Source: a virus
Length of the DNA: 48,038 nucleotides
IMG/VR virus record: IMGVR_UViG_3300046532_002634
Location: 1 to 48,038 of that record
Reading direction: 5' to 3' (one strand)
The notes below the pieces were generated by a model. That model saw only the letters and a program-made list of their open reading frames with translations. It searched no databases and was not told where the DNA came from. The position numbers were made by a program, and so were the translations under genes. Position 1 is the stretch's first letter, and each line of letters opens with the position of its first letter. Of this stretch, positions 1 to 48,038 are shown in pieces.

Positions 1-3000
1 AGTCAACTCCACCGCTTACACTCTGCTGAAAGGACGACTCATCAAATGCCAATTCCAGCGGCAGCTTGAGAAGCGGATTCATATTCCCAATAATAGAGAA
101 GGCTGCATCGCCAGCATTCAACGCAGCGAAGCCAGCAGCCTGTTGAACCGGCTGCTCATGCATCATCCCAATGTTCGTCAAGTAATGCCGCGTACCATCC
201 GCGTTTACACCGACAGGGAGAGACAGCCCTTTATTGATGTAGGTCGGCGTGGCAACATCCCTGTCCCTTCCGTGCCGTTGGGCGCGAATCGCGATCCCCA
301 CCTTGCCTGCGGGGTTAGTTGACAATTCCTTCCCAAGGTAGACAGCCATGCCCCTGCTGAAGGAATAAAATGGAAAGAATCGCCGCATGTACTCCTTCTC
401 GAAATTAGACAGATTCGAGTAGTCCACCTGAATAAGCTTGACGATCCTTGCTGCCTCATCCGGGCTGTACCCTTGACGCAGCAAGGCAATGAAGCCACCT
501 GCTCTGTGCTGGATCTCTACCGAATCTCCAACATTCTGCGCGATTTCCAAATACTTTTTGTAAGTATCACGAACCCGTACTGTTGCCTTTTCTGACACAG
601 TCATGCTGTCTTTAACACGCTTGGCTACTGGCGAAGTCCGCGACCTGTTTAACGCAAACGAGTTTCGGCCAAAGATAATCTTGTCATGATGTCCAAAGCT
701 GGGTCCGATTAACTGTGACTGTATTGACGCCGGGGCTTCACCGGGCAAGTCGCGATGCGTACCTGGTGCATTGACAATATCATGCGCAAACAATAGTTCA
801 GCGATCTCTTCCGTTGCTGCCTCATCAAGCGTTTGGCCCTTTGCTGGCTTGAGCTTGAGGAACAACGGGATACTGCCCGCGTCCTCGATTGTATTGCCTT
901 TCATCAGGGACTGACTGTCGCCATAGGGCGTGGTGTACCGACGAATATCCATAGCCCCGAAGCGAGGATCGGTCACATCATTAAGTGCATTCTGAATAAA
1001 CCCAGAGAAGAAATTCCTGACATGGAAGCCGGGGTTTGTGGAGGTGACATTTGTCTTGAATAGCTTGTTGTAGCTGTCAAACCAACCCAGAAGCGGTCCT
1101 ACACTGAAGTCGTCTGTTAGATAGGTCGTCGCCTTGCTTACGCTGACCAAGTCATCAGCGATACGCCGAGGCAGCTTGACCTGACCCAGCCACATTTTAG
1201 GATCAACATCTAAATTGACTCCATTGTAATTGCGTTTATCGCTTTTCAGAGCATTGCTGTACCATTCGTCGTAATCCTTTTCTGGTATATCTTTGAGCTT
1301 CTTTTCAAGAGCCTTGCCACTTCTTTTGAGATCAGAAATTGCTTCGGTATTATCGGAGCCAGCGAGATCCTCTAACCGCCCCTTGAGTTCATCTATTTCG
1401 GCTTGCCAAGAGTCCCTGTTTTCCAACCATGTGCGCCGCACTTTAGAGTGACGCTCTCGTAAGATGTTCTGCCTAGCTGTCTCTGCTGCTTCGGGAGGCA
1501 GAAGTGCAATCATCGCTGCTCGCGCGCGCTCCTGTCTGTGGTTCAGCTTTTTGGTAGTCTCTCTGAGTGGACTAAGTTTGACCCCCATTGCACCCAGTAC
1601 GCTCTCGCCGCTCTCTGAATAAAACGGAACCATCGCGCTTGGCTCAGGCTTCAGTAGTTTGTTAAATAGCTGACCAACCTTTACGTCATCTGCTAACGCC
1701 GCGCCCCTCTTACCCATGACTTTGGAAAGGTGTTGCTTGAATCCCGCCATGTACTTGTGCATACCTACCGGAGGCTTGATTTTGCCCTCGGAGTAACGAA
1801 CCATATCCTCTGCCATCCACTCTCTTGCCGATCTAGTGACGCCACCCTTGGTAACCGGCAAGTCCCAGTTGTTATTAAAAGCACCGTATATCGCCTGAGC
1901 ATGTGCGCTCAAGGCAGGGTCTACGCGGTCAAGTTCGTCAACAACTAACCCCGACATGACCCTCACCATGTCTTGCGGTTTTGCACCGTCCATTGCTCGG
2001 ACGATTGTTTTCTTACTCGCGGTTGCCCACTCGCTACTGGGCATCTCTACCTGAGCCACCACTTCACCCTCGGCGTTCTTCACATTCCGCCTGATTCCTG
2101 ACGTTGCAGACTGGAATAACATACCCGGCTCAGGATCGTCGCTAGGCTTAGGATCAGCATCAGGCTTGTAGACCAAATCCTCTGGTGTTGCATCGTCACC
2201 AAACATATCCATTTGATCTCGATCAACCTTGGCGTTTGATGTTTCAAACAGGCTAGATTGCTTGGCTTTGTGTGTGTCTTTTATCTTGCTTCGGAACTGG
2301 CGTCTCTGGCCCGTGCCGTCAAGCAAGCCAAGTTGATCGCCTTTGCGAGCCGCAGCATTGGACAGAGGTGCTGCGGGCTGTATTCCAGGCTGGCTTTCGA
2401 CCACTGATCCGGGGGCAGTTATCTTTGCAGAGCCTTTTCCATAAGTACGCATCAGGTAGTCAATAGCTTCCTGCTTTGTGTCACCGATGCCAACAGCGGC
2501 CATGCCGCCTTTGCGATCATCGCCAACAAGATGCCAAACGGGAGTGCCGAATTGTTGTGTGTCACGAAAAATCTCATGCTTTTCACCATTGGGCAAGGTG
2601 ACCTCATAAGTCCCTTCAGTCGCATATTTTTCTGTTCTGCGGACAACGGGCTGGAATAGATCAGAAGCATCCGATGACTTGCTGACTGCTGTTGCAGAAG
2701 TTGCCAGCGGATCTTCGACCGGGAATGGCACAGCATCACCTGACCCTCGGTTCTGCGTCACTAAATTTTTCGGCCAAGCTCCCCTTACCCTATCGAATCC
2801 TCTTGCATCACCTTGTTCGCTCCACCGGATTTCCTGACCACCAGCCGACTCAAACACTACCGGCATCTTTGTCTCGCCCTGTGCCGCAAGTTCCATTGCT
2901 CTATGGCGACCCTCATGACCCACAACAGACGCAGTACCCTTGCCATCATTGCTAAATGACAGGTAGGGCAGATCGCTAAACTTCTCTCCATCTTCGACAA

Positions 3001-6000
3001 CCGTCCGCACTGCGTCTTGGCTTGTTGGGCGTGCCTGATCCAGACGCTCTGCCATTCGCAGGAAGTCTTGAATGTTCATCTCAACTATCGTGCGACGCGA
3101 CTTGTAGCCTGTCTCTGCTCGGTCAAACGCCTGCTGTGAGAAGTATTTTCCAGAAGCAAACATATCTGGCTTTGCCTCTTGCCGAAGAATACCTGGCTGA
3201 AACATTTCCTCCCCATTGGCTCCGAACGCAAAGTCAGTAGGATCGGAAGTCTTTTTTTCCCCAAAGACACTGTCCTTTACACCCACCGGCTGGGTGTTTG
3301 TTATGTACTCATCGGCACGGCTTATCCCATCCTCGCTTTTCCACAAATCGGATTTACCAGCAGCTATGTATTTCGTTTTGCGAATATGGGTTGTTTCTGG
3401 TTTTGTACTAGTGGCCTTCCTCACTACGGTGGTGTGCTTCGTCTTTACATCAAGCTTAAGTATTGCCTTAAAAACTGCTTCAGTGTAATCACCGCCCCCA
3501 CCACCGCCAGATCCACCGAGATGATTGATGATCGAAGAATGCTCATCCAGCAGGGGACTCCATCCGGCGTCATCACTGTACTTCCAGTTATCTGAATCAC
3601 CACCTCGTCCGCTCCGTCCTCCGGTTTGCTCATGCTGGCTTGCATGCTCATGTAGATAGATAAGGTGATCGTCAATACTAATCCCCTCTCCTATCCTCTC
3701 AGTCCCTGGCGCGCGCCAGAAGGCGTCACGCAGTAAATTCAATTCCAGATTTTCACTTGCCATGTCTGCCCTCGCATCCTCCAGCATAGCCTCCATCGCC
3801 TCTCGCTTATCGGGCGTTATTTTATTCGGATGTATGTCGTAGTAATCCGCGAGTATCTTCCGCCGTTTCAAATGTACCTTTTTACTCACGCGATAAGGCC
3901 TGTCAGCCCCACCTGCTGCGTCAATAAGTCCTGCCCTTTTCTTCTTGAGCGTGGGGGCTTGCTTTCGCTTGGGTCGCTTCTTGCCAAGCATGTTGTCAAA
4001 CACATCTCGCATTTCCGGGGAAAGCTCTCGCTCTAATGGCGAACCCTTTACGCCTTTGTAAATATCGAGCATCCAAGTTTTCATTCTGGCGAACACGCTC
4101 TCAAGATCCTTGGTTGGTGCTTCGCCAGTGGCAAGGTATTTTTCAAAGTCCCCAGCCCACGCCTCTTCATTCTCTCTCGTCCACGCTCCGTTGTTTACCC
4201 CATAGTGCTTTTCGGAACGAAGCAGTAGATCATCGTCCAAAAGATGCAACTGACGACGAAATGCATGCGATAGCTCATGAGGCAAGGTGCTTGCGTCAGA
4301 GCCTTTTAGCAAAGTAATGACCGCATCTCGTCCCTCTTCGCCTAGTTGGATCATGCCTCGCGGGGGGCCAGTACCTGCCGTCTTGCGCTGCTCCAAAACA
4401 TTAGTGATATGCACGCTGGCATCATCAAATATCACAAAGTTGTAATTCGCGTTCTTCTTTCCTTTGCGGCTCAGGCCATCAAGAAACTTCACCCCCTTAA
4501 TGCCTCTGGCGTTTAGCATCTCCGATACTTGCTGTGGGGTAAATGCACTCTCTAATGCTTTTAAGACATCGCCTGCCGATGCTGATTCATCCAAATCAAG
4601 GGCTGACAATGCTTGCTGTCGTTTTGATAGATTGCCTGCTTCGTCTAGAGGGTTGAGGCGGAGTTCTTCGACGCGGTCCGCGATTAAAGGATGCCATTCG
4701 TTTTCTAAAATGTCATCAAGTCCGTTTCGCACAACTGGGCTTACGCTACTGCCAAATGCCGACTCGTCCCACATTAAGTATTCACTGTCTTTGGGTAACA
4801 GGTCTACCTCGTATAGGCTTCCTTTGTGAGATGTAATTACCCCGTCCGCTTCCATGCGATACATAGTCGCAATGATGTCTTCTACTGGATAAACATCTGC
4901 TTCAGTTAGAACATCCATATCCAAATCACCAGGACTACGATGTAACACCCTGTCCGACCTCCAAAACTTTGAAAGTTCAGTGTTGTATTTATTGGATTTG
5001 TATCGAATAGACCGCTCGACTGATGCCAGGTCGTCGTTAATTGTTCCATGAAGAAAGTTTTCAAGGACTTGAGCAATGAGGTACTGCGGATCGGCATTTC
5101 GAGTTTTGATAACCTGAGCCTTTGTGACAGACAAATTTTCTAGGCCAGGGTAATATCGCTCTCTAGCTTCCCCGATGCTCATGTCAACATAGTCATCTAA
5201 GCCAGCATCTAGTGTCCTACCTACTTTCTGTCCCTGATACGACCATCCGCCCAGGGTTCTTCGGTAGTAGTTAGCAACGCCCTTCGATGAAGCAAAGTAC
5301 AACCCATAACCAAATGCTTGCGCGCCCTCACCAGTTCCGATCTTGCTTAACGTAAACTTATCAAACGGTGGAATGCCATTGCCGTGAAAGGCCGACTGTT
5401 TGAGTATGTCAAAACGAGTTCCGTGTGACTTGATAGCGTTACGAGTTGTTCCGTACTCAGTTACCTCTCGCATGAACAATGTATTGCCAACAGCAATGAC
5501 ATCATTCCCTCTCCTGACCTCTTGTCCGGTACGCTTGTCATAGAAGAAGTTTGCTTTCTTTGGATTGAAACCAAGTGGAGTCCAAGAATCAATATCTACT
5601 GGGATAACATTCTCCGCACCCTGCGGCGCACTAAGCTCGCCAAATGCTCTCGCCAGAGTGGTTTTATTCTTTTCTCCTTTCGCGATTCGGTTGGACTCCT
5701 TTTGCTGCCCGACAGTAAGCTTTAAGTCAACCTCACCCTCGATCCGAGCATACCCTGTGTGAGCTATAACCTTTCCGCCTCTTTCGCCCTCATGCAACGT
5801 AACGACATATTCCCCGCTGCTTTCAAACGCAGGAATATCTATTCGCACCCCAACTGTTTGACCATCAAACTGGGAGATATCGACGACCGTGTCTCTCTTG
5901 TCAGAGGACAATATCTGACGAATCCTATCGTTGCTTGGGATTCCTGTCTGCGAAATCCACTCGCTGTTGCGTCCGTCACCTACTGCCTGGAAGTCACCAG

Positions 6001-9000
6001 CACTAAGGTCAGACTTCATCCACGCCTTAAATGCAAGATTGTGTTTTTCTCCGCTGGTCGCTCCAGGCTTGAGCGATTCATCTCGCGTTAGAATCCATAC
6101 GTCATACTGCGACCGAAAAACGGCATGGCGAGACTGTGCAAGAACCAAAGGATCTGTTTCAGTACGCACAAGAGATGAAACCGGCTGGCCTTTTATTAAC
6201 TCAGCCTGCTGTAGAGTGTCCTCCCTGCCCTTGACATATTCTTCCATCCGCCGGACTTGCGTTAGGTATCTCTCGTAGTATTCATCTACCGAGCCGACAT
6301 CATTGCCAGACTTTACAATTTGATTGGCAAAGGCGTCCGACAATGCAATGTTCGCTGCGGCCTGTTCCTCACCGACAACCTCAATCATCTGCGAGTAAAC
6401 CCTGTCTCTTGCAGATGCTTTAGGATCAAGTGAATTAACGGCTTTAGGTGGAACCACAAGGTATTTGTCTACCTTAGCTTTCGCCCGCAAAAACGCTCTT
6501 TTAAGAGTATTGAATTGCTTGGGGTTTAGATCATCCCCTGTCGCCCCCCTTGCCATATCAAGGTATGTGTTTGTTGTTTCATCTACTGCCTGATCAAGGA
6601 TCTCTGCTGCTAACTCACCGTCCGCTTTCATCGCATCGTCGAACTTGCCTGCCTTCAGTAAATCTACTACCTCGATAACTCGACCTTTTAATTCATCTTC
6701 GGAGGGGGTTTGTGAATAACCAAGACGCTCCAGTAGTTCTTCCTCGCCATCATTCATTGCGTCGTGAAGAGACTCTGAGATTGCGTCTGGAGTATCAAGC
6801 CTGTGACTGATCGCTGTCATTTCGGGGTTTGTGAATTTTAGTAAACCTGTAGCTCGTCTTGCCTTTGGCCCTAGTTCAACTATCGCATCGTCCAGCTTTG
6901 TGGTGGAAGGTCGGCTTAATGCTGAACGATGTGCAGCAGCCTCTATCGCCACATTGGTCTGCTTCGAGATAGCGGAAACTTGAGCGAGTAACTCCCCGCT
7001 TTCGTCCAGAAAGACTAACCCACTAGGAGTACCAGCCCTCGTTGTGACTTTAACGACAGCATCTGGGTGCATATCGACGATAGTGTCGATCACTCTACCG
7101 GAAACAATCACTCTGTTTCCACTAGAGTCAGAGTACCTAGCGTACCGAATGCCGCCAGACGCATCATACGCTGGCCCGACGGCTTGGCGTGCTGAACTGT
7201 TTAGCGTGTCAGTGGCATCATTGATCAGCTCCTCCGCCGCGATCATGTTGTTAGCGTTCGGCGCGTTAGGGTTCCTGTCTATGGATTTCATTGCCGAAAG
7301 TTTTGCTTCACCATCAAGCTTGATCATGTATCCCACCCCCTCCGACTCCCCCTTAAATACTCCAGTCGCATCAAGGATGTCTGAACTGTTCGATTTTCCG
7401 TCGAATTGGCGACCGAGTTCGGCGGCGTCCATTGGGCTGGCGTCGCCACCACCCTCAAATTTCAATCCATCAAGGTTTTCACTTGCCTTGCGTGTCTTTG
7501 CCTCTCGGACTATGACCTTTGCTTTTTCATGTATCTGTGTCGCAATATTTACTTTTGACCTGGCTCTAATTCCATGACCATTACCAAAAAGCTCGTCGGC
7601 AAGATTCTTTAACGCATTCATGCTCGCCGCAGTGGACAATTCACCACCATCGCTAATCAGGGCGTCGAAGTCTGAGTCGGCAATACTCTGAATCCTGCCC
7701 TCAGTAGTCACAGCTTCTGCCGCATCATCCGCAACTTTTGTTGCATCATCCGCAACTTTTGTTGCATCATCCGCAGGTGGCGATGGTGGTGCGTCTGGCG
7801 GAACGCCAGAAGGGCTATCAGGCTTAGGGCTTGCTGGACTGCCATCACCACCTGGCCCCGGTCGCTCGCCGCCCGCACCTGTCTGATCTCGCGGTGTCCT
7901 ACCACTTTGGACATCAAGCTGCCTAACGACATCGCTCATGCCTTGGTCAGTGCCGCGACCAACCGATTGCGCCGCCTCGCTGACCGTGCCAAGCGCACTG
8001 TCGGCCCCCTCTGACCCAAACGCACTCCTGATACCTGCCTCAGTGGCAGCAACTGACCGATCACGGACGACCATCGTGTCTGCGACGATATTGCGTAGGA
8101 CATCAGCATTCGACCGCGCTTTATATGCTGCCTCCAACGCCCTAAGTGCGGCGTCTGCTGGATTCACACTAAACATCGTGATGTTCTTTTGAACATCTTC
8201 GATAGTTCGCTCAGTTATTGCCTTGAACAAGTCTTTTTTGGCTTCGTCTGTTAGGCCAGACATTTCATTAGAGTATTTTTTGGTGAAATTATCCCAACTC
8301 TCACCCTTCTTTTCCGCCAATTCTTTTGTCTTGTTCCAAAGAGTTGGCGACAGTGTGCCAGCAAACTCAGTGTCCGTTGACATGCGATTCAAAGCCGCTG
8401 TTCCACCGACTATGTTTCGGTATCTGTCCTCTCGCTTGATCTTGTGGGGAGTCTCTGGATCAAACAGCTTAGAGCCACCAGACTTCTTGCCCGTGACAGT
8501 ACCCTTGATGGTCTGTCTAATCCTTGGGAAGTAGCTTGCATACAGATCCTGCAACTGGGTCACATCGACATTCATGTCAGAAGCTTCAACAACAAGATCA
8601 TCCATCTGTGTCTTGGTGCGATCCAGCGGATCAATTGCTGCCCGCAGTCTTGCGCCTATTTCGTCTGCTTGTCCAGCGATTGCTTTGTCGCTACTGTCAC
8701 TGAAAGCCTTTATCTTTTCTTTCAGGAAACGCTCCGCATATCCAGAACTGCTTTCTGTAAACAATTCATCCCTACTAAGCATGAACTCAAGCATCCCTGA
8801 ATCCTCGTCCATGAGTCCTTCTGCAATTAGTTGCTCGTCAGACTTACGGACCCTGCCAATATCCTCCAAGTATTCAAGCATGAAGTTGCCGATTTCATTC
8901 CTTTTTTGCTGCAATACTTCGCCCGATACTTCCTCAATGATTTCCCCAGCCTCGTCATATTTATTAAAGTTGTTCAAGATAGGGTCAAGCTGTTTAATGC

Positions 9001-10192
9001 TCTCAAACATCTCCTGCTTGGCGACAACGAAGTCTTGCTGCAATAGATTCTTCGCTTCTCGGATAGCCTTTTGCGACTCAGGTGTATTGGCATGTTGGAA
9101 CGTCTTGCTCATTCGCGACGTAACGCCAATGATTGGACGACTGTACCGCATTCCCCGTGCAAGTCGGTCAACGCCTGGCGCAAGACCACTTCCAAATGAC
9201 TTGTCAACGATGCCACCGGGCAGACGGAATCGCATGTATCCCTGCGAGATATCAGCGTTAGCCACCTCGCCAACCATTTCGTCCCACTCTTTGGAGCCAC
9301 GCTTAACGCCCTTGGCTTCCGCTGCCTTCTTGAAGTGCTTGTCTCCCGCCAACGCATTTTCAAACTCTTTAGATAAAGAGTCGGTCGCCTTGCCTGTTGT
9401 TTTGCCGCTCTGCTTGACTGGGTTCTGTATTGCATCTTTTGCAGACATCTTGAGCAAAGATTCTCTCTTGCCAATGTCACCAACCGCGTCACTGACCTTG
9501 CCAGCATTCTTCGCGTAAATATCGATGTTATCTAACAGGCCAATCTTCTTTAACGACCTTGCAGCCTGCGCACCTTTACCAACACCCTTGACGGCAGCAG
9601 ACGCTCCGAACGACATATAAGTCAACGGATCGAGCAATACCTCAAGTCCTATGCCTGCTCCCATGCGACCCAAAGTAGTACCAAGACCTTTAGGATCGCC
9701 GCTGTCATCAAGAAGACCGTAACCTTCAAGTAGCTCCTCGCCTGAGATTCTGACATCAGACGACCCCCAATTCCACGGGAGCAATTGATCAAGCGGGTTG
9801 TGGGGTGTTGGGCCACCGGGTAGCCAAGTCAGAACATCGCGAACCACACTGCCTGGAACATCGAGAATGTTTCCAAGACCACCAACAGTGTCTAACGCAA
9901 CGTCTCCTGTTTGGCGCAATAGCGATCTTTCGTCAAACTCCGACGCAAGATTCGGGTCAGCAGCGGAGGTCGCTACGGGCTGCTGTAGGCCCGTTGGTTG
10001 GAGCCTCGCAGATGGACGCTGTAGCTGCTGTTGCGCACGCTGACGCTTGTACTCCTTCCCGCTCAACAAAGAGTCTCTTCGTTGCTGAATCCCCTGCCTG
10101 ATCCTGACACTGGCCCCCTGTGGCTCAGTGTCCTCTTGGCCGTAGGCACTTGCTGCGCGTGAGGCGATCAGTCCGTAGTTAAGTGGTGGCAT
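1..10192 (-). CDS. Giant polyvalent phage protein (partial, at least 3,397 aa): ART-like, HExxH peptidase, ParB-like and C-terminal virion domains
   Basis: A single frame is open from ATG at 10192 to the window edge without a stop, so the C-terminus is missing. An in-frame TAA about 21 nt upstream makes this the first ATG. Around residue 185 is an LDPLTY segment typical of giant phage internal proteins, and near 806-821 an ADDATKV tandem repeat. A domain near 1550 (FYDKRTGQEV) precedes an ADP-ribosyltransferase-like domain starting at His1603 (FHGNG, then KIGTGEGAQAFGYGLYFAS) and ending near 1900 with GIKGVKFLDG. HELSH at 1972-1976 marks a zinc metallopeptidase. A ParB-like segment has VVGHEGRHRAMEL near His2426. 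The C-terminal part has TNPGFHVRNFF (about 3050) and RFFPFYSFSRG (about 3273). This matches the polyvalent proteins described by Iyer and co-workers, thought to be packaged and injected to counter host defences. Anchor motifs at 9631, 7774, 5386, 4279, 2917 and 4 share one frame. Role is inferred. Confidence 0.9.
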   Translation of the reverse strand, partial: MPPLNYGLIASRAASAYGQEDTEPQGASVRIRQGIQQRRDSLLSGKEYKRQRAQQQLQRPSARLQPTGLQQPVATSAADPNLASEFDERSLLRQTGDVALDTVGGLGNILDVPGSVVRDVLTWLPGGPTPHNPLDQLLPWNWGSSDVRISGEELLEGYGLLDDSGDPKGLGTTLGRMGAGIGLEVLLDPLTYMSFGASAAVKGVGKGAQAARSLKKIGLLDNIDIYAKNAGKVSDAVGDIGKRESLLKMSAKDAIQNPVKQSGKTTGKATDSLSKEFENALAGDKHFKKAAEAKGVKRGSKEWDEMVGEVANADISQGYMRFRLPGGIVDKSFGSGLAPGVDRLARGMRYSRPIIGVTSRMSKTFQHANTPESQKAIREAKNLLQQDFVVAKQEMFESIKQLDPILNNFNKYDEAGEIIEEVSGEVLQQKRNEIGNFMLEYLEDIGRVRKSDEQLIAEGLMDEDSGMLEFMLSRDELFTESSSGYAERFLKEKIKAFSDSSDKAIAGQADEIGARLRAAIDPLDRTKTQMDDLVVEASDMNVDVTQLQDLYASYFPRIRQTIKGTVTGKKSGGSKLFDPETPHKIKREDRYRNIVGGTAALNRMSTDTEFAGTLSPTLWNKTKELAEKKGESWDNFTKKYSNEMSGLTDEAKKDLFKAITERTIEDVQKNITMFSVNPADAALRALEAAYKARSNADVLRNIVADTMVVRDRSVAATEAGIRSAFGSEGADSALGTVSEAAQSVGRGTDQGMSDVVRQLDVQSGRTPRDQTGAGGERPGPGGDGSPASPKPDSPSGVPPDAPPSPPADDATKVADDATKVADDAAEAVTTEGRIQSIADSDFDALISDGGELSTAASMNALKNLADELFGNGHGIRARSKVNIATQIHEKAKVIVREAKTRKASENLDGLKFEGGGDASPMDAAELGRQFDGKSNSSDILDATGVFKGESEGVGYMIKLDGEAKLSAMKSIDRNPNAPNANNMIAAEELINDATDTLNSSARQAVGPAYDASGGIRYARYSDSSGNRVIVSGRVIDTIVDMHPDAVVKVTTRAGTPSGLVFLDESGELLAQVSAISKQTNVAIEAAAHRSALSRPSTTKLDDAIVELGPKARRATGLLKFTNPEMTAISHRLDTPDAISESLHDAMNDGEEELLERLGYSQTPSEDELKGRVIEVVDLLKAGKFDDAMKADGELAAEILDQAVDETTNTYLDMARGATGDDLNPKQFNTLKRAFLRAKAKVDKYLVVPPKAVNSLDPKASARDRVYSQMIEVVGEEQAAANIALSDAFANQIVKSGNDVGSVDEYYERYLTQVRRMEEYVKGREDTLQQAELIKGQPVSSLVRTETDPLVLAQSRHAVFRSQYDVWILTRDESLKPGATSGEKHNLAFKAWMKSDLSAGDFQAVGDGRNSEWISQTGIPSNDRIRQILSSDKRDTVVDISQFDGQTVGVRIDIPAFESSGEYVVTLHEGERGGKVIAHTGYARIEGEVDLKLTVGQQKESNRIAKGEKNKTTLARAFGELSAPQGAENVIPVDIDSWTPLGFNPKKANFFYDKRTGQEVRRGNDVIAVGNTLFMREVTEYGTTRNAIKSHGTRFDILKQSAFHGNGIPPFDKFTLSKIGTGEGAQAFGYGLYFASSKGVANYYRRTLGGWSYQGQKVGRTLDAGLDDYVDMSIGEARERYYPGLENLSVTKAQVIKTRNADPQYLIAQVLENFLHGTINDDLASVERSIRYKSNKYNTELSKFWRSDRVLHRSPGDLDMDVLTEADVYPVEDIIATMYRMEADGVITSHKGSLYEVDLLPKDSEYLMWDESAFGSSVSPVVRNGLDDILENEWHPLIADRVEELRLNPLDEAGNLSKRQQALSALDLDESASAGDVLKALESAFTPQQVSEMLNARGIKGVKFLDGLSRKGKKNANYNFVIFDDASVHITNVLEQRKTAGTGPPRGMIQLGEEGRDAVITLLKGSDASTLPHELSHAFRRQLHLLDDDLLLRSEKHYGVNNGAWTRENEEAWAGDFEKYLATGEAPTKDLESVFARMKTWMLDIYKGVKGSPLERELSPEMRDVFDNMLGKKRPKRKQAPTLKKKRAGLIDAAGGADRPYRVSKKVHLKRRKILADYYDIHPNKITPDKREAMEAMLEDARADMASENLELNLLRDAFWRAPGTERIGEGISIDDHLIYLHEHASQHEQTGGRSGRGGDSDNWKYSDDAGWSPLLDEHSSIINHLGGSGGGGGGDYTEAVFKAILKLDVKTKHTTVVRKATSTKPETTHIRKTKYIAAGKSDLWKSEDGISRADEYITNTQPVGVKDSVFGEKKTSDPTDFAFGANGEEMFQPGILRQEAKPDMFASGKYFSQQAFDRAETGYKSRRTIVEMNIQDFLRMAERLDQARPTSQDAVRTVVEDGEKFSDLPYLSFSNDGKGTASVVGHEGRHRAMELAAQGETKMPVVFESAGGQEIRWSEQGDARGFDRVRGAWPKNLVTQNRGSGDAVPFPVEDPLATSATAVSKSSDASDLFQPVVRRTEKYATEGTYEVTLPNGEKHEIFRDTQQFGTPVWHLVGDDRKGGMAAVGIGDTKQEAIDYLMRTYGKGSAKITAPGSVVESQPGIQPAAPLSNAAARKGDQLGLLDGTGQRRQFRSKIKDTHKAKQSSLFETSNAKVDRDQMDMFGDDATPEDLVYKPDADPKPSDDPEPGMLFQSATSGIRRNVKNAEGEVVAQVEMPSSEWATASKKTIVRAMDGAKPQDMVRVMSGLVVDELDRVDPALSAHAQAIYGAFNNNWDLPVTKGGVTRSAREWMAEDMVRYSEGKIKPPVGMHKYMAGFKQHLSKVMGKRGAALADDVKVGQLFNKLLKPEPSAMVPFYSESGESVLGAMGVKLSPLRETTKKLNHRQERARAAMIALLPPEAAETARQNILRERHSKVRRTWLENRDSWQAEIDELKGRLEDLAGSDNTEAISDLKRSGKALEKKLKDIPEKDYDEWYSNALKSDKRNYNGVNLDVDPKMWLGQVKLPRRIADDLVSVSKATTYLTDDFSVGPLLGWFDSYNKLFKTNVTSTNPGFHVRNFFSGFIQNALNDVTDPRFGAMDIRRYTTPYGDSQSLMKGNTIEDAGSIPLFLKLKPAKGQTLDEAATEEIAELLFAHDIVNAPGTHRDLPGEAPASIQSQLIGPSFGHHDKIIFGRNSFALNRSRTSPVAKRVKDSMTVSEKATVRVRDTYKKYLEIAQNVGDSVEIQHRAGGFIALLRQGYSPDEAARIVKLIQVDYSNLSNFEKEYMRRFFPFYSFSRGMAVYLGKELSTNPAGKVGIAIRAQRHGRDRDVATPTYINKGLSLPVGVNADGTRHYLTNIGMMHEQPVQQAAGFAALNAGDAAFSIIGNMNPLLKLPLELAFDESSFQQSVSGGVD
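7721..7783 (-). repeat. Three 21-bp tandem repeats in the giant gene
   Basis: Three near-identical 21-bp units in frame encode ADDATKV, ADDATKV and ADDAAEA. They sit in a Pro/Asp-rich stretch that looks like an inter-domain linker. Confidence 0.7.
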
Positions 10193-10243
10193 CAGAACGT
10201 CCGAGGTAGTTGTTTAAGCTGTAATTCCCTTGAGGCCGTGCTG

Positions 10244-12127
10244 CTATTCCCGACCAGCCGGATCGACGTATGTCGTCGGCTTGCTTGGTTTTTGCTTGCC
10301 TGTGGGGACACTGGGAGTGGGTGTGTCGAAGCCAGCGGCTTTCATCATCTGATCACGCTCCTCATCCGTCGTGTCCCATTGGAACCAGTTCCAAAGCCAG
10401 TCCGGTCCTAAACCATCGGTGTCGTAACCTGCATCACTCAACGCTTCTTCCATTTCCCTTTGTCCAGAAATCCCAAACTGCTCGCGCTTGTAAAACTCCA
10501 AGTCGTCTTTAGAGAGGCCAGCGGAGAGCAATAATCTCAACCCCGCGTAGCGTTGATCCGCAGAAACCCCATCTTGGCCTTTAAACATCAACTGTCCTCC
10601 CATCGCTGGGCTTTTCTGGATTTTTTGCTGCTTAATAACCAACTCGTTGTCACCTTTTTTTATCTGATCCTTGAGTGTTAAGTCGCCAATCTCTGCCTCC
10701 TGCTTCTTCTCTTTAAGCAAAAACTCTTTCTCTTGCATCTTCATTGATTGTTGAAGTATGTCTTCCTTATCAAGTTGCTGACGCGCCATACCGATGGCTT
10801 GCGTTCGGCCCATATTGGGACCGTATGTTGGCTGAAGACCAACGTGCGATGGCCCAGCTATTCCGCCGCTTGGATCAACTATTGCGCCGCCAGTGCGACC
10901 ATAGTTCTGAAGCTGTGCAGCGCGAGTCCTTAACTCTCTGGCAGCGTCTTTGCGATCCTGACGAGCCTCGCGAGCTTCTTGCCACTTGCCGTAGTCAGTG
11001 ACGGACTTCACCGTTCCATCTTCATTGAAATCAGTGTACTTTTCCCCGGCAATCCTAGCCGCTCTCCTTGGGGCTTTTGCGTTGTTAAGCATGTCCCTGT
11101 ATTCCCGACCTTCTTCGGTGTATAGGATGCTGGGGTCGCCATCGTTATCTTCTACAAATGCGCGAACTGCTTCGGGAACGCTAGGCCCGAACCTCGTCGC
11201 GGCAACCACGCTTGCCTTTCCGTAGGTTGGGGAATTAGGATCGGTGTCTACCTTTCTGAGAAAACCTCTGTCATCTTGCGGGCGTACATTTGGGTCTTGC
11301 GGCCCTTGCGTCCCATCGTATTGGTTTGCCATCCCTTCGATCCGCTGCGCTGTCTCCATTTGTTTTTGAGCCATGTCTCTGAAATGCATGCTGTCGAGGG
11401 CTTCACCACTGACCATGCCGCCCGGTGTCATCATTGAACGGCCCTGATCGCTTCGGGACGGAAGCCTATTTAACAACCCTTCATTCACGCCAGGAGAAAC
11501 AGGAATGCGCCGGGGCAGGGCAGGCTCCATTAAGTTGGAGTTGCCCAGTGGATCTGTATTGGTCCTGTCTATGTAGTTTGGCTGTCGCGGTGCAGCTTGC
11601 AGTATTGGGCTTTGAGCATTTGCCGCATCTTGTCCGTAGTTTTGCTCGACTGCGCCTTCAAGGAAATAATTCCTTGCAGGGACAGGCGACGGGGCAGGTA
11701 TGTTGCTTGGACTTTGCGGATTTAAATTAGCTCTCGATGGAGGCGGTGTGTATCCATCAGCATCACGAAGTTTTCTAGCCTCAAACTGAGCATTTGACTC
11801 GGTGTTCAACTTTTGCAGTCCACCAGAACTTGGCACTGACGGTGCGGCAGGATTAGCACCAAGACGCTGCAACCGTGCCTGGTATTGCGATATGGTTTCT
11901 GTGTTCATCTTCTTCGGGACGGGCAACTTCGCCGCTGGTGTGCGTTGCGGTGCGGCCACGCTACGCTTCCCAAACTGCGGCATCCTGACAGACGGAACCG
12001 CAGGCTGCATGGTCATTTGCGGCATCCTGACAGACGGAACCGCACCGCCCGGCAGATTCGGCGGATCAAAAGGATCATATTGGGGAGGGTTATGCCTTGG
12101 CCCACGCGGTGGTCGTTGAAACATCAT
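10244..12127 (-). CDS. Pro/Gln/Arg-rich virion-type protein, 627 aa
   Basis: I do not recognise a family. The N-terminal 250 residues are low-complexity, rich in Pro, Arg, Asn and Gln, with the block AVPSVRMPQ present twice. The middle has a charged helical, probably coiled-coil stretch (LLKEKKQEAEIGDLTLKDQ, residues about 470-490), and the C-terminus is acidic then Pro/Lys-rich. ATG at 12127 follows AGGA seven bases upstream, and that ribosome site overlaps the stop of the preceding gene. It lies directly upstream of the giant polyvalent gene with a 51-nt gap, so a structural or injected internal protein is plausible but unproven. Confidence 0.8.
   Translation of the reverse strand: MMFQRPPRGPRHNPPQYDPFDPPNLPGGAVPSVRMPQMTMQPAVPSVRMPQFGKRSVAAPQRTPAAKLPVPKKMNTETISQYQARLQRLGANPAAPSVPSSGGLQKLNTESNAQFEARKLRDADGYTPPPSRANLNPQSPSNIPAPSPVPARNYFLEGAVEQNYGQDAANAQSPILQAAPRQPNYIDRTNTDPLGNSNLMEPALPRRIPVSPGVNEGLLNRLPSRSDQGRSMMTPGGMVSGEALDSMHFRDMAQKQMETAQRIEGMANQYDGTQGPQDPNVRPQDDRGFLRKVDTDPNSPTYGKASVVAATRFGPSVPEAVRAFVEDNDGDPSILYTEEGREYRDMLNNAKAPRRAARIAGEKYTDFNEDGTVKSVTDYGKWQEAREARQDRKDAARELRTRAAQLQNYGRTGGAIVDPSGGIAGPSHVGLQPTYGPNMGRTQAIGMARQQLDKEDILQQSMKMQEKEFLLKEKKQEAEIGDLTLKDQIKKGDNELVIKQQKIQKSPAMGGQLMFKGQDGVSADQRYAGLRLLLSAGLSKDDLEFYKREQFGISGQREMEEALSDAGYDTDGLGPDWLWNWFQWDTTDEERDQMMKAAGFDTPTPSVPTGKQKPSKPTTYVDPAGRE
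11976..12044 (-). repeat. Pair of exact 27-bp direct repeats
   Basis: The same 27 bases occur at 11976-12002 and 12018-12044, 42 bp apart. In the coding strand they give the repeated peptide AVPSVRMPQ. Exact identity at every codon position suggests a recent duplication. Confidence 0.85.
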
Positions 12128-12136
12128 CGTATCGTC

Positions 12137-12790
12137 CTAGTCTTTTCGGTTACTTAATGGGCCTAGCGCGGCTTGTTTTATCCAACTGATTCCCTCTGGC
12201 GTTCCTAGCAAGCTTGTCATGGTACGACCGTCGAAGTAGCCATGTTGCTGGGCTTGCTGACGCATCCACTCCGCAGATTGGTTCTTGTGTCCAACAGTGA
12301 TATTGCCCAGCAAGGGTCTTTTCTCTTGCCTTCGGAAGTTCTCTGATCCAAACACGATGTCGCCAAGCACTGGTGCTATCTCGGTTTTGTCTGCTGGCAT
12401 ACGAGCCGACTGACCGTATGCATGCTCCAATTCATGGTTCGCAATCATTGGGCGACCCAGTAATTCATGGTTCGCAATCATTGGGCGACCCAGTCTAAGT
12501 CCAGCCGGATTCAGTTTTGGCGGCACATAAGCGACACCAGTGCCGCGTCTACCAAATGCCCTGTTGGGTGGGTACTGAGGAGATGGGATTTGACTGTATG
12601 GCGTGAGAGTCCTCCCAGGGTTTCGCCGCTGCACTAACGCTTGCCCGACAGGAGATGAAGGGTCGTACCTATCGCCTTGGTTGGACGCTAATCTAGCGAA
12701 CTCCCCTCTTGGGCTTGACGGACCTAACGCATGCATCGACCTATCTAGAGAGGCGACACCAGCGTTTAGCAGTCTGTAGTCGTTTGGCAT
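12137..12790 (-). CDS. Putative HExxH metallopeptidase-like protein, 217 aa
   Basis: HELEH at residues 119-123 fits the HExxH zinc-binding helix of metallopeptidases, followed by AYGQ. The 11-residue block LGRPMIANHEL occurs twice in tandem (residues 100-110 and 111-121); only the second copy completes HExxH, because the first reads HELLG. The N-terminal 95 residues are Pro/Arg-rich without a recognised fold. The gene ends 9 nt before the 627-aa gene and is co-oriented with the giant polyvalent gene, which carries its own HExxH domain. A third zinc ligand cannot be fixed by eye, so activity is an inference. Confidence 0.75.
   Translation of the reverse strand: MPNDYRLLNAGVASLDRSMHALGPSSPRGEFARLASNQGDRYDPSSPVGQALVQRRNPGRTLTPYSQIPSPQYPPNRAFGRRGTGVAYVPPKLNPAGLRLGRPMIANHELLGRPMIANHELEHAYGQSARMPADKTEIAPVLGDIVFGSENFRRQEKRPLLGNITVGHKNQSAEWMRQQAQQHGYFDGRTMTSLLGTPEGISWIKQAALGPLSNRKD
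12429..12494 (-). repeat. Exact 33-bp tandem duplication across the HExxH coding segment
   Basis: Positions 12429-12461 and 12462-12494 are identical. The 33 bp are 11 codons, so the frame is kept and one copy of LGRPMIANHEL is added. Confidence 0.95.
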
Positions 12791-12839
12791 ACGATTCCTT
12801 CCGTGACGTACTCGCCAACCATTTTAACGGTGCGAGGTT

Positions 12840-13352
12840 TTATTCCGTAAGCTTTGCTTTTTGCTCCATCCTGATCGCAAGCTTGAGCATCTTTTCTGCT
12901 GCTTTCCTTCGCAGCACCAAAGGAATAGCCGTTGTGACCTTCCCCATCTTTTCGCTTTGACTGACCAAATGTGAGATGATGTACTCAGCCTGTTGCTTGC
13001 ACTTCTCAATTCCCCAACTATTCATCTTCCGCTCTAGATTTCCACACCCACAGGTAGCCTTTGGAACTTTGTCCAGAAGTGACTGGGGTAGGCTCTTTTC
13101 AATCAGCTTTTTGAGTTGAGTACCAGTGGTACTGCTACCACGGAGTTGAGTACCAGTGGTACTGCTACCACGGAGATGAGTACCAGTGGTACTGCTACCA
13201 CGGAGAGCAGCCTCTATCTCGTTTCGATGATCGGTAAACCACTGTCGTGTTTCTGCTGGGCAAGTTGACCAAGGGATTACGCCTAGTCGATTCCGCTTTG
13301 GAATGATGCGAACGCTGTACCCCATCTCTTCGATCTCTTTGAGGATGCTCAT
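12840..13352 (-). CDS. TubC_N-like / CxC..MN..G...C phage protein, 170 aa
   Basis: Residues 1-49 (ILKEIEEMGYSVRI...LGVIPW...HRNEIEAAL) resemble the TubC N-terminal docking fold often found at the start of phage and plasmid proteins. Residues 50-80 are three tandem copies of RGSSTTGTQL (first copy with H for Q). Residues about 98-118 hold a Cys motif, TCGCGNLERKMNSWGIEKC, of a kind I associate with phage virion-cluster proteins. The C-terminal 50 residues are basic and helical. Its ATG overlaps the stop of the upstream Cys-rich gene by four bases (ATGA). Function unknown; the Cys cluster may bind metal. Confidence 0.8.
   Translation of the reverse strand: MSILKEIEEMGYSVRIIPKRNRLGVIPWSTCPAETRQWFTDHRNEIEAALRGSSTTGTHLRGSSTTGTQLRGSSTTGTQLKKLIEKSLPQSLLDKVPKATCGCGNLERKMNSWGIEKCKQQAEYIISHLVSQSEKMGKVTTAIPLVLRRKAAEKMLKLAIRMEQKAKLTE
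13115..13204. repeat. Three tandem 30-bp repeats with internal dyad symmetry
   Basis: Units lie at 13115-13144, 13145-13174 and 13175-13204, nearly identical. Each contains TACCAGTGGTA, itself a palindrome, overlapping TGGTACTGCTACCA, which can form a five-base-pair hairpin. They encode the RGSSTTGTQL repeat. There are no spacers, so this is not a CRISPR array. Confidence 0.9.
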
Positions 13353-14068
13353 GGTGGTTCTCCCTCGTCTGCCGGGTCACATGCATAAGGATGCGTGTCC
13401 GGGCAACATTCCTCTTGCGTATAGTCGAACTGAACTTCGGAAACGCAGCCGTTTGGTGCGCTCGACAGCCCTCCTCCGAGGGACGATTTTGGAGTTCTTG
13501 AAGTAGTGCAAATAGTAGCTTCGGGTCCATTATCTATAGTAGTGATGTCGATGGTGATTACGTCATTTATCGCATCGTCACAATTATTATCAGCAAGCTC
13601 ACCGCCTGCATCGTGACAACCAGTTGGCCCCGTTCCCGATTTAATGCTCAGTTCTATTGTGGTTGAATTTTTCAATTCAACCACCAAAACTCCACACCCA
13701 GCAAACCCTAGTGCAGTACCCCCAGCACCATCGTCAATCAAACAGTTCCAATAACCGGGGATTTCCCATTTGCAATTAGATACCCAGTATGGTCCCTTCC
13801 GACCCCCTATAGGTGAGCAGTTCGTCGATGGCGTGTTGTTCTCCCAGCAAGCCTCCTCCTCTGGTGTTCCAGCATATTCGTATACAAATGTTAGGTATGG
13901 GCATATGCAGCCATCCCAAGCAACCAGCCAATTTGACCACTCTAGGCAGCAGTAAGGACATACATCACAGTCAGGGCAGTAGCACGGTTCTTCGCAGCAG
14001 CAGCGTTCATGGATCGCAAGTGCGCCGTTTCTAACTAAAAGTTTTCCGTCCCATCGGTAAAGAGTCAT
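13349..14068 (-). CDS. Cys-rich virion-type protein, 239 aa
   Basis: About 23 of 239 residues are cysteine. A dense cluster at residues 23-41 (CCCEEPCYCPDCDVCPYCC) forms several CxxC knuckles that could hold metal ions or disulfides. The start MTLYRWDGKLLVRNG is reminiscent of short planctomycete phage structural proteins. The rest is Gly/Asn/Thr-rich, likely beta-structured. It overlaps the genes on both sides by four bases, so translation is coupled within the tail-gene series. No enzymatic motif is visible. Confidence 0.8.
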   Translation of the reverse strand: MTLYRWDGKLLVRNGALAIHERCCCEEPCYCPDCDVCPYCCLEWSNWLVAWDGCICPYLTFVYEYAGTPEEEACWENNTPSTNCSPIGGRKGPYWVSNCKWEIPGYWNCLIDDGAGGTALGFAGCGVLVVELKNSTTIELSIKSGTGPTGCHDAGGELADNNCDDAINDVITIDITTIDNGPEATICTTSRTPKSSLGGGLSSAPNGCVSEVQFDYTQEECCPDTHPYACDPADEGEPP

Positions 14069-15657
14069 GGAGTCTCGTCTTCTTCCGGGCAGTCAGTAAC
14101 TGGAATGCAGACTGGAGTTCCAGCAGCCGGTGAGCTACAGGCGAGGACGTTGATCGTTGAGAAGCAAAGTCCGGCTGTGCCGTCCACTGCGTTCCCGCAT
14201 GTACCAGCAATGGTAGCGCCATTGCTGTAGGTGGAAACATTAGGAAGGGATGATCCATACGAGCAAGCACAACCTGAGACACATCCAGACCCTACCCACC
14301 GGGCAAGGGCTGTGCCAACGCCTGTTGCGGTGAAAATGCAAGCTCCAGTGCAGGTTGACAGATAGGTTTGCATTACTGTCTCCTCTGCAAGAATAAGGCT
14401 AGCATATCTTGAGTGATCTTTTTCAGCACAACCGTCTTGTGCTTCATCTTCGCTCCAACCATAAAGGTCCATGACCTTATAGTTCATGTTGATCGTTGGA
14501 CAAGATGATGTATCGAAAGAGATATTTTGATTTGATTGACTATCAGTTCCTTGGACAACTTGGTGCAAGGCGGGTGGGCCAAGCAACGCTGACGCTGTTG
14601 AAACCACGACATACTTGTGAGTCGTAGGATTGTAGCAGGCGATTCCGAGTGTTTCTTCTTTTGGTAAACAATCCATTGCTGTTGGGATAACCTCGGGAGG
14701 ACAGCCAGCCGCACTGGGGTCAAAGCCATCCCACACGCTTCCAGTCTGAACCCACTCCCCACCTGTGAACCTGACATCAGTCCAGCGAGCTATCTTCTGT
14801 TCGACACGGATTATTTGCCACTCGGCACTTGTGGCAGATCCTCCACCTACGGTGTAATCCTCTGGCTCAGAAGGCCCAAGGTTTGTAATCCTTTGGATGA
14901 TGACATTTGAGTCAGCTACCGCATCTAAGTTAAAGTTGTTTTGCGCATCGATTACTGACGATCCCGCGCTTGCCTCTGGTGGAACATCGACATTGTTGTA
15001 TGCGCTCCTGATGCTATCGGGACCGACATTAACTGTTACTTGCTTTGTCTCGTTTAGGAACTTCAGGCATGTGCTTATTGTTCCCTTTAGCTCGTTGATC
15101 GGGAGGCTGCACTCCTCAATCTCATACCTAGCTTCATGGGTTGGCTCAGTGGTGGATTCAGTTTCAGTGTCGTCTTCAGATTCTGCTACATAGTAGGCCC
15201 AACCTGTTGCATCAAGCTCTATGTCAGCAAATAGGTTGAATGGATCTTTAATTTCAAGCGTGTCCCCATGCTTCAGAAATCCCGACGACAAGTTTGGTGC
15301 TGAGTTCTGGACCCTCAATACTTTAACCGGAACCGACTGACCGATTATCTTGCCTGTGGTGACAAACTGAATCCTTGGATGTGGAACGTCACTGATGATT
15401 ACCCATCGCTCATCAATGGTCTGCCCAACAATAAACTCTTCATCGACTCCTATCTTGCGACCTTTGATGTTTACTATCGGAACGTGCTGACCGACGATTG
15501 TTTTTAAGGTCAGTGAGTCTGGATGCTCGGCTGAACTGGAAGGAGCAGATGCGTTCTGGAAAAGCCGCAACTTCGCATTGAAGCACGGGCATTCCTCACC
15601 GTCCCTCGGAGCAGACGCCTCCATGCACGTTGCGATTGCGATTCTTGCATAGAACAT
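14065..15657 (-). CDS. Structural protein of unknown fold, 530 aa
   Basis: No family recognised. It is Thr/Ser/Asp/Val-rich, with repeated short beta-like segments in the N-terminal third (IVGQHVPIVNIKGRKIGV, FIVGQTIDERWVI, KIIGQSVPVKVLRV), which suggests related small beta modules. The C-terminal third has scattered cysteines. TAATG links its start to the preceding gene (one-base overlap) and ATGA links its end to the Cys-rich gene. Its position among tail genes suggests a tail or baseplate-associated virion protein. Confidence 0.8.
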   Translation of the reverse strand: MFYARIAIATCMEASAPRDGEECPCFNAKLRLFQNASAPSSSAEHPDSLTLKTIVGQHVPIVNIKGRKIGVDEEFIVGQTIDERWVIISDVPHPRIQFVTTGKIIGQSVPVKVLRVQNSAPNLSSGFLKHGDTLEIKDPFNLFADIELDATGWAYYVAESEDDTETESTTEPTHEARYEIEECSLPINELKGTISTCLKFLNETKQVTVNVGPDSIRSAYNNVDVPPEASAGSSVIDAQNNFNLDAVADSNVIIQRITNLGPSEPEDYTVGGGSATSAEWQIIRVEQKIARWTDVRFTGGEWVQTGSVWDGFDPSAAGCPPEVIPTAMDCLPKEETLGIACYNPTTHKYVVVSTASALLGPPALHQVVQGTDSQSNQNISFDTSSCPTINMNYKVMDLYGWSEDEAQDGCAEKDHSRYASLILAEETVMQTYLSTCTGACIFTATGVGTALARWVGSGCVSGCACSYGSSLPNVSTYSNGATIAGTCGNAVDGTAGLCFSTINVLACSSPAAGTPVCIPVTDCPEEDETP

Positions 15658-17111
15658 TATCTAATCACCGACTCTGTTCCCGGTGTAAAATTCAAAGCGA
15701 TCCGCATCGTGTGTGACTTTGCTACCTGCCGTCTAGCAATAGCAAACTCGTACTCAACCGCAGCCACTTGCCCAACGCCACCTAAGTGGTAAAACTTGTC
15801 AGTCGTGATCACTTGCACGCCGCCAATACCCGTTTCGGGTTGTGGTGGGTCGTACTTGTGGGCCAAAGCCAGACGAACATCCCGAAACAGGTTGGTCCAT
15901 ACCGGGCTTGGAATGTCGCCTTCGCTAGATTCAATTGGTTTGATCCAGTCAACAAAGAGATTCAACTGACCAGATTGCCGTGAATCAATTGTGACTATAT
16001 GTGTGTCTCGAAAGTAGCCATTCGCCCCGTCCTTTTTCATATACCCTGTAAGAACTTTTGCTTCTAGGCTGTATCCATCACTGGAAGAATCTGCTGACAA
16101 AACAGGGTGGTCCGTCACAAACACCACGCCCCCGTTCGTTAATTCGATTGCGTCAACGATCTCGTTTCCGCGAGACACAAGTGGCTGGTGGACAGGAAAC
16201 GGTTCCCAATCGTCTCTGATTACTCTCCCCTTCTCGTACTGAGGCTTCTCAGGATCGTTCAGGATCGACTTGGGCCGGTGGTTCAGATATGTCCGCTCGG
16301 GTGTCGTGACATCGGGCTTCCACAAGCGATAGTCTTCCTGTGCATGGTCAGTGGCGGTCGCTGACTTTACCAAACTAAGAACGTCCGTTGCTCCAAGCGG
16401 TGTTGCGACTCCTGTAGAGTTGTCGAGGTAAACTGCGGTGCAATCCACCTTCTCCTCATATACTACCGGCGATGACATGAATTTGAGCGAGTTCCATTCG
16501 TTAGCGGGTGCAGGCTTATACACCTTCAGTGGAAACGCTGGAAGAACTCCGGTCCCTGCGAGAGATATGGTGTACTGCCCGTTTTCAGGCGAGTAAACCA
16601 TTCGGCAACCAGTGTTGTCGAGCAAGTCCTGCATCGCCTCGGCGCAGGTCTTTTCCGCCCACCTTGCGGGTGGCTCGAAAGACGGGATGTTTGCTGGGTC
16701 AACAACAATGGTCAGCAAGCCGTCGCAAGCAGCCACGATTTCGGCTACGAGTTCAGTGATGCTCTTTCGGGTTCCACTCTTAACCCGACCAGACGCATCG
16801 CGATCATTCCAGTTGCGATCAATCCTGAACTTCTCCAGTATCCATCGTGAATCTTCCAGCACAACGTGCATTCCGCCATACCTCGCCTTGATCGCCTTCA
16901 CAACCCTCATGTACCTCCAACTGCCTTGGAAAGAATCTGTTATGCAGGTCAGGTCCGCATGTTTAGGGCGAGGCGGGCCGGAGTTCCGTATAAACAAAGG
17001 GTTCCCAACAGCGCAATCCACGACACACCTGCCTGCCTTCGCTTCTGACCCCTGAACAAAGTGAAATTTGTGAACATCAGGGTAGCCATTGAGTCGTATA
17101 TCAACTGTCAT
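15657..17111 (-). CDS. Putative tail/baseplate-hub-like protein, 484 aa
   Basis: Residues about 90-190 (LEDSRWILEKFRIDRNWNDRD, KSITELVAEIVAACDG, RWAEKTCAEAMQDLLDNTGCRMVY) follow a pattern I know from phage tail-hub-like proteins: a D-R-W segment, then a pair of amphipathic helices, then a tGCRvvy beta strand. The rest is beta-rich. Start overlaps the preceding stop by four bases and the end shares one base with the next gene. Assignment to the hub is tentative; virion location is well supported by context. Confidence 0.75.
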   Translation of the reverse strand: MTVDIRLNGYPDVHKFHFVQGSEAKAGRCVVDCAVGNPLFIRNSGPPRPKHADLTCITDSFQGSWRYMRVVKAIKARYGGMHVVLEDSRWILEKFRIDRNWNDRDASGRVKSGTRKSITELVAEIVAACDGLLTIVVDPANIPSFEPPARWAEKTCAEAMQDLLDNTGCRMVYSPENGQYTISLAGTGVLPAFPLKVYKPAPANEWNSLKFMSSPVVYEEKVDCTAVYLDNSTGVATPLGATDVLSLVKSATATDHAQEDYRLWKPDVTTPERTYLNHRPKSILNDPEKPQYEKGRVIRDDWEPFPVHQPLVSRGNEIVDAIELTNGGVVFVTDHPVLSADSSSDGYSLEAKVLTGYMKKDGANGYFRDTHIVTIDSRQSGQLNLFVDWIKPIESSEGDIPSPVWTNLFRDVRLALAHKYDPPQPETGIGGVQVITTDKFYHLGGVGQVAAVEYEFAIARRQVAKSHTMRIALNFTPGTESVIR

Positions 17112-17902
17112 CGCGTATATCCCGATCCAGCGTGACCTGAACTCAGGGGAGACGCGCCAAGACGCTCGAATACATATTTGTACGTCATTTTATAATGCGT
17201 TGCCACGCCGTTTCCGTGGTACTGGGGCGAGTGCTGCGTGATGACGCGATGTTCTTGCATCTCTTCGTTTGCCCAGTAGGGTGTAGGAGGAGAGAACCAA
17301 CCGCCGAGGGAGACTATCTCGCCTTGTTGAATATGGACCACCTTGGACTTGCTTGTGAGATAGTGCTTGTACGGTTCGCCTCGCCAATTTGCTCTCACCT
17401 TCCATGTCGCAGCACCAGTTCCAGTCTTGCTGACTCCTTCATTGAAGCTGATGAGATTACTGTCTGCCATCAAGATCACTGCTTGGACAGTCATCGAAAA
17501 TGATCGAGTGTTAGCATATTCGCACTCGCTTAGATTGTCCCAGCTTCGTCGCGTAACACGATTTCCTGAGATGTTATTTGAGACTTGGCTTCTAAGGACG
17601 TGAACTGATGGATCACCGTTATCGAGCAGGAAACCACAGTCCTGATAGTTTACGTTATATGCGTCCCTTAACGCGGCGATCTTAACTCCGACCTGAGCCG
17701 TGCTAAGTTCAGATGTTTGGGCAGGGTCTTGGAAAAAGTTCCCTCGCAGTCGCCAAATGAAATCAGCAGCCCACCTTGTGCCTTCCGGGGTGAATCGCGG
17801 GATAATCTCTATGGCTTCCGGGTACACCTCACCCTTCTCGTGGATGTAGGGATTGGCCCCATTTCCGTAGTAAAACGCCAACCCTTTTCCGTCAACTGAC
17901 AT
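17108..17902 (-). CDS. Putative tail protein, 264 aa
   Basis: No named family. The protein is aromatic-rich and probably all-beta, with conserved-looking segments such as RWAADFIWRLRGNFF and HYKMTYKYVFERLG near the end. An upstream in-frame ATG exists at 17914, but ATG at 17902 (MSVDGKG) follows GGAG at a better distance and overlaps the upstream gene by 11 rather than 23 bases, so I prefer it. Flanked by tail-type genes on both sides. Confidence 0.75.
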   Translation of the reverse strand: MSVDGKGLAFYYGNGANPYIHEKGEVYPEAIEIIPRFTPEGTRWAADFIWRLRGNFFQDPAQTSELSTAQVGVKIAALRDAYNVNYQDCGFLLDNGDPSVHVLRSQVSNNISGNRVTRRSWDNLSECEYANTRSFSMTVQAVILMADSNLISFNEGVSKTGTGAATWKVRANWRGEPYKHYLTSKSKVVHIQQGEIVSLGGWFSPPTPYWANEEMQEHRVITQHSPQYHGNGVATHYKMTYKYVFERLGASPLSSGHAGSGYTR

Positions 17903-18836
17903 CGCGTTCTCCATCCATGTCTAGCTGGTCCTCAAGCTGCGCAATGCTTCTTGCGTGAACATTCATCACTTGAGCAAATACATTCAAAATGTTGACCATA
18001 GCGGCGGTCGAAGTCTTTATGGAATCTGTCGCTTGCTCAAGAGACACATTCTTTGTTGTTTGGTCATTGCCCGGCAATGAGAATGCTGTCTGAGGGGTTA
18101 TCTCAAAATCTTTCTGCGCAGCAAGTTGGGCAGAGTTTGCTTCAGGGCTGGGGGGAGGATTGGTATCATTGCCGAGTTCAGCAGAAGAAGTGGTAGTGCT
18201 GGTGCTGGCTGTACTGGTGGAGGTGGTGGGAGGTTGAGCAGAAACGACAGCGGCACCCACTGGCGGGTCTACTGGCTCACCCGAAACACCGATGTCACCC
18301 ACTAGCGGGTCTACTGGCTCACCAGGCTCACCAATGTCACCCACTGGCGGGTCTACTGGCTCACCCGGCTCACCAATATCACCCACCGGCTCTGGCGGTA
18401 GAGGTGGTGGTGGTGCGCCATCAGGATCGCCACCCGGCTCTGGATCGCCACTTTTAGGTTTGGCTAATTCAGCAGCCTCGCGAGCAGCCTCATCGACGGC
18501 GTTCCAGTCAGCTTCCTCTAGGTAGTCACCAATGGAATCTACAACCAGCGGTCCCTTTTTGCCGGGAAGCTTAAGCTGTGTTTGGCGTACTAGCTTTTGG
18601 ACAGGGGGCTTTTCTTCCTCTGGATCTCCCCCCTCTTCTTCTGGAGGAACATCCTCTAAGCCTTCCATTTTGGCTGGCGGATCAGCGTCAGCCGCTGGCG
18701 GATCAGCGTCAGCCATAGGAGCAATAGGGTTATCGGGATCATCCCATGTCTTGCGCTCACCAGCGTCAAATTCTACCGGGGAAACCGGATGATTCAGATC
18801 GTCAAATTCTTCCGGCGTAAGTGGCTCGTCTGCCAT
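17892..18836 (-). CDS. Acidic Pro-rich repeat protein, 314 aa
   Basis: Very acidic and proline-rich. DADPPA occurs twice near residue 45. Residues about 150-195 hold three copies of a 14-residue GDIGEPGEPVDPPV repeat. A Ser/Thr-rich linker follows, and the last 60 residues form an amphipathic helix (VNILNVFAQVMNVHARSIAQL) that could oligomerise. ATG at 18836 has AAAGGA upstream. It may be a chaperone, linker or fibre-like virion protein; no enzyme motifs. Confidence 0.75.
   Translation of the reverse strand: MADEPLTPEEFDDLNHPVSPVEFDAGERKTWDDPDNPIAPMADADPPAADADPPAKMEGLEDVPPEEEGGDPEEEKPPVQKLVRQTQLKLPGKKGPLVVDSIGDYLEEADWNAVDEAAREAAELAKPKSGDPEPGGDPDGAPPPPLPPEPVGDIGEPGEPVDPPVGDIGEPGEPVDPLVGDIGVSGEPVDPPVGAAVVSAQPPTTSTSTASTSTTTSSAELGNDTNPPPSPEANSAQLAAQKDFEITPQTAFSLPGNDQTTKNVSLEQATDSIKTSTAAMVNILNVFAQVMNVHARSIAQLEDQLDMDGERDVS
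18255..18380 (-). repeat. Three 42-bp tandem repeats
   Basis: Units begin at 18255, 18297 and 18339 and differ at a few bases. Each encodes a 14-residue collagen-like acidic repeat (GDIGEPGEPVDPPV). Confidence 0.85.
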
Positions 18837-18849
18837 TACTCATCCTTTA

Positions 18850-19881
18850 TCAAGCGGGGTGAGTGTTGAGGATGCTGATCGGTTCAGTAGGACTTGCCCC
18901 GCCGACACGATAAGCCTCCAGATCCAGACTGAGCGGAATCTCGCTCGGCCCGCTTGTGCTTGGCGTAACTCGCGTCTGCCTCAGATCAGGAAGAGTGATT
19001 ACCGTTTTGTAAAGCACATCGACTTCCATGTTGTTGTGTGGCAACTGACCACCCAAGAAACTAAGCACCCCACCTCCCTTGAAGAAGTTGATATACAAGT
19101 TTGTGTGAGTCGCTGTAGTGTAAGGCGTCCGAACACGAAGCCGAATCTTTCGACCATTGCTTTGGATGCAAACCACCTTCAGGAAGTTTCGAGTCTTTGG
19201 TTGAAGATTATTGTCAATCCTCAGCGAAAAGGCGTCAAAGTAATACTCTATGGGAACATTGGCTGCTGCGGCTGGCAAGGTATCTGGCAAGGCTGTCATC
19301 ACTAGCTTCCCGTCGCCAAGCAACCAGTACAGTCGCTCACCGTCAGGAAGGGGTGGTGGAGTAGTAGGCCAAGTGTCGGTCCGCTCTTCATGCCCGATAA
19401 TTTGAAGCGTCATTCTCATTACCTGACCCTGACCAGCAACTGAAGCGGTCGAGGTAAATGTTGCCGAAGACACAGAACATGCGCGGTACTGCACCGTTCC
19501 CTGATCTCGCCGTAGCATAATGTCAAACGGAAGCAGATCAAATACTTCGTCAGTTGTGAACGTGGTGCTTGCCGCTGGATTTCCAAGAATGCGCGGCAAC
19601 CATTTGTCGAGTGCATAAGCACCAACTTCCATCACGATGGAGCCAGCGACGATTCTCGTCCCATGGCGAGTGTGGTTTCCCATCGAATCAATGGTTCCGG
19701 TCAAGCCCTCGCCGCCAAGGAGCTTATCGGTGTAACGAATGTTCTCTGAGATGATCTCATATCGCTCAGAACTCGCGTCAATTGTCGCGAAGGTACAATC
19801 GGTGGTGCTGTCCTGCACGGCCATCGCCGTGTAAACACCCATACTACCGCAGACATCTACTGCCAGTGGGTCACAGGTCAT
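18850..19881 (-). CDS. Putative tail-tube-like or major tail structural protein, 343 aa
   Basis: The frame is open further upstream, but ATG at 19881 (MTCDPLAVDVCG) has an excellent AGGGAGGA site inside the end of the upstream gene and starts one base after its stop, so it is chosen. The sequence is beta-rich with evenly spaced hydrophobic strands and no catalytic motif. Position immediately after a probable tail-completion gene suggests tail tube or a major tail component. No tape-measure gene follows, so a tube role is only tentative. Confidence 0.7.
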   Translation of the reverse strand: MTCDPLAVDVCGSMGVYTAMAVQDSTTDCTFATIDASSERYEIISENIRYTDKLLGGEGLTGTIDSMGNHTRHGTRIVAGSIVMEVGAYALDKWLPRILGNPAASTTFTTDEVFDLLPFDIMLRRDQGTVQYRACSVSSATFTSTASVAGQGQVMRMTLQIIGHEERTDTWPTTPPPLPDGERLYWLLGDGKLVMTALPDTLPAAAANVPIEYYFDAFSLRIDNNLQPKTRNFLKVVCIQSNGRKIRLRVRTPYTTATHTNLYINFFKGGGVLSFLGGQLPHNNMEVDVLYKTVITLPDLRQTRVTPSTSGPSEIPLSLDLEAYRVGGASPTEPISILNTHPA

Positions 19882-19882
19882 C

Positions 19883-20341
19883 TTATTTATCCTCCCTGAA
19901 TGTGGTACTAATTTCCATTGTATCAATGTCATACTTGCGTGACACGACATCATCCATGTCGTAATCACCCATGCTAGTAGAGCTAATTATCTCGCCGCTC
20001 AATCCCGTCACGCGACGGTCTTGAAACAGTTCGCGTATTTTGTCTCGGACTAGCTCGTAGTCCGTTGCTGACCCTGATTGCCGGGTGCTGCTACCAGAAA
20101 CAAAAACAACCAACGTCTTCCTGATTACATCTCGAACACAAGAGAAGGTACGCCCCGACTGACTCCCCAGTGGCTTGATCCATACTCCGCTTTTTACTGT
20201 CTCGGTAAATCTCTTTCCGGTTACTCCTGGTATCTTCTTTAGAAGCTCAGGTCGTCGTACATTTACACCGCTGGGCCAGTTGTCATTTATCAACTGAGCG
20301 TGAGTGCTAGATACTTCCCAATCGGTATGCTGAACCGTCAT
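19883..20341 (-). CDS. Putative tail-completion / neck protein, 152 aa
   Basis: A 152-residue alpha/beta protein; the pattern RDVIRKTLVVFVSGSS followed by a short helix (YELVRDKIRELFQDRR) and terminal strands (DIDTMEISTTFRED) resembles small tail-completion or minor tail proteins. The gene sits between a connector-like protein and the major tail-like protein, which is the usual site. Its last codons carry the ribosome-binding site for the next gene. Confidence 0.65.
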   Translation of the reverse strand: MTVQHTDWEVSSTHAQLINDNWPSGVNVRRPELLKKIPGVTGKRFTETVKSGVWIKPLGSQSGRTFSCVRDVIRKTLVVFVSGSSTRQSGSATDYELVRDKIRELFQDRRVTGLSGEIISSTSMGDYDMDDVVSRKYDIDTMEISTTFREDK

Positions 20342-20344
20342 GGC

Positions 20345-21544
20345 CTAACTTTCTGAAACGTAAATTGTCTTAACTAGCCGGTCCACTTGAACGCTGGACT
20401 GACCCCCTCTGTCTTGACGGAGAGATCCTCGCTCCATCGCATACCGCAATTGCTCGTCAGCCTCTACCATCAGTGTCCTGTACTCTCGAATATCACCCCG
20501 CCCAATCCTTGACATCTGCGCCTCTGCGTAGCTTTTTACAGCCAACAGAAGCCTCGGTGAGACATCCAGTGTATCTGTGATTACCAGTTTTCCGTCAGTC
20601 ATGGCAGGAACCCCAGATACGGTGAATACCGTTGTGCTGGCCTGAGCCGTAATGAAGCCCTCAAACGCGACCGGAACTTCGGTCGCGATTCCAAACCCAA
20701 GCTCAGACTCTGGGGAATTGGAGGTAGTCGCTGCCACACGAACCAAAGATCCAACCAAGCTGATCCCAACTGGTATCGGAGTGGTCAGTGTCACTGTGTC
20801 ACCGGAAGTGTTAACCAACGTGCAAAACTCAAGAACCTTTGGGTCACGAGGGGATCTCGCATAGGCAATGTCCAGTTCGGTTGCCGTTGTTACTGCCGGG
20901 CTAACCCGAAGCTCTGTCTTGGACTTTCCATCCAACATTGACATCCGAAAACAAACCAACTGAGGATCGCTTCCACTGTGGGTTCTCGGTCGGTCGTACT
21001 CGCGAAAGTCTTTTACGTCAATCAAGGAAAGCCTTCGATCTTTGCCGTGATGCCAAACATCGTAGACTTCGCGAACATCGTCTGGAATCAGGACTCTGTC
21101 TTGGCGAAGAGAATAAGTGGTCGGAGCCTCGGCCTGCCCATTCCAGTCTTCTAAGGTTATCTGTGTGTCACTGTCCCGTGTCTTGACTCGATATGACCTC
21201 TCATCATCAATGTAGAGCGACCCAAGCGCAGCCCATGAAGACCAAGCCTCAGCCCTTGTCACTACCCCTGACGAGTTGATGCTGATGGTTCCGGTCTTGT
21301 CTTCCGCATTGAGATAGACGGTGGTTTCATCGTCGTACAGGTTCCACTGATGTCGAGTCATCGCTTGCTCATATCCCCACATCGCTGCTCGCTTTGCTCG
21401 TCTAACATCCATCTCGTTGTCACTCAAGTCATAGACATCCATGACGTGAGAAACTAACCCCTGAAGGGTAAGTACCCTGCTGGTGTCAGAGGTGATCGAC
21501 GATGCCGGTGGGCTGCTTGCTGCACTTCCGTCTACAGTTGTCAT
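20345..21544 (-). CDS. Putative head-tail connector/adaptor protein, 399 aa
   Basis: Residues 25-70 (LQGLVSHVMDVYDLSDNEMD... RRAKRAAMWGYEQAMTRHQW) form the helical start seen in phage adaptor proteins that dock under the portal, and residues 340-370 (LLAVKSYAEAQMSRIGRG) add a closing helix. The middle is beta-rich. ATG at 21544 lies four bases after the stop of the preceding gene. Connector role is inferred from helix pattern and position. Confidence 0.6.
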   Translation of the reverse strand: MTTVDGSAASSPPASSITSDTSRVLTLQGLVSHVMDVYDLSDNEMDVRRAKRAAMWGYEQAMTRHQWNLYDDETTVYLNAEDKTGTISINSSGVVTRAEAWSSWAALGSLYIDDERSYRVKTRDSDTQITLEDWNGQAEAPTTYSLRQDRVLIPDDVREVYDVWHHGKDRRLSLIDVKDFREYDRPRTHSGSDPQLVCFRMSMLDGKSKTELRVSPAVTTATELDIAYARSPRDPKVLEFCTLVNTSGDTVTLTTPIPVGISLVGSLVRVAATTSNSPESELGFGIATEVPVAFEGFITAQASTTVFTVSGVPAMTDGKLVITDTLDVSPRLLLAVKSYAEAQMSRIGRGDIREYRTLMVEADEQLRYAMERGSLRQDRGGQSSVQVDRLVKTIYVSES

Positions 21545-21548
21545 TCCA

Positions 21549-22988
21549 TTAACTCACGGTAAAAGAAGTTGGATTTGAAAAGTTTGTCTCTGCCTTTTGG
21601 ACCCACAAGTAGTAGCTTCCAACGTCGAGGCTGAAGGTTGCCTTGCCGAAGGCATCTGTTGACAGCGTTCCGGCCACTACGTTGCTTCCCGCTAAGTCAG
21701 TGCTGACCCAGACATCTACTCCCGACTCTGGACTTCCTCCGACATTGATCGTTACCTCATGGGAAACAGCACCTGCACCTGTCGCTAATAAAGCAGTAGT
21801 CCATGCTGAATCACCGCGATCTCGAATCGACTCCAATGCGTCTGACGAAGCAAAGCCAGAACCCTTAATGTCTGTGAGGTGAGATACCATTGTGGCTTGG
21901 GTTGCGGCTGTTGCATCCCCACCGCCCCAATTACCTTGGTTGGTTTGCAGTTCATTAGTATCTGCCAGAATCAACGTGATCGAAGCGTTGTCTGGATTGA
22001 CTGTTGCAAAGCCGGTGGCAGTCAGCCAGTTGCCTTGGTTCGTTTGTAGTTCGTTACTGTCTGCAAGGATTAAAGTAATTGAAGCGTTGTCTGGTACAAC
22101 TGTATTGAATCCGGTGGCTTTGAAAGCATCAGCGTTTGAACCGCTTGTGAACTCAGTGTAAATAGCCGCTGGACTTGTACCACCCGTCAACGAATTGGAA
22201 TCGACCTCGTTTGCAACCGTGAACGTAAGCTGGTCCGTCTTTCCTTTGATAGCCGTGATCGAAGCGTTATCCGGCGCAACAGTATTGAATCCAGTTGCAG
22301 TCAGCCAGTTGCCTTGGTTCGTTTGTAGTTCGTTACTGTCTGCAAGGATTGCCGTGATTGAAACGTTATCCGGCGCGACTGTATTGAAGCCGGTAGCTTT
22401 GAAAGCATCAGCGTTTGACCCGCTTGTGAACTCAGAGTAAATAGCTGCTGCACTCGTACCACCTGTCAACGAATTGCTGTCCACCTCGTTTGCAACCGTA
22501 AATGTAAGCTGGTCGGTCTTAGCCACAATGGTATTTACTACCCCTGATATGTAGGAATTGCCGCTAACACCCGCAGTGGCTTTTGTAAATATACCATATA
22601 AATTTTGGCTACTGCTTGCAGACCATGAGGCACCTTTAACATCTGCAAATTCACTATCCATAGTTGCTTGAGTTGCCGCCGAGTCAGTGCCTCTTTCATC
22701 AGCAACAATTTTGATAGGAATGCCATACTCGGTCCACGCTACACCAGCAATCGTTCCATTCACTTTGCAAGTGTACCTATCTGACTCAGCAGGAGTTGGC
22801 GTAACTCCGCTAAAGACAATCTGGTAAACTCCGGTAGCTATCGCTGTGACAGTCGGAGCAGCCGCAAGTCCGTTAAGTCTGGTAGTCGTAGTGTCAATCA
22901 CGGCTACAACGTGTGCGCCAGTCGATCCGATGACATTGACTAATACTTTGATGTCGTCGCCAACATAGGCTGTTTGTTCTTGAGCCAC
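21549..22988 (-). CDS. Repeat-containing fibre or adhesion-type protein, 479 aa
   Basis: Starts at GTG (22988) with TAGGA upstream. Residues 1-95 look like an immunoglobulin-like or carbohydrate-binding beta domain (DDIKVLVNVIGS ... YTCKVNGTIAG). Residues about 155-350 contain repeated blocks such as DQLTFTVANEVDSNSLTGGT, FNTVAPDNASIT and ILADSNELQTNQGNW. The C-terminal 80 residues form another beta domain (VTINVGGSPESGVDVWVST). This organisation fits a fibre or host-contact protein; it precedes the connector-like gene in transcription after the spike genes. Confidence 0.75.
   Translation of the reverse strand: MAQEQTAYVGDDIKVLVNVIGSTGAHVVAVIDTTTTRLNGLAAAPTVTAIATGVYQIVFSGVTPTPAESDRYTCKVNGTIAGVAWTEYGIPIKIVADERGTDSAATQATMDSEFADVKGASWSASSSQNLYGIFTKATAGVSGNSYISGVVNTIVAKTDQLTFTVANEVDSNSLTGGTSAAAIYSEFTSGSNADAFKATGFNTVAPDNVSITAILADSNELQTNQGNWLTATGFNTVAPDNASITAIKGKTDQLTFTVANEVDSNSLTGGTSPAAIYTEFTSGSNADAFKATGFNTVVPDNASITLILADSNELQTNQGNWLTATGFATVNPDNASITLILADTNELQTNQGNWGGGDATAATQATMVSHLTDIKGSGFASSDALESIRDRGDSAWTTALLATGAGAVSHEVTINVGGSPESGVDVWVSTDLAGSNVVAGTLSTDAFGKATFSLDVGSYYLWVQKAETNFSNPTSFTVS
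21940..22530 (-). repeat. Degenerate protein-coding repeats in the fibre-like gene
   Basis: Blocks coding for LADSNELQTNQGNW recur near 21945, 22045 and 22320, and blocks coding for TFTVANEVDSNSLTGGTS near 22180 and 22470. Copies are nearly identical at DNA level, so recombination between them could change copy number. Confidence 0.8.
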
Positions 22989-22996
22989 TGTTTTTC

Positions 22997-23728
22997 CTAC
23001 TGTGCTAAAGGGTGGTTTAAGTTTCGCAGTGGGTGGTACACGGTTCCAGAAGAGGGACTACCAAGCACTCCGCGTGAAGTTGCTAGGTGTGTTATCTCTG
23101 CTTGGGTTAAGGCACGGTCATAGGCTCGGATGTCGTCCTGTAGGCCTTGAAAGTAGTTGCCAGTAGAGCCAACGTAATCGCCAATCATCGTTGAGGATGT
23201 TGATGGATTCCCAGTTGCCGATGGCACCGTATAGTCATATGTCAGGGTAACTTCTGCACCGTCGAGAAAGTATCTAAGCCTGTCTGCGTTTGATGCACCA
23301 GAGCCATCGAAGACACAAGCCAAATGATGCCATGTTGATACCGTTGGCTTGCTAGTGTAGCCAGTACCATCAGCAACTTGGTTTACCTGAAACCTATTGT
23401 TTCCCGCAGTTTGGTAAAAAAGGGTGTCGTTTGTAAATTCACCGCTTTTCCCGTGGGAGAAGAAAGATGATAAGCCAGTCGTCTTGTCATCTTTCACCCA
23501 TGCAGACCAAGACATCTCTGTTAAGTTTCTCAGGTCCAATGATGAGTTTGAGATATAATCGTTCGACCCATCAAAGTCATAACATCGACTACCGCCGTTA
23601 GAGGTATCAGCAACCGTACCCATGCCACCTTGGTACGTCCCGTTATTACTATTGCCACTCTGATCGAGTGTACTGTCGTTGATACTTGGACACAGCCACA
23701 TCTGTTCTCCGCCTAATCCAATTGGCAT
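22997..23728 (-). CDS. LamG-like (concanavalin A-like lectin) domain protein, 243 aa
   Basis: Residues 15-215 match a LamG jellyroll: SGNSNNGTYQGG, CYDFDGSNDYI, MSWSAWVKDD, WHHLACVFDGSG, LRYFLDGAEV and MIGDYVGS...YFQGLQDDIRAYDRALTQAEI are the classical strands. Such domains bind glycans, so a role in host-surface recognition or particle decoration is likely. It ends in a short tail with YHPLRNLNHPL, similar to the tail of the neighbouring beta-helix gene. GAGGTAAGC precedes ATG at 23728. Confidence 0.88.
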   Translation of the reverse strand: MPIGLGGEQMWLCPSINDSTLDQSGNSNNGTYQGGMGTVADTSNGGSRCYDFDGSNDYISNSSLDLRNLTEMSWSAWVKDDKTTGLSSFFSHGKSGEFTNDTLFYQTAGNNRFQVNQVADGTGYTSKPTVSTWHHLACVFDGSGASNADRLRYFLDGAEVTLTYDYTVPSATGNPSTSSTMIGDYVGSTGNYFQGLQDDIRAYDRALTQAEITHLATSRGVLGSPSSGTVYHPLRNLNHPLAQ

Positions 23729-23736
23729 TGCTTACC

Positions 23737-25044
23737 TCAGTTCGCGTATAAGGGATGAACTGTTGATCCGCCGCCACCGCCGCCACCACTACCATCAGTG
23801 AGCCAGTTGAACGGGTAAGTTGTTGTCGATCCAAATGCAGTAACGATTGCCCGAAGCACTGCACCACCTCCAACATCAGTATTGAGAGTAAAGTCGTCAT
23901 TAGCCGCATCCGTAAACGGATCGGCTGAAAGTGTTGTATTCTCTAAAGAACTCTGGCCGTCAGTATCTCCAGCGGTGACTAGGCTTGTCACGTTATAGGC
24001 ATAGTTTCCGTAGACCGTTCCGCCAGCATCTTCTAGGGTTCCACTATAGTATCCTTGCACGGCAGTGGCACAGGTGTGAAATATGCAATTCTTAATACTG
24101 CAAGAGAGTTGACCGCCGGAGCAAACGATATTGTGATTGTAAAATACGCAGTCTTCGACAAACAACTTCCCGTAGTTGTGTGAGTAGAAAGCACCAGTAC
24201 CATCCCCGATGAAGATACATTTCTTAGCACTGAAATTACCGTTGGGTCCGGATTTGTAGATTCTCCCGTTCAGTTTCCAAACGCAATTAGTAAGGCTTAA
24301 AGCTGTGGTGTTTTCCGTGATGTTACTAGCACCAACTGTTCCTACATATTGAATCAATGTATTTGATGCAGTGATATAACTTGTTCTTGCGTGGTCGTCA
24401 CTTAGCATTGTGAAACTATTTGTCGGATCGCCAATGACACAATCCTGACAAGTGACACTGGTGTTCCCAACAGTAGTTGATGCATTGCTAAATTTGTTGC
24501 CGACCGACAGTGCTTGCATCTTTAGGTTCACGATCCATCGACCACCACCCTGCCACATGAAAGAACCATCATTGTCAATAGATAGTGTTGGCATACTACC
24601 CGCCGCCCCTCTGAACCTACCACTTTTGGCATATTCTCCAAGTGACGAAGTTATCGTTTGGTCTGTTTCGGTTTCCAACCAAGCCAAAGGTACGTCACCT
24701 GTTGAGGTCAACGATCTTGAATTTTCATATGTTGCCCGCTTCCCCCCTACTGCCCATGCCACGCCGCTTTCAATAGGCCACAAATCATCAGTGGTGATCG
24801 TTTCGTTTATTGTATCTACACTTGCGATGATCGAAAATTGACGACCTGACGAGGTAGAGCAGAACAACAAGTCTCCCGCCGACATGGTTGTTAAATCCGC
24901 ACCGTCCATTGAGACATCAATTGTCGCTGTTCCATCTAGTTCCGCACCGTACCCGGTTACAGCGGAAGCAGGACCAAGACCGGACGAATCCGTATCACTG
25001 CCGGTTGAACTATTAAACAAAACGGGACCATTGGGAGTCGTCAT
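23737..25044 (-). CDS. Parallel beta-helix spike-like protein, 435 aa
   Basis: Residues about 190-350 show regularly spaced short strands with Asn/Cys turns (LTNCVWKLNGRIY, KKCIFIGDG, KLFVEDCVFYNHNIVCS, CSIKNCIFHTCATAVQGYY), typical of right-handed parallel beta-helices of tailspikes and pectate-lyase-like folds. A Gly run precedes STVHPLYAN at the C-terminus. No catalytic residues can be assigned by eye. TAATG joins its start to the previous gene. Confidence 0.75.
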   Translation of the reverse strand: MTTPNGPVLFNSSTGSDTDSSGLGPASAVTGYGAELDGTATIDVSMDGADLTTMSAGDLLFCSTSSGRQFSIIASVDTINETITTDDLWPIESGVAWAVGGKRATYENSRSLTSTGDVPLAWLETETDQTITSSLGEYAKSGRFRGAAGSMPTLSIDNDGSFMWQGGGRWIVNLKMQALSVGNKFSNASTTVGNTSVTCQDCVIGDPTNSFTMLSDDHARTSYITASNTLIQYVGTVGASNITENTTALSLTNCVWKLNGRIYKSGPNGNFSAKKCIFIGDGTGAFYSHNYGKLFVEDCVFYNHNIVCSGGQLSCSIKNCIFHTCATAVQGYYSGTLEDAGGTVYGNYAYNVTSLVTAGDTDGQSSLENTTLSADPFTDAANDDFTLNTDVGGGAVLRAIVTAFGSTTTYPFNWLTDGSGGGGGGGSTVHPLYAN

Positions 25045-25640
25045 TAGTTACCCCATTCGGTTGCCATGTTCGTCAACGCTGCTTGCCATGCAGCATCATC
25101 GGGATTGTTGGCGTCGATCAATGGTGCGATGTTTTGGTTGTAAAGCGTGACGTACTTGTTCTCTTGTGCTTCAACCAATTCCCGCAGTGCCTCTGCCTCT
25201 TCCCAAGTAGTTTGAATCTCTACTACTTGTGCTTCAGTGGTTCCGGCATCGAGACGCCCACCCGAAGCAGCAACAAGTTGCTCGGATACCACTTGGATCT
25301 CCACAGGCAACGCCGCTTCAACCGATGCAAACTGCAAAGATCGGGGGTATTGATTAGTGGAGATTGCAACGGCAGTCATGCTAAACACTTCCGACAGAAA
25401 CCAAGCAATAAGGGTTTGGTTATCGCCTGCCGGAAGTGTTTGATAAAAATCAATCAATGTACCAGATCGTTGGTTTACCATTACCGGATCAGTGATAACC
25501 GTACCCGTTTCTTGCAAGGTTTTCCGTGTCGATTCAGTAGACATGCCGATAGCGGTTCTTGCTGACAAGTGTGCTGCTATGGTTGCGTTACTTACCCCTT
25601 CGTCTTGAAGGGGCTTGATGTCCATCAGGTAATCAATCAT
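25044..25640 (-). CDS. Hypothetical late protein, 198 aa
   Basis: No recognised family. It is predominantly helical and acidic, with an Ala/Thr/Glu-rich second half (EEAEALRELVEAQENKYVTLYNQ) that may be a coiled coil. CAAGGA precedes ATG at 25640, which overlaps the upstream stop by four bases. Position between the membrane cassette and the spike genes suggests a virion or assembly role, not shown by sequence. Confidence 0.7.
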   Translation of the reverse strand: MIDYLMDIKPLQDEGVSNATIAAHLSARTAIGMSTESTRKTLQETGTVITDPVMVNQRSGTLIDFYQTLPAGDNQTLIAWFLSEVFSMTAVAISTNQYPRSLQFASVEAALPVEIQVVSEQLVAASGGRLDAGTTEAQVVEIQTTWEEAEALRELVEAQENKYVTLYNQNIAPLIDANNPDDAAWQAALTNMATEWGN

Positions 25641-25897
25641 CGTTCATTCCTTGTGCTTGTTTTACGTTGATCTTCGCTTGATCCGTAGTTCTTTGGTCGC
25701 ATATCGTCTACGTTGCAACCAGCCTGCTTCGCGAGTTCCTTCCACAGATCATTACGATCATCTTCGCAATCCTTTAACTTTCCTTCGATTGTGACGATGT
25801 GTTTCATCACTTGCTTCCACAGCACTCCTATAGCAGACGCGCAGCCAGTTACAGCAGTGACAAGAAGACCAATTGTGGTGGGGTCTGGTACGCTCAT
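25637..25897 (-). CDS. Small membrane protein with one transmembrane segment, holin-like, 86 aa
   Basis: The chosen ATG at 25897 (MSVPDPTTIG) shares one base with the upstream stop (TAATG), as at other junctions here; an upstream in-frame ATG at 25912 exists. A hydrophobic helix (TIGLLVTAVTGCASAIGVLW) spans residues about 7-27, followed by an amphipathic coil (IVTIEGKLKDCEDDRNDLWKEL). This layout is common in small phage lysis-region proteins. Holin activity is an inference. Confidence 0.7.
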   Translation of the reverse strand: MSVPDPTTIGLLVTAVTGCASAIGVLWKQVMKHIVTIEGKLKDCEDDRNDLWKELAKQAGCNVDDMRPKNYGSSEDQRKTSTRNER

Positions 25898-26220
25898 TAT
25901 CGCCGTCTCCATCGAAAAAAGATTCCTCGTTTAACGCTTCGTGAACAAGAACGAACTGTCGTCCTAACGGGCTTGTTTGCTCGAACCGTGCTTACCACTC
26001 CACACACTCCGCTGGCACAAGACTGTGGAGCAGTGACCTTGACTTTTACTGATGCAGATGTTGGTAGCATATGTGTTACCAATACCTTCTCTTGGGGGAT
26101 CACTGCTTCTTGCGCGGTTGCACCGCCTGAAAGCTGGCCGATGAAGGCTGCACCAACAGCAAACACCACAGATCCTGCGAGAAAATACAAAGACATATCT
26201 ACTAATTTCGTGAATCTCAT
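25897..26220 (-). CDS. Small exported Cys protein, 107 aa
   Basis: Residues 1-35 form a signal peptide or membrane anchor (SLYFLAGSVVFAVGAAFIGQL). Residues 66-73 are SCASGVCG, a possible disulfide or thioether site, and the C-terminus is strongly basic, ending FFRWRRR. Short exported proteins with Cys and terminal Arg runs are common in planctomycetes. It lies between the papain-like peptidase and the holin-like gene, so a lysis or envelope role is possible. Confidence 0.7.
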   Translation of the reverse strand: MRFTKLVDMSLYFLAGSVVFAVGAAFIGQLSGGATAQEAVIPQEKVLVTHMLPTSASVKVKVTAPQSCASGVCGVVSTVRANKPVRTTVRSCSRSVKRGIFFRWRRR

Positions 26221-26221
26221 A

Positions 26222-26998
26222 TCAACCTTCCTTTACCGCCTTGACGGATCTAACTGCTACTGACTCGAACGGCTTTGCTTTGGCGTTCCAGACGGTTCCA
26301 TAACCGTTGTCACCCCACTTTTTGCCCCAGCTATTAACGAAGCTGAAACCGTATTCGATGTTTCTTCCACTGCCTCTATACTCGCCCCGTAATCCTGCAA
26401 TGAGATGCCTCCACCAACTGTAAGCCAAGCTGCAAGGAGACGGATCAACGTCGTCGATCATGGCTGACATCACAGCGTCGAAGGAGTTTCTGGGCATCTC
26501 CTCGAAGGTGACAATCTTATGCTTCTTGCAACTGGCGATGACCTTTGGGTCTTTCTCCAGCGAACGCTTGTTTGAATACTGGGGCCAAACATCGAAGGTA
26601 GGGATGCCATGCTGTTCAATATAATTTGTTGCTTCAACCGTGAAGCCTCCCCTGTTCTTGTATCTCGTCCCCATCGCAGCCGTTGCGTGTGGGTTCAAGT
26701 CGGGGACGGGATCTATACCCTGAGCGGCGTAGCGATTTAAGATGCAGTTAGCGACACCGTAGAGCCAACAATATCCATATCTCCCCTGATTTTGGATCTT
26801 CAGGTTGTTGCCCTTGTGGATGTCCATCGGGCTTGATTTGTTCTTCTTCTGTAACTCAATTAGCTCTACCCAATCCTGACGCCTGTGGATTTTACCTGAG
26901 TATTCCTGATGCGAAGAAAACTCTGGATGCAGATCCCAGTCCCTCGACTTATATCCGCGTACCCCATCCGTGTTTGCGTCCCAACTAATGTCACTCAT
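26222..26998 (-). CDS. Papain-like (C1A) cysteine peptidase, 258 aa
   Basis: The full set of papain-family active-site residues can be read: Gln71 in QNQGRYGYCW (oxyanion hole), Cys77 as nucleophile, His198 in WWRHLIAGL, and Asn222 in FVNSWGKKWGDNGYG. No signal peptide or prodomain is visible. AAGGAG precedes ATG at 26998. It is embedded among small membrane proteins in the position where phages usually carry an endolysin, and no other endolysin was found. Planctomycetes have thin or unusual peptidoglycan and protein-rich envelopes, so a proteolytic lysin is an attractive inference; virion maturation protease is the alternative. Confidence 0.88.
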   Translation of the reverse strand: MSDISWDANTDGVRGYKSRDWDLHPEFSSHQEYSGKIHRRQDWVELIELQKKNKSSPMDIHKGNNLKIQNQGRYGYCWLYGVANCILNRYAAQGIDPVPDLNPHATAAMGTRYKNRGGFTVEATNYIEQHGIPTFDVWPQYSNKRSLEKDPKVIASCKKHKIVTFEEMPRNSFDAVMSAMIDDVDPSPCSLAYSWWRHLIAGLRGEYRGSGRNIEYGFSFVNSWGKKWGDNGYGTVWNAKAKPFESVAVRSVKAVKEG

Positions 26999-27447
26999 GT
27001 TCGACTCCTTATTTCAGAAATCGTTGCATCTATGCTGTCTGGAATCGGGATGCAGTCCAATCGACCTGCCTTGGATCGGAACACGATGGACGGGGCTTGA
27101 CCGTATCCAATCTCAGCCATCTCCTGAAGCCAAGTCTCTGCACCTGAAGTGTCCTGACCGACTTCTAATCGTCTTCGCTCGATGCCGTTCTTTTCACAGA
27201 ACTCATCGACCTTCATGGAGATGCTTGCTTGGCCCTGTCCCGGTGACATGCTCTCGCTAGTCACGAATAGTACCTGAGCAGAAACCTCTGCTGGAACGAC
27301 TACAGCAGGAACAAGCTTCGTCCAGTATGAGGTATCGTAAACAACCCACGCCAACGCCAGAGCCAGCAGTAAATTCAAGCTTGGCTTTGGTAATGGCTTC
27401 TGCGGCGACGGGGTTGGCGCAGGGCTGCTTTTCGATATGTCGATCAC
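26995..27447 (-). CDS. Membrane-anchored thioredoxin-fold-like protein, 150 aa
   Basis: GTG start at 27447 overlaps the upstream stop (GTGA). A Pro-rich N-terminus leads into one transmembrane helix (LLLALALAWVVYDTSYW, about residues 26-42). The outer domain has strand VLFVTSES, helix with FCEKNGIERRRLEV, and APSIVFRSKAGRLD, where the Pro before a strand recalls the cis-Pro of thioredoxin folds. No CxxC is present, so redox activity is unlikely. It ends in a four-base overlap with the cysteine peptidase gene and may partner it. Confidence 0.65.
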   Translation of the reverse strand: MIDISKSSPAPTPSPQKPLPKPSLNLLLALALAWVVYDTSYWTKLVPAVVVPAEVSAQVLFVTSESMSPGQGQASISMKVDEFCEKNGIERRRLEVGQDTSGAETWLQEMAEIGYGQAPSIVFRSKAGRLDCIPIPDSIDATISEIRSRT

Positions 27448-27830
27448 TTGTCCTCTCCAATCTTAATTTCAATGGAGCGGATTCTTTCATCTATGTCGTT
27501 CAATGCTTTCGTGAGCTTGTCGGTGTCAACTTGGTCCTCGATCTTGGTCGCAACATAATTCAACTTCGGCATCTTTGCACGAAGGTAATCGACCACCTTC
27601 TCCGCTGCTGGCGCAAGACCGCCGACGATCATTATTGCTACGAGTCCAACCATCTGTACTGCTGATACCGCCGCAGTGAGAATGAGCGGAAGCAAGGAAA
27701 CACTCTCGAAACCTTCCGTGTCCCTGTTCATAAACCATGCGAACGCTCCAACAGAGTACAGCTTCCATGCGATGAAAATACAAAAACACCCCACCAGAAA
27801 TTGCCAGCTTTTATTTTGTCTTAGGGTCAT
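27444..27830 (-). CDS. Two-helix membrane protein with coiled-coil tail, holin-like, 128 aa
   Basis: Two hydrophobic helices (residues about 10-33 and 46-72) are followed by a charged, coiled-coil C-terminus (TDKLTKALNDIDERIRSIEIKI). Size and topology fit a class II-type holin. It overlaps the previous gene by 20 bases and the next by four. Function is inferred from topology and position beside the papain-like peptidase. Confidence 0.7.
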   Translation of the reverse strand: MTLRQNKSWQFLVGCFCIFIAWKLYSVGAFAWFMNRDTEGFESVSLLPLILTAAVSAVQMVGLVAIMIVGGLAPAAEKVVDYLRAKMPKLNYVATKIEDQVDTDKLTKALNDIDERIRSIEIKIGEDK

Positions 27831-28140
27831 AGCCCGGTTCTCCTTCTGTGTATTGAGGCGAAATAGAATCTAGGCTGAACAGGTTTTCGTCCAACCACTT
27901 TTCAATCAGCTTCGTGATTAACTTCACCGCAATGGCGAGAAAGATGCTGCCTATCACTGAATCAAACTTTTTGCTCTGAATCAAGGCGATTCTAGTTTCA
28001 CCGACAGCCATCCGATGAATGTCCTCCTTATTCAAGTGAGGAGTCATGAATCGCTTGGTTGTCGCAAGGTAGGTCAACCTCGCCGTCTTCCGAACGTCCG
28101 AACGGCGTGATCGGCTCATTAAGTAGTTTCCCACGATCAC
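27811..28140 (-). CDS. Small basic membrane-associated protein, 109 aa
   Basis: GTG at 28140 overlaps the upstream stop (GTGA); ATG at 28119 is an alternative start. The N-terminal half is basic (MSRSRRSDVRKTARL), followed by a hydrophobic amphipathic segment (SVIGSIFLAIAVKLITKLIEKWL). No family recognised. It is part of the membrane-protein cluster after the portal. Confidence 0.6.
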   Translation of the reverse strand: MIVGNYLMSRSRRSDVRKTARLTYLATTKRFMTPHLNKEDIHRMAVGETRIALIQSKKFDSVIGSIFLAIAVKLITKLIEKWLDENLFSLDSISPQYTEGEPGYDPKTK

Positions 28141-28691
28141 CCCTTTGGCTTCTGGCTGTGCTTGTGGATCAGCTTGGTGCGGAGATCGAATCTCGCATTA
28201 TCGCTCTTCCGACACTTTTCGTCCAACACCCTACTCTTGTTTCTTGCCCGCGCCTCCAGACCATCCACTATGTCGCTCGCGAGGCGAGTCTTTTTTTGCT
28301 TACCCCTGTAGCCACGAACCTTGACCAATCCGTCTATGTCAATGCCTTTCTTTATTGCAGACTTTTTGACATCATTGGTGCTTGAAACCCAGGCTAATGG
28401 ATCGTCATACTTCCCTAGCTGCCCGTTGTAGCTTTTGCCGTGAGTGTTAATTCCAGCGCGCTTTGCGATCTTCGTCACCGCATCCAAATTGCCATCAGAC
28501 ATGACATTCATGCGTTCTAGCTCGCGGCGATTGAAATCGCTGTCCGTATTCCAACTACCGGGAGCTTTCTGACTCGCCAGCATCGCAGCCATGTTGGGCG
28601 AGTTCCCTTCGCCAACAAGGTAGTCGTAAACGTCACTGAGGCCCGAAGACTCCATCTCTGCCTCAATACTAGCTAATCGTTGCGGTGTCAT
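28137..28691 (-). CDS. Hypothetical protein, 184 aa
   Basis: No family recognised. The N-terminal half is helical and acidic; the C-terminal half is strongly basic (GYRGKQKKTR, LIHKHSQKPKG). Its ATG overlaps the portal stop by four bases, so it is translated together with the portal. Could be a head-associated or DNA-contact protein; no motif decides. Confidence 0.65.
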   Translation of the reverse strand: MTPQRLASIEAEMESSGLSDVYDYLVGEGNSPNMAAMLASQKAPGSWNTDSDFNRRELERMNVMSDGNLDAVTKIAKRAGINTHGKSYNGQLGKYDDPLAWVSSTNDVKKSAIKKGIDIDGLVKVRGYRGKQKKTRLASDIVDGLEARARNKSRVLDEKCRKSDNARFDLRTKLIHKHSQKPKG

Positions 28692-30739
28692 TCCTGTTGC
28701 TCCTGTGAGTCCTCTGGAGGTGCTTCCTGCGGCGGGGCGTTCATCTGCATCAGCATCCGTTGCTCATCCTCGCCTAGTAAAAACTGATCGACTGAAAAGT
28801 CCATTGCGCGGCCTAATGCTTCCATGTACGCATTGAATGGACGAGTGACCCCACCCATCATTGCTTGCTGGATCACGGGAAGAATGTATTGCCCGACATC
28901 AACCAGTTGCGCGATCTGGGTATCTCGATTCGGCTTACGAGCCGTTCCCGCTTCCACCCGGTAGCGGAAGTCACGAGTGATCCGCGACACGTTGTCAGTC
29001 AGGATCTGTTCGGCAAAGACGCTGGCTGCGGTTTGACCAACTATCGGCGCGAGATCCTCAAATTCTGCCGAGTAACGCATCGCCTGAATTTCGCGAGTCG
29101 CTGACAAGGAAAGCCAGTCCTCTACGCGGGACGCCATGTCATCCGGGCGAATGTTTATGTTCTCTTGGCGATACTGAGCTTCAGCCGCTGATCGCATTTG
29201 ACGACCCGACATTCCGTACATCAATTCCGTCAAACCCAATCTTTTGTCGATTTGGTCGTTGACGCTCTGGATCATGGTCCAAATGTCAATGCTGAAGTTC
29301 GGAGCCTGAAGGAAACTGATCATGTCAGAAATTTTCGATCCACTGATTCTTTCCAAATCAATGACTGAAAACGGGCCAGAACCACCTGTCAACTGTGTCC
29401 TTATTGATTCGCCAGCCTCCTTCATGACGCCAACGTATATCTTTGATCCGGCGGCTACTTTGTCCGCAATAAAACTCATGCACCAGTTGATAAACTTTAG
29501 TTCAGCAAGGCATGGTTTTACCATGGAAATCGGCCACACTTCACCCGGCTTGGAATGGAAACTCAAGCGAACAATAGGCCAGCCACCATCCGACCAGTAG
29601 TCATCCCAGTACGGCACTTCCCAAGACGCTTTTTCAAGGATCAATTCCATATCACCAGACTGCAAGACTTCCGGCGACAGGTTTAGCGGGTACGGACATT
29701 GTTCGCAGATCGCTAAGTGAACGTAGTCACCCAAAACTTCCAGTCCCTTGACTCTCTTGTCTTTGGACCCAAGCTTAATGTTCTGGCCTGCGCCGTTTTT
29801 GCTGTAAACATCCCAATACTCTACTAGGTCGTGAGTGACCCCAGCAGTAGAGCCGTTCCCGTTTCGCGTTGCTCCACCTGACATACTGTCGTTGGCTGAC
29901 TTGCGAGCGTACTTTCCCTTGAGTGATCCGGGGGCAAGACCAAACTTTTCTTCAACGATGTTCACGGGCTGGCAGTTTCGCAAAGCGATCCATGTCACAT
30001 CCCGCCAATACTTGGCGTCAGGATCAACCAGCAAATCCTTATTGGTCCGATATCGGCTGCGTGCCATCTTTGGCCCGCCCCCAGGCGGCTGCTCCATCTC
30101 GATATGCAACAATCCCAACCCGGTAATGATCGCCTCAGTAATAGCCAGCCTAGCTTCGTCCTGCTTACTACCCTCCTGCTGGATATAGTTGCTGATAGCC
30201 TCTAGGATCGCACTGTGGTCGCGATCAATAACCGAAGCTTTTTCGTCGTTGTCTACGCTCTGCTGATACTGCTGGTACAGCATCTGGACTCCTTGGATTA
30301 CATACGGATCTGTGACGACCCCCTGCTGAACAGCTTGCGTCATCGCAAGCATCTGCATCGCTTCTGGGTTTCCAGCGTAAAAAGTCTCAATACTGATATC
30401 TGGGTTGCTTCTCGGTGTCACCGCAATTGTAGGATTCTGGTGGTAGAGGACAGGACCAAACATCGAGACAGCCTCGAACAGTCGATTTACCGACATCTCA
30501 AATTGGGGCATCGAAATGTCTTTCGCCAGAAAACCATCATGACCCCCTTTCTTCAAATCCGACCACATTTGATTCACAGGGCCATCATAAAACTGCATGG
30601 CTTCATCAGCGTAAATATCAAATTTAGATTTACGGTCTTTTCTCGCAGACGCGAAGACCCTCTTCCATCGATCAACGATGGGCTGAAGAGGATATTTGGC
30701 TCCCGCCGCCTGCTGCGGTTGTGGTCCGTATTCGTCCAT
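28688..30739 (-). CDS. Portal protein, 683 aa
   Basis: Length and order (directly after the large terminase and one small gene) fit the dodecameric head portal through which DNA is packaged. The N-terminal region has the basic helix RWKRVFASARKDRKSKFDIY and WSDLKKGG; the wing and stem regions include FEMSVNRLFEAVSMFGPVLYHQNP, YRTNKDLLVDPDAKYWRDVTWIA and DQIDKRLGLTELMYGM, typical of podovirus-like or large portals. The Gln-rich C-terminus may extend into a barrel. ATG at 30739 has AAGG upstream. Confidence 0.88.
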   Translation of the reverse strand: MDEYGPQPQQAAGAKYPLQPIVDRWKRVFASARKDRKSKFDIYADEAMQFYDGPVNQMWSDLKKGGHDGFLAKDISMPQFEMSVNRLFEAVSMFGPVLYHQNPTIAVTPRSNPDISIETFYAGNPEAMQMLAMTQAVQQGVVTDPYVIQGVQMLYQQYQQSVDNDEKASVIDRDHSAILEAISNYIQQEGSKQDEARLAITEAIITGLGLLHIEMEQPPGGGPKMARSRYRTNKDLLVDPDAKYWRDVTWIALRNCQPVNIVEEKFGLAPGSLKGKYARKSANDSMSGGATRNGNGSTAGVTHDLVEYWDVYSKNGAGQNIKLGSKDKRVKGLEVLGDYVHLAICEQCPYPLNLSPEVLQSGDMELILEKASWEVPYWDDYWSDGGWPIVRLSFHSKPGEVWPISMVKPCLAELKFINWCMSFIADKVAAGSKIYVGVMKEAGESIRTQLTGGSGPFSVIDLERISGSKISDMISFLQAPNFSIDIWTMIQSVNDQIDKRLGLTELMYGMSGRQMRSAAEAQYRQENINIRPDDMASRVEDWLSLSATREIQAMRYSAEFEDLAPIVGQTAASVFAEQILTDNVSRITRDFRYRVEAGTARKPNRDTQIAQLVDVGQYILPVIQQAMMGGVTRPFNAYMEALGRAMDFSVDQFLLGEDEQRMLMQMNAPPQEAPPEDSQEQQE

Positions 30740-30746
30740 ATCCGAA

Positions 30747-31163
30747 CTACCTTGCTTCCAGTTTTGAGATTCGTTTGCCTAAGCTTTCGATCTGTTCGTC
30801 AAAATACTTTTTTTCGTCCGTGAAATCCCACACGCCGTCCACATCCATTCGCAGATCAGGGTTCGTGCTAAATCGAGTGTCGTCCTTGTGTAGGACTTCG
30901 ACGTAACCCTGCCCCCGGAACGCAACTTCGATGGACTTCTCGCCCACTCGCATGACATGAGCTATGTCCGCATTGTTCTCGGACACTGTCGCTCGATGGT
31001 AGAAAACCACAAGTTGACCGCGTGTCGGTTGTGGCATCTTCCACGCAAGTGGCTCCGGTGGTTCGGCGTCAATCTGTGCAGCGACTGCCACTGGTTCATA
31101 GCTCGAAAATGATTCAGTAGTGCGAGCGACTACGGGTTTACGGGTTGGTGATTTCTTAGCCAT
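30747..31163 (-). CDS. Hypothetical protein between terminase and portal, 138 aa
   Basis: ATG at 31163 lies nine bases after GGAG; a TTG two codons upstream is less likely. The N-terminus is basic and disordered, followed by a small beta domain (GQLVVFYHR, AHVMRVGEKSIEVAFRG) with an SH3-like strand pattern, and a C-terminal coiled coil (EQIESLGKRISKLEAR). It overlaps the terminase end by eight bases. Conserved position suggests a packaging or assembly factor. Confidence 0.65.
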   Translation of the reverse strand: MAKKSPTRKPVVARTTESFSSYEPVAVAAQIDAEPPEPLAWKMPQPTRGQLVVFYHRATVSENNADIAHVMRVGEKSIEVAFRGQGYVEVLHKDDTRFSTNPDLRMDVDGVWDFTDEKKYFDEQIESLGKRISKLEAR

Positions 31164-32916
31164 TTTCAAACACTCCAGTTGGTCCCAAAATTATCGTGCT
31201 TGTAAATCCAAAAGGATTTGCTGCCTCCTGCCGCAAGCGTTTTCGCTCCTTGAATTGTCGAACCCGACGCTGGCCGGGTGTCTCTACCCGCCTTCGGCCC
31301 TTTGGGGCGACGTAGGGCTGTCTTGTGTCAGTCAGGTAGGCTGACAGGTATTCCATGCACTCGACGGCGTGAGTGTTAGATCGTCGGTTCCCGGTGTCCG
31401 TGACATTTCCGTTGACCTTCTTTTTCCTGAAACGCCGCATCTCCCGATCAAGATTTGGACATCGATCAAAGTCAAATATCAACTGAGGACTTCCGCTGCC
31501 ACCGACCGACAACATTCCTCTCATCACCTCTTCGCGATAAGCGATGACGGAACAACCCGGAATGAATCTGTGCTTCGTTTCGACGCACTGCACATCCTCT
31601 TTTTTCATCTCCCGCTCATATGCTTCGCGCGGGGCGATTCCTGTATCGATGGATGTTAGGTTTCCACCATGTGAGTCAATGATGAACGACTGAAACCAAT
31701 CTCCTGCTGTTTTTCTGGCTAGAGCAAAAGCTATCTTCCTGGCGTCACATTGGTGAATATAGATTTCGTCGTAAACCAAATGCCATTTGCCACTCGGTGG
31801 AGTAGCTATTAGGACCGCAGCAGCCGTTTCATGGCCGGGGTCAACAGCAAGCCGCCTGCACCAACTTGACGGGACATTTCGATCCTTAAGGTATTGATCT
31901 GCTTCGCCAGCGAGTTGACCCGCATAGCCCTGAATGTCATGAAGCCCGCGCTTCCACATCGGGTACATCAATACAGAATCCGTGACCATCTCGCCCAATG
32001 CGCGTTTTCGATAAACGTCATCGCCCATGCTTTTCCAACCGGCGACCGCAGCCTTCTTTGCCTCTTCTGGCAGGTACGGATTACTTTCCATCGATATGCG
32101 AAAGACAACGGTCGTAGGTTTCGTTCCGCCTCGTTCATGGGACTCTTCTTGAGATTCCGCTCGCTCCGCGAAACGTGCCATGCAATCGTTTTCATCGTGC
32201 GGCAACGCCGACCAAAGCAACCGACCGCTGCGGTCAATCAAACGACCAGCAGCCTCCTCGTACCACGATGGATCGAGGATATCCTCATCGATTAAACAAC
32301 AGTCCAATTGGAAGCCCTGTTCCGGCTTTGCTCTGCTGGAAAATGCCATGATTTCCCAACCACTTTTCAGATAAACATTACTGAAAACTTGCTTCGCTCT
32401 ATCCTTCCAAACGATCTTTTCGATCATCCGGGGTGGGATCAATGGAGGTGCTGGCTTCGCCTCTTTCTCGCGAGCTTTGTCTTGCGGAACCCACGGGCGA
32501 TAGACACGCCACAACTGAGTCTCGGTATCGCGAATGATCTTGAATGCACCAGCCTTGAACAGGTAGGGATAAATTACATTCCCAATATTAAACGCCTTAT
32601 AACCAACGATGGCTAACTTACCATCTCTTAATGGATACTTTCCGTAGGGATCTTTTCCCTGAACCGCTCTTGCTACCTCGACAAACGCGGCGAGGCTTTT
32701 TCCACCTCGGTTGCCACCCATTAACATACATTCTGGCGCATTGCATTTATGAAACTCTTCCTGAGTTGGTTGAGGAACGTACAGGTTGAGAGACTCAAGC
32801 CGACGCTGCGCGATCTCGTTCGCGACTCGGATCGCCTTCTTCTTAGCGAAGTTGCCGTTCCCTTTTCCAATTAGTTCCATCGCGTCCACTGGCATGGACC
32901 CAGAATCACTCACCAT
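31156..32916 (-). CDS. terL: Large terminase subunit, 586 aa
   Basis: The two-domain packaging motor is clear. Walker A is GGNRGGKS (residues 67-74) and Walker B is LDCCLIDED (204-212), with a coupling SALPH near 236-240. The nuclease domain has Asp359 in RRLAVDPGHE, Asp414 in FIIDSHGG and HAVECMEYL near the C-terminus. The subunit drives ATP-dependent DNA translocation and cuts concatemers at the portal. It starts with an 11-base overlap of the preceding zinc-finger gene. Confidence 0.95.
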   Translation of the reverse strand: MVSDSGSMPVDAMELIGKGNGNFAKKKAIRVANEIAQRRLESLNLYVPQPTQEEFHKCNAPECMLMGGNRGGKSLAAFVEVARAVQGKDPYGKYPLRDGKLAIVGYKAFNIGNVIYPYLFKAGAFKIIRDTETQLWRVYRPWVPQDKAREKEAKPAPPLIPPRMIEKIVWKDRAKQVFSNVYLKSGWEIMAFSSRAKPEQGFQLDCCLIDEDILDPSWYEEAAGRLIDRSGRLLWSALPHDENDCMARFAERAESQEESHERGGTKPTTVVFRISMESNPYLPEEAKKAAVAGWKSMGDDVYRKRALGEMVTDSVLMYPMWKRGLHDIQGYAGQLAGEADQYLKDRNVPSSWCRRLAVDPGHETAAAVLIATPPSGKWHLVYDEIYIHQCDARKIAFALARKTAGDWFQSFIIDSHGGNLTSIDTGIAPREAYEREMKKEDVQCVETKHRFIPGCSVIAYREEVMRGMLSVGGSGSPQLIFDFDRCPNLDREMRRFRKKKVNGNVTDTGNRRSNTHAVECMEYLSAYLTDTRQPYVAPKGRRRVETPGQRRVRQFKERKRLRQEAANPFGFTSTIILGPTGVFENG

Positions 32917-33514
32917 GCTTCACCCCCGCATCAATGACCCTGTCGTTCAGGGTTGGGATCGCGGTCGCGGGAAGCGAATTGCTCTCCTGATACTCAACCA
33001 AATGCTGCCGCATCACCTCAATCAGGTCGCGTTCCTCCATCATGTCCAACTGACGTTCGGCTAGACCAAGGGTCGTGACCTTCGACGCTAGATTCATCAT
33101 CATGTCATGAATCTTCACTCGCTTCTGGGAGCCGGGATCACACGCCAGGTATGTGGCGAACAAGTGTTTCGCCCACCCGTTCACCCCACCAAAAGGACGC
33201 AACATGGACTCAAAGATTTCATTGATATGTGGATCGAATGACCCGCCATCCTTGAGCGTCTCAAGAGTCTGTAAACCCTGTTCTTCTAGAACTGCAAGAC
33301 GATGATCTAACTGATCTTGCTTGGCTTGATCAGCGATCTTCGTTCGACACTCTTTGCAGACATCCCGATGACCGTCCTCTTTGGAAACATCAACGTGAAA
33401 CAGATCGAGAGTTTTTCGCTGACCACAATGCGTGCAAAATTTGCAGCCAGCTTTGTTAGCTTCTGCTTCGATAGGGTCAGGAATTTCGTTCTGCAAAGGC
33501 ATCTGATTATCCAT
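32906..33514 (-). CDS. Zn-finger protein, probable small terminase subunit, 202 aa
   Basis: An N-terminal zinc ribbon (CTHCGQRKTLDLFHVD, then DGHRDVCKECR) suits DNA binding, followed by helices for oligomerisation. It is immediately upstream of and overlaps the large terminase, where small terminases lie. ATG at 33514 abuts a terminator T-tract; ATG at 33502 (MPLQNEI) is an alternative start. Identification as TerS is by position and zinc ribbon, not by a known family. Confidence 0.65.
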   Translation of the reverse strand: MDNQMPLQNEIPDPIEAEANKAGCKFCTHCGQRKTLDLFHVDVSKEDGHRDVCKECRTKIADQAKQDQLDHRLAVLEEQGLQTLETLKDGGSFDPHINEIFESMLRPFGGVNGWAKHLFATYLACDPGSQKRVKIHDMMMNLASKVTTLGLAERQLDMMEERDLIEVMRQHLVEYQESNSLPATAIPTLNDRVIDAGVKHGE

Positions 33515-33552
33515 AAAAAAAGCGGACGAACCAACAACGCGGCTCGTCCGCT
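33515..33552 (-). terminator. Intrinsic terminator or attenuator between decoration and small terminase genes
   Basis: Stem AGCGGACGA / TCGTCCGCT (nine base pairs, 14-nt loop) followed by TTTTTT on the minus strand. The T-tract touches the ATG of the next gene, so read-through is probably partial and would set the ratio of capsid to terminase mRNA. Confidence 0.85.
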
Positions 33553-33581
33553 GAATACCATACTGGCCTTGCCGCTATCGC

Positions 33582-34154
33582 TCAGACCCATTCAGGGGCA
33601 AGCTCTACTTCTACGAGCAGACCGTCATCAGCGGGAGTCGTACTCGCTTTGAGCGTGGTCCCAAGGATCAAGCCGTGGTCAGTGCTGAGAGTTGCGTCAG
33701 CAACCACGCCAAGGTCACCAGCTTTGATTGCGTCACCAGCCGTCAGTGCGACCGCTGTCGCGCCTTGACGAACCTTGCTCGGACCACGAACAATTCCATA
33801 GAAAAGGTCGTTGTCGGCAACAGTGGAAGCCCCAAGTGATGGGTCAACCACCAAGCAGCAACGGTCCCCGGCAGAACTCTTGGCGGCAGCGATGCCAACG
33901 CCAGCGTGTCCACCATCGATGTCAATCACGATGATGTCGCCAGCAGCAAGAGTGTCACCAGTTTTGTTGCGAAGGATGCGAGCGGTTACCCGTCGTCCAA
34001 CGGTGCGGTTATGCATGCCCGATGCGGTTGCGACAGCAGCCGAAACAGGGAACGTATATTCGCGACCGTCAAGCGCAGTGTTAATGTCAACACTGTCGTC
34101 ATTTTGGCCCTTGATGGTTTCACCAAGGCCAAAATCAGAAACTGAATCATTCAT
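33582..34154 (-). CDS. Putative capsid decoration/stabilisation protein, 190 aa
   Basis: A Gly/Ala/Val/Asp-rich beta protein directly after the major capsid gene. Segments such as VGRRVTARILRNKTGDTLAAGDIIVIDID and LTAGDAIKAGDLGVVADA follow the beta-tulip/SAF-like pattern of head decoration proteins (DUF2190-like). AAAGGA precedes ATG at 34154. A terminator follows its stop. Confidence 0.7.
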   Translation of the reverse strand: MNDSVSDFGLGETIKGQNDDSVDINTALDGREYTFPVSAAVATASGMHNRTVGRRVTARILRNKTGDTLAAGDIIVIDIDGGHAGVGIAAAKSSAGDRCCLVVDPSLGASTVADNDLFYGIVRGPSKVRQGATAVALTAGDAIKAGDLGVVADATLSTDHGLILGTTLKASTTPADDGLLVEVELAPEWV

Positions 34155-34205
34155 CTCTAATTTTCCTTTGAAGGATGTGTTTGTGATTTGCCAAAGTGAA
34201 AAGGA

Positions 34206-35351
34206 CTACGCTGCGGACAGCGGCTTCCAAACTACAAAATTGCGAGGACTCTTGTACTTGATGTTACTCAAGGTCGAGACAACACAGTTCAAGCTTTGAG
34301 TCGCGAGGTCGTATTGTGGACCGCCCTCTGCGTCAAAAAGGCTCTCAGTTAATCCCATCAATTCCATGCAAGCCAGATTGATGCCGAACCCATACCCGAC
34401 AGGTACTGAATTTTCATATGAAACTTCTACCCCGTCAAATCTGTACGAGTTCAAAAATCCCAATTCACGCAGCGATCCCGGTGCGTTCGTCACCTCGATG
34501 GTTTGCCGACCATCGTTGTGATCTTTCAACTCGATGTATTTATTACGGTCAAGCATCACGTTAGTGATCTGACCATCAATGCTTGAGTTCCGCTGGGCGT
34601 GAGTAATCCCGTAGCGAATTGCTTGCTCCATTTTTGCGCCAGCAGTCGATCCGCTAAACGCTGTGGAATCAGTTACGACTTGAAGACTACTCCAAAAATC
34701 GTATTGCTTATCCGCAGTCGCTTCAGGCCAGCTAGTAGCAGCAGTTTGCGCGCCGCCGTAATAACCAAGACCCATGTTTATGCCACCGTAGCTTCCATAT
34801 GGGGCGATCACTTTATCAGCAGCGTTCGCGGTTCGGGCCACGTTGGTGTCCAAAGTCAATGTTTGACCATTGCTCTGCGCCAAGGTTTTTAGCCCATGCC
34901 AAAAGCGTTCGTTATCAGCATGTTCGCCATCGACAAACCACTGACTGGCGAGTCCTTCCATCAAGCTGCTCTTGATGCGCTCGGCAAACTGATCAACAAC
35001 CTTCACGATTGCTGATTCGCCTTTATTCTTTTCCAACTCGCGCCTTTTAATGCTATCAACGCACTCATATCCGCGCCAGTCTAAATTGCCGGTCTTAAAA
35101 AGACTCTGAGCAACAAAGCTGCGAGCGTTTTCGCCGGTCGCTGCTTGCGTTGCGTGGTCTTTGTATTTCACGACCCATTGCAGTCCCTCACCACCGTGAC
35201 CAGTGCTGATTCGACCTGCTTGATCCATCAACGCCATAAGGGCGTGGTTGCGTTTTGTCGCATCCTCAATATCTTTGAGGAGTTTAGGTAGCGAAGTTGT
35301 CAATGATCGCTGCCATGAGAAGCGATCAAAACCCTGGAAACTGTTAGCCAT
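34206..35351 (-). CDS. HK97-fold-like major capsid protein, 381 aa
   Basis: Length (381 aa) and order after a scaffold gene fit the major capsid protein. Segments such as LLKDIEDATKRNHALMALMDQAG, LDWRGYECVDSIKRRELEKNKG, ITNVMLDRNKYIELKDHNDGRQT and SYRFDGVEVSYENSVPVG fit the N-arm, spine helix and A-domain pattern of HK97-type capsids. GGAGGA lies at a perfect distance from ATG 35351, consistent with very high expression. Confidence 0.85.
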   Translation of the reverse strand: MANSFQGFDRFSWQRSLTTSLPKLLKDIEDATKRNHALMALMDQAGRISTGHGGEGLQWVVKYKDHATQAATGENARSFVAQSLFKTGNLDWRGYECVDSIKRRELEKNKGESAIVKVVDQFAERIKSSLMEGLASQWFVDGEHADNERFWHGLKTLAQSNGQTLTLDTNVARTANAADKVIAPYGSYGGINMGLGYYGGAQTAATSWPEATADKQYDFWSSLQVVTDSTAFSGSTAGAKMEQAIRYGITHAQRNSSIDGQITNVMLDRNKYIELKDHNDGRQTIEVTNAPGSLRELGFLNSYRFDGVEVSYENSVPVGYGFGINLACMELMGLTESLFDAEGGPQYDLATQSLNCVVSTLSNIKYKSPRNFVVWKPLSAA

Positions 35352-35388
35352 CAGTTCATCCTCCGTGAGAAGTCATTAAGTAATTAAA

Positions 35389-36465
35389 TCACTCGCCTGT
35401 TTGCATTGAAGCGAGTACCGATTCACCAAACGACATCTGGTCTGTCCCTGTTTGGTTTCCACCAGATTCGGCAGACACGCCATTGAAAGCGGTTTGCGTT
35501 CCAGTCCGTTGGTTTGTTTTTCCACGCATCGCGCGTTTCTGCTGCTGCGCCACTACGCCTGGAGCAGCTTGTTGCGGCGAAGGTGTGGATGCCGCTGGCT
35601 GCGACACACCCATCGCAAGCTGCGCGTATTGAATTTGCCTGCTCGTTGATCCCACGCCATCACTGGCTGCGGTATCCATATGCTGCAAGAATTGCTGACC
35701 CTGCTGTGAATAAACAAAGTCCCCAGAGACTTGATCTTGGACATAGTTTCCAGACGCAGGATCTTGCTGATACAGCCATGTCGCGTTCGTGTTGATAAAG
35801 CTATCAATCACCCCTTGCTCCTGTGCCTGCGTCTGCTTCTGGGTGTAGCTTGACTCAAATTTCTCAGAAATCATTTGCTCAACACGCTGGTCAATCGCCG
35901 TAGCAAATTGACGTGGGTCTTGCAGAACGTCCTGCCACTGACGCATCTTTCGATCAATTCCTAGAATCTGCTCGCGTGTTGCGTCATCGACATGCTCTGC
36001 AATCTGCCGATTTCCTTCCTCATCTACTTCGATGTATTGCTGCGCCCAACCCGGCTCTTTCCAGCCGTCAATCAACTCACCAAGAGGATCAAGCTGCTTT
36101 GGCTCAGGAGCGGATTCTTTCTGCTCTGGGTACTGTTGGCGGAATTTACTCTGCTCTTGGTAGAATTTCACCTGATCAGCGTATTGCTGAATTTGCGACT
36201 CGCGTTGCTTATTAGCCTCGACCAAGGCTTGCACTGCATTGCCAGGATCATCAAAATTTTGGAAGCCAGCTTCCTGCAAGGCTGACGACCAAGCGGGTGT
36301 AGCGTTAACGGCATCCATGCCGTCTTCGCCTTGGCCCTGAGCAGCGGGAGGTGAGGCATCCGCAGACTCAGAGTCAATTATCGATTCGTCAATAGGAACA
36401 TCTTGCTCCACTGCGGGAAAAGCATCCTGCTCTGTATCGTCATTTTCAACAGAGTCGTCTGACAT
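35389..36465 (-). CDS. Scaffolding protein, 358 aa
   Basis: Acidic N-terminus (MSDDSVENDDTEQD), Gln/Glu-rich helical centre (ANKQRESQIQQYADQVKFY) and a basic Gln-rich C-terminal end (AQQQKRAMRGKTNQR), just before the major capsid gene: the standard layout of phage scaffolds, which template procapsid assembly. ATG at 36465 is chosen over an upstream GTG at 36483. AAGG lies 11 bases before the ATG. Confidence 0.78.
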   Translation of the reverse strand: MSDDSVENDDTEQDAFPAVEQDVPIDESIIDSESADASPPAAQGQGEDGMDAVNATPAWSSALQEAGFQNFDDPGNAVQALVEANKQRESQIQQYADQVKFYQEQSKFRQQYPEQKESAPEPKQLDPLGELIDGWKEPGWAQQYIEVDEEGNRQIAEHVDDATREQILGIDRKMRQWQDVLQDPRQFATAIDQRVEQMISEKFESSYTQKQTQAQEQGVIDSFINTNATWLYQQDPASGNYVQDQVSGDFVYSQQGQQFLQHMDTAASDGVGSTSRQIQYAQLAMGVSQPAASTPSPQQAAPGVVAQQQKRAMRGKTNQRTGTQTAFNGVSAESGGNQTGTDQMSFGESVLASMQTGE

Positions 36466-36483
36466 GATTTGTATTGCCTTCAC

Positions 36484-36596
36484 AGATTGAAAGATTTAAT
36501 CGATTGCAGGCATCTTGCAGACTTGTTGGGTCAAGTCAAACAACATCAGCCCCGCTAGGACAGCATTGGACTGAAATACACGGGTGAGTAAATATT
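36484..36596. promoter_or_regulatory. Divergent intergenic control region
   Basis: This 113-bp gap separates the leftward scaffold operon from the rightward DUF1580 module, so it must hold or adjoin two promoters. An imperfect dyad TTGTTTGACTTGACC...AACAA lies near 36520-36540. TTGACT at about this place is a candidate minus-strand -35, but I see no convincing -10, so no promoter is called. Confidence 0.4.
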
Positions 36597-36836
36597 TTGG
36601 AAAAACAAACTACAACTACCGAACAAAAAGCCTTGATGCCGCTCACTGATCTGCGGCATCAACTCAAGCGGAAGGGGATCGTCGATGTTCCGCGAAGCAC
36701 CGTGAGAAACTGGTACTTACTTGGCGTCTCTACTTCGCACGGTCGGATCAAGCTGAAGACGAAGAAAATAGGAAGCAGGCATATGTCGAGCATAAAATGG
36801 ACGCTCGATTTTTTAGATCAGCAGGAAGCTGACTAA
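36597..36836 (+). CDS. DUF1580-like small DNA-binding protein, 79 aa
   Basis: The sequence LTDLRHQLKRKGIVDVPRST followed by VRNWYLLGV, GRIKLKTKKIGSRHMSS and TLDFL follows the DUF1580 pattern, a helix-turn-helix family of small planctomycete proteins. Start is TTG at 36597 with GGTGAG about nine bases before; no good ATG fits. It is the first gene on the opposite strand from the capsid operon and could act as a switch regulator. Confidence 0.75.
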   Translation: MEKQTTTTEQKALMPLTDLRHQLKRKGIVDVPRSTVRNWYLLGVSTSHGRIKLKTKKIGSRHMSSIKWTLDFLDQQEAD

Positions 36837-36855
36837 CCCACTCACGGAGGTCGTT

Positions 36856-37545
36856 GTGAGAATTTTAGTGATCGGAGACACCCACTGTCCTGCTATGTCC
36901 CCACGCTACCCAGAGTGGCTGGCCGATATCCATAGCCAGTGGCAATGCGAGCGAGTAGTCCACATAGGTGACTTAGTTGATAATCTAGCGTTGAATTTCC
37001 ACAAAAAGAATCCAAAATTAAAGAACCCAGTTGCCGAGAAAGAGAAAGCTCAGAAGCAGATAGACAAGCTCACGAAGATTTTCCCGAAGGCTGATTGGTT
37101 GCTCGGAAACCACGACATTCTTCCTTGGCGTTGGGCCGATGAAGTTGGACTTCCCCATGACTACCTTCGCAAGCCCGGTCAAATTTGGAATGTAAAATGG
37201 AAATGCCACCCCAGGTGGACCGACCTAAAAATCGAGGGTGTGGTCTACCGGCATGGGGACAAAGGCAAAGGTGGGAGGATGGCGGCGTTGTCTAATGCAG
37301 CAGCCGAACATGCGTCCTTGGCGCAAGGTCACTTGCACCAGCAGGCAGGCGTGGAATATGTCGCGAACAGTAAGCAACGTATCTTCGGATGCCAAGTCGG
37401 CTGTGGCGTGTCTGACAAATCCCTACACTTTGAATACGGTCGAAAATACAACCAAAAAAGCGTGCTGGGATGTGGAATCGTAGTTGACGGACACACTGCC
37501 TATTTTGAACCGATGCCTGACAAACTCGCTAAGGAATCAAAATGA
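36856..37545 (+). CDS. Calcineurin-like metallophosphoesterase, 229 aa
   Basis: All motifs of the family are visible: GDTHCP (Asp8, His10), HIGDLVDN (Asp39), LLGNHD (Asn85, His86), YRHGD (His133) and QGHLH (158-161), so a two-metal phosphoesterase is likely active. Starts at GTG 36856 after GGAGG. Related phage proteins hydrolyse nucleic acid ends or cyclic nucleotide substrates; the substrate is not evident here. It overlaps the next gene by four bases. Confidence 0.92.
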   Translation: MRILVIGDTHCPAMSPRYPEWLADIHSQWQCERVVHIGDLVDNLALNFHKKNPKLKNPVAEKEKAQKQIDKLTKIFPKADWLLGNHDILPWRWADEVGLPHDYLRKPGQIWNVKWKCHPRWTDLKIEGVVYRHGDKGKGGRMAALSNAAAEHASLAQGHLHQQAGVEYVANSKQRIFGCQVGCGVSDKSLHFEYGRKYNQKSVLGCGIVVDGHTAYFEPMPDKLAKESK

Positions 37546-37778
37546 AAATCAACGACATTGTGTCTATCACGTTTTTCGATCACGTCGAAGCGACCAAAGT
37601 GTCGAAGGCCGAGAAGTTTACGGTGTTCGGTCGCGTGATTCAAATAACAAAGCGGTCAGTGATAGTGGCTTCTTGGGCTTACAGCAATAAGCGACGAAAG
37701 TGCGATCACAACACCACCACTTATACTATTCTTAGATCCTGCATTGAAAAAGCTGACGTACTCACCCCGGCGGAATGA
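37542..37778 (+). CDS. Small basic beta protein, 78 aa
   Basis: No named family. Strand-rich (IVSITFFDHVE, KFTVFGRVIQITKRSVIVASW) and basic, about the size of a small OB or SH3 fold. ATGA overlap ties it to the metallophosphoesterase gene. It ends one base before a convergent gene on the minus strand. Confidence 0.65.
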   Translation: MKINDIVSITFFDHVEATKVSKAEKFTVFGRVIQITKRSVIVASWAYSNKRRKCDHNTTTYTILRSCIEKADVLTPAE

Positions 37779-37779
37779 C

Positions 37780-38280
37780 TCAGGGCTTTGAAAGACCCCG
37801 CCGCTCGAAGTATGGATTCTGATCCCTATCCCACACTTCCGGATCGTATCGAGTCCATGTCTCGCGAAAAATCTTTGAGATGATCTCGCGCTGAATGCCA
37901 CCTTCGTTTAATCGCGACACCCAAACTCGCTGCTTCCATTTCCTTTCGGGATGGGCAGGGTGGTGAACGTAATGCCCGGCGTACTTGTGGCTGGAAGCGA
38001 TTTCCATGCGGACCTGCAAGGGCAATTTCTTTGTCCATTTCTCGATCTCAGCGTCCCACTTCTGCTTTCCTTCGGGCGTCTTTACGATGGCCCCCTTCAG
38101 CATGACGTAACCCTGCGAGATAAACCGCTGCTCACCTTTGTGCCAGTTCCACAAAATCAACTGAACAAAAACAGGCTGTCCCTGATCATTGTAGTAGTGA
38201 TTCACTTCTAGCAAATCGAAGTGATCTCGGATCACCGATGGGTCAGTTAAAGAAACTGCGACTAATAACAACGCAAACAT
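37780..38280 (-). CDS. Exported hypothetical protein, 166 aa
   Basis: ATG at 38280 follows AAAGGAG. The first 15 residues (MFALLLVAVSLTDPS) form a short signal peptide; the mature part is Trp- and His-rich (NWHKGEQRFISQ, HYVHHPAHPERKWKQR). No family recognised. It is the last gene of the leftward early operon. Confidence 0.65.
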   Translation of the reverse strand: MFALLLVAVSLTDPSVIRDHFDLLEVNHYYNDQGQPVFVQLILWNWHKGEQRFISQGYVMLKGAIVKTPEGKQKWDAEIEKWTKKLPLQVRMEIASSHKYAGHYVHHPAHPERKWKQRVWVSRLNEGGIQREIISKIFRETWTRYDPEVWDRDQNPYFERRGLSKP

Positions 38281-38292
38281 CACGACACTCCT

Positions 38293-38586
38293 TTATCGTG
38301 GCTTTTTTCTTCCAAGCCTCATTCGCGGCTTTTTGCGGCGACCGTCAAGATACCTCGCGAGTCGCCTCTGCCTGTAGTTTCGCGGAAGATAGCTCAGATC
38401 GCAAACAGTTGTTTTCGATGGTCGGTGATCGCTAACCCGAATCTTCAGTCGCTTCTTCCCTTTTGCCGCGTAGATGTATCTGCTCAGACTCCTGTCTGAC
38501 CTGCTCTGGATGACAGACCACTCTCTTTTTCTCAGTGTGTCTACTACTGACCGGACAACCCTTGCAATTGCGAGCGCATCTGACAT
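38293..38586 (-). CDS. Small basic phage protein, 97 aa
   Basis: Arg/Lys-rich protein with SRYIYAAKGKKRLKIRVSDH, a pattern seen in small phage proteins of unknown role. ATG at 38586 (MSDALAI) is chosen over an earlier codon because it is nearer the end of the upstream reading frame, although no strong ribosome site is present. It overlaps a second frame (38432-38665) by 155 bases. Confidence 0.55.
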   Translation of the reverse strand: MSDALAIARVVRSVVDTLRKREWSVIQSRSDRSLSRYIYAAKGKKRLKIRVSDHRPSKTTVCDLSYLPRNYRQRRLARYLDGRRKKPRMRLGRKKPR

Positions 38587-38665
38587 TCCATTGGATCTCG
38601 TCAAAGTTAATGTTGTAGCGAACCTTGTCTACAGGTCGCAGCGAGTCGCCTTTGCCGTTACTCAT
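38432..38665 (-). CDS. NGKGDS-type small phage protein with unusual C-terminal extension, 77 aa
   Basis: MSNGKGDSLRPVDKVRYNINFDEI matches a common short phage protein family that normally ends soon after this segment. Here the frame continues with Cys/Arg/Gln-rich sequence overlapping the next gene, and that stretch looks like an out-of-frame shadow. A frameshift or loss of the normal stop is possible. Confidence 0.6.
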   Translation of the reverse strand: MSNGKGDSLRPVDKVRYNINFDEIQWNVRCARNCKGCPVSSRHTEKKRVVCHPEQVRQESEQIHLRGKREEATEDSG

Positions 38666-38670
38666 CTTCC

Positions 38671-38742
38671 TTACCGAATCTTATATGTGGTGTATATCAC
38701 TACCAAAACCAACGCGAGTGCTATCATTATGTCGATTACCAT
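38671..38742 (-). CDS. 23-aa single-span membrane miniprotein
   Basis: ATG at 38742 has a near-perfect AAGGAGGT ribosome site. The peptide is almost entirely a transmembrane helix (IDIMIALALVLVVIYTTY) with a basic tail. Stop TAA lies five bases before the next ATG. Similar membrane miniproteins are easily missed in phages. Confidence 0.6.
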   Translation of the reverse strand: MVIDIMIALALVLVVIYTTYKIR

Positions 38743-38766
38743 TTTTCTTACCTCCTTGTAAGATGT

Positions 38767-39294
38767 TCATATTTCTGGGAAATCCCTGCTGGGGTGTCCA
38801 TCCCACGGCGGGTCGGGGGAGTAAGGGGCTTTCTTCATCCCCCCTGCTTGCTCAATGATCGCGCTCTCAAGTAGATGCACTCTCTTCCGCAACTGGTCTA
38901 CAAGATCACCGTCATGAAACCCTCCCTCTGAAACTCTAATTTCAACCCTTGGATTATCAGCATCTTTCTCACGCTGAACAGGCATGAAAAAGCATTCGCG
39001 GTCGTCTTGCCAAAGGCCAGCGTCGGAAAACCCATCGAACACTGCTTTGAGCGAGGCAAGTATATTATCACGATCCATGTACCTTTTCGTCAGGTGATAG
39101 TATGTGATGTCTACCCTTGCTTCGCGGATCGGCTCTCTTACGTCCTGATCATAGCAGGACGCCATCGCTGCATCCCTCGCCTCTTCTCGATACTTCTTCG
39201 TTGCGATTGCCTTCGTCATGTGATGACATCGCACGTTCGGCTTTAGCGGCTGTGCCGGTAGTCCAACAGTGATTGTGATTGGCTGAAACGTCAC
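38767..39294 (-). CDS. rusA: RusA-like Holliday junction resolvase, 175 aa
   Basis: The acidic RusA core is visible: RDNILASLKAVFDGFSDAGL (Asp76, Asn77, Asp87, Asp91) and WQDDRE (Asp97, Asp98). RusA dimers resolve branched DNA during recombination and before packaging. GTG at 39294 overlaps the upstream stop (GTGA). A C-terminal coiled extension follows the core. Confidence 0.88.
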   Translation of the reverse strand: MTFQPITITVGLPAQPLKPNVRCHHMTKAIATKKYREEARDAAMASCYDQDVREPIREARVDITYYHLTKRYMDRDNILASLKAVFDGFSDAGLWQDDRECFFMPVQREKDADNPRVEIRVSEGGFHDGDLVDQLRKRVHLLESAIIEQAGGMKKAPYSPDPPWDGHPSRDFPEI

Positions 39295-39767
39295 ACCTGT
39301 TTCCTTTCGACACTAACGAAGCTCACACACTCCAGCGGGGCAAAGTAGCAGTCCTGGCTCACTTTCCCTTCATACCGCGAGTCTGTCCTGCTATCAACTC
39401 GCCATTGAGATGATGTGTCTGACTTAACGAGGGCTACACAACTTTCGTCGTCACTCACATAGACGTACATAAAGGGCCGGGGTGATGCGTTGTCAAACGC
39501 ATGCTTCGCACAAACGATGAAGTTTTTCCCGTGAGGCCAGTGTGACTCGCTGAAGCAATAGGAAAGCTTCTTTACCTCAACCCTCTGCTTGATAAACAGA
39601 TCGCCAGAATCGACATGCTTCTTCCAGTCCTTGGCTTCTTCTGCCTGCGTGGATGGTGACTGCGAAACCTCGTACCCCAGCCCAAGCAGCCAATCTGAAA
39701 CGAAACGGACCCCCTGCTGACTTTCATTGAGGTGCTTAAGAAATTTTGTGTGATTAGTTGTTGTCAT
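39291..39767 (-). CDS. PD-(D/E)XK-like nuclease, 158 aa
   Basis: SGDLFIKQRVEVKK gives the D...ExK core (Asp56, Glu64, Lys66 counted from the chosen start) of the restriction-endonuclease-like fold. ATG at 39767 follows GAGG; an upstream ATG would overlap the previous gene by 62 bases. It is next to RusA, so a recombination, repair or host-DNA degradation role is likely. Confidence 0.65.
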   Translation of the reverse strand: MTTTNHTKFLKHLNESQQGVRFVSDWLLGLGYEVSQSPSTQAEEAKDWKKHVDSGDLFIKQRVEVKKLSYCFSESHWPHGKNFIVCAKHAFDNASPRPFMYVYVSDDESCVALVKSDTSSQWRVDSRTDSRYEGKVSQDCYFAPLECVSFVSVERKQV

Positions 39768-40029
39768 GTTTGCCTCGTAATGCTTTGACAGTGATATCGA
39801 CCCGCAACTCAACATCGAACGGAAATTGAATTCCGTTTACTCCTTGGTCCCTGACTAAAATCTTTAGCTTGTTTGGAATCTTCTTTTTCTTATCGAAATT
39901 GTAAAACCACATAGCCATGCGCCTCGCTGCCTCTGAGTACGTTACGTTTCCCATAGGCATCCATTTCGGCCAGTCTTTGTTGCCAACAACGCGAGCCTCT
40001 CGCAACACAAGCTTTTGATTTTTAATCAT
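39754..40029 (-). CDS. Hypothetical protein, 91 aa
   Basis: Basic protein with a central KKKKIPNKLKI tract and a beta-like C-terminus (FPFDVELRVDITVKAL). No family recognised and no strong ribosome site before ATG at 40029. It overlaps the nuclease gene by 14 bases. Confidence 0.6.
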   Translation of the reverse strand: MIKNQKLVLREARVVGNKDWPKWMPMGNVTYSEAARRMAMWFYNFDKKKKIPNKLKILVRDQGVNGIQFPFDVELRVDITVKALRGKHDNN

Positions 40030-40040
40030 TTAATCTGTAC

Positions 40041-40430
40041 TCACTGTGCGGCAGTCTCGGCCTGCTCTGGGAAAAGCAACAAAGGAAGATCACCCCAATG
40101 GAACGGACCCCCGTCCGAAGGCGAAAGCTTCTCTTTCGGGTAATTGTTTAAGTCGATCCCTATGTACCCCTCATCCGATTTTCTGATGGGCAGGTGAACT
40201 TCCAGCGATTCAACAGCCATAGGATCACCAACTTGATCAAGCTCGTACCAAAGCCCGTCCATCCCATAAGTGTGGTTACCGACTTCTGGGTGAATCGTCA
40301 CTGTGTTATCGGACCACTTGGCGAGAATTGTTACATCACCCTTGTAGGTTTCGCCTCCCTGCTTTGCGACGATCTTGCAGTACGGAACGCCAAGGCGAAC
40401 TAGATACTCTTCTTTTTTGGGCCTGCTCAT
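40041..40430 (-). CDS. Hypothetical beta-rich protein, 129 aa
   Basis: No family recognised. It has strands such as EEYLVRLGVPYCKIVA and KGDVTILAKWSDNTVTI and an acidic C-terminus. The ATG is joined to the previous stop by ATGA. Confidence 0.6.
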   Translation of the reverse strand: MSRPKKEEYLVRLGVPYCKIVAKQGGETYKGDVTILAKWSDNTVTIHPEVGNHTYGMDGLWYELDQVGDPMAVESLEVHLPIRKSDEGYIGIDLNNYPKEKLSPSDGGPFHWGDLPLLLFPEQAETAAQ

Positions 40431-40840
40431 ACTAATGCTTCCTTTTCTTCGAGGACTTTCTTTACCTTACTAACACAAAACTCTACATCAGCAATCGCTT
40501 GGCTGATGTCCGTAGATGGCTGAACCTGCATGAGATCCATGCAGCGTTGTAGCTCGCGCCGAGCATTGTTCAGGTTCACTTGAGCGATCAGCGATTCGCA
40601 GATGTTGTCACCGACATTGAAACCGAATAGCTTGAACGCTTCTTTCGCGATGTCGATATCAAACGGGCTGCGTGTCGCTACGGCTTTGTAGCAACAGGCG
40701 GCTAACGGCGACTGTAATTTCTCAGTGTCGATGCGATCAATGATCTTTTCTCGATCACCATCTCTACCCAAAGCCATGCCTAGCAAAAGCAATTCTAATC
40801 GATACTCACGATTCTTCCGAACCAAAGCCGCGTTACTCAT
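40427..40840 (-). CDS. Hypothetical helical protein, possibly DnaB N-terminal-like, 137 aa
   Basis: Helix pattern (YRLELLLLGMALGRDGDREKIIDRI, ACCYKAVATRSPFDIDIAKEAF, NARRELQRCMDLM) recalls the N-terminal collar of replicative helicases or primase-binding modules, without a RecA-like domain. AAAGGAG lies just before ATG 40840. Fold assignment is tentative. Confidence 0.6.
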   Translation of the reverse strand: MSNAALVRKNREYRLELLLLGMALGRDGDREKIIDRIDTEKLQSPLAACCYKAVATRSPFDIDIAKEAFKLFGFNVGDNICESLIAQVNLNNARRELQRCMDLMQVQPSTDISQAIADVEFCVSKVKKVLEEKEALV

Positions 40841-41121
40841 AAAAACTCCTTTAAACAGAAACAGGAAATTGTGTATTTGCGCACCACCGGCATATCTTTA
40901 AGAGAGACACCATGACTCTCGTAAGACTTTGTGACCCTCAATCCAGCCCCCAAGATTCATCCCTCTGCTGTCTCTCTCTGAGTCGCCCTTGCCGTTCGGG
41001 GCATCGCTTTGGGTGGGTGCTTTTACTCGCCGCCGGTCAGTTCCTCACCTCACCGGAATGTTTGCCTTGAGTTGTTCGCGAGTGGTTTCAGGTACGTTGC
41101 TTGCCAATAGTTTTTCAAAAA
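40841..41121 (-). other. Long leader/intergenic region without a gene
   Basis: No supported ORF. A 50-codon open frame (about 40898-41049) has no start codon with a ribosome site; it includes the 17-base stretch AACGGCAAGGGCGACTC, a one-mismatch match to the first codons of the NGKGDS-type gene near 38650. A GAGAG/CTCTC hairpin lies near 40902-40920. The region probably forms the untranslated leader of the 40840 gene downstream of the tRNA-like element. Confidence 0.5.
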
Positions 41122-41194
41122 GAGGGGATCAGGAATCGAACCTGACACCGAAGCCCCCAGCCAACCAGCCTATTCTTCAGTGACCGTCCCCCTC
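41122..41194 (-). ncRNA. tRNA-like element, 73 nt, no D arm
   Basis: Read on the minus strand: a seven-pair outer stem GAGGGGG/TCCCCTC (last pair G-T), an eight-pair arm CACTGAAG/CTTCGGTG with a 21-nt G-rich loop, and a canonical T arm TCAGG-TTCGATT-CCTGA. Total length (73) equals a tRNA without CCA. No D arm and no standard anticodon arm can be formed, so this may be a degenerate or highly divergent tRNA or a tRNA mimic. No anticodon is assigned. Confidence 0.6.
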
Positions 41195-41200
41195 GTCCGC

Positions 41201-41440
41201 TCAGAACGGGATTTCTTCGCTCTTCGGTGAAGATGCCGCAGGTGCTGACGAATCGTCCATAGCCTTGAATCTGAGGCTGTAGAAGTGACCGCTCCCGTCC
41301 TTCCGCTGCTTGAGCCATCCATCGATGTAGTAGTCCTTCCCATCGATTTCACACTTGCCTTTAATGTCAGCGTGTGTTTCTTTTTCCTTACGGTCATTCT
41401 TTGAAATGATCCCAGTCATGTTGTTGTCGTAATCAGGCAT
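41201..41440 (-). CDS. Small protein with SSB-like acidic tail, 79 aa
   Basis: NMTGIISKNDRKEKETHADIKG and YYIDGWLKQRKDGSGHFYSLRFKA belong to a widespread small phage family of unnamed function. The C-terminus SSPKSEEIPF resembles the acidic DDDIPF tip that bacterial SSB uses to recruit repair proteins. It lies next to the helicase gene. AGGAG precedes ATG at 41440. ssDNA binding is an inference. Confidence 0.75.
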   Translation of the reverse strand: MPDYDNNMTGIISKNDRKEKETHADIKGKCEIDGKDYYIDGWLKQRKDGSGHFYSLRFKAMDDSSAPAASSPKSEEIPF

Positions 41441-41642
41441 TACCTTGCTCTCCTAGTTCATTCTTCCGCTTTTGAAATGAGTCGCGGAATTTACTCATCA
41501 TTGATTCGTTTTTGGTGTATCCGTACCCGTACTTTTTGTGCAGCCGGATGACGCTTCCGATGAAATCCAGCAGTCGTTCGCTCTTGGCCGTCTTGATTGC
41601 ATCGAGCAACACACAGTCATCTACTTTTTCTTTTTGATCCAT
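41433..41642 (-). CDS. Small hypothetical protein, 69 aa
   Basis: Helical, charged protein without a recognised family. It overlaps the helicase gene by 22 bases and the next gene by eight, so it is in a tightly coupled operon. Confidence 0.6.
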   Translation of the reverse strand: MDQKEKVDDCVLLDAIKTAKSERLLDFIGSVIRLHKKYGYGYTKNESMMSKFRDSFQKRKNELGEQGNA

Positions 41643-43318
41643 CTCTTATCTCCGATGTATTTGTAAACATCGCGAACAGGGCGATGCCAATCTTTTGATC
41701 CGTCATGTGGCAAGTAAATGCTCTCTGGCTTAAACGCTGACATTCCAGCGTTAGTTGCTTTAATCTTGGCAAGCTTGAATGCCTGCTTTACCGTCGCTCC
41801 GCTTTTGCTCGCGCCGAAGAATTTATCGTTGAGGTAGTGGTCGGCGTTCTTCATTGCCGGTTCCTTTGGCTTCAACTCATTAGCCGCGATCTCGATCAAT
41901 TTCCCGTCAACCTCGTTTCGAGCGACATACGATTGACGTTTGCTGATGTGACCGCATTGAGGACAGCGATCACCACCCTGCCTGGAGCATGAGCAACTCG
42001 GACACACTCGTTCCATATCGTTATCGGTATCGTCGTTGTTTCCATTACGTTCCAGAGCAGCGAGATTCTTGTTGGTGTCTTCCAGTGTCCATACTCGATC
42101 CCGATCTGGCCGACCATGAAGAAAGCACGAACCCGAATGATCTTGGATCGTGACGAACTCGTACTTGTCTGTGTACCGAAGGACGCGACCAACCGACTGT
42201 AAGTAGGTACTGAGTCCAGCCATCGTGGTAGTAATGATGCAGTGCTTCAGGGCAGGGCAGTCAAACGACTCTCTGAGGATGAATCGATTGCAGACGACCT
42301 TATAGGTTCCGTCTTCCAGCCCATTCAGAACCATCTCTCTCATAGCCAATGTCGAATCGTACTCTTCTAAAAACAGCGATCCGTCTTCCGCTGGCGTGGC
42401 TACTGTCACCCGATTGGCGTCAATCGATGCGGCACGGATTCCACTATTGGCAAACCGACGAACGTAGTCGTAAGCGTCATCGACTGACGGCGCGAACAGT
42501 ACCGTTGGCTCTAGGTTTGGGTTGATTTTCAGAAGCCATTCGAGGACGTTCCCGTAAATGACTTCCGTAGGGTTGTATTCGCGATCCTTGGTCAGCGTCA
42601 GTTCGCCATCCTTCTTGGTCGGCAAAGCTTTACATCGCGACCTCAGTACAGCCTCTGGGGTATCTGGAACGAAAATCCGTGCTGGCATGTGAGCATTACA
42701 ATCAAGCAATGACTGGAATGTCGGTGGATCAATGATGTGATCGTAGAAGTCTTTTACCGAAACAGGGGTCGCGGTGTACCCGATGATAGACATGCAACCC
42801 GAATCAATGTGCCAATCGAACACAGCCTTCGCCATTGCAGACGCCTGCTGATGAGCCTCATCTACTAAGACGATATCCGCTTCTGGAATAAATTCTCTCG
42901 CGTGAACCGTCTGCATCTGACAAACCTGAACAGGTGCATCGATGTCAGTCCGGCCCTTGAACGCCGCAGCGACCACGCCAAAAACGATACCGTGCTTTTC
43001 CAGCGTCTCAATGATTTGCTTAGTATTCTGGATACGGCAACTGTAGATCACCACTCGCAATCCCTTACTGACGGCATTGCGGATGATCCGCAGCATGTTC
43101 GCTGTCTTTCCGGCCCCACATGGAGCAACAACACAAAATCGTTTGCATGTATTGATCGACCACTGGACTTTACACTGCTTTCCCCACATCGCCTGACAGT
43201 CTTCGTGAATGCGGATCTGGTGCGGCCAGTACGGAAATGGGGCTTCCGGCTCGACGATCTTCGTTGGCTCTACTGCTTTCGCTGAATAGCTCCGAAACTG
43301 CTTCGGCTCAGGAAACAT
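41621..43318 (-). CDS. Superfamily 2 DEAH helicase with zinc ribbon, 565 aa
   Basis: Motif I APCGAGKT (residues 65-72), motif II VDEAH (152-156), motif III TAT (182-184) and motif VI QSVGRVLRY are all clear. A four-Cys zinc ribbon (CPSCSCSRQGGDRCPQCG) follows the second RecA domain, and the C-terminus ends in a Lys run. ATG at 43318 follows the upstream TGA by one base; an earlier in-frame ATG at 43411 would overlap the preceding gene by 92 bases. It probably acts in phage DNA replication or recombination. Confidence 0.93.
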   Translation of the reverse strand: MFPEPKQFRSYSAKAVEPTKIVEPEAPFPYWPHQIRIHEDCQAMWGKQCKVQWSINTCKRFCVVAPCGAGKTANMLRIIRNAVSKGLRVVIYSCRIQNTKQIIETLEKHGIVFGVVAAAFKGRTDIDAPVQVCQMQTVHAREFIPEADIVLVDEAHQQASAMAKAVFDWHIDSGCMSIIGYTATPVSVKDFYDHIIDPPTFQSLLDCNAHMPARIFVPDTPEAVLRSRCKALPTKKDGELTLTKDREYNPTEVIYGNVLEWLLKINPNLEPTVLFAPSVDDAYDYVRRFANSGIRAASIDANRVTVATPAEDGSLFLEEYDSTLAMREMVLNGLEDGTYKVVCNRFILRESFDCPALKHCIITTTMAGLSTYLQSVGRVLRYTDKYEFVTIQDHSGSCFLHGRPDRDRVWTLEDTNKNLAALERNGNNDDTDNDMERVCPSCSCSRQGGDRCPQCGHISKRQSYVARNEVDGKLIEIAANELKPKEPAMKNADHYLNDKFFGASKSGATVKQAFKLAKIKATNAGMSAFKPESIYLPHDGSKDWHRPVRDVYKYIGDKRWIKKKK

Positions 43319-43319
43319 C

Positions 43320-44057
43320 TCAATCTGTGAATGCACTAGATTCCTCCCTCGCGAGATTGAACTCTGCTTCGACCTGATCCAGAACTGCCTCGTACTTGAT
43401 GTAGAATCCAAATTGGCTCATGTGCCGAATAAGGTGACGCAGGGATTCCGTTCCCATCCGATGATACGTTTCCACCTGTTTCTCGGTGAGCTTATTTCGG
43501 ATGTAATCCGGCTCAGGCCGATCCTGGATCATCACCGTCCTGCCTTGCGGCTCTGGCTCATAATTGGCGAGTGCAATCGGGAGTGTCGGTTCCGGCTCTG
43601 GTTCCGGCTCTGGTTCCGGCTCTGGCTCCGGCACGACTCGCTTGACAGCTTCTCGAATGAGATTAGCAGGTAAATTTGGCTTTTGTAATTCATCCGCCAA
43701 CACACCAATCTCTTCAAGCACCTGACTCAGTTGCTCGTCTGGAACACACAACAACTCACGGCACTGCCGCTCGGTTGTGATTCTCTCTGCACAGAAAGAA
43801 CCAAGCACCGTGGTGCCTAGTTTTTTCAATACACCTGTCGCTGCAATCTTTTGGTCTACCTGGCGACGATGAAGCCCGAACTCTTTCTGGCAATAATTTT
43901 CAAACGACTTAAAGCCTCGGACTCTGTAAAGCTGTAAATCGCGAATCGACTTGAGAGCGGCAAATGCTTCCAAGCCTTTTCTGAATCCCTCGCGAACCTT
44001 GTCTTCCAAGTCAGCGAGTTCTTCTGCCTCTGTGTCCATCAATTCAGTTTCCATCAT
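43320..44057 (-). CDS. ParB/KorB-like DNA-binding protein with Glu-Pro repeat, 245 aa
   Basis: ALKSIRDLQLYRVRGFKSFENYCQKEFGLHRRQVDQKIAAT... (residues about 35-75; key points LYR..GFKSFENYC and a helix-turn-helix) is a pattern common in phage and plasmid proteins of the ParB-related kind. Residues about 150-165 are a run of Glu-Pro dipeptides (EPEPEPEPEPEPEPE), probably a rigid linker. The C-terminal domain is helical. AAGGAG precedes ATG 44057. Confidence 0.75.
   Translation of the reverse strand: MMETELMDTEAEELADLEDKVREGFRKGLEAFAALKSIRDLQLYRVRGFKSFENYCQKEFGLHRRQVDQKIAATGVLKKLGTTVLGSFCAERITTERQCRELLCVPDEQLSQVLEEIGVLADELQKPNLPANLIREAVKRVVPEPEPEPEPEPEPEPTLPIALANYEPEPQGRTVMIQDRPEPDYIRNKLTEKQVETYHRMGTESLRHLIRHMSQFGFYIKYEAVLDQVEAEFNLAREESSAFTD
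43582..43640 (-). repeat. Tandem repeat encoding Glu-Pro linker
   Basis: Repeated 12-base units (GGTTCCGGCTCT on the plus strand) run for about four copies and encode the Glu-Pro run. Confidence 0.8.
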
Positions 44058-44087
44058 CCATTCTCCTTCGTCGAATCCAATCCAAAA

Positions 44088-44157
44088 ATGCGGTCAGGGA
44101 AATTACATCCCTGTGGTTTGCCTCAATTCAAACAAACCAGAGCCACTAGGCCCGCAT
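44088..44157 (-). ncRNA. Cloverleaf-like structured element, 70 nt
   Basis: On the minus strand an outer stem ATGCGG/CCGCAT closes three hairpins: GCC-TAGT-GGC, TGGTTTG (12-nt loop) CAAACCA, and CAGGGA-TGTAATT-TCCCTG with a seven-base loop like a T arm. TTTTT follows. It fills the gap between two genes of the early operon. It could be a tRNA-like fold, an attenuator or an mRNA processing signal. Confidence 0.55.
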
Positions 44158-44162
44158 AACAA

Positions 44163-44489
44163 CTATCGCCATAAACGGCAACGAAAAAACCATCCATCCT
44201 TCTCTACCGTGCAGTCGCCTGTAAGTCGCATCTTTCGATTTGGGCGACAAGTCGGCGCGTCACGAAGTCGGGAAATCCCACATCCCTCGAAGCATCCTGC
44301 GGGCGTGCGGAAAACATGGAGCCTTCTCAGGACGATCATGCGTTTCACCTCTTCTTCGCATGCGGCCTGATCGGTATCCACCACATCCTTACTGACCTCA
44401 ACCTCTTTGGCTTGGCAGGGCTTTGGTTGGCATCGATTGCCGCCAAAACCAAAAAACAGTCCCATCGCCAAAACTAAACCAGTAGTCAT
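44163..44489 (-). CDS. Small exported Cys protein, 108 aa
   Basis: ATG at 44489 has AAAGGA at good distance; a TTG two codons earlier is less likely. Residues 1-20 (MTTGLVLAMGLFFGFGGNRC) look like a signal peptide. The mature part has six further cysteines and a basic C-terminus. No family recognised; possibly an envelope-acting superinfection or host-takeover protein. Confidence 0.6.
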   Translation of the reverse strand: MTTGLVLAMGLFFGFGGNRCQPKPCQAKEVEVSKDVVDTDQAACEEEVKRMIVLRRLHVFRTPAGCFEGCGISRLRDAPTCRPNRKMRLTGDCTVEKDGWFFRCRLWR

Positions 44490-44540
44490 CTTCAATCCTT
44501 TTCCAGAGCTAAAAATTGACGCACCGTGCGCCGTGAGTTG

Positions 44541-44882
44541 TTACTTGATCCGTATTCCACAAACTTTCTTACCGGCGAACCGGACGTTTTCATTAACGTA
44601 GAGAGTGATCTCTTTGTGTTTCCATTCCTTGACGTTGTTCCCGAACAATTCAACCATGCGTTTGCGGTTCGTGCTGTTGAGAACCATTTGCTTTGCCTTC
44701 CCCTTAAACTCTAAAGAGTAGACAGTTTCTTCTTTGCGGCCTTTGTCAAACTCCACATCCTTATGCTTCCTGCATGCAGTGACGATCACATTGACCTCTT
44801 GTCCCTGAATGTCTTCCGAAGATAGCCACTGCGAAACTTTCATCTCGCCGCTGCGTCCTTCAAACTCTTCACCTTCAGTCAT
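44541..44882 (-). CDS. Conserved small phage protein, 113 aa
   Basis: SQWLSSEDIQGQEVNVIVTA, KQMVLNSTNRKRMVELFGNNV and WKHKEITLYVNENVRFAGKKV follow a widespread family of phage proteins near recombination genes. Role unknown; an ssDNA-associated OB-like fold is often suspected. GAGGTGAACG precedes ATG 44882. Confidence 0.78.
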   Translation of the reverse strand: MTEGEEFEGRSGEMKVSQWLSSEDIQGQEVNVIVTACRKHKDVEFDKGRKEETVYSLEFKGKAKQMVLNSTNRKRMVELFGNNVKEWKHKEITLYVNENVRFAGKKVCGIRIK

Positions 44883-45255
44883 CGTTCACCTCGCTCTCCC
44901 TTGTGTAACCATTTCGATCCAAGGAAGGGTGCCAGTGTTCGTCCCGCCACCGCTCCATCGCTTCTTGCCAACGCTGGACCTTGCCGTCACCAGCAACGTC
45001 AGCAGCATTTGCAATCAGTACCCAGGCCAACTCCATGCCGTCCATCAACTGTTTGATCTCGGCGTCTCGGTCAGCGATCTTCGCCTCCCATTGACGCCGT
45101 GAGTCGACATACTCCTCCTTCCGCATTGCGTGATCTTCGGAAACGAGCTTGAGTTCTTTCCGTAGTCTCTCGATCTCCCTTGCCGCGTCAAGCCACACGT
45201 CGGCAGGTCGCTCTGGATGACTGGCTCGTAACCGATCAACTATATCTTTACTCAT
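44875..45255 (-). CDS. Coiled-coil hypothetical protein, 126 aa
   Basis: Central coiled coil (AAREIEREIERLRKEL-like heptads, then QWEAKIADRDAEIKQLMDG) and a Trp-rich C-terminus. No named family. It overlaps the next gene by eight bases. GAGGTGAACG ribosome site before ATG at 45255. Confidence 0.65.
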   Translation of the reverse strand: MSKDIVDRLRASHPERPADVWLDAAREIERLRKELKLVSEDHAMRKEEYVDSRRQWEAKIADRDAEIKQLMDGMELAWVLIANAADVAGDGKVQRWQEAMERWRDEHWHPSLDRNGYTRESEVNDD

Positions 45256-45325
45256 CGTTCACCTCTTTCTTGTTTTCGTCCATTTTCCCGCATCGGAAAA
45301 GTGCCTTTAACTTGAAATCACTCAT
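45248..45325 (-). CDS. 25-aa basic miniprotein (possible)
   Basis: ATG at 45325 follows GAGGTGAGCG, the same ribosome site used by the neighbouring genes. The peptide (start MSDFKLKALFRCG) ends with TAA inside the next gene's start (ATGAGTAA). It may be a real product or a coupling ORF. Confidence 0.45.
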   Translation of the reverse strand: MSDFKLKALFRCGKMDENKKEVNDE

Positions 45326-45636
45326 CGCTCACCTCGCTTGGCTTTATCGAATGCTTTCTTTGCTGCATTGAAATCTTCTTTAGTAGCCATCGATGGTTTG
45401 CCAGAATCAATTTCATAGCTCACCTCTTCTTTCGATTCGCTGTTTTCCCACGCTTCGCTATAACTAGATGGCGAGTGCATCGGGTGACCAGCAATCACAC
45501 CGGCACAGAATCCTTCCCTGAATGCTTCTTCGACCAGTTTTTCCAGTCGAGCTACTTTTCCTCTCAATTTCTGATTTGCTTTTGCCATCTTCTCGAACTG
45601 TGCAATTGCGGCAAATTCTAACGCCGATTCACTCAT
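45322..45636 (-). CDS. Coiled-coil hypothetical protein, 104 aa
   Basis: N-terminal coiled coil (IAQFEKMAKANQKLRGKVARLEKL) and a C-terminal KEDFNAAKKAFDKAKRGER. No family recognised. ATG at 45636 follows GGAGGG and overlaps the nuclease gene's end. Confidence 0.65.
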   Translation of the reverse strand: MSESALEFAAIAQFEKMAKANQKLRGKVARLEKLVEEAFREGFCAGVIAGHPMHSPSSYSEAWENSESKEEVSYEIDSGKPSMATKEDFNAAKKAFDKAKRGER

Positions 45637-46504
45637 CAAATCCCTCCAATTCTTCTTCGGGCAGATTAACGTCCCACTGATCCAGAGTCAGCACTGTCGG
45701 CTCCTGAGTCCAGTCGCTGACCCAGTCGTTCTCTTGGTAGCGTCGTTCCATTTCTGACAGCAGTCGCATGTACGCCTCGCTGCCACGCTCGCGTGAGATT
45801 TCATCGTAGTAGTAGCATCCGATTCGATACGGCGCGACTGCCTCAACAACCCAGAATTTGAACGAGACTGGCTTCCCGCTGGTGTGAGCTACACCTGACG
45901 AATAGTGAGCGTCCTGTAACCAGTACAGTTGATTCTTTGCTACCCTCTCCCACTGATCGGGTGAGGCTACCTCGGATACTTTGAGGTCGTAGATGACCAC
46001 CTGATCATCCATCTCAAACATGAAGTCGGGCTTGCATCTGCACGCACGACCTGTCTTTGAGTCTTTCCAGAAAACAGCAGTCTCGAATACCGCATCGGGG
46101 GCGAGAACCAATTCACCCAGCGGATTATCCATTACGGAATTACAGACGCTAACCACTCGGTGGTAGTCCTCATCCTTCAGAACTGTCTTGCCAGACGCAG
46201 CCATTAGCTCACGAAAGGCGGATGCTGGCTTGGGATTGATCGCCCCATTAGATTTGAAGCAATCAGCAGGGTAATGGCAGATTTTGTCAGATGGCGCTGC
46301 CTTGTCCAGCAGAAGCGCATGAACCAACGATCCGACCTGCACCCGAATATTGTTCGAGAAGTCCGGTGTAGGTGCTGTCTGGGAGACGTATCGCTGATCG
46401 TAGGTTTCCCACTGGCCGCGATAAGCAGTCTTGATCGTCGTTGCCGACAAAACATCCAGCATCGCGTGATATGCTTCATCAGTTAGGTTGGTTGTATCGT
46501 TCAT
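45629..46504 (-). CDS. RecE-like PD-(D/E)XK exonuclease, 291 aa
   Basis: His62 in VGSLVHALLLD, Glu141 in FETAVFW, Asp160 in CRCKPDFMFE, Asp173-Lys175 in VVIYDLKVSE and the NQLYWLQDAHYSSG motif (Q/Y motif) match the exonuclease VIII-like PDDEXK family (DUF3799). It degrades double-stranded ends to prepare single-strand annealing recombination. No annealing protein (RecT/Beta) was recognised beside it. AGGTGA precedes ATG at 46504. Confidence 0.87.
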   Translation of the reverse strand: MNDTTNLTDEAYHAMLDVLSATTIKTAYRGQWETYDQRYVSQTAPTPDFSNNIRVQVGSLVHALLLDKAAPSDKICHYPADCFKSNGAINPKPASAFRELMAASGKTVLKDEDYHRVVSVCNSVMDNPLGELVLAPDAVFETAVFWKDSKTGRACRCKPDFMFEMDDQVVIYDLKVSEVASPDQWERVAKNQLYWLQDAHYSSGVAHTSGKPVSFKFWVVEAVAPYRIGCYYYDEISRERGSEAYMRLLSEMERRYQENDWVSDWTQEPTVLTLDQWDVNLPEEELEGFDE

Positions 46505-46682
46505 TTTTTTTCACCTGTGAATTTCCATTACAGTCAACACGTTCGATTGACACACTGATTGGCGCGGTTGTCTGAACTGACACTGATTTGGCACACATCT
46601 TGTCCATGAAGATTTCGATATGCTCACCACTCGGTAATGTCAGTCGTATTCCTTCGCCGTTTTTCCGGTTAAGTATTAACAT
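46479..46682 (-). CDS. csrA: CsrA-family RNA-binding protein, 67 aa
   Basis: MLILNRKNGEGIRLTLPSGE aligns with the CsrA start (MLILTRRVGE): Leu4, Arg6 and Glu10 are kept, and the second half has AP (40-41) and SIERV with Arg48 at the position of the RNA-contacting Arg44. CsrA dimers bind GGA in mRNA leaders and usually repress translation. The gene's GGAGGAT ribosome site lies inside the end of the upstream gene and itself carries AUGGAGGA, a possible self-binding site. It may modulate host or phage mRNAs. Confidence 0.85.
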   Translation of the reverse strand: MLILNRKNGEGIRLTLPSGEHIEIFMDKMCAKSVSVQTTAPISVSIERVDCNGNSQVKKNERYNQPN

Positions 46683-47178
46683 TGATATCCTCCATGAGAT
46701 TGATTTCTCTGATGCCGGGATCGCTTGCCCCTACCCACCGAGCGAAATATCCACACACGGGTCGCTTCGCTCGAATTTTCTGACATGCCTGGCGGATTTC
46801 ATCCGTTGTAGGGATGCGATTTCCATCACGCATGATGCATTCGTCGCGGTCAACGATTGATGAATCGTCCGTCACCACCAACTGCTCAACAATAAGCTTC
46901 CCGTCACCACACACAGTGACGACAGCGAACTTAGTAACAGGGATGCGACCGATCCGTTCTAGAAAAGCCGAGTTGGAATAATCGGAAGCAAGATGACCTA
47001 GCACGCGGCCCCGAAACCACTTGACCGACCGACGATCCTTGGCGGTCCTCGCTGCCTTGCGAATTATTGCAAACACTCCATCCACCTCACTTGCTGACCG
47101 AATGATCCACGACTTGCGGAAAAGCGAGCTTTCAATCACCCACATTCCCCTTTGTTCTGGACCCATCCGACTCTCCAT
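46669..47178 (-). CDS. Hypothetical early protein, 169 aa
   Basis: First gene after the likely early promoter. Basic N-terminal half (KAARTAKDRRSVKWFRGR), beta centre (VTKFAVVTVCGDGKLIVEQLVV) and a DEIRQACQKIRAKRPVCGYFARW segment. No family recognised. Start is uncertain: ATG 47178 or ATG 47166 (GGAGAG before it), or a TTG at 47238. It overlaps the CsrA gene by 14 bases. Confidence 0.6.
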   Translation of the reverse strand: MESRMGPEQRGMWVIESSLFRKSWIIRSASEVDGVFAIIRKAARTAKDRRSVKWFRGRVLGHLASDYSNSAFLERIGRIPVTKFAVVTVCGDGKLIVEQLVVTDDSSIVDRDECIMRDGNRIPTTDEIRQACQKIRAKRPVCGYFARWVGASDPGIREINLMEDINVNT

Positions 47179-47285
47179 GCTCAACCGACTTTCCACCACA
47201 TCGCCATTCCGAACGACGACCGGCAATGAAGCTATCAATTGCCAAACACATCGTGTTTAAGCCATCGCTTGCCTCACCGAAAACA

Positions 47286-47314
47286 ACTATGGGGAATGTC
47301 CGAGAAGATGTCAA
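47286..47314 (-). promoter_or_regulatory. sigma70-type promoter for the early operon
   Basis: -35 TTGACA at 47309-47314 (minus strand), 17-base spacer, -10 CATAGT at 47286-47291. It faces the 46669 gene and the following early operon. A second TTGACA about 30 bases upstream (near 47344) has no good -10. Confidence 0.75.
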
Positions 47315-47421
47315 CAGGTATTTTTGGAGGCGATTGACCAGCCTTGTCAAAACTGCCAGAGGTTGAGTTTGTTAACATCAATTTGTTCGCGCGAAAACCA
47401 AGCAGTCACCCGCGTAGACAT

Positions 47422-47456
47422 AAAAAAACCACCCCGCTGCCGAAGCAACGAGGTGG
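47422..47456 (-). terminator. Strong intrinsic terminator
   Basis: Twelve-base-pair stem CCACCTCGTTGC / GCAGCGGGGTGG with TTCG loop, followed by TTTTTTT on the minus strand. It ends the short transcript of the 47531 gene, separating it from the promoter-driven early operon. Confidence 0.93.
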
Positions 47457-47530
47457 CTCTGTTTCTGCTCTCCTCTCAGAAGAACATCACCATATTCTGA
47501 CCGCCGGGTCCAAACCAAGCAAGCCCACTC

Positions 47531-47782
47531 CTAACAATCAGGCAAACTGTCAGCAAAATCGTCGATCTCTGCCGATGTCATAGTTTCCATGAATATAGGC
47601 GTGCTGTCACCGACCCAAGCATGAACAACATTGTGCTGCATGTACTCAATAGCGTCGGTATGACTCATCTCGTCCCGGTCAATCAGGATCTTGATGCACC
47701 TGTCGTAGTCGTAGACGATCACCGGAACCATTGACTCGGTTACCCCGATCTCAGCCTCCTCAAATCCATCTGCTCGCTGCAT
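47531..47782 (-). CDS. Conserved small phage protein, 83 aa
   Basis: VPVIVYDYDRCIKILIDRDEMSHTDAIEYMQHNVVHAW... ending in STPIFM follows a very common small phage/bacterial protein family of unknown role. ATG at 47782 has AGGGAGG eight bases upstream and is preferred to ATG at 47827, which lacks a site. Confidence 0.8.
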   Translation of the reverse strand: MQRADGFEEAEIGVTESMVPVIVYDYDRCIKILIDRDEMSHTDAIEYMQHNVVHAWVGDSTPIFMETMTSAEIDDFADSLPDC

Positions 47783-47842
47783 GCTCTGTGCCTCCCTAAG
47801 AAACTTCTTTAAGTGAAATGGCTCCATCCGACAATTCTGTAC

Positions 47843-47923
47843 TCACCGTGATCGGTGACACTGTCTCAACCCATGCATGTGTACAATTTGTACACAGTTT
47901 TAGTCAGATGTCCACTGGTGGAC
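47843..47923. promoter_or_regulatory. Cluster of three dyads, probable operators
   Basis: Three inverted repeats lie within 81 bp upstream of the first leftward gene: TCACCG-TGAT-CGGTGA (47843-47858), TGTGTACAA-T-TTGTACACA (47878-47896, nine-base perfect arms) and GTCCAC-TG-GTGGAC (47910-47923). No ORF is present from 47828 to 48038. A direct repeat CTGTGCGGCT occurs twice near 47954-47976. This looks like a regulatory or replication control region. Confidence 0.65.
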
Positions 47924-48038
47924 GGCTGCACACCAGATACCGTGCTGTGGCTCCTGTGCGGCTCACTGTGCGGCTTAGGTGGTGAACGGGCGTATCGTGT
48001 CGGATCTGGGCTACCGGCCCTTAGAACGGCCATATGGC

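Follow-up and report, generated by a model that had tools for sequence, protein, structure and literature searches.

A giant polyvalent phage protein probably carries a payload of predicted enzymes between delivery modules of the internal-virion type

The window, by which we mean the whole stretch of 48,038 bases analysed here, is an IMG/VR virus record whose left end is occupied by one giant gene. The gene lies on the minus strand, a correction to the original prediction, and shares strand and block with the genes for the major capsid protein, terminase, portal and tail tube. It is the last gene of this structural block, and several genes separate it from the tail tube. The main genes are as follows:

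2..10192, minus strand: gene for the giant polyvalent or ejection protein; 3,397 codons, truncated at its 3' end where the record stops
10244..12127, minus strand: 627-residue protein directly upstream of the giant gene (712 residues in the sister phage L002), no family match
18850..19968, minus strand: tail tube protein, PF18906
28688..30739, minus strand: portal protein, weak SU10 portal match, Pirellulaceae homologue
31156..32916, minus strand: terminase large subunit, with homologues in a Pirellulaceae MAG
34206..35351, minus strand: major head protein

By its position, the 627-residue protein is possibly a second internal virion protein. The same structural region also encodes an adjacent pair of cysteine-rich proteins of 239 and 530 residues without family matches (13349-15657), and at 26222-26998 there is a gene for a papain-family (C1) cysteine peptidase, scoring 25.3 bits and over the Pfam cut-off. 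Compared with phages by megablast, the first 25 kb of the window gave no match.

The giant gene is a single unbroken frame, with an ATG start at 10192 and no stop codon through position 2; the intact frame of at least 3,397 codons that had been predicted is thus borne out, open at the left end of the record. Since the record ends inside the gene, the C-terminus of the protein is missing. Alignment to its homologue in L002, a 54,657-base contig and the one close relative found in the viral collection, places about 150 C-terminal residues beyond the window edge, so that the full protein would measure roughly 3,550 residues. On sequence evidence, the frame is genuinely coding and no chance ORF, since L002 encodes a complete co-linear protein of 3,628 residues with 59-88% amino acid identity over the named domains and with pN of 0.08-0.28 against pS of 0.66-0.84. 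In every domain pN stays well under pS; we give no dN/dS because silent sites are saturated between the two phages. ORFs on the strand opposite the giant gene are read as shadows.

Pfam scans of the giant protein, whole and in slices, gave no family above its cut-off, so every domain claim was tested via relatives. The single-protein scan of viral contigs and those labelled A1, A2 and A4 found L002 alone, and reaching wider relatives needed a four-member alignment (A6) together with DNA patterns for the motifs GHEGRHRA and NPGFHVRN. Along the protein, from its N-terminus, the following parts can be told apart:

9167..9952, minus strand: N-terminal chassis module, residues 81-342, common to a 1,264-residue protein of a Pirellulaceae contig and to podovirus proteins
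7703..7912, minus strand: low-complexity linker rich in Pro, Ser, Gly and Asp, residues 761-830, the sole clear one in the protein
5393..6220, minus strand: probable recombination tract, residues 1325-1600, about 280 codons, ending at the ART start
5423..5875, minus strand: conserved module directly before the ART, residues 1440-1590; PF25735 (Phage_L5_gp82) at 20.1 bits, cut-off 27
4388..5395, minus strand: predicted ADP-ribosyltransferase (ART) domain, residues 1600-1935, with H1603, Y1632 and D1923 conserved
3917..4375, minus strand: predicted zincin-like metallopeptidase (MPTase) domain, residues 1940-2092
4265..4279, minus strand: HExxH zinc motif, HELSH, residues 1972-1976
4163-4165, minus strand: predicted third zinc ligand, the downstream Glu E2010
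2708..3127, minus strand: predicted ParB/sulfiredoxin-type domain, residues 2356-2495
2897..2920, minus strand: GHEGRHRA motif, residues 2425-2432
2333..2680, minus strand: segment of about 115 residues, 2505-2620, present here and mostly missing in L002, a payload gain or loss
1193..2125, minus strand: residues 2690-3000, conserved in the sister only and including residues 2778-2850
2..1195, minus strand: C-terminal chassis module, residues 3000-3397 and beyond the record, similar to chain A of the A4 pre-ejectosome

The ART, HExxH and GHEGRHRA motifs all lie where the original prediction had read them. Its mention of linkers of low complexity was overstated, as one stretch stands out (residues ~761-830), and its inventory of domains was short by at least two further conserved modules, at residues ~1440-1590 and ~90-350.

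For segment 1600-1935, evidence at the levels of sequence and fold supports an ART, whose activity is predicted. Pfam ART-PolyVal (PF18760) scores 14.8-15.7 bits against the giant protein and does not reach its gathering cut-off of 31.2, while it is matched in 11 of the 13 full-length relatives (E 0.01 or better). An alignment of the relatives' ARTs recruits more than 570 viral stretches and 75 genome loci, and many of the ARTs so recovered belong to small proteins. The signature of the ART-PolyVal/Tox-ART-HYD2 clade consists of a His in strand 1, a Tyr in strand 2 and an Asp in strand 5 (PMC5512222). The giant protein has these HYD residues, conserved among relatives in 175/183 (H1603), 174/181 (Y1632) and 110/147 (D1923) cases; D1923, picked by position, would be the catalytic Asp. 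When the ART and the MPTase were modelled jointly by AlphaFold (pLDDT 81.7), the top PDB match of the ART model found by VIA-align was chain B of entry 9k3a (Z 10.8), and the other matches with Z above 8 were five ADP-ribosyltransferase catalytic domains (Z 8.4-9.0), so the model has the fold of the ADP-ribosyltransferase superfamily. The BFVD matches of the same model are proteins named ART-PolyVal-like; a Foldseek search of the two-domain model against the PDB gave nothing useful, the matches coming from VIA-align.

The neighbouring segment 1940-2092 is supported as a predicted zincin-like peptidase chiefly by its relatives, which keep the H, E and H of the HExxH motif in 69/69 cases and E2010 in 71/72. 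PHROG 9880 matches this region with E 9e-20, and the same MPTase occurs in phages of the BPP-1, Caulobacter and Xanthomonas types. In structure comparisons, the MPTase half of the model matches zinc peptidases as well as ArdC, an antirestriction protein, at Z 3.5-5.4, values low enough to arise by chance. A search of PDB sequences with the MPTase profile ranks a zinc peptidase and a zinc metallohydrolase among its best matches, neither of them significant. PF18818 (MPTase-PolyVal) has no match in the record itself. Further downstream, residues 2778-2850 show a faint likeness to the C-terminal MPTase half but have no HExxH (7.7 bits against 5.7 for the best of 2,000 shuffles; E 21 within the whole set), a weak signal of what is possibly a dead second copy.

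The third predicted domain, residues 2356-2495, is supported as a member of the ParB/sulfiredoxin superfamily by its model (pLDDT 90.5). The structure matches of this model found by VIA-align are all below Z 8, and those listed, at Z 3.2-6.0, include Srx, ParB, Noc, Osa, SbnI, a free serine kinase and uncharacterised proteins. Foldseek places the same sulfiredoxin/ParB group at the top, and SbnI provides the sole matches of the sequence profile to PDB sequences (E 0.035). GHEGRHRA is identical in 53 members, an invariance that arises by construction, as the DNA scan for members selected on that motif; we infer that its Arg corresponds to the pocket Arg of the ParB/Srx active site. PF18763 (DdrB-ParB) found no match in these 53 members at E 0.1.

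Overall, the three domain assignments hold at the levels of conserved residues and structure-model matches (the ART to ART folds, the ParB domain to folds of the ParB/Srx type, the MPTase half to zinc peptidases in the Z range given above), while none of them scores above a Pfam cut-off here. The family matches to which the original prediction had looked were obtained in part: ART-PolyVal and LPD38 (PF18857) appear in 11 and 9 of the 13 full-length relatives scanned, respectively, while PF18818 and PF18857 are unmatched in the record itself. Because its one unbroken reading frame joins disparate domains (an ART, a zincin-type and a ParB/Srx domain), the giant protein does belong, as had been proposed, to the phage-type polyvalent proteins (Iyer et al. 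2017, PMC5512222).

What had been overlooked is that the N- and C-terminal parts look like a reusable chassis and the middle like exchangeable cargo. Iterated profiles built from residues 90-470 and 3000-3397 find large proteins of other phages, and in 47 ORFs the match to the C-terminal profile lies, with few exceptions, at the C-terminal end, regardless of their length (1,109 to 3,948 residues, at least 1,000 in 43/47) or cargo. In L067, where the position was shown, this profile is directly followed by LPD38; LPD38 has no match in our record and in L002, and its expected place here falls largely past the record end. Several carriers of the chassis (L290, L297-L302), some of them recorded as podoviruses, are without ART, MPTase and GHEGRHRA-type ParB, and some chassis homologues lie in podovirus records with P22-type stabilization proteins. 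Two isolated phages, Microbacterium phage Shocker (gp37) and Cellulosimicrobium phage DS1, also have the C-terminal chassis. The rates at which domains and chassis occur together are biased, since most architectural relatives were retrieved via ART or ParB patterns. In known phages, related large proteins are encoded last in the structural cassette, after an internal virion protein. Against the PDB by sequence alone, the profiles of both terminal segments gave nothing useful, and similarity of the chassis to T7 gp15/gp16 was nothing convincing (at most 11.4 bits).

Entry 9k3a, which provided the top match of the ART model, is the pre-ejectosome of cyanophage A4, whose structure paper is reference 61 of PMC12810830. 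Its chain A is A-4L ORF26 (1,114 residues) and its chain B is ORF27 (1,717 residues), encoded by neighbouring genes downstream of the tail and internal-protein genes. The C-terminal chassis profile scores 22.0 bits against ORF26, where 1,000 shuffles gave at most 5.9 and the sequence reversed gave -0.5, and hhalign aligns it with chain A at E 9.4e-5 and 59% probability, the reversed controls giving E of at least 0.1. Such values suggest that the C-terminal chassis is a distant homologue of chain A, which agrees with the earlier proposal that this segment resembles ejected internal virion proteins. In A4, therefore, chain A holds the segment common to the C-terminal chassis, and residues 1418-1606 of chain B are the best fold match of our ART. 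The latter likeness is one of fold only, as the ART sequence profile detects nothing in ORF27, and the MPTase and ParB profiles found nothing in A4. Judging by the match to ORF26 and the ART fold in ORF27, one chain here appears to hold what the A4 capsid stores as two: the cyanophage has two adjacent genes, whereas in the window phage everything is fused. ORF27 itself (L310:20119-25269) is annotated as 'tail protein' and has, with its ART-like fold at 1418-1606, a YHGT...GTYFS motif.

The comparison with L002 tells how the parts of the protein have diverged. The two terminal segments share 88% and 87% of their amino acids with L002, the ParB domain 84%, the MPTase 72%, the ART 59% and the linker regions 37%. 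The sisters also differ in payload content: relative to our protein, L002 carries an insertion of about 140 residues near residue 1104 and is missing most of 2505-2620. By eye this insert (13238-13705, q1122-1265), absent from the window protein, is ART-like with a YHGTP motif; we dropped the idea of a second ART in L002, as the insert escapes both the ART profile and Pfam. Among the sequences collected, the window phage and L002 are the only ones to combine the ART, the MPTase, the GHEGRHRA-ParB and the C-terminal chassis.

Within this divergent gene, residues 1325-1600 are much closer to L002 than the rest. Inside this tract 9.6% of 125 four-fold sites differ from L002, against 63.9% of 923 elsewhere in the gene; the 11 differences observed compare with 2,000 permutations that never gave fewer than 44. 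Nucleotide identity is 93-99% over most of the tract, with saturated divergence at both flanks. The pattern is best explained by recent recombination within the gene, and an overlapping constraint is the less likely explanation. The tract covers the unnamed module that precedes the ART. This module of about 150 residues (1440-1590, DIPA...NP....FYDK) recurs in large phage proteins from more than 500 viral stretches, usually without an ART; a link between module and ART was considered and dropped, as an ART occurred in 0/70 further ORFs with the module.

A relative without the payload is provided by a contig from a Pirellulaceae (Planctomycetota) MAG (C68, L305-L307), which encodes a major capsid protein, terminase and portal related to those of the window and in the same order; the terminase large subunit is 42-43% identical to its Pirellulaceae MAG homologues. 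This kinship of terminase, portal and capsid genes suggests that the host of our phage is to be sought among planctomycete bacteria. At the place of the giant gene, the contig encodes a 1,264-residue protein whose alignment to the giant protein is confined to residues 81-342 and 3004-3383. The simplest reading is that the payload was built into the middle of a lean ejection protein in the window's lineage; alternatively, it may have been lost in the lineage of the Pirellulaceae contig. Away from the gene for the 1,264-residue protein, the contig has two solo ART genes (6121-6960 and 44272-45132), and it is possible that these are the source of the fused ART or a substitute for it.

Taken together, these observations lead us to suppose that the giant protein is, with good probability, an internal-virion (pre-ejectosome) protein in which N- and C-terminal modules form a delivery chassis around a middle payload of about 2,650 residues. 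We read it so because the ends recur without the payload in other phages, the C-terminal end resembles A4 chain A, and the ART matches chain B. Homology and gene order suggest that the protein is packaged in the virion, and homology suggests that its domains are catalytic; an anti-defence role would be a prior taken from the polyvalent-protein concept alone. Ejection, autoproteolysis, enzymatic activity and targets belong to the following scenario, which we offer as a proposal. By homology, the protein would be kept above the portal inside the capsid and, at infection, threaded through the tail with or before the DNA. The chassis would help to form a DNA conduit across the envelope, while the payload would reach the cytoplasm, bringing several host-directed enzymes on one chain. 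According to the polyvalent-protein model, the zincin peptidase would probably cut the chain and free the modules. The ART might then modify some host macromolecule by ADP-ribosylation and the domain of the ParB/Srx type might act as a nucleotide-dependent nuclease or an NTP sensor, the targets of both being a matter of speculation.

The presence of a PF18906 tail tube raises the thought that the giant protein could serve as the tape measure in a siphovirus-like tail, having gained effector domains; it would then set the tail length and be ejected before the DNA. Tape measure proteins do leave the virion at infection. As a tail tube protein is encoded, the tail may be longer than in podoviruses, and a search of the window (10193-35000) and of the Pirellulaceae relative for a tape-measure gene apart from the giant gene found none; with the tube gene present and no other candidate at hand, the idea stays under consideration. 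We nevertheless hold it improbable. Homologues of the chassis belong to recorded podoviruses with P22-type stabilization proteins and to the A4 pre-ejectosome, the giant gene closes the structural block instead of immediately following the tube, and the carriers of the chassis vary in length as widely as noted above. With a tape measure role, tails would have to differ threefold in length between the phage with the payload-free protein of 1,264 residues and ours with about 3,550.

That ARTs need no delivery is evident from the solo genes of the Pirellulaceae contig and the many ARTs in small proteins, and on such grounds the giant protein might be made in the infected cell and left unpackaged, acting as a late-made intracellular effector or a host-takeover factor. 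The chassis with its pre-ejectosome likeness and the place of the gene, last in the structural block, speak against this, as does the fusion itself, which would have no obvious point unless the single chain were delivered; we consider the proposal unlikely. Less credible still would be that the enzymatic domains are catalytically dead structural relics kept for assembly. The faster evolution of the ART (59% identity) and linkers (37%) relative to the chassis (87-88%) would fit such decay, as might the weak case of a dead MPTase copy at 2778-2850, but our protein has the HExxH..E residues and the His and Tyr of the ART, which hardly vary even among distant relatives, and pN is far under pS in each domain. 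An ejected chassis with a payload remains the reading we prefer.

Several known systems help to place the protein so understood. The polyvalent proteins described in PMC5512222 likewise combine an HYD-type ART, a zincin MPTase and a ParB/Srx domain in one large chain and are encoded with virion genes beside the terminase-portal system, as here; the giant protein differs from them in that its ParB domain is not detectably of the DdrB-ParB family. The virion RNA polymerase of N4 and other Schitoviridae, a multi-domain protein of about 3,500 residues with a HExxH region, is packaged and ejected (PMC12633501). It is similar to our protein in size and in having HExxH, but it carries an RNA polymerase, and the Pfam and PHROG matches of the giant protein include none. 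Bbp10 of Bordetella phage BPP-1 and its relatives (PHROG 9880), namely Caulobacter Jess A gp39, Xanthomonas CP2 ORF24 and vir555_54, have the same MPTase at 28-32% identity in proteins of 2,000-2,500 residues encoded close to where the structural cassette ends; our C-terminal chassis profile did not reach these Bbp10-type proteins. T4 Alt is an ART that is packaged in the virion and injected (PMC5512222), although it belongs to another clade (R-S-E) and is a separate protein, unlike the multi-domain chain described here. The Dar proteins of phage P1, for their part, are ejected and protect DNA.

It is tempting to generalise and to suppose that the C-terminal module, which precedes LPD38, is the pre-ejectosome core and serves as a general chassis in many phages, with in-frame recombination swapping the effector cargo upstream of it; we propose this tentatively and give it a little less than an even chance. 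A literature search, extending to sources other than the A4 structure paper, found no earlier statement of the chassis and cargo view or of its tie to a solved pre-ejectosome. So far, the packaging and injection of phage polyvalent proteins have mostly been inferred from gene context. The likeness to 9k3a chain A and the ART fold of chain B turn this inference into a testable structural claim, and the payload-free relative and the recombined tract indicate how cargo may be swapped. If this scenario is true, the C-terminal module would offer a means of detecting effectors delivered by phages in metagenomic data, and polyvalent proteins like the giant protein would be ejectosome proteins with a cargo bay.
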